Shown here in pieces: positions 1 through 64,000 of a DNA stretch of 64,000 nucleotides. Where the stretch lies: contig CM057154.1 of the NCBI GenBank assembly GCA_029962745.1, forward strand, positions 17,535,337 to 17,599,336, written 5' to 3'. Source of the DNA: Echinometra lucunter. Lineage: Eukaryota; Echinodermata; Echinoidea; Camarodonta; Echinometridae. A program made the translations under genes and the position numbers. The notes beneath the pieces were generated by a model that worked only from the letters and a program-made list of their open reading frames with translations, was not told the origin of the DNA and ran no database searches. Position 1 is the stretch's first letter. Every line of letters begins with the position of its first letter.

Positions 1-2004
1 CTGACAAAACAACATGTTTCTTTGTCACTCAAACTATTCTTACACGTACTGTATTTGATATTTCATGGTGCTCCACTAGCTACATGCATCGACATGTACA
101 TGTAGGTGCAGAAAGTAAAACTGTATCCACCATAATAATGGAATCATAAGTAAAATATCAAATGCATACTGTCATCTTTTCAAGATAACCAAGGCATTCA
201 TAGCCTCTACAACGACAGACAATACTTTCATCTCTTTCTCATCTTTTCTTTTCCTCTATCCCTCCCTCTACATGTATCTCTATGATTGTCTAAGCCTCTG
301 ATCTGCCTCTTCATTCCTTCTCTCCTTTGTACCTAAGACTTTTTTCTCTTCACATCTCAAATCCCCCTGTCTTCCTCCCCTCTCTCTCTCTCCCTTTCCC
401 AATTCCTCTAACATCCCATCTGGTCCAACTCTTTCTCTCTCTTTCCCTTTCTCTCCTTCCCATCTCTCTCTCTCTTTCCCTTTCTCTCCTTTCCATTTCT
501 CTCCTTTCCATTTCTCTCTCTCTCTCTCTCTGTCCATTTTTTAAAATCCTAAACTGTCCCTTTCTCTCCCCTTTGCCCTTTCTCTCTGTTACTCTGTCTC
601 CTTCCCTTCCTACTTCCTCCCACCCCCCTTTCTTTCTCTCCTTCCGTATGCATGTACCTTACAGGGAAGTACATATATGAGGCGACATGTCCCCGCAACA
701 AATTCCCTGCAACAAATTCCCTGCAACATTTTTAGTGTTCAGATATGGCCCAACACTCTGGCGCCACTTATGTTAATGAACTCGCATTGACGCGTCAACT
801 CTCTAATAAAAGAGAACATAGTCAAAACTTGCTCAAACTCAAGACAACATATTATTATGCACTAACTTTTCAGAAATTTGGTGCACATATTTTGCAGCCA
901 GGCAGCCTCAGCGAATTTTTTTGCCTCATACCCCTTTGACTTGTACACTAAAATGCTGCGGGGATTTTGTGGTGCCACAATGCTGCCTCATACCTGAACG
1001 CCCCTTTACCTCTCTCTATCTTTCAGGCTCAAGCTCTCTCTGTCTCTTTCTCTCTCTCTGTCTCTTTCTCTCTCTCTCTCTTTCTCTCTCTCTTACTCCC
1101 TCCCTTTCCTGTGCCATGAACTCTGGCATTTGGTGGCTCAGCAGTGAGAGAAAGAGATGCAGGGAGAGAGGGAGAGAGAGAGAGAGAGATGGAGGGAGAT
1201 AGCAACGCAGCATCATACGGCAATCCACTAATGTATGCCCAAGCCACCAGCCTGCCCCCAAAACAGACCATCAAATGGTCGATGTTTCAATTTACACGAT
1301 GACCACAGCCTCATGGATGTTCATGTACGACGAATGCATTGCTGGCACAACCAATTACACGTGCTTCGCTGAAATGCACGTCTGCCATGAGCATCCCAGC
1401 CCAACACCAACATCATCATCATCATCACGTCGCACACATGCATAGCGTAGACTGTGCTGCATTACCATGAGAGCAAATTTGGTTTCAGCCATAATACATG
1501 GGTCGGGGTACCTAGGGATCTTTGCATAATTGGAATGGTATACTGTACGGCAGAAGCAACAGGTCTTGAGTGAGAGCGCTTGGTGTTACACTCGGGTTGC
1601 AGACAGACATGAGGGTTCAGGGTTGGAGGATAAGGTGTACAGAAGTATTAGCCATTTACAATGCACCCAATTCACTGCTGCATAACCCACTGAACATCTT
1701 TCCTTATTATTTTGGAGGCCCCGGCTCCAGTAAATGTCAGACATAAGTAAAAATGTTTTAAAATTGAATACATGTAGGTCTATACATTTATGTAAGTACA
1801 TGTATGCACTACGTTGTAACTCTCTCAGGTAATGCATTGAAGTACAATAGATAAAGCAACTACAAGAACATGATACACTATACAGTGTGTATGCAGGGGT
1901 AGCACTAGGAGGGGGGCAGGGGTGGCTGCTCCCCACTTCCCATGAATTTTCAAGTGATCAACCCAAAAAGAAGAAGAAGAAGTAAAAGAAGAAGAAGAAG
2001 AAGA
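1..2004. other. Intergenic, low-complexity CT/GA tracts
   Basis: No gene is supported here. Positions 185-650 are strongly CT-rich on the plus strand, and the long frames there are only translations of that bias. A (CT)n tract at about 1030-1100 is followed by a (GA)n tract at 1140-1200, an inverted purine/pyrimidine pair that could fold. The end (1965-2004) is an (AAG)n run that enters the assembly gap, probably why the contig stopped. Confidence 0.6.
1640..1790. repeat. Degenerate interspersed repeat, copy A
   Basis: This stretch resembles 2630-2770 on the other side of the gap. Both contain a CATTGCAC/ACAATGCACC-like part, an 'ACCCATTGAA/ACCCACTGAA' part, a TTTTGGAGGC/CTTTGGAAGC part and an 'acatgagt/acataagt...tgttttgaaa/tgttttaaaa' part in the same order. 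The family is not recognised. Divergence is high, so an old element is inferred. Confidence 0.35.
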
Positions 2005-2504
2005 NNNNNNNNNNNNNNNNNNNNNNNNNNNNNNNNNNNNNNNNNNNNNNNNNNNNNNNNNNNNNNNNNNNNNNNNNNNNNNNNNNNNNNNNNNNNNNNN
2101 NNNNNNNNNNNNNNNNNNNNNNNNNNNNNNNNNNNNNNNNNNNNNNNNNNNNNNNNNNNNNNNNNNNNNNNNNNNNNNNNNNNNNNNNNNNNNNNNNNNN
2201 NNNNNNNNNNNNNNNNNNNNNNNNNNNNNNNNNNNNNNNNNNNNNNNNNNNNNNNNNNNNNNNNNNNNNNNNNNNNNNNNNNNNNNNNNNNNNNNNNNNN
2301 NNNNNNNNNNNNNNNNNNNNNNNNNNNNNNNNNNNNNNNNNNNNNNNNNNNNNNNNNNNNNNNNNNNNNNNNNNNNNNNNNNNNNNNNNNNNNNNNNNNN
2401 NNNNNNNNNNNNNNNNNNNNNNNNNNNNNNNNNNNNNNNNNNNNNNNNNNNNNNNNNNNNNNNNNNNNNNNNNNNNNNNNNNNNNNNNNNNNNNNNNNNN
2501 NNNN
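2005..2504. other. Assembly gap (500 N)
   Basis: Exactly 500 N, so a placeholder length rather than a measured one. Both edges are AAG-rich, consistent with an unresolved microsatellite. Confidence 0.98.
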
Positions 2505-3328
2505 AAGCAGAAGAAGAAAGAAGAGTATGGGGGAAGAGAGAGCAGATTCATGCAACTATAGACCAATTCGGTCTGGGTGCTGTTTTTTATGGTAATTTCT
2601 AACTGGGGGGCTTCAAGTAAGCCTAACAAAAGATAATTTATGCACTGACATAGCAACGCACCTGGCTCATTGCACAACCCATTGAATCAGTTTTTGTTCT
2701 TCTTTGGAAGCCCCCAGTTATGGCCGACATGAGTTACAGTGTTTTGAAACCGGATTCATCTATATCGTAGCCCTATTTATAACATGTACCTGTAAATGTA
2801 CTTGACCTTTGGTGTTGATAGAGCAGGTTATGTTGTAATGAAGTTTGACAATGCTCAATCTGTGCTAAATCAACTGAAAACTATCAATGACAAAATCATT
2901 ACCCAAGGATACTGCACAGGCATAAGCATTTAATTAAAACTACATATACATGTAAGAACCATTAATGGATTGGTTTAAGGAAATTCATTTTCGATTGATC
3001 AACCATACACTGATTGATATTATCATTAATGAACTGATGTGATATTTTTCAGATTGATTTGATTATTGATTCATTTGTTGATAAATAACTGATCATTGAT
3101 TTATTTACATGCAACAAGTACATGTAGATGAGTATTGTTGCCTTTTTTTTTTTACATTGTAGCTCGGAGCTAATGGAGGTTAGCCCTTGTGCTATAATTC
3201 ATTGATTATGAAACATATGAATAAATAATAATTAAAACCTTTGACATTTATATACATGTGGAGCATCTTTTCCATTAGTTACAAAGCACTTTGAGATGTC
3301 ATTCCTGGGTCAGCACTGGAGTATCATG
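2505..3328. other. Intergenic with degenerate repeat copy B (2630-2770)
   Basis: AT-rich. It holds the second copy of the repeat described at 1640-1790 and ATTGATT-rich sequence at 2985-3110. No coding exon is seen. Confidence 0.5.
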
Positions 3329-3641
3329 CAGGGTGATCCACCTCCTGAAATTTTAGAATGTTGCATAAAAATGTCTACCTTTATGCACGAAGTGTACATC
3401 ACGAGCACAGAGTGCGTAGTCCCTGCAGCTGAGGTCCAGGGCCTGCGTATGGGCCCTGGAAGCTCTAGGATTCTGGATGCTCTGTGGTTTCACAAATTGG
3501 AATCATATAGATTTGATATAAACCTTGTTTTTAGTATGTTACCATTTTTTTTTTAGGATGCTGTGCAAAATTTTAGCATGCTGCACAAAAATTTTAGAAT
3601 GTTGCAGCGACATGCTAAAACCCCCCTCATGGACCACCCTG
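3329..3641. mobile_element. hAT-like MITE (CAGGGTGATCCA termini)
   Basis: The left end reads CAGGGTGATCCA and the right end is its inverted match TGGACCACCCTG. Inside both ends lie repeated 'ATTTTAGAATGTTGCA'-type motifs in opposite orientation. CAGGG termini are typical of hAT transposons. The flanks (gtatcatg / agtacatg) are only partly alike, so the target duplication is eroded or slipped. It has no transposase frame, so it is non-autonomous. Confidence 0.55.
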
Positions 3642-6429
3642 AGTACATGTACATGTATGTATTAACTACCAGGCAGTGACAGTGTAAGTCCAATTAGTAC
3701 ATGCAGTTTAAGAATGTCTCTTAACCGTGTTTGTATGTAGTGTTCTAACTTTTGGAAAAGAGGGAGCCCGTTCCATAGTTTTAGCAGTAGAGAAAAAAGC
3801 TGCATCACCAGGCTAGTCTGCCGAAAGGACACTATAACAAAAGTCCTACGTGTAGGCCTACAGTAAAGTTTGAAATATTTGCATCAAGAATCACATGATG
3901 TCCCAAACCCCCAAAATCATTATCTACATGTGTATCTATTCTTTGAGAATACCTTTAAAATCTACCAGATTTATTCACTGCTTTTCCCTAATAATTCAAG
4001 AATTAAAAAAAAAATCTTCCTCCTTTAAAACAGCAAAGCCTCTGCCTTACACCTACATGCATATTATACATGTATCATTTAAATTTTTATGTAATTTCAC
4101 TTGGCATTCCTGCTCACACATACAAAGCCTTTAACTGCGATATCAGGTCACATTTTATGAGTAAAATCAATATGGCCATAAAACTGACGCCACGCTGTAA
4201 ACTGTATTATGAAGAACTACATGTACTACTGACCTTTGGTATTATGGACTGTATTTCCTCCTCAATTGATAACACATACCATGTAGAATTTGATCCACTT
4301 TTACAAACCTTTTGGTAGGACTTGTCAGGTACATGTAGTTGCCACTAAAAAAATACATACATGTACCTTTATACTTAAACACTTGTTTCAAGGCAAACAA
4401 GAAAATGATTTAAAGCACATTGAAATGCTCTGCGTATTGCTCATATAAATGCAGATTATTATTATCATTCTTTACTAATTACATAGAAAATAATCATGTA
4501 TACTTTTTATATGTCAAGCACAACATGGAAAATTGGAAATATAAACATTTTGTAGAATAATATGATTTCATACACATAAAAGCAAAGTAAATCTAATTAT
4601 TTTTCTTGCTTGTACAACTGTACCTAAAAGTTTAGTTACCATAAGACAAACACATTTTATCCCAAACTGCTTACTTACTAGCATTGTTCAGGTTGTGAGG
4701 TAAAATCACCATAATTATTACCAGAATCTTGGGGAAACTGTTTGCTTTTTACACATTAGGATGATAAAATCTCTTAATCTTAATTCATAAGTTCACCGGA
4801 TCTCAATCACCTTGATCAGGTGAAATTTCCAGACTGTTTAGGTCTGTGATACTTTGTATTAACTAACACACAAGTACAGGAACACCACTTGCCTATCAGA
4901 TCTGCCAATCATGCATGCAGGACATAATTAAGCACATTCACATTTCACACACAAGAGGAATTGAAATTTGAATTGCGATTCAAATCGCGATCCACATTTA
5001 AGTTTTCCTGCGACCGTTCACACACACAAGGAAAGATCGAATTTTTTACCATTCACACATACGAGGAAGCAATGAAAACAGGCAAAAGAGCCCACAAACT
5101 TCTCCGCTTAAACTTCTGTTAAACACAATCTCAACGGGGGAAAATAAATATGGACAGTAGATCTACAGAAAGTACTGCAACAAACTTAGTAATTAAATAC
5201 AAAATATAAAATAATCTGCAACTTTATCATTGAGTATGATTTCATTTCAGGGCATAGGAGGGTAAAACAATGGGTCTTAATCATTCTAACAACGTTTTAC
5301 TATAATTATTAAATGTCTTATGTTTTTCTTTGTTTTTTTCGGGCCACCAAATTTCATTCTCGGGCCACCAAAAAAAAAAAAGATATGATTTTGATGGCCC
5401 AAACGGGCCACCAAGAAAAAAGCATTGTATTATACAAAAAATTTGTTTACTATACGAGATCAAAGGCGCCAAGATAGCATGCAGTACGTCCATGCTTATG
5501 CATACAGTGCATGCATCCTGTAACGCAATACACTGCATACATGTACACTGGATACTGCATGCACAGCTCATCGATCGCACAAGCGCAAAGAATGATGGGA
5601 TGGACAAAACCGATTTTCTAATTATGATTTTCGTTCACACACATGACGCACGGCAAATAATTGCAATTATTCTGAAAAATCGCACTTCTTCCTGCGAGTT
5701 GAATCGCGACTAGAATCACGATTGTTAGTGAGATGATTCTGTCCACACACAAAATAAAATCGATTTTCTAATCACTGGTCTCAGCCACTCATCCTGTGTT
5801 CTCGGTCAATGAATTGACCTTGTCCCACAAACGTGACAAGTCTGTACCGAAACTACATAGCATGCTTTTCTATTGGTTACTCGACGGCATGCTGTTGACC
5901 AACGAGTCTGATAAGAGTCAGTTTTCTTCTTAAAATTCACCATTTTCAGTTCATTCATCAGATATGAAGCAGAAAGGGGAAAATTGAGAGCCTTGGGAAC
6001 ATTGCTGGTAAGTAAAATCAAAACTTTTTTTCTCTTTTATAGAAGATCTAAGTCAATGTATTTTGTGTTCGCGTCAGCAATTAGTTTCGCTATTGACCTA
6101 CGGGTGGTCTCAACCACAGGCAAAGAGTGGTACAGCATTGCACTGTTGCACTCTCACATATACTCTGCGTTATTCATCGCCTTGGCCCAAGACTAACGGG
6201 TGTAGGTGAACTCACGATGTTGAAGGTCGTGCTATTGAAATGGAAATTAATCACGCGGCGAAATCAAAAGTCTTTAGTTTGAAAAAGAAATTTTAGATTC
6301 TAATATCACAGTTAGATCTACTGGTCCACTGGCGAACTTCAAAGGTAGTTTACAGGGCTAACCGGGCATGAGAAAGTGTGATTTGGAGGCATAATATTTC
6401 CTTGTTTACGTGGGTCTCCACAGGGGCAA
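3642..6429. other. Intergenic, no gene seen
   Basis: AT-rich sequence without splice-bounded coding signal. A local cluster of GGGCCACCAA motifs occurs at 5340-5415. Sequence at 4960-5060 and 5630-5775 shares 'ATCGCG' and 'cacacacaagga' words, suggesting remnants of one old element. Confidence 0.5.
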
Positions 6430-7440
6430 ATGGCAGAGGACTCGACCCCAAAAGTGGTAGGTATGTGCCACGGGCAAGACAAAACACGGGGGCTTTGGTC
6501 ATATATTGTGGTACGGGGACGTGCCGCTTTGACGACCCCATTTTTCAGACGTCGATTTCCGTTCCAAAGCTTAGCATTTTCTCCTTAGCGAGAAAAAAGA
6601 AGAAAGAAATCCATTCCAATGCAGCATGTTTTTCGTTTCGCCATTCTGGCCACATTGCTCCATTTAATGAGCTTCATTATTGGTGAAAAGCAGCCCTCAC
6701 CGTTTGCACGTAGGCCAGCCAGCGCGCGCTGTCCGACCATCGCCACTGCGCGAGAGCGCACCCGGCGCCCATGCCGCCGGGCTAGCTGCATGCACGCATG
6801 CTCGTTCCATAGGGATATACATACGCTCTCACACGCAGGCGAACCGTTCCAAAGACCCCCGTTTTCACAAATTTGTCATTCCGAAGCCCGTTCCAAAGAC
6901 CCTCCTTTTCATAATAAGCCTGTTCCAAAGCCCCCGTTTTTTTTGTCTCGCCCGCGGCACATCCCCATCACTTTTGGGGTCGAGTGCCCCCCCCCCCCCC
7001 CCGGGGCTCTGGAACGGGCTTATTGTGAAAAGGAGGGTCTTCAGAACGGGCTTCGGAACGACAAATGTTCGTGAAAACGGGGGTCTTTGGAACGGTTCGC
7101 CTGCGTGTGAGTGCGTATGTATCCCTATGGAACGGGCATGCGTGCATGCAGCTACTAGCCCGGCGGCACCAGCGCCGGATGCGCTCGCGCAGAGGCGATG
7201 GTCGGACAGCGCGCGCTGGCTGGCCTACTGCAATCGGTGCGGGCTGCTTTTCACCAATAATGAAGCTCATTAAACGGAGCAATGCGGCCAGAATGGCGAA
7301 ACGAAAAACATGCTGCATTGGAACGGATTTCTTTCTTTTTTCTCGCTAAGGAAAAAATGCTAAGCTTTGAAACGGAAATCGAGGTCTGAAAAAGGGGGTC
7401 GTCAAAGCGGCACGTCCCCATACCACCAATATATGTGAGT
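6430..7440. mobile_element. Composite long foldback element, about 1 kb
   Basis: Positions 6499-6925 are the approximate reverse complement of 7005-7436. For example, gacgtgccgctttgacgacc near 6518 pairs with its inverse near 7400, and the CATTGGAATGGA-like and CGCGCGCTGTCCGACC blocks pair across the centre. A second inverted pair is nested inside: CTCGACCCCAAAAGTG at 6440 with its inverse CACTTTTGGGGTCGAG near 6970. GTTCCAAAGACCC-like units repeat at 6845-6940. Long-armed foldback transposons (the TU family) are established in sea urchins. Membership here is inferred from shape only. The GC-rich frames in it are not genes. Confidence 0.75.
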
Positions 7441-8479
7441 GGCCCCCCCCCCTCCCGGGACTTAAGCTCTTCGTGAAATATCAGAATAAAAACACAAAGA
7501 CCTTCCTTAACTTAAGCTAGGGAAGGAGAAAGCATTGTTGAACAGCACAAATCATGCTTCAAAACAGTCAAAGAAAATGACACCTCACAAATCCAGAAGG
7601 AAATAGAAGGATAATACAATCATAAAAGGTGACTGAATTACCGAAACAGTGCAATAAGTAAGAAGAATACAACAACATGACTGTCTGTGACACCACACTC
7701 CACTCTGTCTCTGCACTACCTACCGGCCACCATAGCTAGCTGTCACAGTGTCTCCCAGCGGAATCGAAGAGACATTACCGCCCGCGCACTGGCGCTGGCT
7801 ACAGATGTAGCAAGCCCTGCCCTGATTCTTCAGTACGGGACGGATTACAGTTTTATCTCTTTGACACAATTGCAAATGTCAAATTAATCAGTCTAAAATG
7901 TTAATAATTTCAATTACCAACTTATCACTCTCAAAGTGCTGCAACAGATATCCAAGTTGTGTTCGCTGGGTATGCATGAAAACTGACCGTTTACAAAAAC
8001 CGGCGTACACAAATGGCTGTCGGACTTGAGTCACACTCCAAGTATATTGTTGATGTTTGACGTCATCCGTCATAAATAATTAATTTGCATGCTTGACTTT
8101 CCACTGTCCGTTCAGACCTTTCAAGGAAATTCAGTTTACCAAACTAAGCAAATCACTAAAAACAAAAATTGTAATCGATTGTTCAAAATCAGGGCCACGA
8201 CTCTAACAGTTATAATATAGTAGGTTATATCTGCCCATCACCACACAACAGAATGCAGCCTATCTTGGTCGCGCTCGGATTCCATTTAATAAATTGTCTG
8301 ATATGGAAGACTATATGATGAATTCAATGGTCTCGCTTGTTGGGCATGTTGGGTTTGGGTTTCCAAATTTACGAGGGGTCCACTTATACAATTACACTAA
8401 AGATGTTGTATAAACATCAACAGACATACGAATGAACATATTTAAAAAGAAAAAAAAAAGAAAAAAAAGATAAGATAAG

Positions 8480-8510
<31 letters not shown>

Positions 8511-8815
8511 CATTGTTTCACCTTGGGATGATACAAATAGCCGTCTGATTGAGATGGGACATCATGGGAGGGGGAGGGCAGCCTAGTTACTATGAAATAG
8601 ATATGGATGCTACTCCTGTGTTTCGACTCGTGAAGTCTAGTAATAGTATTATTGCGGTTCATTGATAGGACATTGCTCTGAGGGTCACACGTCACACAAT
8701 ACCACAATACAGTACGTTATTCGTGATTATCTATGGATTATACATAATCCGATAGTCTGCGCGCATGCATGCACACACAGATCCATAGCACAGATCCCTT
8801 GATTGTGATAGATCG
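7441..8815. other. Intergenic, no gene seen
   Basis: It holds a C-run at 7442-7453 and an A/G-rich AAAAGAAAAG tract at 8445-8510. No exon can be supported. Confidence 0.5.
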
Positions 8816-8859
8816 TTTGTTACGTCACGAATTTAAGTGTTGCTTTATGACGTAACAAA
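8816..8859. promoter_or_regulatory. Inverted pair of CRE/ATF-like sites
   Basis: TTTGTTACGTCA (8816-8827) and TGACGTAACAAA (8848-8859) are perfect 12-bp inverted arms. Each contains a TGACGTAA core, the CREB/ATF/C-EBP type of site. They lie about 270 bp upstream of the ciliary gene start. A third TGACGTAA occurs at 8964-8971. The regulatory role is inferred from position and motif only. Confidence 0.4.
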
Positions 8860-8949
8860 TGTTTTAATTTTTAGATGTAGGTTGTGTCATGTGAAGTATA
8901 AACAGTGTGATGTCACAAAGCATTTTTCTCACAGCGCGCATACTGCGCC

Positions 8950-9124
8950 CATTTAGCGGTTTGTGACGTAATCACTTCCTGTTCCTGCTAGAGCATGCGC
9001 ATGACAACACTGATCTGATAACAATAATAGAAGAAAAGCAGGTTCACGGATGCAAGTTATATAACACAGTTTACAATAACGAAAACTCAGTGGGATTCTT
9101 GGGAAATCACATGAGTTTTTAACG
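8950..9124 (+). promoter_or_regulatory. Probable proximal promoter/5' leader of the CIMIP1-like gene
   Basis: Immediately upstream of the predicted start are a TGACGTAA site (8964), an ETS-type CACTTCCTG (8973-8981) and a GCATGCGCATG stretch (8993-9003) close to the NRF-1 consensus. This motif set is common in TATA-less broadly used promoters. The transcription start is not determinable here. Confidence 0.35.
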
Positions 9125-9180
9125 ATGCAGGCAATCAATCCCAAGAAAAATCCAAATTATGTTCACATCGATCAAATTTG
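9125..9180 (+). CDS. CIMIP1/C20orf85-like protein, coding exon 1
   Basis: The ATG at 9125 opens 18 codons (beginning MQAINPKKNPNY) and the first two bases of a Trp codon, then a consensus donor GTGAGT at 9181. The exon is joined to the one at 12248 because the phases match exactly (56 + 559 = 615 bp, 205 codons including stop) and the join recreates the family's 'DQIW-K' start, comparable with 'DEIWK' of the vertebrate protein. The frame is too short to be noticed as a gene alone. Confidence 0.75.
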
Positions 9181-9648
9181 GTGAGTACTAAAATGCTTCA
9201 AATGTAAAGTACTGAAATGAATTAGAGTAACGTTACTATACTCCGGAGGGTTATCTAGAATTTGATTTAGAGAACAAAATGGAATCCTTATGAGAAAGAG
9301 TGGGGCGTAAATTACCAGGAATTTTCCACTGTTTCACCCCCCGCTCCATCTTCTTTCTTTCGTTTTATCCCCTGGGATTAGTTGTAGAATTAAGGGGCGT
9401 TCGCGTTAGATACCTACATCACTCTAATTTTCATAATTATGAATATTCATCAGTGACACGGTAGAATATACATTTTTACACTGAAATGGTACACTCGGTA
9501 TCATTTCAATGTCACTTTATTCATCAAAAGGATACCAGCCATAATGGGATATAGGTGTTGACTCCAAGGCCATACACAGGATTTTTTTCGGGGGGGGGGG
9601 GGAATACGTAACATGTTTGAGGAAACATGCAAGCGAGGGAACAAAGTA

Positions 9649-11048
9649 CAAGTTCAAGTTCAGGTTTTATTTCCAATATAACACAAGACATGAAATATAT
9701 TCTTTTTCTTTTTCAAAGAGAAATATCATAAATTAACATACTTCTTTTTTTTTTTTCTTTCTTATTTAACATCAAAACAAATTAAATGTCTGCTTGACAT
9801 AGTGTATTAAACAAAAAAAGGGGGAAATTGCTATTGGAAAAGAGATATCCACAAGAAAGCAATGCTTGTAATGACGGGGATTCCTGAAGAAAGGAAAAGG
9901 AAAGTAAAGACAAGAAAACAGAAGAAGGTATGATACAGAGCTTGATAAAACAGCAGTATATATTACAGTTGCAGATTCAGTTAGACAGTGAGGACTCCTC
10001 TAGATGAACGATGTGTTGCGCATTTGAGACAAGATAAGAAGGGAAAGGACAATAGGAAAAGGAAGAAATAAGACCAGATAAGATAAGACAAGACAAGACG
10101 AAAAAGGGACAAGACAAGAAAGGACAAGACAAACTAACAGGAAACACAAGGGGGGAGAGGATAAAATAGCGAGAGAAAAAAAACGAAAAAGGAAACGGGA
10201 AATGGGAGATGAGCTGCCACAGACCAACATGATATAACATGACCGACAACCAGACTCAAAAATATTTTTTTTTAAATAGACAGGTTGGAATTTCGTAAGT
10301 ATAGGATGGTGCGATGACCTTAATTGAACGTAACCAAAATTGAAATATCAGTTCCATTGCTAACTGCTGTAAGAATGAAGCAGGAATGGTTTGAGCTTAT
10401 GTTTGAATGCATTCAGAGACACTGTCTTTAATATCATTACTGAGGGAGTTCCAGAATTTGGGACCGTTGTATATGAATGTGCTTTTGGCTGGTAAAGTTC
10501 TGCAGAGAGGTAGATGAAATTCATCAGAGCGTCTCGTGGGATAGTTATGGTAAGATTGATTTTTAGGGAGCATGGCATCAAAAATATGGGGAAGTAAGTG
10601 CATTATTATTATTATAGTTGTACATTGATTGCCCTAACTGGAATAAATACAGGTCTCTGATTTTCAATAATTTACACTCAAAGAACAATGGATCCGAGTG
10701 AGAACGGAAGGCAGAGCTATGAATGACACGAAGTGCCTTCTTTTGCAAAAGTAACAATCTGTCTAACAGATATTGATGGGTATTTCCCCAAGAGAGAATC
10801 CCATAATTCAAATAGGACAAAATTGAAGATGAATAAAGCATAATAAGTGATGTCGAAGGAATAGAAAATTTCAGTCTGTTAATAGTACCTATATTTCGTG
10901 AAATTATTTTGCATGTATTTTCAATGTGATTTTTTCCAAGAAAGTTTGTTTGTCAACTATATTTCCAAGAAATTTTGTGTATGGAACAATTTCTAAGGGA
11001 GTATCATCAAAAATAATGTTCATTGGTAACGCATCTATGGAATTACTG

Positions 11049-11052
<4 letters not shown>
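9649..11052 (-). mobile_element. 5'-truncated CR1/L2-like LINE fragment
   Basis: On the minus strand, frames at 11188-10904, 10841-10578 and 10603-10360 carry the C-terminal part of a non-LTR reverse transcriptase. They include a 'FLGNIVD' piece, the 'YGILSWGNT' and 'LLQKKALRVI' thumb motifs and 'FWNSLSNDIK', broken by frameshifts. The 3' end (plus-strand 9649) is a CAAGTT repeat followed by a purine-rich 3'UTR. The same 3'UTR recurs at 47458-47765. The element stops at the AC microsatellite, so the endonuclease and most of the reverse transcriptase are missing. It is dead. Confidence 0.8.
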
Positions 11053-11096
<44 letters not shown>

Positions 11097-11114
11097 ACAC
11101 ACACACACACATAC

Positions 11115-11182
<68 letters not shown>
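11053..11182. repeat. (AC)n-(CATA)n-(AT)n compound microsatellite
   Basis: About 60 bp of AC repeat, then ACAT units, then about 55 bp of pure AT. The AC part can form Z-DNA and the AT part cruciforms. It sits at the truncated end of the LINE fragment. Confidence 0.95.
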
Positions 11183-11184
<2 letters not shown>

Positions 11185-11992
11185 GCACTGACGAAGAGTG
11201 TGACTTCGCCTTTCATTTTTGAGAGCTATGCTCCGTTTTCTTTTAAAATCTATGATTATATTTTTTAATGGCATTCTACTACCAAATCTGATTCTTGTAT
11301 TATCTAGATGCCAAGCAGACTAATTTTCAATTCTCTCTATATATGTATTTATGCATAACAAAGCGACGGAGCTGGTCACGAGGGCATTTTGCCTTTTTGA
11401 AATTGAAAGATTTAGTGCACATTTTGGGTGGATTTTTTGAAAAAATTCCGATAAAAATAGTGAGGCTTAGAATTTCGGGGGAGGGGGCAACTGCCCTCTG
11501 GCCCCCCTGCCACGCCTGCCGCCCGCCCGGCCCCCACTGCGTATACGGCCAGGGTTGACTCTTACTTGGTAGATGAAATTTAAGGGAATGAAAAAAAAAC
11601 TTGTACAATCATTCATTTTGCTCTTGCAAAATGAGATCTGCGTTATCTTCAACAAGGGGGTTTATGATTTTTATCAGAAACGATCATATCATTAATATAA
11701 TAGGTTCGATATTTGAAAATGTTTTCTTCCACTGTATGAAAATGAAATGCACGTTAAATCCTAGTTCCATAGGTATCAATTTGACTATTTTATAAAACTA
11801 TAACAGGCCCATAACTAGGCTACAATTACTTTTATGGGTTGTAGAATTGAAAATAGAGGACCCTTCTGAGGGCGGGAAGGGACCGCCGTAGGGGGGGGGG
11901 GGTTGGAGGAGTATGGGATTGAAGTTAAACCAAGTTCAACCAAACCTCTGCTCGCAAGTGCAGTAGGAGGGGGGGGGGTGGTGTCACCACCT

Positions 11993-12163
11993 GGGCCCCG
12001 TTGCATAAAACTTACCATTGATGGTAAATTTGCCACCAATAACTACCATGGAAACCTTGAATTTGATTGGCTGGTGAGCAATGTTACCATGGTAGTTACC
12101 ATTGATGACAAAGTCAGAGTTACCATTGACATGATTGATGGTAAGTTTTATGCAACGGGGCCC
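11993..12163. mobile_element. 171-bp MITE with GGGCCCCGTTGCATAAAA termini
   Basis: The left end GGGCCCCGTTGCATAAAACT is matched in inverse by the right end AGTTTTATGCAACGGGGCCC, and the pairing continues with TTACCATTGATGGTAA-type sequence. Almost the whole element can fold into one hairpin. No coding capacity. No clear target duplication was found. It lies 84 bp before the acceptor of the ciliary gene. Confidence 0.8.
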
Positions 12164-12247
12164 TGAACTCCCCTACTTACAATACATACATGTACCTCCA
12201 TAAATAATCAAGTTGGGTCTCAGTTATTTCATTTTTAATTTTTCTAG

Positions 12248-12806
12248 GAAGGACCACGTGCGCCATGAATACCAGGCATGGCGAGACTGGCCGGAGAAAT
12301 GGGGGTTTCTAAGCAAGGAATACATTAGGATGAACCACCGTCTCAGAGGGGAACCTATCACACCCGATCCCGAGGACAAGTACTTCTACGCCAACTGTGA
12401 ACGCGGGAATGAAGTTGTTCCCGCGGATGACAGCGATTCCCGCCAAATCCAGCCATCCGACCAATCAATATCGCCAAATCGTTCTGGCGCAACACTCAAA
12501 CGGGCGTCTGCGTACAGCAACTTACCAGGGATCATCAATGGATCGTCTTGGAGGGACAAGCTTTCGCCGGACTCGACGCCCAATGAGAGCATACTCAATG
12601 TCACCGACATCGATATCGAGAAATCACAATCAGAAAGGCTACCGTTGATCAAGCCCGGGCCACCAGCTAACGTCCCCCGGACGACGGCTGCTCAGATTGG
12701 TTGGAAGCAAAGAAGCAATTTGGAGAGGTTCGGGAAAGCACCCAATGCCAGGCCATATCAAGGCATTTTGAAGAGATTCAATTGGCCGACGCAAGGGATC
12801 ATGTGA
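12248..12806 (+). CDS. CIMIP1/C20orf85-like ciliary microtubule inner protein, coding exon 2 (last)
   Basis: With exon 1 it encodes 204 residues. Seen: an N-terminal block (about residues 16-40) with 'DQIW', 'WRDWPEKWGFL', and a C-terminal block (about 168-204) with 'AAQIGWKQRSNL' and 'FNWPTQGIM' at the very end. The vertebrate C20orf85 protein has the same two blocks (a W..NWGFL motif near the start, an IGWRS motif and a WPKQG end). C20orf85 was renamed CIMIP1 because it lies inside ciliary doublet microtubules. That this protein is axonemal is inferred. The middle (about residues 60-165) is Ser/Pro-rich and looks disordered. It makes the protein longer than the roughly 137-residue vertebrate form. 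The acceptor TTTTTCTAG precedes 12248. Stop TGA at 12804. Confidence 0.75.
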
Positions 12807-12965
12807 CCTATGGATCCGGAGGCGCCGTTTTACAGCATTAACAACCAGCAAAGTATTTCCAGATTCAAACATGGCCTCAGCTATCATTCAGGTTGATAAT
12901 GCTTCACCCTAGTGGATTAACAAAAACAATCAAACGAACAGCAGGATAATGATAATAACACAACA

Positions 12966-12971
12966 AATAAA
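12966..12971 (+). terminator. Candidate polyadenylation signal AATAAA
   Basis: First AATAAA after the stop of the CIMIP1-like gene, 160 bp downstream. Position and motif only. Confidence 0.4.
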
Positions 12972-13835
12972 TCACAAGCAGGAAACTCTTCTTTCACCGA
13001 CCTGCGCTTTTGAATACAAGTGACATTAATATGCTTGAAAATTGACCAGAATCCTTGACATGCACTTAGTACCTACAAAATTCTTAAAGTGAGTTCCCAT
13101 TGCATTTAAGACATTGAAATAGCTGCATGTGTCAAATTTTTAAGGGTAAACATGATAGATTTTTATACTATAAATGCATGCATCTGAAAATTAATCTATT
13201 AAAATTTATGGTTTTATTTTGAGCGAGTGATTTTCTTTTTTTATTATTTATTTCTATGCATTAATATGCTTTATCGAAAAGGAAAGAAAGGATTAGAAAT
13301 TTCTCTTAAAAAGCCCCGATTTTCCGCGAACAATATAAGATAAGCCGAAAGTTTAATCCAACAACGTTGCATTGGAGATCCACCCTACCCCTCGTAATCC
13401 TATGACTACACGCTCAGTGAATACAAGACTACGAGTATAATAGGCCCTACTTGTGGCAACTGATAAAATTTCTGTCGCTTTTTTTAAAATTTGCTTTCTT
13501 TCAAAATGTTGATTGTTTTAACAAAAACCATAAGTAACTCGAGAGAAAGACCTGAATATTCTTTTCATTTTTGAGACGAAATTACTCAGATATTTTTTTC
13601 GTGTTGTCTTAATTAGTTAAGTTCAGTCATATGCATTGAAATTGTTAACGCATGAACAGTGCAAAAAAAAAAAAAACACACAAACACAAACAAACCACAT
13701 CGGTCCATGTAGCCATTGATGGGGGGGGGGGGTGGGGCGGGGGCGGTGTCGAAGTATATGAGGGGCACATGTCGATGTCGGTGACATGAGAGAAATGATT
13801 CGTCCTAATATTTTTTCATATTCCTTCCCCTGCCC

Positions 13836-13866
<31 letters not shown>

Positions 13867-14936
13867 CTTCCCCTTTCTTTCTTCTGTTTCTTTTAGGCCA
13901 TATTCACCCTAAAGTGACCCTATTAAATGAAAGGGGGAGGGGCCCGGTGGCCGTGGCCCCTCCCCTGTGTAATTACGCCACTGAATAGTATGTTCCATGT
14001 ATACATTAGGTGTGAATTCAGTTTAACAGTCATTAGGGCTTCTTCATATTAAATCGCTTTAAAGATTATTTCTTCCCAGCATTGAAGTCGGTGTTGATTG
14101 AACACTAAACGATTCATGCAGCTCGAGCATGCCCGGAAGCGCTTCCGCCTTTTATCTCAGGGTAGTTCCGGGTCGGTATCCGGAGGAATGATCATGGTGA
14201 CCAAGAACTAGATGGCATAACTGATGACGTATGTGTTACCATGGTTATGCCCTGGTAACCAATGTTCATTCTTTTCCGGGACTTACAGGGAAAGAATTGT
14301 AAACTTAATAAGGCCATTAAAAAAAAATGAGCGAAAATAAAACCCTTATTTTAGGCTTGAGTATCGATCCCTGTCTTGAAACATTTTACTCCCAGTTTCT
14401 AAGAAACATTTCTTGGCTCTTTAGATAGGAGGTATGAATTGAGGTCATATAATGTAGGTTAAGTAAAATGATAGGAAAACCATATGTTCCCTCATACTAT
14501 TTTTTTTATTATGTAATTTAACCTACTGCATACTGGAACCGGGTAGCCCCTGTGTCATGTCTAAAGGAATTTAAGAATTCAGTAGTCAACGGGTTATTTT
14601 TATTACAAATAAGTAAAGTCACTCTAATAGCTAGCACTAATGGTGAACGAATACAGAGCACTCTATGGCATCTACTTCTGTAATATCAATTCTCTTCTGT
14701 TTGTGTATTTGAGTTGTTAACTTTTCTACGGACTACTGCCATGCGGATAGTAAAAATATTACGTTAAACTAGGATTTACGAATGAAAATGTTTTATAGAT
14801 ACTACCTAGGGAAGAGCAAGAATACGCAATTATCAAAGGATGCTCAATGATTTATTACAAAATAACCGTTCTCCTTCCGTGAATTTTAGAGGGTCGGAAG
14901 CAACAATTAAAGACAAAGTAAATGAGAATGAAGTTA
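12972..14936. other. Intergenic, no gene seen
   Basis: AT-rich with G-runs at 13721-13745 and a C-run/CT repeat at 13834-13866. A 'TTACGCCACTGAA' motif at 13973 recurs at 22296 and, inverted, at 33830 and 45852, suggesting ends of one repeat family. 14160-14285 has short inverted GGTAACC/GGTTACC-like words. Confidence 0.5.
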
Positions 14937-14951
14937 GAATTCGGACAATAT
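14937..14951. repeat. Target-site duplication, left copy
   Basis: gaattcggacaatat, identical to 21281-21295 immediately after the LINE poly-A tail. Confidence 0.93.
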
Positions 14952-15096
14952 GAGGGCGCCCTAACCACCGAGTGAGACACCATGTCTTCATGCTGAACTC
15001 TTTTAATTTTCACCTTTCCTAACTGATTTTACTCATTGGTGGTAAAAAGGTATGTTGATTCGATGATTTAAGTTTTCAAGTCAATATTGATTCATA

Positions 15097-15913
15097 ATGA
15101 GCTCCAAAAGGATGCAGGACACCCCTGAAAAGATGAAATATTCATCCGTCGCCAAGAAGGTTGTATACGATAGCGATGCCGATGGGGCATCTTCACGTGC
15201 GCTACCGCAAGGCACCGTCGGGTCTGATGGGCAACCTCCCCCGCAGTGGTTCACCTTATTCGCTCAGAGATTTGAGGAGCGATTCTCCCTCTTGGAAGAA
15301 AAGATGGAGACCCTGCTAGTGAGAAGAATGACAGAGTTTGAATCCAAGCTGGATGAAAACATTGAGAAAACTACTGCTTGTTCTATTCAACTCGATGAAG
15401 TAGTGGGTCAGATGCAGATGTTGAAAAAAGAGAAAGAAGAAATTCTGGAAAAACTGGATGATTTGGAAAATCGCAGTCGGCGTAACAACCTTGTCTTTCA
15501 CGGAGTGCCTGAGGTTCGAGGAGAGAAGTGTGAGGATACAGTGAAGTCCCTGTTGGCTGTTTCTGGAATCTCGGCTGATGAGTGCCCGGTGGAGAGGTGC
15601 CATCGAACCCCTTCTCGATCTACTGGTGCTGTATCTGAGAAACCAAGGATCATCCATGTTGCATTTTCGTCATATTCGGTGAGAGAAAAGGTCAGAAAGG
15701 CGTGCATCACACAATTTAAAGAGAGGGATTTCAACTTCAAGGGTGCGAAGGTTTACGTTTCTGAAGACTTCTCGAAGCGGATCTTGCAAAAAAGAAAAAA
15801 ACAAACTAGATGACCTCAAGAGACTGAAATCGGAGGGAAAGAAGCCTTTCTTTTTATTCCCTGCAAGGATTGGTGTTCGTAACTCAGAAGGAAAACTATT
15901 CATTGTTGGCTGA
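15097..15913 (+). CDS. LINE ORF1 protein (L1 ORF1p/Transposase_22-like), one frameshift
   Basis: RNA-binding chaperone that coats LINE RNA. Residues 50-130 form a heptad-rich coiled coil (FEERFSLLEEKMETLL, MLKKEKEEILEKLDDLENRS). This leads into the family's RRM, opening with 'RRNNLVFHGVPE', and then the C-terminal domain ('RIIHVAFSSYSVREKV'). The first frame stops at 15813, but the C-terminal part ('LKSEGKKPFFLFPARIGV', then 'EGKLFIVG') continues in another frame to TGA at 15911. The shift falls in the A-runs at 15788-15800, so a homopolymer length error or a genuine one-base indel is likely. The start is the ATG at 15097, the first after the 5'UTR. Confidence 0.85.
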
Positions 15914-16591
15914 TTTCTCTTAACCGCTGCATTGAGTGGTTAACATACATGTATAAGGTTTTGAAATTTAGCTTAAAAAATTTTGTACTATTTTCCTTTT
16001 ACTGAGGTTTTACTGAAGTATGCAGCTGGCATAGGGCCTACATTACAAGTTATACTCGATACTTGTGGTAGTTGTCATTTTTTGTTATCTTTAATGCTTT
16101 CTTTATAATGTTTCCATCTTTATGGTATTTTTAATTTGTAAAACAGTAGCTCACAGTATGTCATAGTTTACTTTTCTTATCCTATGTAGATACAGGTCAA
16201 CATAGTTAATGTAGATAGTGGGAAGAGTAATGTCCTCTTGAAAAATATTCGAATCTGTACTTTATTTTTAGAACAATGTTTTCGAATCTATTTTTTACTA
16301 GTTTTGTCAGTTAGGATTTGTGTTCTGTAGTGTTCTCCCTCTTTAGGTTATTAGCACTCATACACAGGGCTGTGTTTTTGATTTGAAGCCCTTTGTTCGA
16401 TCTTGTGCTTGCCTTCCTTGATTTTTCCATGTGTAATATTATGTATTTTTTATTTTTATATTCTTATTTTTCAATGTCCTTTTTGGTAATGGCAGATTGC
16501 ATAACATTCATGTACCTTTTCTTCTTTGTGCTATGTTGTATTCCTTATGGTGGTGGTGATGGTTTTGGAATCAGGTGTACTTTTAAAAATA

Positions 16592-19500
16592 ATGTATATT
16601 AAGCTCACGTCGTTTAATTGTAGGGGGTTACAGGATTATGTTAAACGGAAAAAGGTTTTTCACGTCTTGCGTTCCCTTAAATCTGACATTTTATTTCTTC
16701 AAGAAACCCATAGTGATATTAATGATGAACAATTGTGGAAAACCCAGTGGGGTGAAAAAGCTTTTTTTGCTAGTTTTGCATCGAATAGTAGAGGTGTGGC
16801 GATTCTTATAAGAAACTCGTTAAATACAACTATCAAATCTATCTTGAAAGACCCTCATGGAAGATTTTTAATGATAAGTGCCGTAATTAATGAACTCCCT
16901 CTTACTTTAGTAAATGTTTATGGACCAAATAATGATGACCCAGAATTTTTACTTAGAGTGTTTGCAGAACTTGAAAAATTTGATAATGAATTTATAATAG
17001 TAGGTGGTGATTTTAACACAGTTATTGATGATATTGATTATCAGGGTTCTAGAGATCACCACTCAAATTTTAAAACTAGTGAAATGCTTTCAGTATTAAT
17101 GGAGGAATATGGTTTATGTGATGTGTGGAGAACTTTCCATCCAGGCTTGAAAAAATACACTAGACATCAAAAGTCCCCTAGAGTATTATCCAGATTAGAT
17201 TTTATTTTAGTTTCAAATAACTTTTTGGATAATTGCAAGAAATCACAAATTTTACCAGGAATCCAGTCAGATCACTCAATTGTTTCTATTGATTTTAACG
17301 ATAATCAACCAGTGAAAGGTAAAGGTTATTGGAAACTCAACACACATTATTTGCACTTTGACACTGAATTTATCAATTTAGTTAAGGATAAAATTAAGGA
17401 ATTTAAAATTATTCATCAAGACTCCCAATGTAACAACAACATTATTTGGGATTCCTTTAAATGTTTCATTACAGGCGTTTGTATAGAATACTCGGCCCGT
17501 ATGAAAAAACAAAGAAATTCTGAAAAAAATAAATTATTGGCTGATATTGATAAAATTAAGATACAATTATCAAATAATATATCTGTAGATGGTGACCCTT
17601 TGTTCTTACAACTGGAGGAACTAGAAGATAAATTAGATAAAATATACGAATTTGAAACTAAAGGTTTGATTATTAGATCTAAAGTTAGATGGTTAGAAGA
17701 AGGTGAGAGAAGCAGTAAATACTTTTGTAATTTGGAAAATAGATCCTGGCAGAGGAAAAATATCAATAGGCTTAATGATAATGAGGACAATTTGAACACT
17801 AACTCCACAAAGATTTTGGAAATAATACATGATTTTTATGCCAAGTTATATTCACTACCAGATGATCAGTTACGTGTAGATGACAATGATCTTAATGAGG
17901 CAATTTTTGCTAATATTTCAGTTCCAAAACTTTCTGAGGATGATAAGAAGTTCATGGAAACACCTCTTACCAAAAGTGAAGTGTATAATGCAGTTAAATC
18001 CATGAAAATGAACAAAACTCCAGGGTTAGATGGCCTGCCAGTTGAATTTTACATTGTATTTTGGAATGACATATGCGATATGTTAATTGATTCCTTCAAA
18101 TTTTCATTACAGAATGGTGGTATGTCATCTTCTCAACGAAATGGAGTCATAACCCTTCTCCCTAAAAAAGATAGAGATCCTTTGTTTATAAAAATTATCG
18201 TCCTATCACATTATTGACCACAGATTACAAAATTTTAGCTAAATGTATAGCAACTCGTTTGAAGCGTTCTTTACACTCCCTTATACACAATGCCCAATCT
18301 GGCTTTATGAAGGGAAGGAATATTGGTCATAATATTCGTTTTATTTTGGACATTATTCAATATACAGATTTTAATGATATCCCTGGAACTATTTTGTTAC
18401 TTGATATCGAGAAAGCATTTGATAGTGTTTCTCATAATTTTTTATTTCAAACCTTGAAACAATTTAATTTTGGTACAAATTTTATTGATTCAATAAAAAC
18501 CTTGTATTTTTCTCGTCAAAGCTATGTTTTGAATAATGGTTTCTTAACAAATCGTATTTCTATGAATAGAGGAATTTTTCAGGGTTGCCCAATTTCCCCA
18601 TATTTGTTTTTATTGGTGATTGAGGTAATGGCTCTTTCTATCCGTCAAAATGATCAAATTAAGGGTATCCCCCTACAGAATGATACTGAAGTTAAAATCT
18701 CTTTATTTGCAGACGATTCAGTTTGTTTTTTAGATGGCTCTTATAATTCATTTTCCGAACTCTTTGATGTCTTGTCAACTTTTGGTAAATACTCTGGTTG
18801 TAAAATAAACTTTAGTAAAACAGAGGCTATCTGGATTGGATCTAAAAAAGGATGCCAAAATTTTCCTTATTCTAACCAGGGTGTTTCATGGAAAACCTCT
18901 CAATTTAAATGTCTAGGTGTACACTTCTCTTTAAATTTAAGTCTTTTGTATTGTTTGAATTATAAAGAGAGATTGAAAAAAATAGAAAATACTGTAAATT
19001 GCTGGCGGATGAGAAATCTTTCTTTAATAGGTAAAATTTGTGTAATCAAAACACTTGTACTACCACAATTGATTTATCTTTTCTCAGTTCTTTGTATAAA
19101 AATACCTCGCTCCTTTTTTTCAGATTTGAACAAGATTTTTTATAAGTTTATTTGGAGTGGAGGTAGGGACAGAGTGCAGAGAAAGGCTATGTGTAATGAC
19201 TATAAAAATGCTGGTTTGAAAATGATTGATCCCTTATTATTTGCCATTGCCCAGAAATTGACTTGGGTTAAAAACCTTCTTGACGAAAATTTTGATGCTC
19301 CCTGGAAAAATATTGAGTTGACCTTTTGGAAAAGTTTAATCAAGATGTTTCCCTTTTGTGGAAATGTTATGCCCCAGAGCGTGTTTTGAATTCTCTTGGC
19401 AATATTCAATTGGCTGATTCAATACGTTCATGGTATGTATATAGAGAAGAAGCCACTAAGGAATTTTATGGTCACAAATTCTCAGAACTAAGTGCATGTC

Positions 19501-20369
19501 AGTCATTGTGGTATAACAAATTAATTCGTTCAAAATCAAATTCTTATTTTTATTATGAATCATGGTTTAATCATGACATCTTTACAATTTCAGATTTGTT
19601 TAATCCTCCTTTTCCCGGACATAAACTTTTCGAAGAGTTGGTTCTTGACTTTGGTATTTCCTGCAGAGATAGAAGAAAGTTTAATTTTTTGATGAAAAAT
19701 ATTCCAGAGAACTGGTTGGTAGACTTTGATGTAGACATTATTGGTGTTCATGATACCATTGTGCATAATTTGTTACAATACAAAAAAGTTCCTAAGAGTG
19801 TTTACAACATCCTACTTACCCCCCATGTTCCAATCAAGAAATATGCATACTGGAATGATAATTTATTGTTACCTGCTGATATTAACTGGGAGAAGATTCA
19901 TTACACTAATTTCTTTTGTACTATTGACACTAAATTAAGGTCTTTTTATTTTAAAATTTTTCATAAAACTATTGCTGTCAACAGTTTCTTATTTAAGATC
20001 AAGAGGAAAGATTCTCCTGACTGCTATTTTTGTGGAAAGAAGGAGGAAACTTTAATCCATATGTTATGTGAATGTGAAAAAGTTACTCCTATTTGGCATA
20101 ACCTTATCACTGTAATCTCACAGAAATTGAAATCCAATTTATCTGTAACTAACTTTGAAATGCTTTTTGGCATCAGCACTGACAAATTTATTTCATATCT
20201 ATTTTTACTTTTGAAATATCACATTTATTCCTGCAAATTTAGAAATATTCTTCCCAATTTTATCACATTTAAATCTGTTGTTAAAAAACAAAAAGAATGT
20301 GAATATCTGTTAGCTAAAAAGAAAAATAGACTGCAGAGTCATTTTAAGAAATGGCGTTTTGATCTTTAA
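16592..20369 (+). pseudogene. LINE ORF2 (endonuclease-reverse transcriptase), two frameshifts
   Basis: Nicks target DNA and reverse-transcribes the element RNA. In order: an AP-like endonuclease (SFNCRGL, FLQETH, VNVYGPN, GGDFNTVID, SDHSIV; about residues 5-240), a linker with 'VRWLEEGERSSKYF', a reverse transcriptase ('NKTPGLDGLP', 'LLDIEKAFDSV', 'QGCPISPYLF', catalytic 'FADDS'), and a C-terminal Cys/His motif ('CYFCGKK...HMLCECE'). The reading frame changes near 18190 in an A-run and near 19325 in a T-run. Each is consistent with one missing base. The start is taken at the ATG at 16592 directly before the endonuclease. Because of the breaks it is entered as a pseudogene. Sequencing error would make it intact. 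Confidence 0.9.
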
Positions 20370-21280
20370 GGATGTGTGTACCTTTCTTGCATGTACTTTA
20401 CACCTAGTGACCTTGATGTGTTTTCTACCTTACAGAAGTTTGTTGTAGGATTGCCCATGCCTATACCTCTATATTTATTCCTGTGATCCACGAATCTGAT
20501 ATTCATATTTTCTTTTCTTTTTTTTTCTTCAGATTGTTGATGAGTATAAATATTATTTCCCATAACAAATAAGTTTAAAATCACACTGCCACTGTATTAT
20601 GTCTATGAGCATTGACCTCGAGCTGAACTGGGCTGCGCATTGGTTGTTTATGTTCGTAGCCTTTACAGATTGCTCGTTGTATTTTTTTCCAAGCTTAACT
20701 TTGAAACCTGCGCAATTCTTTGTCTGGGTGCGCTGAGTGGGCGAGATTGGGTGTGAGGCAGTCCGCTGTACCCTCCTGGCTGGGTCTGTTCAAGAGAGGG
20801 AAAGGAGATGGAGGGGGGGGGGGGGGAGGTTGCCTGTGTTGGTGGTTTCGAGATGGAGTGTTCGTGTGTGAGTGGGAGGGGGGGGGGGTGCAGCGGATTG
20901 TCTCATTCTTGGCCTGGCCCATCAACCATCTTATGGTATAATTTTTTTTTCTTGCGCCGATAGACGTTTTTGCTTTTCTCCTTTCCCGGGAGCCCAACAA
21001 GCTTTTAAGATTTTGAAACAATTCGTTCTCGAGGTTTTTGCTTCACAGGTTGATTCATTTTAGATATACTGTTGTCTATTCTATGTGTACTCTGCCTTGC
21101 TTTTATTGTTATAATCACTTTTTTGTTTTTGTTTTTTTTTTCTAATAATTCCAATCACGTGTATATATTTTAATTCTCATTGATCTGTTTTATTTCCAAA
21201 CCTTGGAGAGTTGTTTATATATTGTGAATTACATGTTATGCATTGATTTTAATAAATACATAAATAAAAAAAAAAAAAAA

Positions 21281-21295
21281 GAATTCGGACAATAT
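21281..21295. repeat. Target-site duplication, right copy
   Basis: gaattcggacaatat, matching 14937-14951 and directly following the A-tail. Confidence 0.93.
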
Positions 21296-21321
21296 AAAAA
21301 CATCTCTCTTGCACGAGCTTT

Positions 21322-21353
21322 GTGTGTGTGTGTGTGTGTGTGCGCGCGCGCGC
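21322..21353. repeat. (GT)n-(GC)n tract
   Basis: Alternating purine-pyrimidine: about 20 bp of GT then about 12 bp of GC. Strong Z-DNA former. Confidence 0.9.
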
Positions 21354-21707
21354 TGTGTGCTTATTAGCGTTTTTATAAGCCTCTGAGCTTAGTCACTATT
21401 CAGAGTCCATTCCACATCAGGAATACAATATAATTACACTTTAATGCTATTTCAACGGGTCAAAGTTACCTCCTTGAATGACATGACGTGAATGTATAAT
21501 GTGATAATCTATGCCTCATTAGATTTTTTTTTTAATGCAGAGTTATCATTCTTTTGAAAAAAATCTCGTAGTATTTGTTTAGGTATATAATCGAATGGAA
21601 AAATTGCAGAGGTATGTAAAACACACCGGTGTACAGCGGGAGCAAGCAGTAACTTTTGGGTTGAAATCTTGTGGCAGTGGATACTCGTTAGATCTAGTTG
21701 TTATTTC

Positions 21708-21733
21708 AGGGAAAGTGTTAAGACACTTTCCCT
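21708..21733. repeat. Perfect 11-bp inverted repeat with 4-nt loop
   Basis: AGGGAAAGTGT (21708-21718), loop TAAG, ACACTTTCCCT (21723-21733). It stands alone in intergenic DNA with no gene next to it. The role is unknown. Confidence 0.85.
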
Positions 21734-23153
21734 GGTTATATCAGAAAAAAAATATATGCTGGCCTAAACGTACGAGTGATGGCGCTAGTCTACAAAGATC
21801 TCTATAAATCCACTCTGACAGAGATCATTGCAGTGGCTAAATGCAGAACGGGTTAAATTGAGCAAGGCAATTCCGCTGTGTCTGTACCAGGGCAAATGCT
21901 ATGTTCGTGTTCAAACCATGGTTTGTCTTTTCTTATTTTTTTTTCTTTATTCCTTTCTTTATGTCTGTGTGCAATACTATTTTCTGATTTTGCAGTACCA
22001 AACACCTATTCAGTTTTTTTTTCTTTGTAATTTTTGCTGTAGTTCATCGCAGTACATTATCAAGATGCACTGGCATACTATTGGGGGGAGGGCTATAGCC
22101 CAAGATGATGAAGGGCATAGTGCAGCCTCAAGCAGTTGCCTCCCAAATAAAATTCAAACATAGTTTATTTCTAATTCAATACGAATGATTTACAAAATGT
22201 TGCTTGATTGACATGATTCTCAGGGGTTGTTTCCTCACCTTTTTGTGTGTGTGCAACTTCTACTATTCTGCCTCGCCCCCACCAAGTTTTTGCTCATTAC
22301 GCCACTGTCATGCAAGATGTATCTACTAATCCAAACAAATCTACGTGGACTTGAGTAAAACATAGCATGAATCCATTACCTTTCAGAGTTCTTCTCAATC
22401 TCTCTCTCTCTCTTTCTCTATCTCTCTCCCTTCTCCATTAAACAAGCCTCTATTAATTTGGGGATCACTTTGTCTTTTATCATCTAAATGAATTAGTATA
22501 ATTGTATTTAAATCAATCTAGGAAAATCCTTTCATACAATCTATTAATAGAACAATAAAAGTGTACAAATCACCAAAAATATTTTGCTGTGTGTGTTATG
22601 GATTCCATATGAATACTCCTTATCAAAAATCTGAACTTTACATATCACTTCTATAAAGAGATTGTACATCCAAATATACTCACAATTAACATAAATGCAA
22701 CGAGTGAGGCAGTTCAATCGAGGTACACAGATGCCATATGTGGTCTTATGTAAATCTTTATTTTCTTTAAACTTAACCGTTTACCCCTTGGATGGCGGGT
22801 AAAGTTTTGTTGTTTTTGTTTTATTTTGTTTTGTTTTGTTTTGTTTTGATTTTCTTTTTTGGGGGGTATTTCAGACTAGCTACACAATTTTTTTTTCAGG
22901 ACATCGTTACACTTGAAACCTCTACCGTTCATGAAACATTGATGCTGTATTATTCTACCACCTACCCTTCTTGTTGATTATAATTTTTAACAGTTGCATG
23001 TGCTCCTCTTTGAAATAAAAATCACTTCATCTCTCTCTCTTGCTCTCTATGACGTATCTGCATGTCATTTTACAATATTATATGTATTACTAAAAAGATA
23101 TCTTGTATGATTACATGAAATTCAACTCAAATTTCTTTGAAGTTGATGTAACA
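21734..23153. other. Intergenic, no gene seen
   Basis: AT-rich. Contains CT tracts (22398-22432) and a TTTTG pentanucleotide repeat (22809-22848). No exon is supported. Confidence 0.5.
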
Positions 23154-23496
23154 GGGGGTGTTTCATAAAGCTGTTCATTAAGGTACGCATTACTTTCAAA
23201 TGACTTAAATATGAAGTGCCAAATAGGATGTTCAAAGTTTTTCCTGATGTTTTAAGAAGATGTGGCTGCATTTCCCATAGTCTCAATTAAATTGTGGCAA
23301 AAAATATACTTTGCAATAAAAATGTTAGTAAACATTTGGATCGATGGTAAACAATAGTAATGTTAATCTATGTCTACAATATACTTCACCCTAAGCTGGT
23401 GTATTTGTAATGACTGAAAATCCGATTTGGCTTGCAATATTCAAGTCGTTCGTAAAGTCATTCGTAACTTTAGGAACAGCTTTATGAAACACCCCC
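23154..23496. mobile_element. MITE with GGGGGTGTTTCATAAAGCTG termini, copy 1
   Basis: The ends GGGGGTGTTTCATAAAGCTG and CAGCTTTATGAAACACCCCC are exact inverses. Next to them are 'ttacgaatgact'-like motifs, also inverted. The second family member is at 53861-54147. Non-coding and AT-rich inside. Confidence 0.85.
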
Positions 23497-24184
23497 AGCA
23501 TTTTTTCTAAAATATTAACATACAACACAATAAAAAAATTAGCAATACCTATTGTTGCTTTGGAATATACACCTACATCCACCATCCTTATTCCTCATTC
23601 ATTCACTACATTCCAATTTACAAAACTCAAACTTCTTCTTTTTAAATGGCATTTTTATTGCAGGGATATACAATTTCAACATACATTAAGGAACAATGTT
23701 AAACCATTACAAATCAACTGCACATATATATTTCCCATGAGAAAATATTGGCTTTTATTAATCTACCACCTGTATAACTTATGATATGCTATTACATGAC
23801 AAATACAAACACAAGTGAATAATACTCTCCTTAAAAAACATAACAAAAAGGATTAAATAATCAAATGTATCAAAATATAAATTCTGGCTTAGTTTAATAT
23901 GTTATCACAGTATAATCTTTTCAACAATTTTTATAAGGTAACTGCTCCCTGTACAATAACATATAAATATGTTTTTTAAAAAAGAGAAACATACATGAGA
24001 CAAATATGTGCATTTCATTTAGCAAAAATCCAAGAATAAGAATATGATGCAGAAAATGTAATATACTTTTGCATGAACAGTATATCAAACAAATAAATTA
24101 TCTCCATCAAAAAAAAAACATCCAAAGATGAAATTATATTTTTACCAAATTTGCAAGTACGTACACAGTACAGTATAGGTGCTG
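23497..24184. other. Intergenic, AT-rich, no feature seen
   Basis: Only scattered A/T-rich sequence. No exon or repeat structure could be supported. Confidence 0.5.
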
Positions 24185-24345
24185 TAAATGTAGTCTAGCA
24201 GATAAGCCATCGGACAGCTAATCGAAAGAGATGTGGGGTAGATTCCCTGTCATGGCACCGATATCCTCTGGCAAGACATTACTCTGCATCTGTCGTACCT
24301 GACCCAAGTTTAGTGGGTACCTGGCAGGATTCATTTTCTGTATGC
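24185..24345 (+). mobile_element. tRNA-derived SINE (degenerate)
   Basis: The head (24190-24260) looks like a decayed tRNA, with A-box-like 'TAGCAGATAAGCC' and B-box-like 'GGGTAGATTCC' at the expected spacing. The tail 'GGCAAGACATTACTCTGC...TAGTGGGTACCTGGCAGG' follows the pattern of metazoan tRNA-SINE bodies. The acceptor stem is not conserved, so it is not a functional tRNA gene. Confidence 0.55.
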
Positions 24346-24835
24346 AAAGAGCACTTACTGTAGCAGAATCCTATGAAGACAACGTGATAATATCCAAAGT
24401 CCTTTGGACACGTTGGACACATTACAAAACGCACTGCACGAGAACAATGCATATATACATCGGTTATTTTTTTCATACTGAACAGAAAGTAATCAAACAA
24501 TATTTTTTTGGTTTAAAAAAAAAAAAGAAGAAATTTACCTGGAACTCACATTGTGGACAAGAAAATGGCATCTGGGAGAAATTCATTTATTCAATTATAA
24601 TCAATGTACATCTGAAATAATTTCTTTTTTTTTCAGTGAATCAAATTTTGTCTTTGACAGGAAAAATATAAAATAGCATCATGAGTACCATAGTTTCTCC
24701 TCTCCCAATACCCCCACCTACATTTTTTTACTTTCAGAATGCAGTCATTATCATTCAATTAGTCTTAATACATACCCCTTCCTTTCTAAAAAATTTAGAT
24801 GTACATGACAATGATACAGCAAATGGTTGTGCATA

Positions 24836-25007
24836 CAGTTATCCTTGCATAACTCGAAGTCCCATAAGTCAAACCTTCTTTAAGTCAAATAAATTTTTTG
24901 ACCAAACTATACAAAACATGTGTTATTTACATTTCCTAAGTCAAATTTTGCACAAGCCGAACTATTTTTGAGGCTTCCAAAAGAGTCGACTTATGCAAAG
25001 TTAACTA
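24836..25007. mobile_element. Tc1/pogo (Tigger)-like MITE, 172 bp
   Basis: The left end CAGTTATCCTTGCATAACTC and the right end GACTTATGCAAAGTTAACTA are imperfect inverses. Both are flanked by TA (24834-24835 and 25008-25009). A TA duplication and 'TTGCATAACTCGAAG'-type ends fit pogo/Tigger elements. The interior repeats 'AAGTCAAA' and is non-coding. Confidence 0.7.
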
Positions 25008-25881
25008 TATGCAATTGAATCACCAACTGGTTGAAAGTTTTTTTTTCAATAAATGTAGCAATAAATTTTGAATATCTCTGTATCTACGGATACTTAATAC
25101 TATATACTGTCAATTTCAGAACTGCAAGTAATGTACCATACATATGAACCACTCTTCAATTGATAATGTTAACAAAATTATAATTTCCCTTTCATGAGTT
25201 GTCTAGCATTTGTCATTGTAACATATTTCCCTGAAATATGTAATAAATATGCATACAAAGTGTTTTGTAAGACAAAATATATGACAAGGGGCTTTCAGGC
25301 TTTCAACTGTAAAGGCCAGGAACCATGCGAAAGCAATCATGGAATAAATCTCTTACAATAGCATTCTCATTTTAAGTGAATACAACCTTTACCACAGCAG
25401 TATCCATGTTCATGGGTAAACATTTGAAGGTTTAGAGGCTGTACGATATAGACTCCTTTGACAGTGTTTTTTTTTCACTTGATATCCTACAAAACCAAAA
25501 ATCAACCCTTGACAAAGCACTATACCGCATTTTAACCCTGATCCTGCACCTATAACAATGACAATACTTATAATCTAGATGAATCGGAAAATTTGGAGAT
25601 GTTTTTAGAGTTTGAGCAGGCCAGTCTAGTGGAAGGTTACCAGTGAATTTTTCTCTCTCTCCTCCCCTGGTGCACAGATTGATTATTTTTAACTCAGTTA
25701 TAGATTTTTCAAATACACAGAACCTACTTTAAGACTTCATTTAAAGAAAACTTGGAGATATTGCTACAACATTAAATTTATTTACATGATTTTATCTTAG
25801 AATCTACTGTCTGGTCACTCTCCGAGCCTATGTGCACCTCAAGTACATGTGAGCTTAAACATTTACATGTATATTTCATCA
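25008..25881. other. Intergenic, no feature seen
   Basis: AT-rich. No exon or structured repeat recognised. Confidence 0.5.
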
Positions 25882-26150
25882 CACTATGAACATGGCGGAC
25901 AAAGAAAGCGGACAAAATAAACAACCTCTCATTCTACCCTTCACAATGGTTATGTAGTCAAAAGAACATCCCTTCACAGCTATTATGTTTAATCATGTAG
26001 TTCCAGCTGAATATGCATGTGACACCTGTTCCACATATTTTAGACAATAGCAGTGAAGGGATGTTCTTTTGACTACCAGAACCATTGTGAAGGGTAGAAT
26101 GAGGGGTTGTTTATTTTTGTCCGCTTTCTTTGTCCGTCATGTTCATAGTG
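25882..26150. mobile_element. CACTATG foldback MITE, copy 1 (269 bp)
   Basis: Begins CACTATGAACATGGCGGACA and ends with the inverse. The arms pair for about 110 bp around a short loop. Flanked by a 3-bp duplication TCA (25879-25881, 26151-26153). A second copy of identical length is at 49244-49512. CACTA ends with a 3-bp duplication are the signature of the CMC/EnSpm superfamily. Assignment is inferred because no transposase is present. Confidence 0.88.
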
Positions 26151-26352
26151 TCAGCCATTTCAACTGGTGAATATATGAATGTGCCAGTATTCCTAAACCC
26201 AAGAATACATTTTCTCTACAAATGAAGTGGTGTTTCTCAAGTCTGTCAATCTGTATTTGATTCTTACAGGAAAAAAATGGAACAACAAGTATGACAATAT
26301 TGTTTTTTAAGGTTCATGTTATGAAAGAATAGAACTAACAACCAACACAACC

Positions 26353-26356
<4 letters not shown>

Positions 26357-26383
<27 letters not shown>

Positions 26384-26450
26384 GGGGGGGGGGGGGGGGG
26401 CAATATGCAGAGTTTCTAGCCCCCCCCCCCCCCCCCCCCCCAAAAAAAAA
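26357..26450. repeat. T-run/G-run and C-run/A-run homopolymer hairpin
   Basis: About 27 T and 17 G, a 19-bp spacer, then about 22 C and 9 A. The two halves are complementary, so this can form a long hairpin and also G-quadruplex/i-motif structures. Run lengths are unreliable in assemblies. Confidence 0.85.
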
Positions 26451-26919
26451 GACTGTTATTTATTCATCATGCATGAGTGCTTTCTTTTTTGCAAGTCTCT
26501 GGTTTTACAGGTTTTTGGGTATTTTGGAACTTTCACTGTTTTGGATGACTAGTTAAGTTAAAAAACACCAATGACATATCCTCCAGACTTAGCTTCAAAG
26601 GACAATAAGTCTTTCATTAGATATGATTTAAAGATCCTTCTTGAAACACAAACTCCCATATGATAGCCCACTGACAGCGAAAACACGAGCAAGTGCATCT
26701 AAAAGATCCAAGATGGTGTTTGAGTCACTCTTGAAGCAGAAATTGGAAGAAAAGAATTTTAAAAGATTTTCCACCATCAATCCCACATTATTCTAGATTA
26801 CAAAAACAACATAATTTCAAGAACTTACAATTTCATTCCAACACAATGCTTTGGTGACAACCGCTCCAAGCTGTATTTCATGTACGATATAGGGGTAAGG
26901 TTGAGAGTTTGATATAGGT
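26451..26919. other. Intergenic, no feature seen
   Basis: No exon or repeat structure recognised between the homopolymer hairpin and the TTAA MITE. Confidence 0.5.
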
Positions 26920-26923
26920 TTAA

Positions 26924-27354
26924 AGGGAAAGTCCACCCCAGAAGTTTCACTGTTTCAATAAAAGGAGATAAATTTTAACAGCATTTTAAAAAAGAAATGA
27001 GCAAAATCGGTCAAAGAATAAGAAAATTACACTCATTTACATTTTCTAGTAAATTACTCTCGGCTCTGCAAATTGGCAACACTGATGACATCATATGCGA
27101 ACAGGTCTCCATTCACTTTGTACATTAAATTTCACATTTTTTCAATTTTCTTGGAAGTTACACATTTTCTTACCCCATAGTCAAAGTATGTTATGTAAAA
27201 AGCAATTCTTCTGAAGCAATTCTTCTTACTAGAAAATGTAAATGAGGGTAATTTTCTTATTCTTTGACCGATTTTGCTCATTTCTTTTTTAAAATGCTTT
27301 TCAAATTTATCTCCTTTTATTGAAACAGTGAAATTTCTAGGGTGGACTTACCCT
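26924..27354. mobile_element. Foldback MITE with TTAA target duplication, copy 1
   Basis: Begins AGGGAAAGTCCACCC and ends with the inverse GGGTGGACTTACCCT. Arms of about 170 bp or more pair with each other. TTAA flanks both sides (26920-26923, 27355-27358), the preference of piggyBac-type elements. A relative is at 58443-59006. The right arm carries AATAAA on the minus strand, see SNAP29. Confidence 0.85.
27316..27321 (-). terminator. Candidate SNAP29 polyadenylation signal inside a MITE
   Basis: TTTATT on plus, AATAAA on minus. It is the first AATAAA/ATTAAA downstream of the SNAP29 stop (about 390 bp). None was found between 27355 and 27706. Use of it is inferred. Confidence 0.35.
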
Positions 27355-27706
27355 TTAAAGCTTGGAATTAGGTAGGTGTAAGAAACTGAAAGAGAGAGAG
27401 AGCAGTTGCAATATGAACATGTGTCACACTTATTCAAGGTACATATATTGCTGTTGCTACACTAACCCTCATAAACACTAACCCTCACAGATACATGTAG
27501 ATTCTCAACAGTAACAAATTTACCTCAAGAGTCTCAGACACAGAAAACATCCTTCAAAGAGACAATTCAAGATGCTGCTCTGCCACCAACAATGAATGCA
27601 TGATGCAAAATCAAAATCAAAACAAAAAAAATGGGGGGGGGGGGGTTCTCATGGAGCAAGTTTGGTGAGGAAAGACTGATGCCATATTTCTCACTGCCAG
27701 CCATCA

Positions 27707-27873
27707 TTATCTCCTCAGTATTTTCTTGACTTCTTTGTCAGTCTTAGCCAACTTGTCATCCACTCTCTCCACCTTGCCTGTTATCCTTTCAATATCATCG
27801 TTCTGTCTGTCCAGCTCATCATTCAAACCCATGGCAAGACCCTTCAGACGACCAATACCAGAGCTGATTTCAT
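27707..27873 (-). CDS. SNAP29: SNAP29, coding exon 3 (last; Qc-SNARE motif)
   Basis: Encodes the C-terminal SNARE helix, 'DEISSGIGRLKGLAMGLNDE' onward, with the ionic-layer glutamine in 'DRQNDD' (about residue 250 of 281), ending 'EVKKILRR' and TAA at 27707-27709. The helix resembles the second SNARE motif of SNAP25/SNAP29 ('GRLK..A..M', 'Q..D..DR.T.K'). There is no C-terminal anchor or palmitoylated cysteine cluster, as expected for SNAP29. The acceptor (minus) is CATCAAG, with phase 1 shared with exon 2. Confidence 0.92.
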
Positions 27874-28573
27874 CTTGATGAAGGGGAAGAAAAAGAAATT
27901 GTTATTACAGTATCACAATAAAAGGCAGGACTTAAAAAAAAAACAAGTTAGAAGTAGGTCTGCATCATACATGTACATGCCCGCCCCAGTGAGAGCATTA
28001 TTAAAGTGAGTGAAAGACCCTACAACCTACATTTATAATTGAAAGGCTTTGTCATCTAACTTCCTGCATGATTACAATCTCTTATCTTTGCTGAAGGACA
28101 TAAAGGACTATAAATTACTTTCATACAGGAAACAATTTACCTCCTCATATTCATCTGATTTCTTTTAGTCTGATTTTCTCACAGAAATAAAATTCTTTGT
28201 ACAGTTTGGATTGATGCAGTACAATAGAATTCTATCATTTTAATGCACAGATATATAACAAGTTATAAAATCAGCTTGTTATGCAAAATGAACAGAACAT
28301 TACATTTTACTTTAAATTTACAATATGAAGCTGAAGGCAAAAAAGAGGGCTATAAAAAGTTTTGGTAACGTTCAAATTTTGCTTTCCTCTATACTGCCAC
28401 TTTCAAATTATATGAACCAAGATCAATGCCATAAAGTTTCATGTCACAATTCTCATGAAACTATGACACAGTTACAATTTCTGCAAATTATTACACAGGT
28501 AACAAAATTGTCTGCTTGTATGTTGTTATTCACTTAAAAATTTGTTCTTTTTTTTCCCCCCATTGATGCTTAC
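27874..28573 (-). other. SNAP29 intron 2
   Basis: Bounded on the minus strand by donor GTAAGC and acceptor AG. AT-rich with no further element recognised. Confidence 0.85.
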
Positions 28574-29000
28574 CTAGATTGGAATTGAGTTGGTTGTCAA
28601 ACTCTTTCATACTATCTGATTGCCACACATTGCTCGATGACCTTCCAGTGTCACTCTCCACTCCAAATCCAGATGTGGAAGATGACGTGCCCCAAGATCC
28701 TGCCTTGGTTTCTGATGTCCCCACTCCTCTGAGTTTGAGGGCGGGGTGATCTGTGTTTGATCTCCTCATCTCTTCGTCAGCCTCTACCCTCTCCATGTGG
28801 GTCTTGAGTTTGCTGGGGCCCCGGGGCGGGGCAGGCTGCTCCTGCTGCTGGCCAGCTTTGGGCTTGTTGAAGTAGTTGACGATGCCCCCGAAGATGGACT
28901 TCATGGAAGTGATGTGTTTCTTGGATGTGTCCAGGTCCTTGTCCATCTTGTCCAGTTTTGTGTCCACTCTCTGAAGCTGCTCACCCTGATGCAACAGTTC
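28574..29000 (-). CDS. SNAP29: SNAP29, coding exon 2 (end of Qb-SNARE and linker)
   Basis: 427 bp from acceptor CTGCAG|GAA to donor G|GTAAGC. It starts 'ELLHQGEQLQRVDTKLDKMD', the second half of the Qb helix. The ionic-layer Gln is in 'HQGEQ' (residue 89). Then follow 'KKHITSMKSIFGGIVNYF', strongly like the human 'KHINSIKSVFGG', and a Ser/Gly/Pro-rich linker (about residues 125-226) expected to be disordered. SNAP29 is a soluble Qbc-SNARE that pairs with syntaxin-17 and VAMP8 to fuse autophagosomes with lysosomes. Confidence 0.95.
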
Positions 29001-29372
29001 CTGCAGTACGATCATCAAAGAATGGTTGAGGAAATAGTAGCAGATCAGATTTGCAAAAATGAATGGAATACTGATTATTTTGGAAATAATCCATGCATTT
29101 ACTGATAGCAATTTAGAACATCTTTACTGTCTGTACAATTACTGTTCTGCACTATGGCAGCTGTCCAGTCACTCACGCACCACATTATCTTGGGCAATCT
29201 TGTACGACAGATATCGCACCACTCACGGGAAATTTCCATAATAATTCATTAGGTGAGCACAAATACAAAACAAAAAAATATACATAATAGAAAGTCTTCA
29301 TTATTTTGAGAGGGGACAGGTTTGCTGCAGACACAGCACTGGCAGACTCATCTAATTAAGCTTTAACTACTT

Positions 29373-29931
29373 TGAAACCCTGGGGACAAGTTATTTTTAA
29401 TGAAAAGAGAAGATAAGGAGATCAAGTCAAAAAAGTAAAATAAAACTTTAAAAGTCGGTATCGAAATAAGAAAGCTATGAAAGTTTCAAAGGTCTTGATT
29501 TACTTTCTATGGCAATCCTCAAAGTGGCAATATTGCTTCAAAATGGCAGGGTTCAAATTTCACATTTTGTCCATTATCTCTCACATTACAGATTGTCTAT
29601 TTGTGAACTCCACAATGTTGTGTCAAATACATTGTCCCATGATATATTTTGAGCTAAGAAAGAGACAAGCTGCAATTTGAGAGATTACAGAGAAAATCTG
29701 AAATTTTGTGTACAAAACATATGGACAGTTGTCCACAAAAATCTGCCAGTTTGAAACGATACAATCATACAGCCGAGCCAATTTTATGACAGCCTTAGAA
29801 TAAATCAAGACTTTTCAAACTTTCATAACTTTCTCATTTCAAGTGATTTTAAGTGATTTTGATTTAGCTTGGTTTGAATTGCTTCGCTCTATTCTCTCTT
29901 TTCATTAAAATTGACTTGTCTCCAGGGTTTC
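29373..29931. mobile_element. Eroded foldback element in SNAP29 intron 1
   Basis: GAAACCCTGGGGACAAGT near 29373 is inverted as ACTTGTCTCCAGGGTTTC ending at 29931. Inside, TATGAAAGTTTCAAAGGTCT near 29475 pairs with AGACTTTTCAAACTTTCATA near 29808. Arms are about 155 bp with mismatches and the centre is about 240 bp. Termini and target duplication could not be defined, so class is unknown. Confidence 0.7.
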
Positions 29932-30259
29932 TGTTTCTTTTAAGGCTAAGCTCTCACTGCACTGATCTCATTCTCCCATTCGTCTGCAATCAAAACCAAG
30001 TTATTAAAGGGCTGGTAGCGGTTGTTGTTGCTGATTTATATTATAATGACGATAAGCAAATTTGACTAGTATAACCAGATGTTGTGTTTCCGGACAGGCT
30101 GTGTATCCCGACATTCAATTTAATTTCAAAACAGCCATTTAAAGAAGTTTACAAGCAATATTTCTTAAATTTTCGGACACATGTGTTAGATAATATTATA
30201 AAGAACAAATACTGATGATTAGTGCCATTTAATGAAGTTTTGTTGAATCCAAAGACAAA

Positions 30260-30915
30260 AGAAAGGACTTCATTTCTGTTTGCCAATACCAACCAAGATG
30301 TCTTCATACCCTTGTACAAAACCTTGGTACGTCCACATCTCAAATACCGTACTGTACAATATCATGGAACCCTCGATATGTAACAGACGATCGCAAAATC
30401 GAAGCTGAACAGCGAAGAGCTACTAGAATGGTACCCGGCATGAGCTTGTTACCATATGTCGAAAGGCTTAAGAAACTGAACTTATTTTCTCTTCGCTATC
30501 AGTGTGAGAGGGGCGACATGATTCAGGTGTAAAAAATTCTACATGGTATCGACAGAATACATCCGGAACATTTTTTTGAAAAACCAAAGTACCAATTTAC
30601 ACGTGGACATTCACTGAAGCTATTCAATACCCACTGCAAGCTAAATGTCAGAAGTTGTTTCTTCAGCAAACATGTCATCGAGTATTGGAATAATTTGCCA
30701 GCATCCCTTGTCACAGTTTCCAGTACCGAAACCTTTAAGACCGGTCTTGATAACCTTTGGTGCAATAGACATTTCCACCTGACATCCACGCATATCGCAA
30801 ACTGCTACAGTTGTGAAAGCTACAGTGTACGAACTATTTGTTTTTCCTGCAACGACCGGGAGACTACAGGACTACCTCACTCCCGTATATCAGATGATGA
30901 TGATGATGATGATTA
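30260..30915 (+). mobile_element. LINE remnant, CR1/L2-type reverse transcriptase C-terminus
   Basis: Translated with frameshifts on plus, this gives thumb-region motifs 'LYKTLVRPHLKY', 'AEQRRATRMVPGM', 'LLPYVERLKKLNLFSLRYQ', 'ERGDMIQV' and 'TRGHSLKLFN', ending 'FFSKHVIEYWNNLPAS...FKTGLDNLW'. These are standard for CR1/L2/Rex-like non-LTR elements. The 3' end is a GAT microsatellite at 30895-30914. It is 5'-truncated and inactive. Confidence 0.85.
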
Positions 30916-31240
30916 AGCATCCGGATACACCCCCCCCCCCCCCCCCCCAATTCTACTATCACCAACACAAAAGGTTTTTTTTTTTTAATGTAGCTATACT
31001 TTACAGACTTCAATAAAAAGATCAGTTTATACAATTGGCTTTTTCCTCTTATTTTTTGTTTCCACATATTTTCTCTCTCTCTCTCTCTCTCTCTCTCTTC
31101 TTAATAACCAGATGCCATGATGGCAGAAAGAAAAGAAACACAATGTCAATGATGGCATCATGTCAAGTTACCAAATCCTGTCACTTCTAAGACTAAGCTA
31201 AGTAAAACATGTAAAATGGCAACATGATGGTTTCTTGAAA

Positions 31241-31809
31241 GGCAGTGTATACAGCCACACGCGTGTGTCTTTACCTTACGGCCACACGCGTGTGGTTGTA
31301 TCCACAGCATCGACATGAGAATACAGCCACACTGAACTGAATTCCCACTTATACTCTGCGCTGCTACAGCTATCGTGCGCTAGTGTGTATGTATGCCTGC
31401 ACGAGCGATGTGTCTGTGTTGCCAACCCCCCGGGCCAAACCCCAAAACTTGGATCGTCACGAAGGTTTTATCTCTTGAAATTCACTGAAATACAAACAAT
31501 ATTGTAATATATTGTCACCTGCTTGCTGACCAGGTGAGAATGAAGTGAAAATATTTTTTGTATAATAAGTGAAATCGAGACATTAAACCTTCGTGACGAT
31601 CCAAGTTTTGCAAGTCGCAACACATACCATCGCACGAATACACATCGCTTGTGCAGTGCATACATACACACTAGCGATAGCTGTAGCAGCGCAGAGTATA
31701 AGTGGGAATTCAGTTCAGTGTGGCTGTATTCTCATGTCGATGCTGTGGATACAACCACACGCGTGTGGCCGTAAGGTAAAGACACACGCGTGTGGCTGTA
31801 TACACTGCC
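31241..31809. mobile_element. MULE-like foldback element in SNAP29 intron 1 (569 bp)
   Basis: Left arm 31241-31490 and right arm about 31565-31809 are near-perfect inverses (GGCAGTGTATACAGCCACAC against its inverse). They are flanked by a 9-bp direct repeat TTCTTGAAA (31232-31240 and 31810-31818). Long inverted ends and a 9-bp duplication are the Mutator-like pattern. Each arm carries two CACACGCGTGTG palindromes about 25 bp apart. No transposase. Confidence 0.88.
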
Positions 31810-31962
31810 TTCTTGAAAAAGGTTTCCTATGTTTCTTGGATGAAGACAGGGCCAGGGGGCTGGCTCCCTTTCATGCCTTTGGGATACCTTGATATCTTGA
31901 AACTCGAGAAGAAAAGATTTCTAACGTAAACAACACTAACAGTAACACTAACAGATACGTAC

Positions 31963-32215
31963 CGCTGCCGTTTCATTGCCGACTTGCTCGGCTTCATACA
32001 TCAACCCCATTGACCTGTGTGTGCTGGATAACATGTTTTGTTTCCGTCTCTCAATTTCCATTTGCTTGCTCTGTAAATCGAATCCATAATCATGATTCGG
32101 ATCATAGTCAGATGATCCTTTGCCAAGATCTTCCCAGTCATTCCACGAACTTTGAGCTCCTCCCCCTCCTGCTGTTTCTTCTTCTTCGTCGAAAAAATGG
32201 ATTTTTACTCGACAT
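31963..32215 (-). CDS. SNAP29: SNAP29, coding exon 1 (NPF motif, start of Qb-SNARE)
   Basis: The predicted start is the ATG at 32215-32213, giving 'MSSKNPF' followed by an acidic stretch, as in vertebrate SNAP29 where an N-terminal NPF binds EHD proteins. From the acidic stretch onward the frame reads 'FDEEEETAGGGG', 'LQSKQMEIERRKQNMLSSTH', 'RSMGLMYEAEQVG'. The NPF part and the rest are one base out of frame in this sequence. The A6 run on plus at 32192-32197 is one base longer than needed. Removing one base makes 252 bp (84 codons), in phase with exons 2 and 3 (total 281 residues). An assembly error is likely. The donor is GTACGT. Confidence 0.9.
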
Positions 32216-33018
32216 TTCTGGGAGCTCTTCTTAATTTGTGATACTTTAACGATGAACAACTAACACAATTGGTACGTAGTCTTGCCCAAGACTTCAAAAT
32301 TAGTAAGAAAGCACTCACGACGTGTAAACAACAAATAACTTTTGTATATCCACAATCAGATTGCACACTCATCCACTGAAACTAATAAAACTCAGATGAA
32401 AAACTCTAACATCATTTTATGCCAACGATTTTGGAGAAAAATTTCCGAGATGTTGTCCATGTACCATGACTTCTGAATTTATGACGACACGTAAAAGACT
32501 AACTTATATGGCGTGTTTCTAAACAAATTGCGTCACGTCATAACACATCACGAGCGTGAGTAATTTCTGAATTAAAAAGTTTTTCTTTACACGGTGGCGC
32601 GCATAAAATAGGGGTGGACCAAAGACACCCCCCCCCCCCAACCCTCCGCTAGTTTCAAGCTGAGGCCAAATTTCAATAATTTTCCTCACCAAGTGAGCAT
32701 AATATAAATGGAAGGGGCGTAGATTTCTCGGGATGTGCAAACAACAAAACTACAACTGATTGTGATTAAATGAATTTGGCACTGGTATACGTGCATGAAA
32801 CAAAAATAAAAATTCAAACAAACAGAAGTGGAAAAATCATCGATGTTTAATACACATATTGGGCATGCATGCATGGACAAGCAGTAGTCATGTATGGCCT
32901 TAAGCCTCCCAGTGGGCGGTGGATCACACTCAGGAATGGCCGTGAAAAGAAGAAGAAGAAGAAGAAGACATCTAAACTTTCTACGGTCCAACCAGGGAGG
33001 TGCATGGCGCGTGTCCCA
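32216..33018. other. SNAP29 upstream flank, no gene seen
   Basis: Contains a GCGTCACGTCATAACACATC stretch (32529-32548) with CRE/E-box-like words, a C-run at 32630-32639 and an (AAG)n run at 32945-32968. 32979-33036 forms an imperfect hairpin around 'CCAGGGAGGTG' and 'CACCTCCTCCCTGG'. Confidence 0.45.
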
Positions 33019-33120
33019 CCTCCTCCCTGGTCCAACCCATCCTTTCGCTTATCAAAACAGTAGCACTATTTTATATAGCTCTGCTTCATTGTATGCCGAT
33101 CGCCTGCATTATGACGTTGT

Positions 33121-33196
33121 CATGGGAGAGGGGGGCGAGGGGCCCGGGGGGGGGGGTGGGGCGGGGGGGGGGGGGCGGGCCCGGGGGGGGGGGGGT
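33121..33196. repeat. G-run cluster (G-quadruplex prone)
   Basis: At least six runs of 4 or more G within 75 bp, interrupted by C or T. Copy 2 has a shorter, differently broken version at 45140-45191. Confidence 0.85.
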
Positions 33197-33579
33197 GGCC
33201 GCAGAGTTGTTGGATCAAAGTGACGGTGGGGTCAGCCTATTCTTATCTGCACCCATCAGTCTCTCTTTATATGTTTTTATCCAATTCTTTTTTTTCTTAG
33301 GTTTCTAACTTTTGTATGGGAGAACTACATACAAAGGCCCATGCAGGCTAGCCTCGGCCGGGTGCCCTATGCCTATACTACTCCCCGGGTTTAAAAAAAA
33401 AAAACCCCATAAAGTACCACAATACCAACTGGTATACAGCCATGCACGGTAAGTTGACGCTCTACCGCATAATTTAGAGGTGATTTGACGGTATATGGGC
33501 CTATATCATCATTAATATTAGTCAGAGATCATCATTATCATCTTTATCACTGCCTCCACTACCACCACCATTATCATAT

Positions 33580-33584
33580 CATTG

Positions 33585-33669
<85 letters not shown>
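33580..33669. repeat. (CAT)n microsatellite
   Basis: About 90 bp of nearly pure CAT/TCA repeat. The copy 2 equivalent at about 45628-45695 is shorter and interrupted by TTA variants. Confidence 0.95.
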
Positions 33670-33829
33670 TACCCATCACTCATCACCATCCGTCCATCAT
33701 TATCATGCCTATCATCACTGTCGTCACATCATCTGCAAGCACCCTATAACTAAACCTTTACAACGCAAAATAGTCTGCAGTCTGCTAGTCTGAATTGACC
33801 ATAGAGTTATACTGGATCAGACGGCACTC

Positions 33830-34140
33830 AGTGGCGTAGCTAGGATTTCATTTTAGGGGCGGTAGTGAGCACGCGAAGCGTACGAATCACTTTCTCCGCG
33901 CCGCTCCCGGGGGAGGGGGGGTGCAGGGAGGGGGAGGTTCTCCCTCCCTCGCGAAGCGCGGAAGCTGACGTTTCTTTGTCATTATTCCTTGTCTGCTCCC
34001 GCTCTTCTTACGTTCTCTTACCTTTTTCTTTCTCACTCATGCTTTTTTCTTCTTCCTTTTTTTTTTGGTGGCGTTTGGGGGCGACCGCCCCATCGCCCCC
34101 CCCCCCCCCCACTACGGCGCTTGCGCCACTTGCACCATAG
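33830..34140. mobile_element. Unclassified repeat with GTGGCGTAGCTAGGATT end
   Basis: The left end is CAGTGGCGTAGCTAGGATTT and the right end reads GCGCTTGCGCCACTTGCACC. 'GTGGCGTA' recurs inverted at 13973 and 22296. The interior is rich in C/T and G-runs. The equivalent in copy 2 is 45852-46168. Class unknown. Confidence 0.4.
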
Positions 34141-34829
34141 TCAAATTTGACTAGATTCTAGTGAAAATGACAAGAATTCTTGTAAAAAAAAATGAACAAA
34201 ACCGTATTGGTAATCAATTGGCTAGAATCGAGTCCAAGTTTGTGTTGGGGGTTGTGCCGGAATGATCCGGTGATCTGGTCAAATTATTTTACTAGAATTT
34301 TGTTTTTTTTTGTCTTAAAAAACAAAAACTATATTGTGTCAGTTTTTACTATACCACTACGGAGTGTACATTGCGTCTTAAGAGAATAATATAGCCCACG
34401 TGCATGCAGACAGAGAGAAAAGAAAAATAGAAAAGAAAAGATGAAAACTAAGAGGAAAAGAAATAATGGCAGAAAAGGGATTAGAAAAGAAAAAAGAGGA
34501 ACAAGATAAAACAATGAAGAAAAAAAGAAAAGAGAAAAAGGAAAGGAAAGATTAGAAAAGAAAAGAAAAGAAAAGAGAAAAAAAAATTTAAGAGAGAGAG
34601 AGAGGGGGGAGAGAAAGGAAGAAAAGGATAAGAAAAATATTAAAATGATTACAATAAAAATATATAAAAAAAGTAGTGGCAAAAATAGTCAATTTTGACT
34701 GCCTGCCAAAAAAAAAAAATAGATAAATAAAAGTAGAAGCCTAGCTGTGTAAAGTCTCATGTTCAGACCTCTGTTTCGACTGACGGCAGGGTTTGTGCCT
34801 GTAAAGAATGTACCAACGCACCACCACTA

Positions 34830-35058
34830 ACATCACCAACACCACTATCAGTTCACCACCATCATCACCCCGGTCGTCACCACCGCCACCGCCGCCGCCG
34901 CCGCCACCACCACCACCACCACCACCACCACCATCATCATCATCCATCATCATCATTCTTCATTCGCCATCATTACCGTCGGCATCATCATTATTCATCA
35001 TCATCATCATCATCATCATCATTATTCATCGTCATCATTACCGTCGGCATCATCATTA

Positions 35059-35127
<69 letters not shown>

Positions 35128-35200
35128 TTCATCTTCATCATTATTCATCGTCATCATTACCGTCGGTATCATCATTATTCTTCTTCATTCATCATCATCA

Positions 35201-35263
<63 letters not shown>
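34830..35263. repeat. (CCA)n/(CCG)n/(CAT)n compound microsatellite
   Basis: Long CAC, CCG and CAT blocks with internal 'ATTATTCATCGTCATCATTACCGTCGGCATC'-like higher-order units repeated about three times. Copy 2 (46830-47078) has far fewer units, so this is a hypervariable locus. The poly-His/Ser/Ile frames across it are not genes. Confidence 0.93.
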
Positions 35264-35264
<1 letters not shown>

Positions 35265-36543
35265 CATGCGCCGGCACATGCGTCACTGTCATGATCAGAA
35301 ACGAGATACACGTTAAAGGATTTAGGATCGGGCGTGAGATGAAAAATACATTCTTGAATTTTCGGGTCATGCAGTACAAATCCCAATATTTTGTGATTTT
35401 AGGACATATTGACTCAAATACATGCACCTATGCATGGTATGAGAATGTTAATAAGAGAAAACAGTCATTAGAAAACTTCCCTATATCATTAAGAAGTGTT
35501 TTGAAAAAGTTATTATCATCAAAAACCTTTGCAAAGAGAATTCCTGAAGAGAACAGTTTTTCACAGCGTAAAGTCAGTTTCCAACCTTTTTTTTCTTTTT
35601 CTTCTGTACTCAAGGCGGTCTGATTGTTCAAGCCTTTACAGGATAAGACGAGTCGTTTTGGGTCTTTGTCTGAATATCTGCTTGATTATCAAAAACAGAC
35701 CATTACAAGAAGTATGTTAGTTTCAGAGCAAAATGTTCGACATTAAAACCGTAAGTCGTAATCTAGCCAGACTCCAAATATTTTTTGAAGTGCACAATTT
35801 CAAGCAAGCATTAGACTTGATGATATTCTGTTAATTTCAAAATCATGCCTCAACCGAGTACGTGCATGGAATTAATGCCACTGACTATAAGAGTTGAGAA
35901 AAAACAATGAAATTGAATTGATCTCGGATCGATGACAATAAAGTAAGAAAGAAAGAGGCCAAGAAAGTAGAAAGAGAAAGAGAAAGAGAAAACAAAAGAA
36001 GGAAAAAGGAGAAAGAAGAAAGAAGAAAGAAAGAAAGAAAAAAAGAAAAAGGCAAACAAGCAAATGACTCAACACAAACAAAACAAAACAAAGCAAAACC
36101 AAAAGGTTTAGATCTTTGACTGTGAGCCTCTGCTGTGAGCATGTGATTGTCGCCCTCTATTGTTGAACTTTATAATTTCACGAATGATCTAATTTACATA
36201 CAGACGACAACAAGAAACTCATAACGTCATCTCGAAGATCTGTTACAAAGCTTGTTTCTTCACTGAATTTGGGGTTTTTTGTGCGAATGTCGAGAAAACT
36301 AAAGCATGGTTCGATGAGAAATATTGCAAAGAGTGCCTTTCCGGTTTAGAAGCCTCAAGTGGCTGTAAACAAGGCGTGTGCACTCTAATCGACGACAGAC
36401 AACAACGGTACGAGCTCTCGCGCTCTGTTGTGTTAACTTGGAGACAACGGAAAACAGCTGAGCCAGGAACACAGCAGCACTGACTGGTGTCAAAGTTGAG
36501 GGGTCAGGTAAGTGCAGTGCAGCTGGACACGGAATCTTACACA

Positions 36544-36611
36544 ATGTCGTACGTCGAAGGTGCCAGACGAATTCCGCGCGGAGGCAAGACAGTCAGGCCA
36601 CAGCCCGTTAG
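36544..36611 (+). CDS. BCAS3: BCAS3 coding exon 1, copy 1
   Basis: ATG at 36544 opens 22 codons ('MSYVEGARRIPRGGKTVRPQ', then PV) and two further bases, before donor GTTTGT at 36612. It is identical in coding sequence to copy 2 exon 1. 'VRPQPV' matches the 'VRPQAV' near the human BCAS3 N-terminus. This copy's exon 2 is broken, so a transcript starting here would need the second copy's exons or another allele. Confidence 0.7.
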
Positions 36612-36988
36612 GTTTGTCTTTGTCAACAAAATGAAAACGTTTTGCTTTGTACTCACACCTTTTGATGTTGTTGGTCATGGCCTCGGGAGTCTCGGGAAGG
36701 GGGGGGGGGGGGTGCGCTGGATAACTGCACGTCTTCAGTGACACTGTCAAGTCTTGCCAGAGTAGACTAGATCTAGTCTAACTTTGTTTTGTTAACAAAT
36801 CATTTTGCAATCATTCAAATTTAGTAATTAGTCTAGTCTCTTTTGATGTTAATATTTATGTGGTTGCAATACTGCTTGACTTGTAATTTTAATAAATTAT
36901 TTTTTCGTAGGGGTAGATCTAACTTTACACGTACATGTATATCCCTAGGCCTTACCCTTATCAAAGTTCTCCTAAATAATTACTCATT

Positions 36989-37144
36989 TACTGTAAACAT
37001 GGAATATTCGTGGTGTGGATATTTTCACACATGAATACAGTTGACCTAACTGTCCGCGAAAATAAAAAATGCGTGATTGTGTTCAATTCCAACTCGTTCA
37101 AACGCATAAAAATTAATCGTGCAAAAATTGCTACGTTTACAGTG
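36989..37144. mobile_element. TACTGTAA-ended MITE, family member A (copy 1, empty site for CACTATG MITE)
   Basis: The ends TACTGTAAA and TTTACAGTG are inverse. The interior 'TGAATACAGTTGACCTAACT...CCGCGAAAAT' resembles the element at 40372-40579. At 37113-37115 a single TTA marks the site where the copy 2 version carries the 269-bp CACTATG element. Confidence 0.6.
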
Positions 37145-38546
37145 TCAGTAGTGAGAAGATTGAACAGAGAGCAGTTTTCACAAGATTATTTGCCTTCCAT
37201 CTGCTTGCAGGAGTGATAGCATGGTCTTGATTTCTTGAAAATTTCAGTGCAAATGTCATTACAATTGTCAGTTAAAAATGTAGTATCTTAGATATCGCAT
37301 CTCGTCATTTCACATTCCAACTACATGTATGGTATGTATTCTAAATTGGATAAGGATGGTGTAGTGAGCTAGGCCTAATTAGGTAACTTAAAAACATTGC
37401 AGAATGAAAAAACGGATTAGAAAATATTAATGAAGGTTGAAAAAGTTCATGCCAAGTATTTGCTTAATATTCATTTTGAGTAGCCTTACAAGATTCCTCT
37501 AACTAGCTATAACACAGCACTGTCACGACGTGACAACGCTGTACAAGCGGGCATAGGCAAATCTTGCGAATTCACAACAAAAAGTGCGACTACATCGCGT
37601 ATGTGATGAGCGAATTCTCTCAGCTACATAAGTGACATTATCTTGAGATTGAATATTTGATTGATGATTATTTACTTCCTATATTTAATATTTGAAAACT
37701 TACAACTTACCAAGAAACCATGATTTATTGCTTCATGTGCTGCGGAAAATTCCGTTCTCTCCAACCGAAGTTTGACCTCTCGTACATAAAGTCTGTGTAT
37801 GCAAAGCCCAATTAACTAACAGGATACTGAACAGGTTCGCAAAGATTTTGTGTGTGTCAGTCTGGCTACCACTAAACGGGTTGACAGTTGCTGAGTGGTC
37901 ATTATCTTACACCAGTTGAATTTCTAACTCTTTTACCCTAGACCCAAAACTATAAATACATGCAATCCCTAGGCTTATCCTAACCTAACATATACATGTA
38001 TAGGTAAACATGCAATCCCAACTCCAAGTCTAATGAAATACAATCTCAAAATGAAAATAAAGCTGGAGAAACAATGCAGAAGGCTTCATTTGATCTTCTC
38101 TTTGTAACCCTTAAGATCCTGAAGATTCTCTCGGTGTAACCCTACCCTGATGGTACTACAAAGTCTCACAAGATGTTGTTCAATCAGAATTATATGAATT
38201 GTCAACAGAGGGAAGAGAGGCAAATGTGATTGTGCTTGCACTTACTTAATTCTGTCAAATAGGTGAAGAATTGCAAATCTTGTTTTCTTCAAAGTTTCCA
38301 GTCAATGCTGTACACTGTATACATGCACATTTGAAATGACTGCAATTTCATGAAGGGTTGAACTACTCTGCTTTATTATACCGTACATTTAGAATGGGGG
38401 GGGGGGGGGGGCCCACCGGGGTGGAGAAGAGAAGATAAATGTCCCATTATAAGAGCAAGAAAAGAAAAGCTCGGCATTTTTGTGATGTACCTATGTAAGC
38501 AGATCTGCCCCAAAATCTATTTTCTTTGTCATTTTTTTTTCCACAG
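37145..38546. other. BCAS3 intron 1 (copy 1), no other feature
   Basis: AT-rich, collinear with copy 2. Contains a G-run at 38397-38410. Confidence 0.55.
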
Positions 38547-38661
38547 CGATAAGTCATACAGGGCATCAGTGGTTGACTTCTTTCCATGATGCCTATGCAG
38601 ATCAGCCCCAGTAGAGAGACGCAAGATCAGCTGGTGAAATTTGAGAAGCCAGATGTCACAG
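38547..38661 (+). pseudogene. BCAS3: BCAS3 exon 2, copy 1, disrupted
   Basis: It aligns base for base with the intact exon at 50922-51037 but is 115 instead of 116 bp. It has an extra T after 'GACTTCTT', lost bases around 'GCAGATCAGCCCC' and 'GATCAGCTGG', and an ATG-to-AGG change in the conserved 'SYM' motif. The frame is lost early, and the donor reads GTGACT instead of GTGAGT. Either a decayed copy or poorly corrected sequence of an alternative allele. Confidence 0.85.
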
Positions 38662-39300
38662 GTGACTAGATATTGAATTCGATTTGAACAACAGGTGCTA
38701 CGTGTAGATCTAGATGTTCAGATGTCGTGATAATAATGGTTGGTAATATAGGGAGCCAAATTTGACAAGAGTGCTGAAGAGCAAAGGATCATCTTGAAAA
38801 ATGTCATGTAAAATGGCTCAGCAGTTATTGTGCACTCATTGAATGAATAGAGAATCATTATAGACAACAAAGAATTGATAGGAAGTGGTTGCTTTCTTTC
38901 TTTGTTTTGTATTCGTTGTGGTTTTGGGAGGAGCTGCAGGTCTCATGCCACTCATGAGTAATAATGATTGAAATAAACTGTATGAAGGAGGTTGTCTTGT
39001 AAGCAGCATTTAGATTCTATCAATGTACAGTGATGCAATCCATGCACTTCATTAATTGGAGGTAGGCTAATTTAGATTAATTTTTTTAATCAAAGGATAC
39101 TGTTGCAAGGATTTTCATTGTCAAATTCCATTCCATATGACCCTAAGTCTGGTGACTTACCTACTAGAAGAAACACTTTTGTATACTTATAGGCCACTTC
39201 TATAAAGCAACCCCCCCCCCCCTCTATAAAATTCAAGAATTTCAAAAAAAAAATCCTTATATGGTGTTACAGCCTTGATGTGTATTAAATTAAAATGTTA
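38662..39300. other. BCAS3 intron 2 (copy 1), first part
   Basis: AT-rich, collinear with 51038-51674. Only a C-run at 39211-39221 stands out. Confidence 0.5.
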
Positions 39301-39470
39301 TCTGCTGCTCCCAAACTGTGGAATCACTACCCCAAACACTCCGGAACCAACAATCTCTCAATGTTTCAAAAACCCCTAAAAACTCACTTGTTTCATTAAT
39401 AAGTTCTTTAAAGCGCATTTGAACATACTATATGGAAAATGCGCTATATAAATGCATAATATTATTATTA
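39301..39470 (+). mobile_element. LINE 3'-end insertion present only in copy 1
   Basis: 170 bp absent from the same place in copy 2 (around 51676). It encodes 'PKLWNHYPKHSG' and 'FQKPLKTHLFH', the usual C-terminus of CR1/L2-like reverse transcriptases, followed by 'GCGCTATATAAATGC' and an ATT repeat tail. The same tail type is seen at 55125-55230. Confidence 0.85.
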
Positions 39471-40371
39471 TGCTGTACAGTAATTTCACTAATTTATGTT
39501 ACCAGTTTCTGAGAGGCCATGTGTGTATGATAACTATTTGACCTGCAGTGACAGAAGTACTTCTATGTTTTCATAATATTGCTTTGTCATGATTCGTTTA
39601 TGGGACTGAACTTTGATTCATTTTCCAGTCTACAGATGAAAATGGTCAAAACATTGTAGTTAGAGAAGTCATATGATCTTGAAATCATAACCACAACTGC
39701 ATGTATTGTACTCCCACATACCTACAGTATTTGATTTTACAGTTGCCATAACATATACATGTACTGTAATGTCAAAGGTATGTAAAAATAAACTATTTGT
39801 ATCATCCAAAGCAGCAATCTGACAAGATTATTTTTTTGAGGTGTACAATACTTGGGATTTAAAAAAAAAGAAAGAAAAATAATATCCCACCTTAACATTG
39901 TACATGTACATGTAGTTTTTCCAGAGGACACATTGTCTTTGGAGTATGTGTGTGTAGACTCTAGAGCAATTGTTTGCCGACATGAGTATTAGCAAAAATT
40001 ATCTTTGAGAGGATTAAAAGTCTGGATGTATTCATTCAACAAGAAGAGAGTTATTTTGTGTGACAAGACATACACAATACCCAATAATGATGTGAAGTGT
40101 GAATGAATGAAAGCATTGCTGAATTCAGTGTTAGCAATAACTTGTATACTATATGCAAAATTTAATGTAGAGAGATTGATAAAACATTGCTTCTTAATCT
40201 TTCTGGAAGAAAAAGAAGAGAAAAAAAACAATAACTGAAAACATCTTTACTGGTAATTTAATAAAGGGTGTATTATTATTATTGACCTACTTTATATTGT
40301 TTTGTCATTATATAGGCTTAGAATGTTCCTTTAATCAGTAAACTAAAACAATGTAAATTTATGGAGTAGAG

Positions 40372-40579
40372 TACTGTAATCATGGAGTATTTGTGGAAAT
40401 TTTCCCAAATTTTGCGCAGCCCGACACTTGCGCCAAAATAAAACCGCACATAATATTTTGTATATTATGCATGTGAATACAGTTTTTCTATCTGTCCACA
40501 AAAATTAAAAATGCGCAATTGTGTTTTAACACGGCCGAGCACGGAAAATTGATAACGCGAAAATTTCCATTTTACAGTA
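40372..40579. mobile_element. TACTGTAA-ended MITE, family member B (copy 1, without hAT insertion)
   Basis: The ends TACTGTAAT and TTTACAGTA are inverse. The interior shares 'TGTGAATACAG' and 'CGCGAAAATTTCC' with member A. The site gcgaaaat (40557-40564) is single here but duplicated around a 360-bp insertion in copy 2. Confidence 0.65.
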
Positions 40580-40832
40580 CTTATTTTGTACCCCTCTACC
40601 CACCCCCCTCCCCACCTGCCAAGACTGAAGCACTGAAGAACACTTTCAATTTCAATTCAATTTATTGACCATTAAAAAGACATAAAAATATTTACAAAAT
40701 AACATAATACAACAAAATTCAAAATATAACAGGTTACAAGTTTCTTAATGGTCAGGACCCCTAAGAAGCAAGACTGCTTATAGCCGGGGCCCTACAAATA
40801 TACAAATAACATAACTGATAAAAGGGTTATAA

Positions 40833-43807
40833 TCAAATACACACACACATACACACACTTTCACACTTCATCACACAATGCAAAAACACAGGAGATAGAA
40901 TAGAATAGAAGATAAGACGAGATAAAAAAGAAGATAAAATACTATTACAGGGTGGGATTTGAGTTCTTAAATAATTGAACAAAAATGACTTTGAAAGTAA
41001 CTTAAATCGTGAGAGTGTTGTGCTGTTTTTTATATCAGAATTGAGAGAATTCCATTCTTTCACCCCGATATATCTGATGGAATTGCGAATAAAATTAATT
41101 TTAGAAAAAGGAATACGATAGTTGTTTTGATGTCTAGTAGAGTAATTATGAATTTGAGAATTTGTATGAAACATTTGTGAAAAATTTTCTGGAAGGGTGC
41201 CTTTGTGAAATTTAAACATAAAATCCATGTATTTAAACGAATTAATTCAAATAAAGGTAACACTTTGTGTTTAACAAAAAGAGGCGCACTTGGACTCATA
41301 TAATGAGAATTTGTTAACAAACGAAGAGCTTTCTTTTGTAAAATAAATAATTTAGATAAATTTGATTTAAAGGTGTTACCCCAAATAATATTACAATAGT
41401 TAAGATGGGGAAATAATATAGAATAATAAATATTAAGTAATATGCTGAGGGGCAAAAAATCCTTAAGTCTGTACAAAACTCCAATACATTTTAGAACTTT
41501 GTTACAAACATTATCAATGTGTTTTTTCCATTCCAAGTTTTCTTGAATAGTGACACCTAAAAAGTCAATACAATCTTTCCTTTCAATAGCAATGCCATCA
41601 ATTTTAACATATTCAATATTACTTACAATTTTTTTCCTTTTGGAATGGAAGATAACATACTTTGTTTTTTCAAGATTAAGTTGTAGTTTATTACATTTGA
41701 ACCAGGCATTTAAGTTACATAACTCAGAATTAACTGTAGAAATCAATTTAGGTAAATTAGAGTGAGAACATAAAACAGCAGTGTCGTCTGCAAACAAGGA
41801 GAATTTAAATATTTTTGATGAGAATAGAATATCATTTACATATAAAATAAACAAAAGCGGCCCTAAAACTGAACCTTGTGGAATACCGACATCAATATTC
41901 ATGTGATTGGATTCGACACCATCGATCACCACATATTGTTTACGATTGGATAAATAACTGGCAAACCACTGCAGTGGAATACCACGAACCCCATAATAAT
42001 TCATTTTTTCCAAAAGAATGTGGTGATCGATGGTGTCAAAAGCCTTAGATAAATCCATAAATACTCCACAACAAAAGTGACCTCTATTCAATTCTTCTAA
42101 GATATAATCTGTAAAATTTAATATACTGAGTGATGTGCTAAAATCTTTACGGAAACCAAATTGGTCGTTAATAAGAATCTTGAATCTATTTAAAAAGGCA
42201 TACAATCTTTTGTGCATCAGCTTTTCTAAAATTTTACTGAATACTGGTAATAAAGCCACTGGCCTATAATTTTCAATATTATCCACATTATTTTTTTTAT
42301 ATTGGTATTATCTTTGCAAGTTTTATATTGTCTGGCACGGTTCCTGTAATAAATGACTTATTAAACACATCACACAGAGGATGAACAAAGTGATGAATAC
42401 ATTGTTTCACAATTTTTGGAGATATACCATCCGGTCCACATGCTTTATTAATTTTTAGAGATGATGATATTTCTATAATTTCGTTTACAGAGACTGGTTT
42501 GACAAAGAAGGAGTTGAATTGTTTATTTGGTAAAAAATCATTAAATGATTGGGTTGATACAATTGAATTTGAAATTTTTTTTTTCCTACATTGACGAAAA
42601 TGAATTGAAATATTGAGCAATATCTCTCTGAGAATCAAATTTCATGCTTCCATGAAACATTGTTTTAGGTATATTTTTTTGTTTTTGTTACCTAATATTG
42701 AATTTATTTGTCTCCAAGTTTTTTTCAAATCACCCTTGACATTGTCAAACAAATCTCTGTAAAGTTTTCTTTTAGAAAATCTGATAATATTGGTTAGGTT
42801 GTTTTTATACAATAAATATTTTTTCTTATGTTGATCACTAGGTCTCTTTAAGTATGTTTGAAATAACCTATGTTTACGTTTAACTGATTGCAATATTCCT
42901 TTTGTGATCCAAGGCTTTTTGTATCTCTGCTTCTTATCTACATGGTTTACCCTCATGGGAAAACATTTATCATAGATTTTATAAAACTTTTCAAAAAATA
43001 TATTATAACATTCATTTGCATCTTCACATTTATATCCATCCAACCAATTGACAGAATCTAGTTTTTCTTTAAACATATTTACATTTGCATCATTAATAAT
43101 CTATTCTTTTTAAAGTTATTAACATGATGAGTATATACAGATTTATGATGCGAAATGCAAAATATAGGGAAATGGTCAGAGCAGTCACTATAAAGAATAC
43201 CAATTTGCTGCTTTCTTCCTCATTCACAGTATTAGTATAGATATTGTCAATTAAGGAAATTGTGCTATGTGTAACCCTTGTTGGTTTTGTTATTAATGGA
43301 TACATATTATATGAAAACATAGTATCTAGGAAAAAGTTTGTTTTGTTGTGAATACCATAATTTATCAGATTTATATTATAATCACCCAATACATATATGT
43401 CCTTCTTCTCACATTCTAATGTATCAAACATTGTTTTTATTTTCTCAGTAAAGGGTGTGATATTAGTGTCAGGGCGACGATAAATACATCCAATTACAAC
43501 TGATTTATTATTTTGAACAGTTTCAATAAACAAGGTATCAGCATACTCAGTGGATGAAGAAAGATCAGCAAGAACTGTATATTCTATATTACATTTAACA
43601 TATAAGGCTACACCCTCCACCTGTCTGTGTTGGTCTGCACACTTGCACTAATGAATAACCATCTATATTGAACATATCATAATGAGTAGAAGGTTTGAAC
43701 CATGTCTCAGATATTGCTATAAAACTAAATTCATGGTCAATAGATGACAAAAGTATTTGAATCTCATTAAAATTCTTAGGCAAGCTTCTGGCATTCAAAT
43801 GTAACAT
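40833..43807 (-). pseudogene. CR1/L2-like ORF2 (endonuclease-reverse transcriptase), frameshifted
   Basis: Read from high to low coordinates. Endonuclease pieces: 'LNARSLPKNFNEIQ', 'FSFIAISETWF' (43807-43595), 'YRRPDTNI', 'VLGDYNINL' (43620-43093). Linker: 43076-42642. Reverse transcriptase: 'NKACGPDGISPKIV' (42638-42297), 'NYRPVALLPVFSKILEKL', 'DLSKAFDTIDH', 'GIPQGSVLGPLLF' and catalytic 'FADDT' (42286-41060). C-terminal 'VKEWNSLNSDIKN' (41228-40833). At least five frame changes separate these pieces, so it cannot make a full protein as written. Confidence 0.9.
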
Positions 43808-44264
43808 AGAAATATCTGTTTTTGTATACTTATATTGACTGTTGAAAACATCACAGAAGGTATATTTACAATTGTTTTCATATAAAGAATTACAATCTTC
43901 ATCAGATAAATATTTTCAACATCAAAGTTTTGAAATGGTAAGTTCATGTCAAATGGATTCATTTTTAATTTCAACAGCTTATCAATGTCTATACCTTTGT
44001 TAAGATTGAAAAAGTATACACTGACCAAAGAAATTCACAGTCATCATTATAGTGATTGAATGGAAAAATCCCAGATGAACAATTAGAACACAATGAAGTA
44101 ATGGAAGAGGAAGAACAGTACACACACACAGCCATACACACCACACTCACTCTTTATTAAAAAAAGGCAGAATAAATGAAGACTTACTACAAATAGGTAG
44201 CATGAAACACACCACACAGGCTCAAGGAGCTTTCAAGTTCAGTTTATATATATTCAGTTAAAGT

Positions 44265-44400
44265 TTACAGTTTGCCAAGTTCATCTTTGCATTTAATCAA
44301 TTGCTTCATTGGATTCCTGTTACTTGGAGTTGGATGCTTCACTATGAACACACGACCATCCATGGTCCATGTAGACTGGACCTTTCATGTTCTTCGCTGC
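44265..44400 (-). pseudogene. LINE ORF1 C-terminal remnant
   Basis: On minus a short frame reads 'STWTMDGRVFIVKHPT' to 'KCKDELGKL' and stops at 44265. A 'W/FT.DGK/RI/VF(V)' motif closing ORF1 is common in CR1/L2-like LINEs of marine animals. It lies directly upstream of the endonuclease frame, as expected. It is frameshifted further upstream. Confidence 0.45.
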
Positions 44401-44530
44401 CAGTAAAGTTCATGATTGCAAGCCCGTCAGATCTTCATGAATTGTAATCCCACTTCCTTTCAACTTTCTTCGATTTCCCTAGAAGTTTCTGTTTTGCGCG
44501 ATATGAGGTCATCTTGACTATAATGCCGCG

Positions 44531-45030
44531 NNNNNNNNNNNNNNNNNNNNNNNNNNNNNNNNNNNNNNNNNNNNNNNNNNNNNNNNNNNNNNNNNNNNNN
44601 NNNNNNNNNNNNNNNNNNNNNNNNNNNNNNNNNNNNNNNNNNNNNNNNNNNNNNNNNNNNNNNNNNNNNNNNNNNNNNNNNNNNNNNNNNNNNNNNNNNN
44701 NNNNNNNNNNNNNNNNNNNNNNNNNNNNNNNNNNNNNNNNNNNNNNNNNNNNNNNNNNNNNNNNNNNNNNNNNNNNNNNNNNNNNNNNNNNNNNNNNNNN
44801 NNNNNNNNNNNNNNNNNNNNNNNNNNNNNNNNNNNNNNNNNNNNNNNNNNNNNNNNNNNNNNNNNNNNNNNNNNNNNNNNNNNNNNNNNNNNNNNNNNNN
44901 NNNNNNNNNNNNNNNNNNNNNNNNNNNNNNNNNNNNNNNNNNNNNNNNNNNNNNNNNNNNNNNNNNNNNNNNNNNNNNNNNNNNNNNNNNNNNNNNNNNN
45001 NNNNNNNNNNNNNNNNNNNNNNNNNNNNNN
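44531..45030. other. Assembly gap (500 N)
   Basis: Fixed-length placeholder. Left edge lies inside a LINE. The right edge starts inside the duplicated segment at the point equivalent to 33019, next to an imperfect hairpin. Confidence 0.98.
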
Positions 45031-45559
45031 CCTCCTCCCTGGTCCAACCCATCCTTTCGCTTATCAAAACAGTAGCACTGTTTTATATAGCTCTGCTTTC
45101 ATTGTATGCCAATCGCCTGCAATTATGACGTTGTCATGGGAGAGGGGGCGAGGGGCCGGCGGGGGGCGGGGGCGGGGGGGGGGGGGGGGGGTGGCCGCAG
45201 AGTTGTTGGATCAAATTGACGGTGGGGTCAGCCTATTCTTATCTGCACCCATCAGTCTCTCTTTATAATTATGTTTTTATCCAATTCTTTTTTTCTTAGG
45301 TTTCTAACTTTTGTATGGGAGAACTATATACAAAGGCCCATGCAGGCTAGCCTCGGCCGGGTGCCCTATAAGTAATATACTACTCCACGGGTTTAAAAAA
45401 AACACCCCATAAAGTACCACAATACCAACTGGTATACAGCCATGCAAGGTAAGTTGACGCTATACCGCAATAATTAAGGGTTGATTTGACGGTATATGGG
45501 TCTATATCATCATTAATATTAGTCAGAGATCATCATTATATCATCTTTAATCTTTATCA

Positions 45560-45638
45560 CTGCCGCCACCACCACCACCACCACCACCATCACTGCCGTC
45601 ACCACCACCACCATTATCATATCATTGTCATCATCATT

Positions 45639-45673
<35 letters not shown>

Positions 45674-45695
45674 TATCATCATCATCATTATCATC
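45560..45695. repeat. (CAC)n/(CAT)n microsatellite, copy 2
   Basis: Counterpart of 33540-33669 with expanded CAC and contracted CAT. Confidence 0.9.
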
Positions 45696-46829
45696 CATCA
45701 CTCATCACCATCCGTCCATCATTGTCATGCCTATCATCACTGTCGCCACATCTGCAAGCACCCTATAACTAACACTTTACACGCTATTTTATAGTCTGCA
45801 GTCTGCTAGTCTGAACTGACCATAGAGTTATACTGGATCAGACGGGCACTCAGTGGCGTAGCTAGGATTTCATTTTAGGGGGCGGTAGTGAGCACGCGAA
45901 GCGTACGAATCACTTTCTCGCGCGCTCCCGGGGGGGGGGGGGGGGTGCAGGGAGGGGGAGGTTCTCCCTCCCTCGCGAAGCGCGGAAGCTGACGTTTCTT
46001 TGTCATTATTCCTTGTCTGCTCCCGCTCTTCTTACGTTCTCTTTCCTTTTTCTTTTCTCACTCATGCTTTTTTCTTCCTTTTTTTTTTTTTTTTTTTGGT
46101 GGCGTTTGGGGGCGACCGCGGCCCCATCGCCCCCCCCCCCCACTACGCGCTTGCGCCACTTGCACCATAGTCAAATTTGACTAGATTCTAGTGAAAATGA
46201 CAAGAATTCTTGTAAAAAAATGAACAAAACCGTATTATAATCAATTGGCTAGAATAGTGTTGGGGGTTGGTGCCGGAATGATCCGGTGATCTGGTCAAAT
46301 GATTTCACTAGAATTTTTTTTTTTGGTCTTTAAAAAAACAAAACTATATTGTGTCAGTTTTTACTATAACACTACGGAGTGTACATTGCGTCTTAAGAGA
46401 ATAATATACCCCACGTGCATGCAGACAGAGAGAAAAGAAAAATAGAAAAAAAAGATGAAAATTAAGAGGAAAAGAAACAATAGCAGAAAAGGGATCAAAA
46501 AAGAAAAAAGAGGAACAAGATAAAACAATGAAGAAAAAAAGAAAAGAGAAAAAGAAAAGGAAAGATTAGAAAAGAATAGAAAAGAGAAAAGAAAAAAATA
46601 ATTTTAAGAGAGAGAGAGAGAGGGATAGAAAGGAAGAAAAGGATAAGAAAAATATTAAAATGATTACAATAAAAATATATGAGAAAAGTAGTGGCAAAAA
46701 TAGTCAATTTTGACTGCCTGCCATAAATAATAATAGATAAATAAAAGTAGAAGCCTAGCTGTGTAAAGTCTCATGTTCAGACCTCTGTTTCGACTGACGG
46801 CAGGGTTTGTGCCTGTAAAGAATGTACCA

Positions 46830-47045
46830 ACGCACCACCACTAACACCACCAACACCACTATCAGTTCACCACCATCATCACCCGATCGTCACCACCACC
46901 ACCACCACCACCACCACCACCACCACCATCATCATCATCAAAATCATCATCATCATCATCATTATTCATCGTCATCATTACCGTCGGCATCATCATTATT
47001 CATCATCACCATCATCATCATCATCATCATCATCACCATCATCAC

Positions 47046-47077
<32 letters not shown>

Positions 47078-47078
47078 C
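46830..47078. repeat. (CCA)n/(CAT)n microsatellite, copy 2
   Basis: Counterpart of 34830-35263, about 185 bp shorter and lacking most CCG units. Confidence 0.9.
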
Positions 47079-47457
47079 ATGCGCCGGCACATACGTCACC
47101 GTCATGATCAGAAAACGAGATACACTTTAAACAGTGCTGAGTATTTAGATCGGGCGTGGGATGAACTTTTTATACATTCTTGAATTTTTCGGGTCAGTGC
47201 AGTACAAATCCCAATATTTTGTGATTTTAGGACATATTGACTCAAATACACCGTATGCATGGTATGAGAAATGTTGATAATAAGAGAAACAGTCATTAGA
47301 AAACATCACTATATCATTAAGAAGTGTTTTGAAAAAGTTATCATAAAACCTTTGCAAAGAGAATTCCTGAAGAGAACATGTTTTCACAGCGTAAAGTCAG
47401 TTTCCAACTTTTTTTCTCTTCTTCTGTACTCAAGGCGGTCTGATTGTTCAGGCCTTT

Positions 47458-47765
47458 TTCAAGTTTTTTTCAAGTTCAGGTTTTATTTCCAATATAACAC
47501 AAGACATAAAATATCTTTTTCTTCTTTTAAACAGAAATATCGTAAATTAACATACAACATTTTTTTCCTCTTATTAACATCAAAACAAATTAAATGTCTG
47601 CTTGACATAGTGTATTAAAAGAAAAAAAAATGATATTGGAAAAGAGAAATCCACAAAAAAGCAATGCTTGTAGTGACGTGGATTCCTCAGGAAAGAAAAA
47701 GGAAAGTAAAGAAAAGAAAACAGAAGAATGTATGATACAGAGGTAGGTGAAACAGCACTATATAT
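47458..47765 (-). mobile_element. CR1/L2-like LINE 3'UTR fragment, only in copy 2
   Basis: Matches the 3' end of the LINE at 9649-9965 (CAAGTTCAGGTTTTATTTCC, GCAATGCTTGTA, GGATTCCT, ATGATACAGAG). Copy 1 at 35635-35640 has uninterrupted sequence. A severely 5'-truncated insertion, probably young relative to the divergence of the two copies. Confidence 0.88.
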
Positions 47766-48665
47766 TTACAGTATAATACGAGTCGTTTTTGGTCTTTGTC
47801 TGAATATCTGCTTGATTATCAAAACAGACCATTATAAGAAGTATGTTAATTTCAGAGCAAAATTTTCGACATTAAAACCGTAAGTCGTAATCTACCCAGA
47901 CTCCAAATATTTTTTTGAAGTGCACAATTTCAAGCAAGCATTAGACTTGATGATATTCTGTTAATTTCAAAATCATGCCTCAACCAAGGTACGTGCATGG
48001 AATTAATGCCACTGACTAATAAGAGTTGAGAAAAAACAATGAAATTTGAATTGATCTCGGATCGATGACAACAAAGTAAGAAAGAAAGAGACCAAGAAAG
48101 TAAGAAAGAGAAAGAGAAAGAGAAAAACAAAAGAAGGAAAAAGAGAAAGAAAGAAAGAAAGAAAGAAAGAAAAAAAGAAAAAGGCAAACAAGCAAATGAC
48201 TCAACACAAACAAAACAAAACAAAGCAAAACAAAAAGGTTTAGATCTTTGACCGTGAGCCTCTGCTGTGAGCATGTGATTGTCGCCCTCTATTGTTGAAC
48301 TTTATATTTCACGAATGATCTAATTTACATACAGACGACAACAAGAAGCTCATAACGTCATCTCGAAGATCTGTTACAAGCTTGTTTCTGAACTGAATTT
48401 GGGGTTTTTTGTGCGAATGTCGAGAAAACTAAAGCATGGTTCGATGAGAAATATTGCAAAGAGTGCCTTTCCCGGTTTAGAAGCCTCAAGTGGCTGTAAA
48501 CAAGGCGTGTGCACTCTAATCGACGACAGACAACAACGGTACGAGCTCTCGCGCTCTGTTGTGTTAACTTGGGAGACAACGGAAAACAGCTGAGCCAGGA
48601 ACACAGCAGCACTACTGACTGGTGTCAAGTTGAGGGTCAGGTAGCTGGACACGGAATCTTACACA

Positions 48666-48733
48666 ATGTCGTACGTCGAAGGTGCCAGACGAATTCCGCG
48701 CGGAGGCAAGACAGTCAGGCCACAGCCCGTTAG
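48666..48733 (+). CDS. BCAS3: BCAS3 coding exon 1, copy 2
   Basis: ATG at 48666; 22 codons plus AG, then donor GTTTGT at 48734. Joined to exon 2 it gives 'VRPQPV-S-DKSYM', matching human 'VRPQAVTEQSYM'. BCAS3 is a WD40-type beta-propeller protein that binds PI3P, associates with PHAF1 at forming autophagosomes, and is linked to cytoskeleton and Cdc42 control. With the intact exons downstream, this is the better candidate for the functional first exon. Confidence 0.85.
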
Positions 48734-49117
48734 GTTTGTCTTTGTCAACAAAATGAAAACGTTTTGCTTTGTACTCACACCTTTGATGTTGTTGGTCATG
48801 GCCTCGGGAGTCTCGGGAAGGGGGGGGGGGGGGGGGGGTGCGCGCTGGATAACTACACGTCTGCAGTGACACTGTCAAGTCTTGCCAGGAGTAGACTAAC
48901 TTAGTCTAACTTTTGTTAACATTTTGCAATCATTCAATTAGTAATTAGTCTATGGTCTCTTTTGATGTTAATATTTATGTGGTTGCAATACTGCTTGACT
49001 TTGTAATTTTATAAATTATTTTTTTTCGTAGGGGTAGAGTCTAGATCTAACGTTAGTTTACACGTACATGTATAGATCTATCCCTACCCTTATCAAATTT
49101 CTCCTTAATTATTTATT

Positions 49118-49551
49118 TAGTGTAAACATGGAATATTTCGTGGTGTGGATATTTTCACACATGAATACAGTTGACCTAACTGTTCGCGAAAATAAAAATT
49201 GCGTGATTGTGTTCAATTCAACTCGGCTAAACACAAAAAATTACACTATGAACATGGCGGACAAAGAAAGCGGACAAAATAAACAACCTCTCATTCTACC
49301 CTTCACAATGGTTCTGGTAGTCAAAAGAACATCCCTTCACTGCTATTATGTTTAATCATGTAGTTCCAGCTGAATATGCACGTGACACCTGTTCCACATA
49401 TTTTAGACAATAGCAGTGAAGGGATGTTCTTTTGACTGCCAGAACTATTGTGAAGAGTAGAATGAGGGGTTGTTTATTTTGTCCGCTTTCTTTGTCCGTC
49501 ATGTCCATAGTGTTAATTGTGCAAAAATTGCTACTTTTACAAATTACAGTG
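49118..49551. mobile_element. TACTGTAA-ended MITE member A with nested CACTATG MITE
   Basis: Same element as 36989-37144 but split by the 269-bp insertion at 49244-49512. Confidence 0.6.
49244..49512. mobile_element. CACTATG foldback MITE, copy 2 (269 bp)
   Basis: Same length and nearly same sequence as 25882-26150, flanked by TTA on both sides (49241-49243, 49513-49515). The empty allele at 37113-37115 has TTA once, proving a precise insertion with 3-bp duplication. Confidence 0.93.
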
Positions 49552-50921
49552 TCAGTAGTGAGTAGATTGAACAGAAAGCAGTTTTCACAAGATTATTTGC
49601 CTTCCTTCTGCTTGCAGGAGCGATAGCATGGTGTTGATTCCTTGAAAATTTCGGTGCAAATGTCATTATAATTGTCAGTTGAAAATGTAGTAGACCTGAG
49701 ATAGCACATCTCATCATTTCACATTCCAACTACATGTATGGTATGTACATGTATTCTAAATTGGATAAGGATGGTGTAGGGAGCTAGGCCTGAGGAGGTA
49801 ACTGTATAAACATTGCAGAATGAAAAACGGATTAGAAAAGATTAATGAAGATTAATGAAGGTTGAAAAAGTTCATGCCATGTATTTGCTTAATATCATTT
49901 TGAGTAGCCTTACAAGATTCCTCGAAACTAGCTATACACAGCACTGTCACGACGTGACAACGCTGTACAAGCGGGCGTAGGCAAATCTTGCAAATTCACG
50001 ACAAAAAGTGTGACTACATCGCGTATGTGATGAAGCTGAATTCTCTCAGCTACATAAGTGACATTATCTTAAAATTGAATATTTGATTGATGATTATTTA
50101 CTTCCTATGTTTAATTTGAAAACTTACAACTTACTAAGAAACCATGATTTATTGCTTCATATGCATGCGGAAATTCCGTTCTCTCTAACCGGAAGTTTGA
50201 CCTCTCGTACATAAAGTCTGTGTATGCAAAGCTCAATTACCTAACAGGATACGGTACCGAACAGGTTCGCAAAGATTTTGTGTGTGTCAGTCTGGCTACC
50301 ACTAAACGGGTGACAGTTGTTGAGTGGTCATTATCTTACACCAGTTGAATTTCTAACTTCTTTTGCCCTAGACCCAAAACTATAAATACATGTAATCCCA
50401 AGGCTTATCCTAACCTGTATAGGTAAACATGCAATCCCAACTCCAAGTCTAATGAAATGACAATCTCAAATGAAAGTAAAGCTTGGAGAAAACGATGCAG
50501 AAGGCTTCATTTGATCTTCTCTTTGTAACCCATAAGATCCTGAAGATTCTCTCGGTGTAACCCTGATGGTAACTACAAAGTCTCACAAGATGTTGTTCAT
50601 TCAGAATTATATGAATTGTCAACAGAGGGAAGAGATGCAAAATGTGATTGTGCTTGCACTTACTTATTTTTGTCAAAGTAGGTGAAGTGACAATTGCAAA
50701 TCTTGTTTCTTCAAAGTTTCCAATCAATGCTGTACACTGTATATTCATGAGGGTCGAACTACTGCTTTATACCTTTACATTTAGAATGGGGGGGGGGGGG
50801 GGAGAAGAGAAGATAAATGTTCCATTATAAGAGCAAGAAATAAAAGCTCAGCATTTTTTGATGTACATGTAAGCAGATCTGCCCCCAAATCTATTTTTCT
50901 TTGTCATTTTTTTTTTCACAG

Positions 50922-51037
50922 TGATAAGTCGTACATGGCATCAGTGGTTGACTTCTTCCATGATGCCTATGCAGGATCAGCCCCTGTAGAGAACGACAAG
51001 ATCATCTGGGTGAAATTTGAGAAGCCAGATGTCACAG
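50922..51037 (+). CDS. BCAS3: BCAS3 coding exon 2 (intact copy)
   Basis: 116 bp between acceptor CACAG and donor GTGAGT. Encodes 'DKSYMASVVDFFHDAYAG' and 'DKIIWVKFEKPDV', aligning with human 'QSYMESVVTFL', 'EKIVWVRFENADL'. This is the first strand region of the beta-propeller. The phases (1 base in, 1 base out) fit exons 1 and 3 exactly. Confidence 0.95.
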
Positions 51038-52062
51038 GTGAGTAGATATTGAATTCGATTTGAACAACAGGTGCTACGTGTATATCTAGATGTTCAGATG
51101 TCTTGATAATAATGGTTGGTAATATAGGGAGCCAAATTTGACAAGTGGCTGAAGAGCAAAGGATCAGCTTGAAAAAATGTCATGTAAAATGGCTCAGCAG
51201 TTATTGTGCACTCATTGAATGAATAGAATCATTACAGACAACAAAGAATTGAAAGGAAGTGGTTTGCTTTCTTTCTTTGTTTTTGTATTCGTTGTGGTTT
51301 TGGGAGGAGCTGCAGTCTCATGCCACTCATGAGTAATAATGATTAAAATAAACTGTATGAAGGAGGTGTGTCTTGTATGCACATTTAGATTCTATCAATG
51401 TGCAGTGATGCAATCCAATGCGCTTCATTAATTAGAGTAGCTAATTTAGATTAATTTTTGAAATCAAAGGATACTGTTGCAAGGATTTTTATTGTCCAAT
51501 TTCCATTCCATATGACCCTAAGTCTGGTGACTTACCTACTAGAAGAAAACACTTTTGTATACTTATAGGCCACTTCTTATCAAGCAACCCCCCCCCCCCT
51601 CTATAAAATTCCAGAATTTCAGGAAAAAATCCTTATATGGTGTTACAGCCTTGATGTGTATTAAATTAAAATGTTATGCTGTACAGTAATTTCACTAATT
51701 TATGTTAGCAGTTTTTGAGAGGCCAATTTGTGTATGATAACTATTTGACCTGCAGTGAGAGAAGTACTTCTATGTTTTCATAATATTGCTTTGTCATGAT
51801 TCTTTTATGGGACTGAACTTTGATTCATTTTCCAGTCTACAGATGAAAATGGTCAAAACATTGTAGTTAGAGAAGTCATATGATCTTGAAATCATAACCA
51901 CAACTGCATGTATTGTACTCCCACATACCTACAGTATTTGATTTTACAGTTGCCATAACATATACATGTAATGTCAAAGGTATGTCAAAATAAAACTATT
52001 TGTATCATCCAAAGCAGCAATCTGACAAGATTATTTTTTTGAGGTGTACAATACTTGTGATT

Positions 52063-52093
<31 letters not shown>

Positions 52094-52578
52094 CCTTAAC
52101 ATTGTAGTTATTCCAGAGGACACATTTTCTTTGGAGTATGTGTGTGTAGAGTCTAGAGCAATTGTTTGCAGACATGAGTATTAGCAAAAATTATCTTTGA
52201 GAGGATTAAAATCTGGATGTATTCATTCAACAAGAAGAGAGTTGTTTTGTGCGACAAGACATACACCATACCCAAATAATGATGTGAAGTGTGAATGAAT
52301 GAAAGCATTGCTGAATTCAGTGTTAGCAATAACTTGTATACATATGCAAAATTTAATGTAGAGAGATTGATAAAATATTGCTTGTTAATCTTTATAAAGA
52401 AGAAAAAGAAGAAGAAGAAGAAGAAGAAGGAAAAAAAAAAAAAACCCAACTGATCAACATCTTTACTGGTAATTTAATAAAGGTGTATCATTATTATTGA
52501 CCTACTTTATATTGTTTTGTCATTATATAGGCCGAGAATGTTCCTTAAACCAGTAAAATTATATGTAAAGTCATGGAG

Positions 52579-53178
52579 TACTGTAATCGTGGAGTACTAG
52601 TATTTCGCGGTGTGGAAATTTTCGCAAATTTCGCGCGGCCCGACACTTGCGCCAAAATACATGTAAAATTGCACAAAATATTTCGTATATTATGCATGTG
52701 AATACAGTTATCCTATCTGTCCACAAAAATTTAAAATGCGCAATTGGCCTTGGGTTTAACACGGCCGAGCGCAGAAAATTTATAACGTGAAAATCAGGGT
52801 TCTCACTAGAAAAAAATCCACACATGGTTCCCACTCTGCGCAAAGCATGGAAGTTTTGGAACTTTTGCGGAATAACACCTAAAGTTAGGTGTGGTGGCAG
52901 TATATGATATAGTAAAAGGAAAATGCTTCTTGGTAAGCAGGAGTTGCCTACTAATGGCATAAAAGTAAAAATATATTGCCAAAAAGCAAAACAATCTGTG
53001 ACATTTATCATTATTGTTAGGAATATATACTCCAATATTTTTTTACCCTTGTTGCCACGCAAGATGCAACAATTTCACACGTGGTTCTTCCTTGTTTGAA
53101 ACCCTTCACGCATAGTATTGGAACCTTGGGTGTTATGTACTGGCGAGAACCATGGCGAAAATGTCCATTTTTGCAGTA
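52579..53178. mobile_element. TACTGTAA-ended MITE member B with nested hAT-like insertion
   Basis: Counterpart of 40372-40579, interrupted by the 360-bp element at 52795-53154. Confidence 0.65.
52795..53154. mobile_element. hAT-like non-autonomous element, 360 bp
   Basis: The ends CAGGGTTCTCACTAG and CTGGCGAGAACCATG are imperfect inverses. Flanked by an 8-bp duplication gtgaaaat (52787-52794) / gcgaaaat (53155-53162) with one change. Copy 1 shows the single pre-insertion site at 40557-40564. An 8-bp duplication and CAGGG end are hAT hallmarks. No transposase frame. Confidence 0.88.
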
Positions 53179-53602
53179 TTTTGTACCCCTCTACCCACCC
53201 CCCCCCCCCCCCTCCCCACCTGCCAAGACTGAAGCACTGAAGAACACTTTGTCTTTTTCAAATCCTTCCAAGGTACATCTATATAAGGAAATAAATACAT
53301 CTGGTTTTCTGTTCTTTAATTTGTTGCTGTTGTGTTTTTTTTTTTGATGAAAAGTACTCTCAGTACATTGCTTATTTCTTATTGTAGGGATGGAGTTGAT
53401 TCCAGTTTATGATTTTTGTCACACAGTATAGTTCTCGATGAACCAACTTAAACTGTATGTAGAACTCACTTGCAAGTACTTGGTAAATACACGTATCTGA
53501 CTTATTTTTTTCAAATAGTAGCACCACTCAAGGCCCATTTCATGGCTGAATTTGAAAAAAGCAGTATTAAAAAAGTTGTAAACATCTTCCATCTCTTTGC
53601 AG

Positions 53603-53691
53603 ATTATATGAACCACTCACAAGAGGCACCGGAATGTCCGTTGTTTCTTGTCATTGGCTACACTAATGGTGTACAGATATGGAGCATTTTG
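53603..53691 (+). CDS. BCAS3: BCAS3 coding exon 3
   Basis: 89 bp after acceptor TTTGCAG, ending at donor GTGAGT. Encodes 'DYMNHSQEAPECPLFLVIGY' then 'TNGVQIWSIL', the propeller blade that in human reads 'PPLLIMIGYSDGMQVWSI'. Outside the duplicated segment and present once. Confidence 0.95.
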
Positions 53692-53860
53692 GTGAGTACA
53701 GAAAGTGAATAGCGGATTGGGGTTCAACACGTACTTAATTTTTATGGGTTTTGCACTGATTTGGAGAGGGGGGTCCATATGTATGGGTCCCATGTTAGTT
53801 TTTGGATTTTGGGGGATTTTGTAGGAAAAATTGAGGGGTACATACATGTAGGTCGTCCCG

Positions 53861-54147
53861 GGGGGTGTTTCATAAAGCTGTTCATAAAGTTACGAATGAC
53901 TTGAATATTAAGTGCCAAATGTGATGATGTTTTAACAAAGTGTGACTGCATTTCCCATAGTCTCAATTAAATTGTGGCAAAAAAAAAATACAATTTGCAA
54001 TAAAGATTTTAAACAAAAATTCTAATTTTCATATTTCATCTTTAGCGGATGCAATTTATAATGTTAAAGCAACCCAATTTGCTTGCCATATTCAAATCGT
54101 TCGTAAAGTCATTCGTAACTTTATGGAAAACTTTATGGAACACCCCC
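53861..54147. mobile_element. MITE with GGGGGTGTTTCATAAAGCTG termini, copy 2
   Basis: Same family as 23154-23496. The right end has a small internal duplication of the TTTATGGAA word. Confidence 0.85.
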
Positions 54148-55124
54148 TGGATGCCTGTGTGTGTTAACTTAATTCAAGAGAATTCTTGAAGAAAAATATT
54201 GGTATTCAACTTCTCATTCAAACTCCTAATATGCATGTTCTTGTTTGAGTATTTCTGTGTTTATTGGATAGAACTGATTAATCATTTATCTAATAATTTG
54301 TAGCTCAATATGCCATACAAATTGAAATTTTGTCACACAACTTGGTAAAATGACAGAAAGTGTATTTGAGTGATTGGTGCACTACAAGTGATCCTGTCTT
54401 TAAACCATTTACGTGTATGAGAAAGCAAAAAACCTACAGGGTTATTACACATTTTAGGTCTACGGGTATTATGTATTTAAGATCTGTTGTAGTCTTGTAC
54501 AGAACATTCCCCACTCTCGGTCTTATGCGATGTAGCTCAGCTATACACAGTGGACAGCCTATAAAAGTTACAGTGGATACCCTGGAAATTTGTGTTTATG
54601 AGGAGGGGATAATAATTTTACATGTAGGCCTGCTGTGTAACATAAGTGGCAAGTACATTAAATTCAGCTTCCGTAAATATATATATACATGTATATATAT
54701 TTTTTTTTTGGGGGGGGGAGGGGTTATGTGTGACTATGACACATACAACAGTCCCGTCAGTAGAAGTTGGACATGGATTGAGCCATAGTGCGTCTACATG
54801 TATATAGGCTTTCATTTTAATGACTACTGACAACAAATGCCAGTAAATTGATCTTGGGTATCATACTGCACAGTTGAATACATAGAAACCTACAGCAAGG
54901 ATCTAGATAAAACAAACTGCCCCCACCCCCTCAGAAAAAAGGAGAATTACGTGAATAATTAACATATATGTACATGTAATGTAATATAATATGTGATCTT
55001 TATATTTTTCCATGGAGAAGTATCATCATCATCATTCATGTTGACTAAATATTTTTATGTTCAAGTAAATGCATAATTTCTTAATTTTATGTGAATGTAC
55101 AGTATATTATGCTCCTTGTACATG

Positions 55125-55196
55125 GCCGGCCATCAGCCTATATTGAGTGCCATGAGCGTCAGGACCTGGCGGATACCGGCGCTATATAAGCATCGA

Positions 55197-55230
<34 letters not shown>
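55125..55230 (+). mobile_element. LINE 3'-tail fragment
   Basis: 'GGCGCTATATAAGCATCGAT' followed by (ATT)n, the typical 3' end of CR1/L2-like elements. Compare 39440-39470. Confidence 0.6.
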
Positions 55231-55231
<1 letters not shown>

Positions 55232-56336
55232 GTACTAAGTAATATCAATTTATCCATTTACCGGTACCAGTAGTGGTTTTTCCTGAATTCATGTTTACAT
55301 CATGTGCCTGTACATTTTGAGCCAGGAAGGTGTAAGCATATTGTTTAACCCAGAATTAATACCCTAAGACCTCTTTTAGCAGGTATCCTGTGTCAGACCC
55401 CCTGTATTATGCAATACTGTAGTTCATACAATTTGCATAATACCCTGACTGGGCACATGAATACATGCATGTACATGTAGCTTATTCTTCATGATTGTCC
55501 TTGTATGTGGACCACTCTTTCTTTTATTGTAATAACTCCCATCTTTCCTTAAAATCATAGTACTTATCTCTCTATGTTTCTTGAGACATGGGGGAGGGAG
55601 GAGAATCTAGTATTAGCCCATGAAGGGTAACACAATAGCACAAACAGCAGCATTGAGTTTTTGTATACTCCAGTGAGTATTGTAAACGTACATACTCGGA
55701 CATGTACTCATGCTTGTAAATTAGCTCCACATATCTTCTAATCCTGGTTCTATCGTGCTCTAAGTACTATATTAAAAGGGGGAAAAAATGAGCATATAGT
55801 GTATACAGTCTACATTTAGCCACATAACTATAGCACACTATAGCAAACAGGATTTTGTTTCGATATGCTCCAGTGAGCACAATTGTAAACATGACCTGGA
55901 TTGTGCACAGTTTGTAAGTTATTGTTATTGCACAATCTGTTGTAGTGCTACGTGTGCTGTTCAAAGTTCATTTCCTTGTTCACAGCATTTAGGCTGATGT
56001 TGTGTATTTGCAGTATGATGGTTCATTTAAAAAAAACAAAAATTCGCATCCAGTTTGTAACAGAATCTAGTAAATGTTTTCAGTATAATTTAAGTAGTAT
56101 TGTCCCAACATATATTTTGAAAAAAGATACACAATTACTTGGTATTAGTATGTAAATTACTTAATATTTTTATACCATTTGAGCCTGAAACTGATTGCTA
56201 CGGGAATGTACAGTATAATTTGTATTGTTCATGGGTAAGATAGAGAAATCTATCACATGAACTTCTCAGTACTCCTAAAATTTTTAACACTAGTACTAGC
56301 AGCAGGTCATTAAACTTGCACTTTTTTGCAAAACGA

Positions 56337-56510
56337 CCTGATATTGAAACAAATGAATTTAAGCATGGCAGAGCAAACTCAATACTCTGAGTCTGAATTA
56401 CATTTATGTTGTGTAGGTTCTAAACCTACTGATATTGAAACAAACAAATAAGCGTGGCATATTAAACTCAATACTCTGAAATACATTTACATTGTGTAGG
56501 TTCTAAATCC
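56337..56510. repeat. Two-unit tandem repeat (about 85-92 bp)
   Basis: 'CTGATATTGAAACAAA...AACTCAATACTCTGA...TTGTGTAGGTTCTAAA' occurs twice in a row, directly before the 79-bp array. Confidence 0.8.
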
Positions 56511-56984
56511 ATTGATGCTCTTGTGATCCATGTATATGTATGGAACACTGTTTATGGTCTTGTACATGGATCAACTCAACATTCTGTCCATTGATGCTCT
56601 TGTGATCCATGTATATGTATGGAACACTGTTTATGGTCTTGTACGTGGATCAACTCAACATTCTGTCCGTTGATGCTCTTGTGATCCATGTATATGTATG
56701 GAACACTGTTTATGGTCTTGTACGTGGATCAACTCAACATTCAGTCCATTGATGCTCTTGTGATCCATGTATATGTATGGAACACTGTTTATGGTCTTGT
56801 ACGTGGATCAACTCAACATTCAACCCATTGATGCTCTTGTGATCCATGTATATGTATGGAACACTGTTTATGGTCTTGTACGTGGATCAACTCAACATTC
56901 AGTTCATTGATGCTCTTGTGATCCATGTATATGTATGGAACACTGTTTATGGTCTTGTACATGGATCAACTCAACATTCAGTTC
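56511..56984. repeat. 79-bp minisatellite, six units, each with a stem-loop
   Basis: Units start at 56511, 56590, 56669, 56748, 56827 and 56906, an exact 79-bp period. Units differ by only a few bases. Each contains TGATCCATGTA and its inverse TAC(A/G)TGGATCA. The variable base keeps pairing as A-U or G-U in RNA, so each unit can fold. Confidence 0.95.
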
Positions 56985-57289
56985 AATACCAGGTGGTGAT
57001 TTTGCATTGATACATTCCTCTAAAAGTAATTTCATGGACTTATGAAATGTATTGAAAAGTAGACTGAAAGAAGAAGAAGAAATTGAAGAATACAACATAT
57101 ACTTAGATTCTGTAACCCTAACACACTTCTGCATTTTTCCTCTTGATTCTTTGTATTTGTTCTGGTTTCTATTTGTTTTTTTGTTTTGATTTTTACATTC
57201 TATTACATGTACATGTATAGTTGCAATCATTTACTGTGTTTACCAGTATCTATAGGATTATTGCCTCGACAGAACACGAGGTTCTTTTG

Positions 57290-57437
57290 CAATTAATCTT
57301 AATAAATTCCACTTCTGAGCTTACATGTACTCCTCTATTTCAAATACATTTTAATATGTCTTTGGCCATTTTATTGTATATTGTAAATTTTCTATACAAG
57401 TATTTGTATCCATGTATTAAATAAATTTGAACTTGAA
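57290..57437 (+). mobile_element. Possible LINE 3' end (TTGAAC tail)
   Basis: Ends AATAAATTTGAACTTGAACT, the same tail word as the minus-strand elements at 9649 and 47458. Upstream sequence is AT-rich and not clearly matched. Confidence 0.35.
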
Positions 57438-58442
57438 CTAGATAGATATGAATTACAAAATGGTCATTCTTTGTGAAGGTAGAATGTCTTTCATGAGCCC
57501 CAGCTTTGTAGCCCATGACATTTTTTTTATTTCACAATTTTTCAATTAATTTTTATTTTGCTACCATTGCTCAAGAAAGTAGACCTACATGTACATGTAC
57601 AAAACAGGCACAAAGTGCTGTGGTAAATTTGTGATGAATTAGCAGCCATCTGTTTTCACTATTCCTTTACTTGAGGGGGAAAATTTTGTCAGCAAGACTC
57701 AGCATGTAGATGAATTTCTCTGGAACAGATGGCAGTTTAACTTAGGAAGAAAAATAATAACAGCATCAGTCTTGCCAAAAAAACCCTGTTGAATTTTGTT
57801 TTCAGGGCAGTGCACTGAGTGGGCTGATGCCATATTTTGAGGTTTCAGTTGGAAAACTGTCAGGGCTGTCATTACGTGGAGTCTGCATATACATAATTTG
57901 CTGATTCCATTTTAGTTCTATTATCTATCACTGTCCCACCATGGTCCCATGGAATGACCTCTATCTCATAATTAGCTTTTCCACAGATTTTCTCTCAAAC
58001 TTTATAAACTCTCTCTCATAAAACATAACCATTTATTCTGTGGTTTATGGAGTATGAAGAAAATCAAGTATAGCATGAAAAATGCATTCCCAGAACCAAA
58101 CTCATACATTTTCAGTTTTGCACATTTTTTTTTTTTTTCAAGTGTGCATTGACTAGTTTACTTACAAGTTGCTTTTAAATTCAGATACATGTAGAGTGTG
58201 TTCAAACTTGCGGTATATTGAAACATATTTTGAATGTACACTGTAATGTTACATGGAACCACTTACAATATGTGTACTGAGTATATACATGTAGGCCCAA
58301 TAATGATGATGATAATAATAATGATAAATAGTAATAACTGGGCTTTATTTATCTAGGGTTGTCACATCAGTATTACTACTGCTGTTCCTGTCGGCCTTGC
58401 AATTATTATTACCCCAGCAAGCAATGCCAGGTACTCATTTAA

Positions 58443-59006
58443 AGGCAAAGTCCACCCCAGAAGTTACTCTGTTTCAATAAAAGGAGTTAAATTTGAACAG
58501 CATTTTAAAAAAGAAATGAGCAAAATCGGTCAAAGAATAAGAAAATTACACTCATTTACATTTTCTAGTAAATTATTGTCAGCTCTGCAAATTGGCAACA
58601 CTGATGACATCATATGTGAGCAGCTCTCCATTCACTTTGTATATGAAATTTCACATTTTCTCAATTTTCTTGGAAGTTGCACATTTTCTAACCGCCATAC
58701 ATGTAGTCAATGTATGTTCAGAAGAATTGCTTTTTACATAACATACTTTGACTATGGGGTGAGAAAATGTGTAACTTCCAAGAAAATTGAGAAAATGTGA
58801 AATTTCATGTACAAAGTGAATGGAGAGCTGCTTGCACATAATATCTTCAGTGTTGCCAATTTGCAGAGCCGAGAGTAATTTATTAGAAAATGTAAACGAG
58901 TGTAATTTTCTTATTCTTTGACCGATTTTGCTCAATTTTTTAAAATGCTGTTCAAATTTAACTCCTTTTATTTAAACAGTGAAACTTCTGGGATGGACTT
59001 CCCCTT
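58443..59006. mobile_element. Foldback MITE with TTAA left flank, copy 2 (564 bp)
   Basis: Relative of 26924-27354 with a longer fold. Both strands give frames beginning 'MSKIGQRIRKLHSFTFS', which shows the near-perfect symmetry of the arms. TTAA at 58439-58442; the right flank is eroded and adjoins a SINE. Confidence 0.85.
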
Positions 59007-59145
59007 CGATAAACCTGGGTCGATAGGCACACATGTGAGCAAAACACTTTGTCCAAGGATGTAAGAATGGGTAAAGATCGCACCCAGGAGTCAGGACCTC
59101 TATTATGAGAGGCAAGAGCTTTGACCACGATACCACAATGCTTCC
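59007..59145 (-). mobile_element. tRNA-derived SINE, minus strand
   Basis: On minus, 'TGGTATCGTGGTCAAAGC' (A-box region), 'TCTTGCCTCTCATAATAGAG' (anticodon-arm-like) and 'CTGGGTGCGATC' (B-box) occur in order, then a body ending 'CTATCGACCCAGG'. Arms are imperfect and the 3' stem is absent, so a SINE rather than a tRNA gene. Confidence 0.6.
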
Positions 59146-60099
59146 GCGATAAATGGACAATTCCGTGTTGGAAAAACAGTTACCTTACTTCACATTTATA
59201 CAATCACTTTGATAGCCCTGAATAGCCAAATCTTTGAATTAAAAAAAAAGCTGAAACTATAAAGAATTCCACAATCCACAATCCACAATTCCACCATTAG
59301 TCTGTGTTAGTATAATGCATGTTTAATTTTAAAAGACATGTTTGAAGTTTAACATTGGCGCTTTTTTTCTGGTAATTCCGTTACCGAGGTGTTTTACCAC
59401 AATATCATGAATGTAAGAATAAAATTGTTGGAATGAAAGAGCTCACATGAAAGATTGGGCATATTTGCAGAGTATTAAATGGTGAGAAGGGAGACAGAGT
59501 ACAAAAGAGGCACAGAAAGTCTAAAAATGTTGGTAACGGAATTACATCCTTACCGCGGAATTGCCCAAATATGCAGGTGACTAAACGCCTTTTTGTTACT
59601 AATATACCCACTGTACTAAGAGGGATTAATTCACCTCTATATAGTAATAATGATGCTCTGAAAATGGACACGAGGCCAGTGCAAGGTTTATGGGCGTGCA
59701 CTCAAACCATTTGGTAATGTGCACATACTGTGCAGTCACATTCAGTAATAAGGAGTCTAGGGTTAAAAATATACACACTGATGTTGCGGAATTAATTGAA
59801 TGCTGTCAGTTTTGCTGCAAGTGCTCACAGTCTCATTATGCTCTGTCTGATGACTGGTAGGTTTTGCCCTGAATGTTGGAATTGGCTGGACAATAATGCA
59901 TTGGTATTTCCTATAGGGGATTGTATTAAAGAGGGTACCCAATGCTGAAACAATGTTAGTTCATTTAAAAGAGCATGATTTTATTAGCAGAAAATCATCT
60001 GCCTAAAGTTTTTTAAAAAGTCGTGTTGCCAAGAAACCCCCAAATGTGGTAAGAATTCAGGATATTTTTGACCCCTCAGCTGTGACCCAGTTTCAACTG

Positions 60100-60140
60100 G
60101 GTACCCACTTTGATGTCAAAATGACGTCAAAGTGGGTACC
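60100..60140. repeat. 19-bp inverted repeat with 3-nt loop
   Basis: GGTACCCACTTTGATGTCA, loop AAA, TGACGTCAAAGTGGGTACC; 18 of 19 pair. GGGTACCCA-type words also occur at 59934 and 60227. Confidence 0.85.
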
Positions 60141-61731
60141 TTCCTTGTCGCGCACTTCTAGCAAAATGCGCGCAAGGTATAATACATATTGTACAGTCTA
60201 GTGCGCAGCACAACTGCAATGCGCGAAGCTGGGTACCCAATTTACGTCATACCTCATACTCAAATTTTTTGGTCAACTCTTGACTTTTTATGAGAAAATT
60301 AGCCAAAATGCATTGATTTCGATTGAAAATCATATTTTTGATGCTATTCTTCTTAGAATTCTATTCTCGATCATATATCAAAAAAAAATTTACCATTGTG
60401 TAATCACTTTAAAAAATTGATATGGACAGTATTGAAGATCAAATTACAAAATATTGTTAATGTTTTTTGCTTTGTTTTGTTTTTCCTTTTCAGGGTGTTG
60501 GGAAGAATGTAGAAAGGCAGATTTGGAAATTGCAAACAAGTATTGGCTTACTTTGACCCATAGAATATGAAATGCCCTGTCTTTACAATGCCATTTAAAT
60601 GTTACATAATTATGAAAATTTGTTAAGCAGTGTCTGCATGATATATAGTTTTACTGTTAGTTGCAGCAATGTTTTGCTTTAATGTCGATATGTTCAAATA
60701 TCTACTGAGTGCTGATGGTGTTTAGCTTTACATTGGCTCTACAGGTTGGACTCGCCACACCTTGAATGACAATAATTTTTTTCTCATGATAACAATCTAA
60801 ATTGTTGAAATTCCTTAAGTCGCGAACATTCCATTAACTTCAAAAGTCTCCTGTTCCCATAGGCTTATTGTACACGTAGGAACCACTACTTCATGTAGGC
60901 TGCCAAATTTTGCACTGCTGAGTGAGTTAATGTGATGGTAATAAATTGTATCATGCAGAACTGGCATGATGATCCTGTCAGCAGGGATGTAAGCATACAT
61001 GTACAGTATGAAGGCCTACGTGTACATACTTTTCATCAAGATACACTTTTTGCTGTAAAGGAGGTTGTAGATAGAATAATTTGCAGAGTTCACTAAATGA
61101 GCCCGGGATAAAAGAAAAAAGAAGGAAAGAAAGAAAGAAAGAAAGAAAAAGGCTACATATTGGTAATGTACATGTATGTATAGAAGTGTGGTATGAAAAA
61201 GTATCTATTTCAACCACATCAGGGCCCCCACACAGTCCTCACCCCCCCCCCCCCCCCTCATCCCACATCAGGGCCCTTCTAAATATATCACTACATGAAG
61301 TGGTTAAAATGATTAGATGTTTCCAAGTACAGCCACACTTCATCATCCAATGTTAGGAGCAAGGTTCACATTCAAGCTGGCTCCTAGGGGGCTGTATACA
61401 ATGCTCAGAGGTAGCTCATTTGCATAGATGCTGTCTGGTGTGATGTTGTGGTGAGGGATGATGAATGTAGTTAATGCCCTACCACAGTAATTGATCACTA
61501 TGGCGTTAAATGCGTGACTGTACAGCTAGCTTCAAATTTATTCTAGTATGAATGCCAGCACATGTAAATCCGCAATTTATAATGATTTGATATGGCATGA
61601 ATAGTTTTATGTGATGAATGTGCAGGCATCAGATGTAAAGCACATGCTCTGGCTTAATTGCTCCTACATGTAGGTGAATATCCTTCACTGACTTCAATAA
61701 CTTCACCCAAACACTATGTACCTAGCCAGAT

Positions 61732-62085
61732 ATGTAACCCTAAAGTAGGGTTAACTGAATTGTTAACTTTGACCTTGAACCAAACACTGTACTTAACCTT
61801 ACATGCAACCCTAAACCATTAACTGAGTTCTTAACTTCAACCTTTGACCAAACACTATACTTAACCTGACATGTAACCCTAAACTATTAACCGAGTTCTT
61901 AACTTCAACCTTGAACCAAATACTAAACCTAACTCGACGTGTAAACCTAAACCATTAACTGAGTTCTTAACTTCAACCATGGACCAAACAGTATATAACT
62001 AACTCGACATGTAACCCTTAACCATTAACTAAGTTCTTAACTTCGATCTTGGACCAGACACTGCCTAACCTGAAACTTAAATCTA
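61732..62085. repeat. Degenerate tandem repeat, period about 77 bp, 4-5 units
   Basis: Each unit carries 'TAACCCTAAACCATTAACTG', 'GTTCTTAACTTCAACC', 'GACCAAACACTATACTTAAC' with substitutions. Includes TAACCCTAA words that resemble, but are not, telomere repeats. Confidence 0.85.
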
Positions 62086-62844
62086 AACCATACTTGAACC
62101 TTTTTTTCGTAACCTGAGAGACTATTTTTCAAAGGAATTCTTTCGAGTCACATAGTTCTAAGATTCTGTCAGGACTATCACCTGACAGAATCTTTAACTG
62201 GGTATTTGAAAAGCTAATAACAGGTACATGTTTTACCTTGAAAGATCAATTTGTTAGATTTGTCTTGTATAATAGTCTGTCATGAAGGTTATCTTCTTTT
62301 GACTGCAGGCTTAGTAAGAGGTTTGGACATGATTTCCCCTGTTAAAGCATTGACATCCTTTTCAGTGCACAGTACATTTCAAGGAATAAATTTTCCCAGA
62401 TACTTGCTTACTATAGCTATGTACATGTAAAAGAGAGAGGGAGAATTTTTTAAGGGGTTCAGAATGAAAACTTTGTACTGAACTGATATACATGTAGGTC
62501 GGAAAATAGCATTGAACACGGACATACTGAAGCTTTTCGACATTCACTCATCAGAGTAAAATCGCATGAATGAACAGAAAGCCAAATCGAAACAATGTAT
62601 AATGGAAGCGAAGGAAAAATATGCACGTAAAATACACGTACATGTAGGTGTGTTGGAGTACATTTCTCATTGACATGTAAACAGATCAGCTGCATTAACA
62701 CTAATCTGATGCGCAGGGCATATTTTGTTGCTAAGTCTGGGCTCATTGATTTTGAATTACATCACCTTATACCCCCTCTTCATTCATGTTTCATTCATTG
62801 TTTCTCTCTCTCTCTCTTTCTCTCACTCTCTTTGTTCTAACCAG

Positions 62845-62981
62845 GCCAACGGGGATGCCGAGGAAGTGCTGTCGTTGCGTCAAGGTCCTGTGAGGATTCT
62901 ACGTATTCTACCTACACCGCCACATTCCAGGAATCATCACCAGGACAAAAGACCTCTCATAGCTGTGTGTGACGGTGCAAG
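62845..62981 (+). CDS. BCAS3: BCAS3 coding exon 4
   Basis: 137 bp after acceptor CTAACCAG, ending at donor GTAAGC. Encodes 'ANGDAEEVLSLRQGPVRILR', 'ILPTPPHSRNHHQDKRPLIA', 'VCDGAR', aligning with human 'ELFSVRHGPIRAARILPAP...EKRPLLGVC'. The four exons total 410 bp in consistent phase, about 136 residues. Human BCAS3 is over 900, so the rest lies beyond the window. Confidence 0.95.
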
Positions 62982-64000
62982 GTAAGCGCTAGAAGGATCA
63001 TATCTGACGTTAACCCATTGACTTGTGCATTCTCACATTCCCATTAGCCTTTATACAGGGATACAGGGACCATCCATTTCCCACAGGCAATGCATATTTC
63101 AAACTGTGTTTTACAGTGAAAGGTAAGTGCAAGAAGGGTCTTATCTGATATTAACTCATTGACTCATAAATTTTCACATTTCCATACACTTAATGCAGGA
63201 ACCATCTGGTTCCAGTGGGCAAAAGGTTAAGATCAGAGGTTGATATAGCCAGACCTATGTGATGATACAAGGTTAGCGCTAGATGGGCTTTTTATTTTGT
63301 TTTGGGGAATGAGTACAAGAAGGTATTATACATGTACCTCAACTACCACTTTCCTAGAATCATCATCATGGTGCTGAATAAGTGCAAGAAGGTCATTATT
63401 TGGTATTAAAAGCAAAAGACCCCTCATATAGCTGATGGTGCTAGGTGCATGTAAGAAAGGCATTATTTCATGTAAGAGAAGAGACCGTGAACCTTTTGTA
63501 ACAACTTTTAGCTATGAATCAGGCACGTACATGTATGCTTCCCAATTATCATAACCCTCAATTTAGCTGTAATCTTTGATCTTAGACATGATAAAGCTCA
63601 GAGCATGTGGCGCCAGAGCAATTGTCACATCACAGTTCATACTACTGCATTAATATGAGGAGAGATTTTGATGCAAAATTTTTTGACATACAGTGTATGC
63701 GTATGGATGAAAAGAAAGAAGAAGAAGAAGAAAGAAGAAGAAGAAGAAGAAGAAGAAGAAGAAGAGGAGGAGGAGGAGGAGGAGGAGGAGAGAAGAGAGA
63801 AGCATAAAACAGAGAAACCTTGTACAGGTTTACTTGTTGAGAAGGATGATGAATGGAAAGTCTGGTAATAGGTTAATTTGATTGTCAAGATCAACATGGG
63901 GCATGGAATTTTGAGAAGTAGAATATTAGGTTCTGATGGAGAGAGTACAATGCGGAGAAATCTTTGAAGTACAGGAATAGTAAGCACTGTATGTCCATGT
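62982..64000 (+). other. BCAS3 intron 4 (start), with decayed exon 4-like repeats
   Basis: 63110-63180, 63245-63290 and 63340-63460 repeat parts of the exon 4/donor region (for example 'GTGAAAGGTAAGTGCAAGAAGGG...GATATTAACTCATTGACTC' and 'CAAAAGACCCCTCATATAGC'). No open frame is retained. An (AAG)n/(GAG)n microsatellite spans 63716-63800. Confidence 0.65.
63716..63800. repeat. (AAG)n-(GAG)n microsatellite
   Basis: About 50 bp of AAG followed by about 30 bp of GGA units. Purine-only strand, triplex-prone. Confidence 0.95.

Follow-up and report, generated by a model that had tools for sequence, protein, structure and literature searches.

The window analysed here is a stretch of 64,000 nucleotides of Echinometra lucunter DNA (C4:17535337-17599336 in an assembly of 743 Mb and 2266 sequences), and it carries the 5' part of BCAS3. 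Exons were mapped using a Lytechinus pictus protein of 913 residues (P0123) as the reference, with matches below 55% identity left aside. Residues 1–854 and 863–913 were matched in order from position 48666 to window-relative position 92344, the later exons running beyond the window; residues 855–862 gave no match above the identity threshold. The coding part of exon 1 (48666–48731), exon 2 (50920–51036), exon 3 (53602–53691, its right edge placed at a GT donor in the sequence) and exon 4 (62845–62979) all lie on the forward strand, and the translation of exons 2–4 matches BCAS3 of L. pictus and Lytechinus variegatus at 95%, which points to a sea urchin as the source. A single occurrence was found for exons 3 and 4. 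The first two exons occur a second time further upstream, also on the forward strand, with the coding part of exon 1 at 36544–36609 and exon 2 at 38545–38660. In the downstream part of the gene, one exon piece sits in a tandem array.

The doubling extends well beyond the exons. Self-BLAST of the window showed that 33019–40646 (copy 1) and 45031–53250 (copy 2) are collinear and in the same orientation. Both cover the promoter region and the first two exons of BCAS3, which in copy 1 stand together with their introns. Six blocks make up the pair: 33019–35078 with 45031–47080, 35065–35637 with 46886–47457, 35635–37115 with 47765–49243, 37113–39304 with 49513–51681, 39468–40564 with 51674–52794, and 40557–40646 with 53155–53250. 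Their identity is 84–93% with gaps counted. In a global alignment, 467 of 7054 aligned columns are mismatched (6.6%) and 127 gaps occur; when tandem repeats were left out, 391 mismatches remained in 6287 columns (6.2%), together with 116 indel events, 62 of them of a single base, 42 of 2–9 bases and 12 of at least 10. The collinear pair of about 8 kb proposed in the sequence-only reading is thereby borne out. Divergence is uneven along the alignment, with 2 to 30 differences per 250 columns (variance/mean 2.96 over 27 such intervals). This pattern fits recombining alleles, but gene conversion between duplicates could also yield it.

Since the exons follow in order from copy 2 onward, the intact BCAS3 gene starts in copy 2. 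Exon 2 of this copy is intact, all 39 of its residues being identical to those of the L. pictus protein, and the coding part of exon 1 shows no differences between the copies in 66 columns. In copy 1, exons 1 and 2 are the only ones present. The absence of exon 3 from copy 1, to which the sequence-only reading had drawn attention, is real, yet copy 2 lacks this exon too: the shared sequence ends 352 bp before the start of exon 3 at 53602, so that exon 3 lies outside both copies and no deletion in copy 1 is involved.

Five larger presence/absence differences interrupt the alignment. Three are found in copy 2, namely a dispersed repeat of about 310 bp (47456–47765), a MITE-like inverted-repeat element of 271 bp (49242–49512) that is 96.7% similar to 25881–26150, and a repeat of about 360 bp (52795–53154) that is 92.5% similar to a place about 82 kb away. 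The two in copy 1 are a LINE (40647–44530) and a 170-bp insertion (39299–39468). Relatives elsewhere were found for four of the five. The 170-bp insertion had none in the 264 kb examined; from its sequence it resembles the truncated 3' end of a LINE and may thus be mobile as well. The earlier proposal of at least five mobile-element insertions besides small indels therefore stands for the five differences and for the indels, with the mobile nature of the 170-bp insertion judged from its sequence. Considering that insertions occur on both sides, the copies have existed apart for a while, whether as alleles or as duplicates.

The LINE directly follows the shared sequence and begins at 40647 with its 3' end, as judged from the orientation of a minus-strand open reading frame (41060–42307) with a Pfam RVT_1 domain. 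A match to an endonuclease at 43093–43647 is weak and falls under Pfam's cut-off. When 43700–44530 was used as a query against the whole assembly, 98% matches were obtained on C12 and C7 over the full query and on C5 over query positions 3–740, along with three weaker ones. The C5 copy stops matching about 90 bp short of the equivalent of 44530, whereas the C12 and C7 copies match each other for at least 457 bp past it, indicating that the LINE of the window is cut by the end of its contig.

This contig (contig A, 2505–44530) comprises 42,026 bases flanked by two gaps, at 2005–2504 and 44531–45030, each of exactly 500 N; its last 11.5 kb consist of the duplicated tail and the LINE. Copy 2 opens the next contig (contig B), and its abrupt start at the gap edge, proposed earlier, was confirmed, 45031 being the first base past the 500 N. 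The earlier description of a LINE and a fixed gap as the separators of the two copies holds for the gap and fails for the LINE, which is not a spacer and instead forms the last part of contig A. The alignment of the copies opens at the first base of contig B and closes at the last non-LINE base of contig A, so that, leaving aside the LINE present in copy 1 only, the duplication extends to the end of the contig on either side of the join. Such an end-to-end overlap would be expected when two haplotype contigs meet, although a real junction could still sit in the gap; within assembled sequence, no junction between the copies is present, the join being occupied by the 500 N. In 264 kb examined around the locus, all four gaps are of 500 N, and no pairs of 700 bp or longer matched each other apart from the blocks of the BCAS3 duplication, which lie across a gap. 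Comparison of 15 kb on each side of every gap in these 264 kb revealed an overlap at one of the four, a small sample. The other three showed no such overlap: at one, only repeats matched, over shorter lengths (the longest of the eight best matches listed measuring 491 bp), and at the remaining two nothing matched.

To define the copy number in the assembly, searches were performed with parts of the duplicated region and with samples of its flanks. With 46000–48000 as the query, only the two BCAS3 places were recovered besides dispersed or short repeats (among the 40 of 3744 candidates that were scored), and the same was true for 36100–40500 (40 of 1168 candidates scored). The sampled right flank (53251–55000) has no second copy in the assembly, save for one dispersed repeat, and the sampled left flank (27400–29300) has none either.

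Exon 2 of copy 1 is damaged. It is frameshifted by single-base indels, with an in-frame stop following the first shift, it carries non-synonymous changes, and a base of its splice donor is changed relative to copy 2. The ratio of single-base indels to substitutions is raised within 500 bp on either side of the exon (19:62, compared with 47:361 elsewhere; P = 0.007); it does not reach significance within 250 bp on either side (P = 0.11), nor does it in the exon by itself (P = 0.21). The view that the clustered indels reflect consensus error is thus only partly supported. The LINE provides an independent measure of the quality of contig A. Over 2227 columns, the copy in the window has 17 private indels, compared with 1, 1 and 2 in three other copies, and 9 private substitutions, compared with 9, 4 and 9. 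The tail of contig A therefore carries an excess of single-base indels that is typical of poor consensus. Since the LINE shows no matching excess of substitutions, poor consensus of this kind leaves the substitutions of the damaged exon 2 unexplained. For contig B, the quality was checked with a repeat in copy 2, which has no private indels compared with 0 to 2 in five other copies, over 292 columns only.

Taken together, these data make it very probable that the pair is a false duplication of the heterotype kind, in which two haplotypes remained uncollapsed at a contig join. Most likely, the start of BCAS3 appears doubled because the maternal and the paternal version were both retained, which would make the doubling an assembly artefact and not a new copy of the gene. 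The sequenced urchin would have been heterozygous. To the left of 33019, both haplotypes would have been collapsed into one contig; from 33019 on, they would have been different enough for the assembler to follow both. Haplotype A (copy 1) would carry the LINE insertion at 40647, its contig stopping within the LINE, and haplotype B (copy 2) would begin with its contig at 45031 and continue through the rest of BCAS3. Scaffolding, probably of the Hi-C style given the uniform 500-N gaps, may then have set the two contigs end to end with the 8-kb overlap untrimmed. Gaps of 500 N are used by some Hi-C scaffolders. The animal itself would possess a single BCAS3 locus driven by a single promoter, with the LINE as a heterozygous insertion.

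The sequence-only reading had likewise favoured two alleles of a highly polymorphic marine invertebrate, and this view gains support from the divergence of the copies, the geometry of the contig ends, the single-copy state of the sampled flanks and the failure to find a third copy; on this evidence the two copies are probably allelic. Results that speak against uncollapsed haplotypes are the damage to exon 2 of copy 1, a divergence somewhat above published heterozygosity, and an overlap at only one of four gaps. With regard to divergence, reported values for sea urchin heterozygosity include about 3% for L. variegatus, 5% for S. purpuratus and 3.47 and 4.40% for Arbacia lixula (PMC11310861), as well as 2.11% for Diadema setosum (PMC11066563). 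The 6.2% found here is near to, and somewhat above, these figures, which are genome-wide, whereas the BCAS3 stretch is mostly non-coding. The damaged exon is the main result against two alleles and suits a dead duplicate. If the copies are haplotypes, either consensus error or a null allele is needed to account for it, and much of the damage may well be consensus error.

Alternatively, as the sequence-only reading also considered, the BCAS3 promoter and exons 1 and 2 could have undergone a genuine tandem segmental duplication, whether fixed or polymorphic. Copy 1 would then be a 5' fragment in decay that has a promoter of its own and lacks exon 3, copy 2 would drive the intact gene, and the junction would lie within the unassembled gap. 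We consider this unlikely. A tandem origin would account for exon 2 being damaged in copy 1 only, and for the promoter region and exon 1 being kept in both copies; the two collinear copies in the same orientation are what such a duplication would leave, and a junction hidden by the gap is forbidden by no sequence. However, unlike a genuine tandem duplication, the pair has no assembled junction and its copies end at contig ends. A breakpoint at or to the left of 33019 and extra, unseen sequence in the gap would be required, the insertion of the LINE into copy 1 would need to coincide with the point where the visible homology stops, and only two versions of the stretches searched were recovered from the assembly. 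A block covering the promoter and exon 1 (36168–36660) differs in 11 of 477 columns, compared with 6.3% elsewhere, which argues only weakly against a duplication and does not inform on whether both copies are at work, since a model in which a single copy is constrained (half the neutral rate) is compatible with it as well (P = 0.18). That a real, possibly polymorphic, tandem duplication exists in which the decaying, promoter-bearing copy 1 could drive a short transcript of its own upstream of the intact gene is, in our estimate, quite unlikely.

Two further artefacts were weighed. The contigs could derive from two individuals in pooled DNA, or from a misjoin, and have been set side by side by the scaffolder. 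Consistent with this, they are joined by a scaffold gap. Nevertheless, copy 2 continues BCAS3 with order and orientation preserved, and no other copy of the searched stretches was recovered from the assembly, so we regard this origin as very unlikely. A pool of individuals would look identical to two alleles. The pair could also represent a single allele assembled twice through read errors (a homotype false duplication), with which the indel excess in the tail of contig A would agree. This is extremely unlikely, and we rejected it: the copies are not identical apart from read errors, their five large presence/absence differences and 6.2% substitutions going beyond what read errors alone would produce.

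The preferred explanation, two haplotypes kept at a contig join, has close parallels. Ko et al. (2022, PMC9516828) recognise false duplications by a halved read depth, by a gap that separates the two members of a pair, by discordant pairs and by 1-copy k-mers; of these marks, the BCAS3 scaffold shows the gap. In work of the Vertebrate Genomes Project, one haplotype can be of lower quality, and false duplications with similar effects are described (Rhie et al. 2021, PMC8081667). The BCAS3 pair resembles the false heterotype duplications, as the Vertebrate Genomes Project calls them, of these two papers (PMC9516828, PMC8081667) in that divergent haplotypes stand in tandem on one scaffold, separated by a gap at a contig boundary, with part of a gene doubled and one copy of lower base quality. 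It differs from the cases described there in coming from a sea urchin, in its higher divergence (6.2%) and in the LINE that closes one contig. An earlier zebra finch assembly likewise contained some exons of GABRG2 twice, through a partial false tandem duplication (PMC8081667), four of ten in that gene as against two in BCAS3, the latter read from the assembly.

The doubling of BCAS3 is ordinary as biology. It nevertheless bears on annotation: a gene model built on this scaffold could give BCAS3 a second start, or one promoter too many, that exists on no chromosome. If the copies are allelic, the 8-kb pair exemplifies the divergence between urchin haplotypes, with about 6% substitutions and five large presence/absence differences that include a heterozygous LINE. 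Elsewhere in the window, a coding stretch at 12228–12806 has two database matches, in L. variegatus (66%) and in Diadema setosum (49%).

Downstream of the window, a tandem array carrying part of a BCAS3 exon was found at window-relative positions 77805–78946 (locus L020, C4:17613141-17614282, C4 being contig CM057154.1). The core of this array, at window-relative positions 78299–78946, comprises 4.6 copies of a unit of about 138 bp, and weaker copies of the unit start from position 77805. The array repeats the exon part that covers residues about 422–450 of BCAS3 (numbered on the Lytechinus pictus protein). Since the array lies wholly within one contig, without a gap, it is a better candidate for true local amplification than the pair of BCAS3 5' copies; any coding role is putative.

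As for the break at which contig B, the contig holding copy 2, begins, the counterpart of its first base in contig A falls inside a short inverted repeat (window positions about 32988–33040), the arms of which were picked out by eye. This inverted repeat may be related to the break or may have no relation to it. At the window's other gap (positions 2005–2504), both edges are AAG-rich, suggesting that the contig join there may fall within a microsatellite.

Further repeats in the window include two tandem arrays, one with six copies of a 79-bp unit (positions 56508–56982, 97% matches) and one with about five copies of a 68-bp unit (positions 61707–62062, 81% matches). A dispersed repeat with many genome-wide relatives (79–87%) lies inside copy 1 at positions 37504–37858, and another LINE occupies positions 15091–20369, its endonuclease and RVT_1 domains being split across overlapping frames. 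Neighbouring coding pieces correspond to an LLC1-family protein (PF14945, positions 12204–12806) and to a weak V-SNARE_C match, under Pfam's cut-off, at positions 28530–29123.
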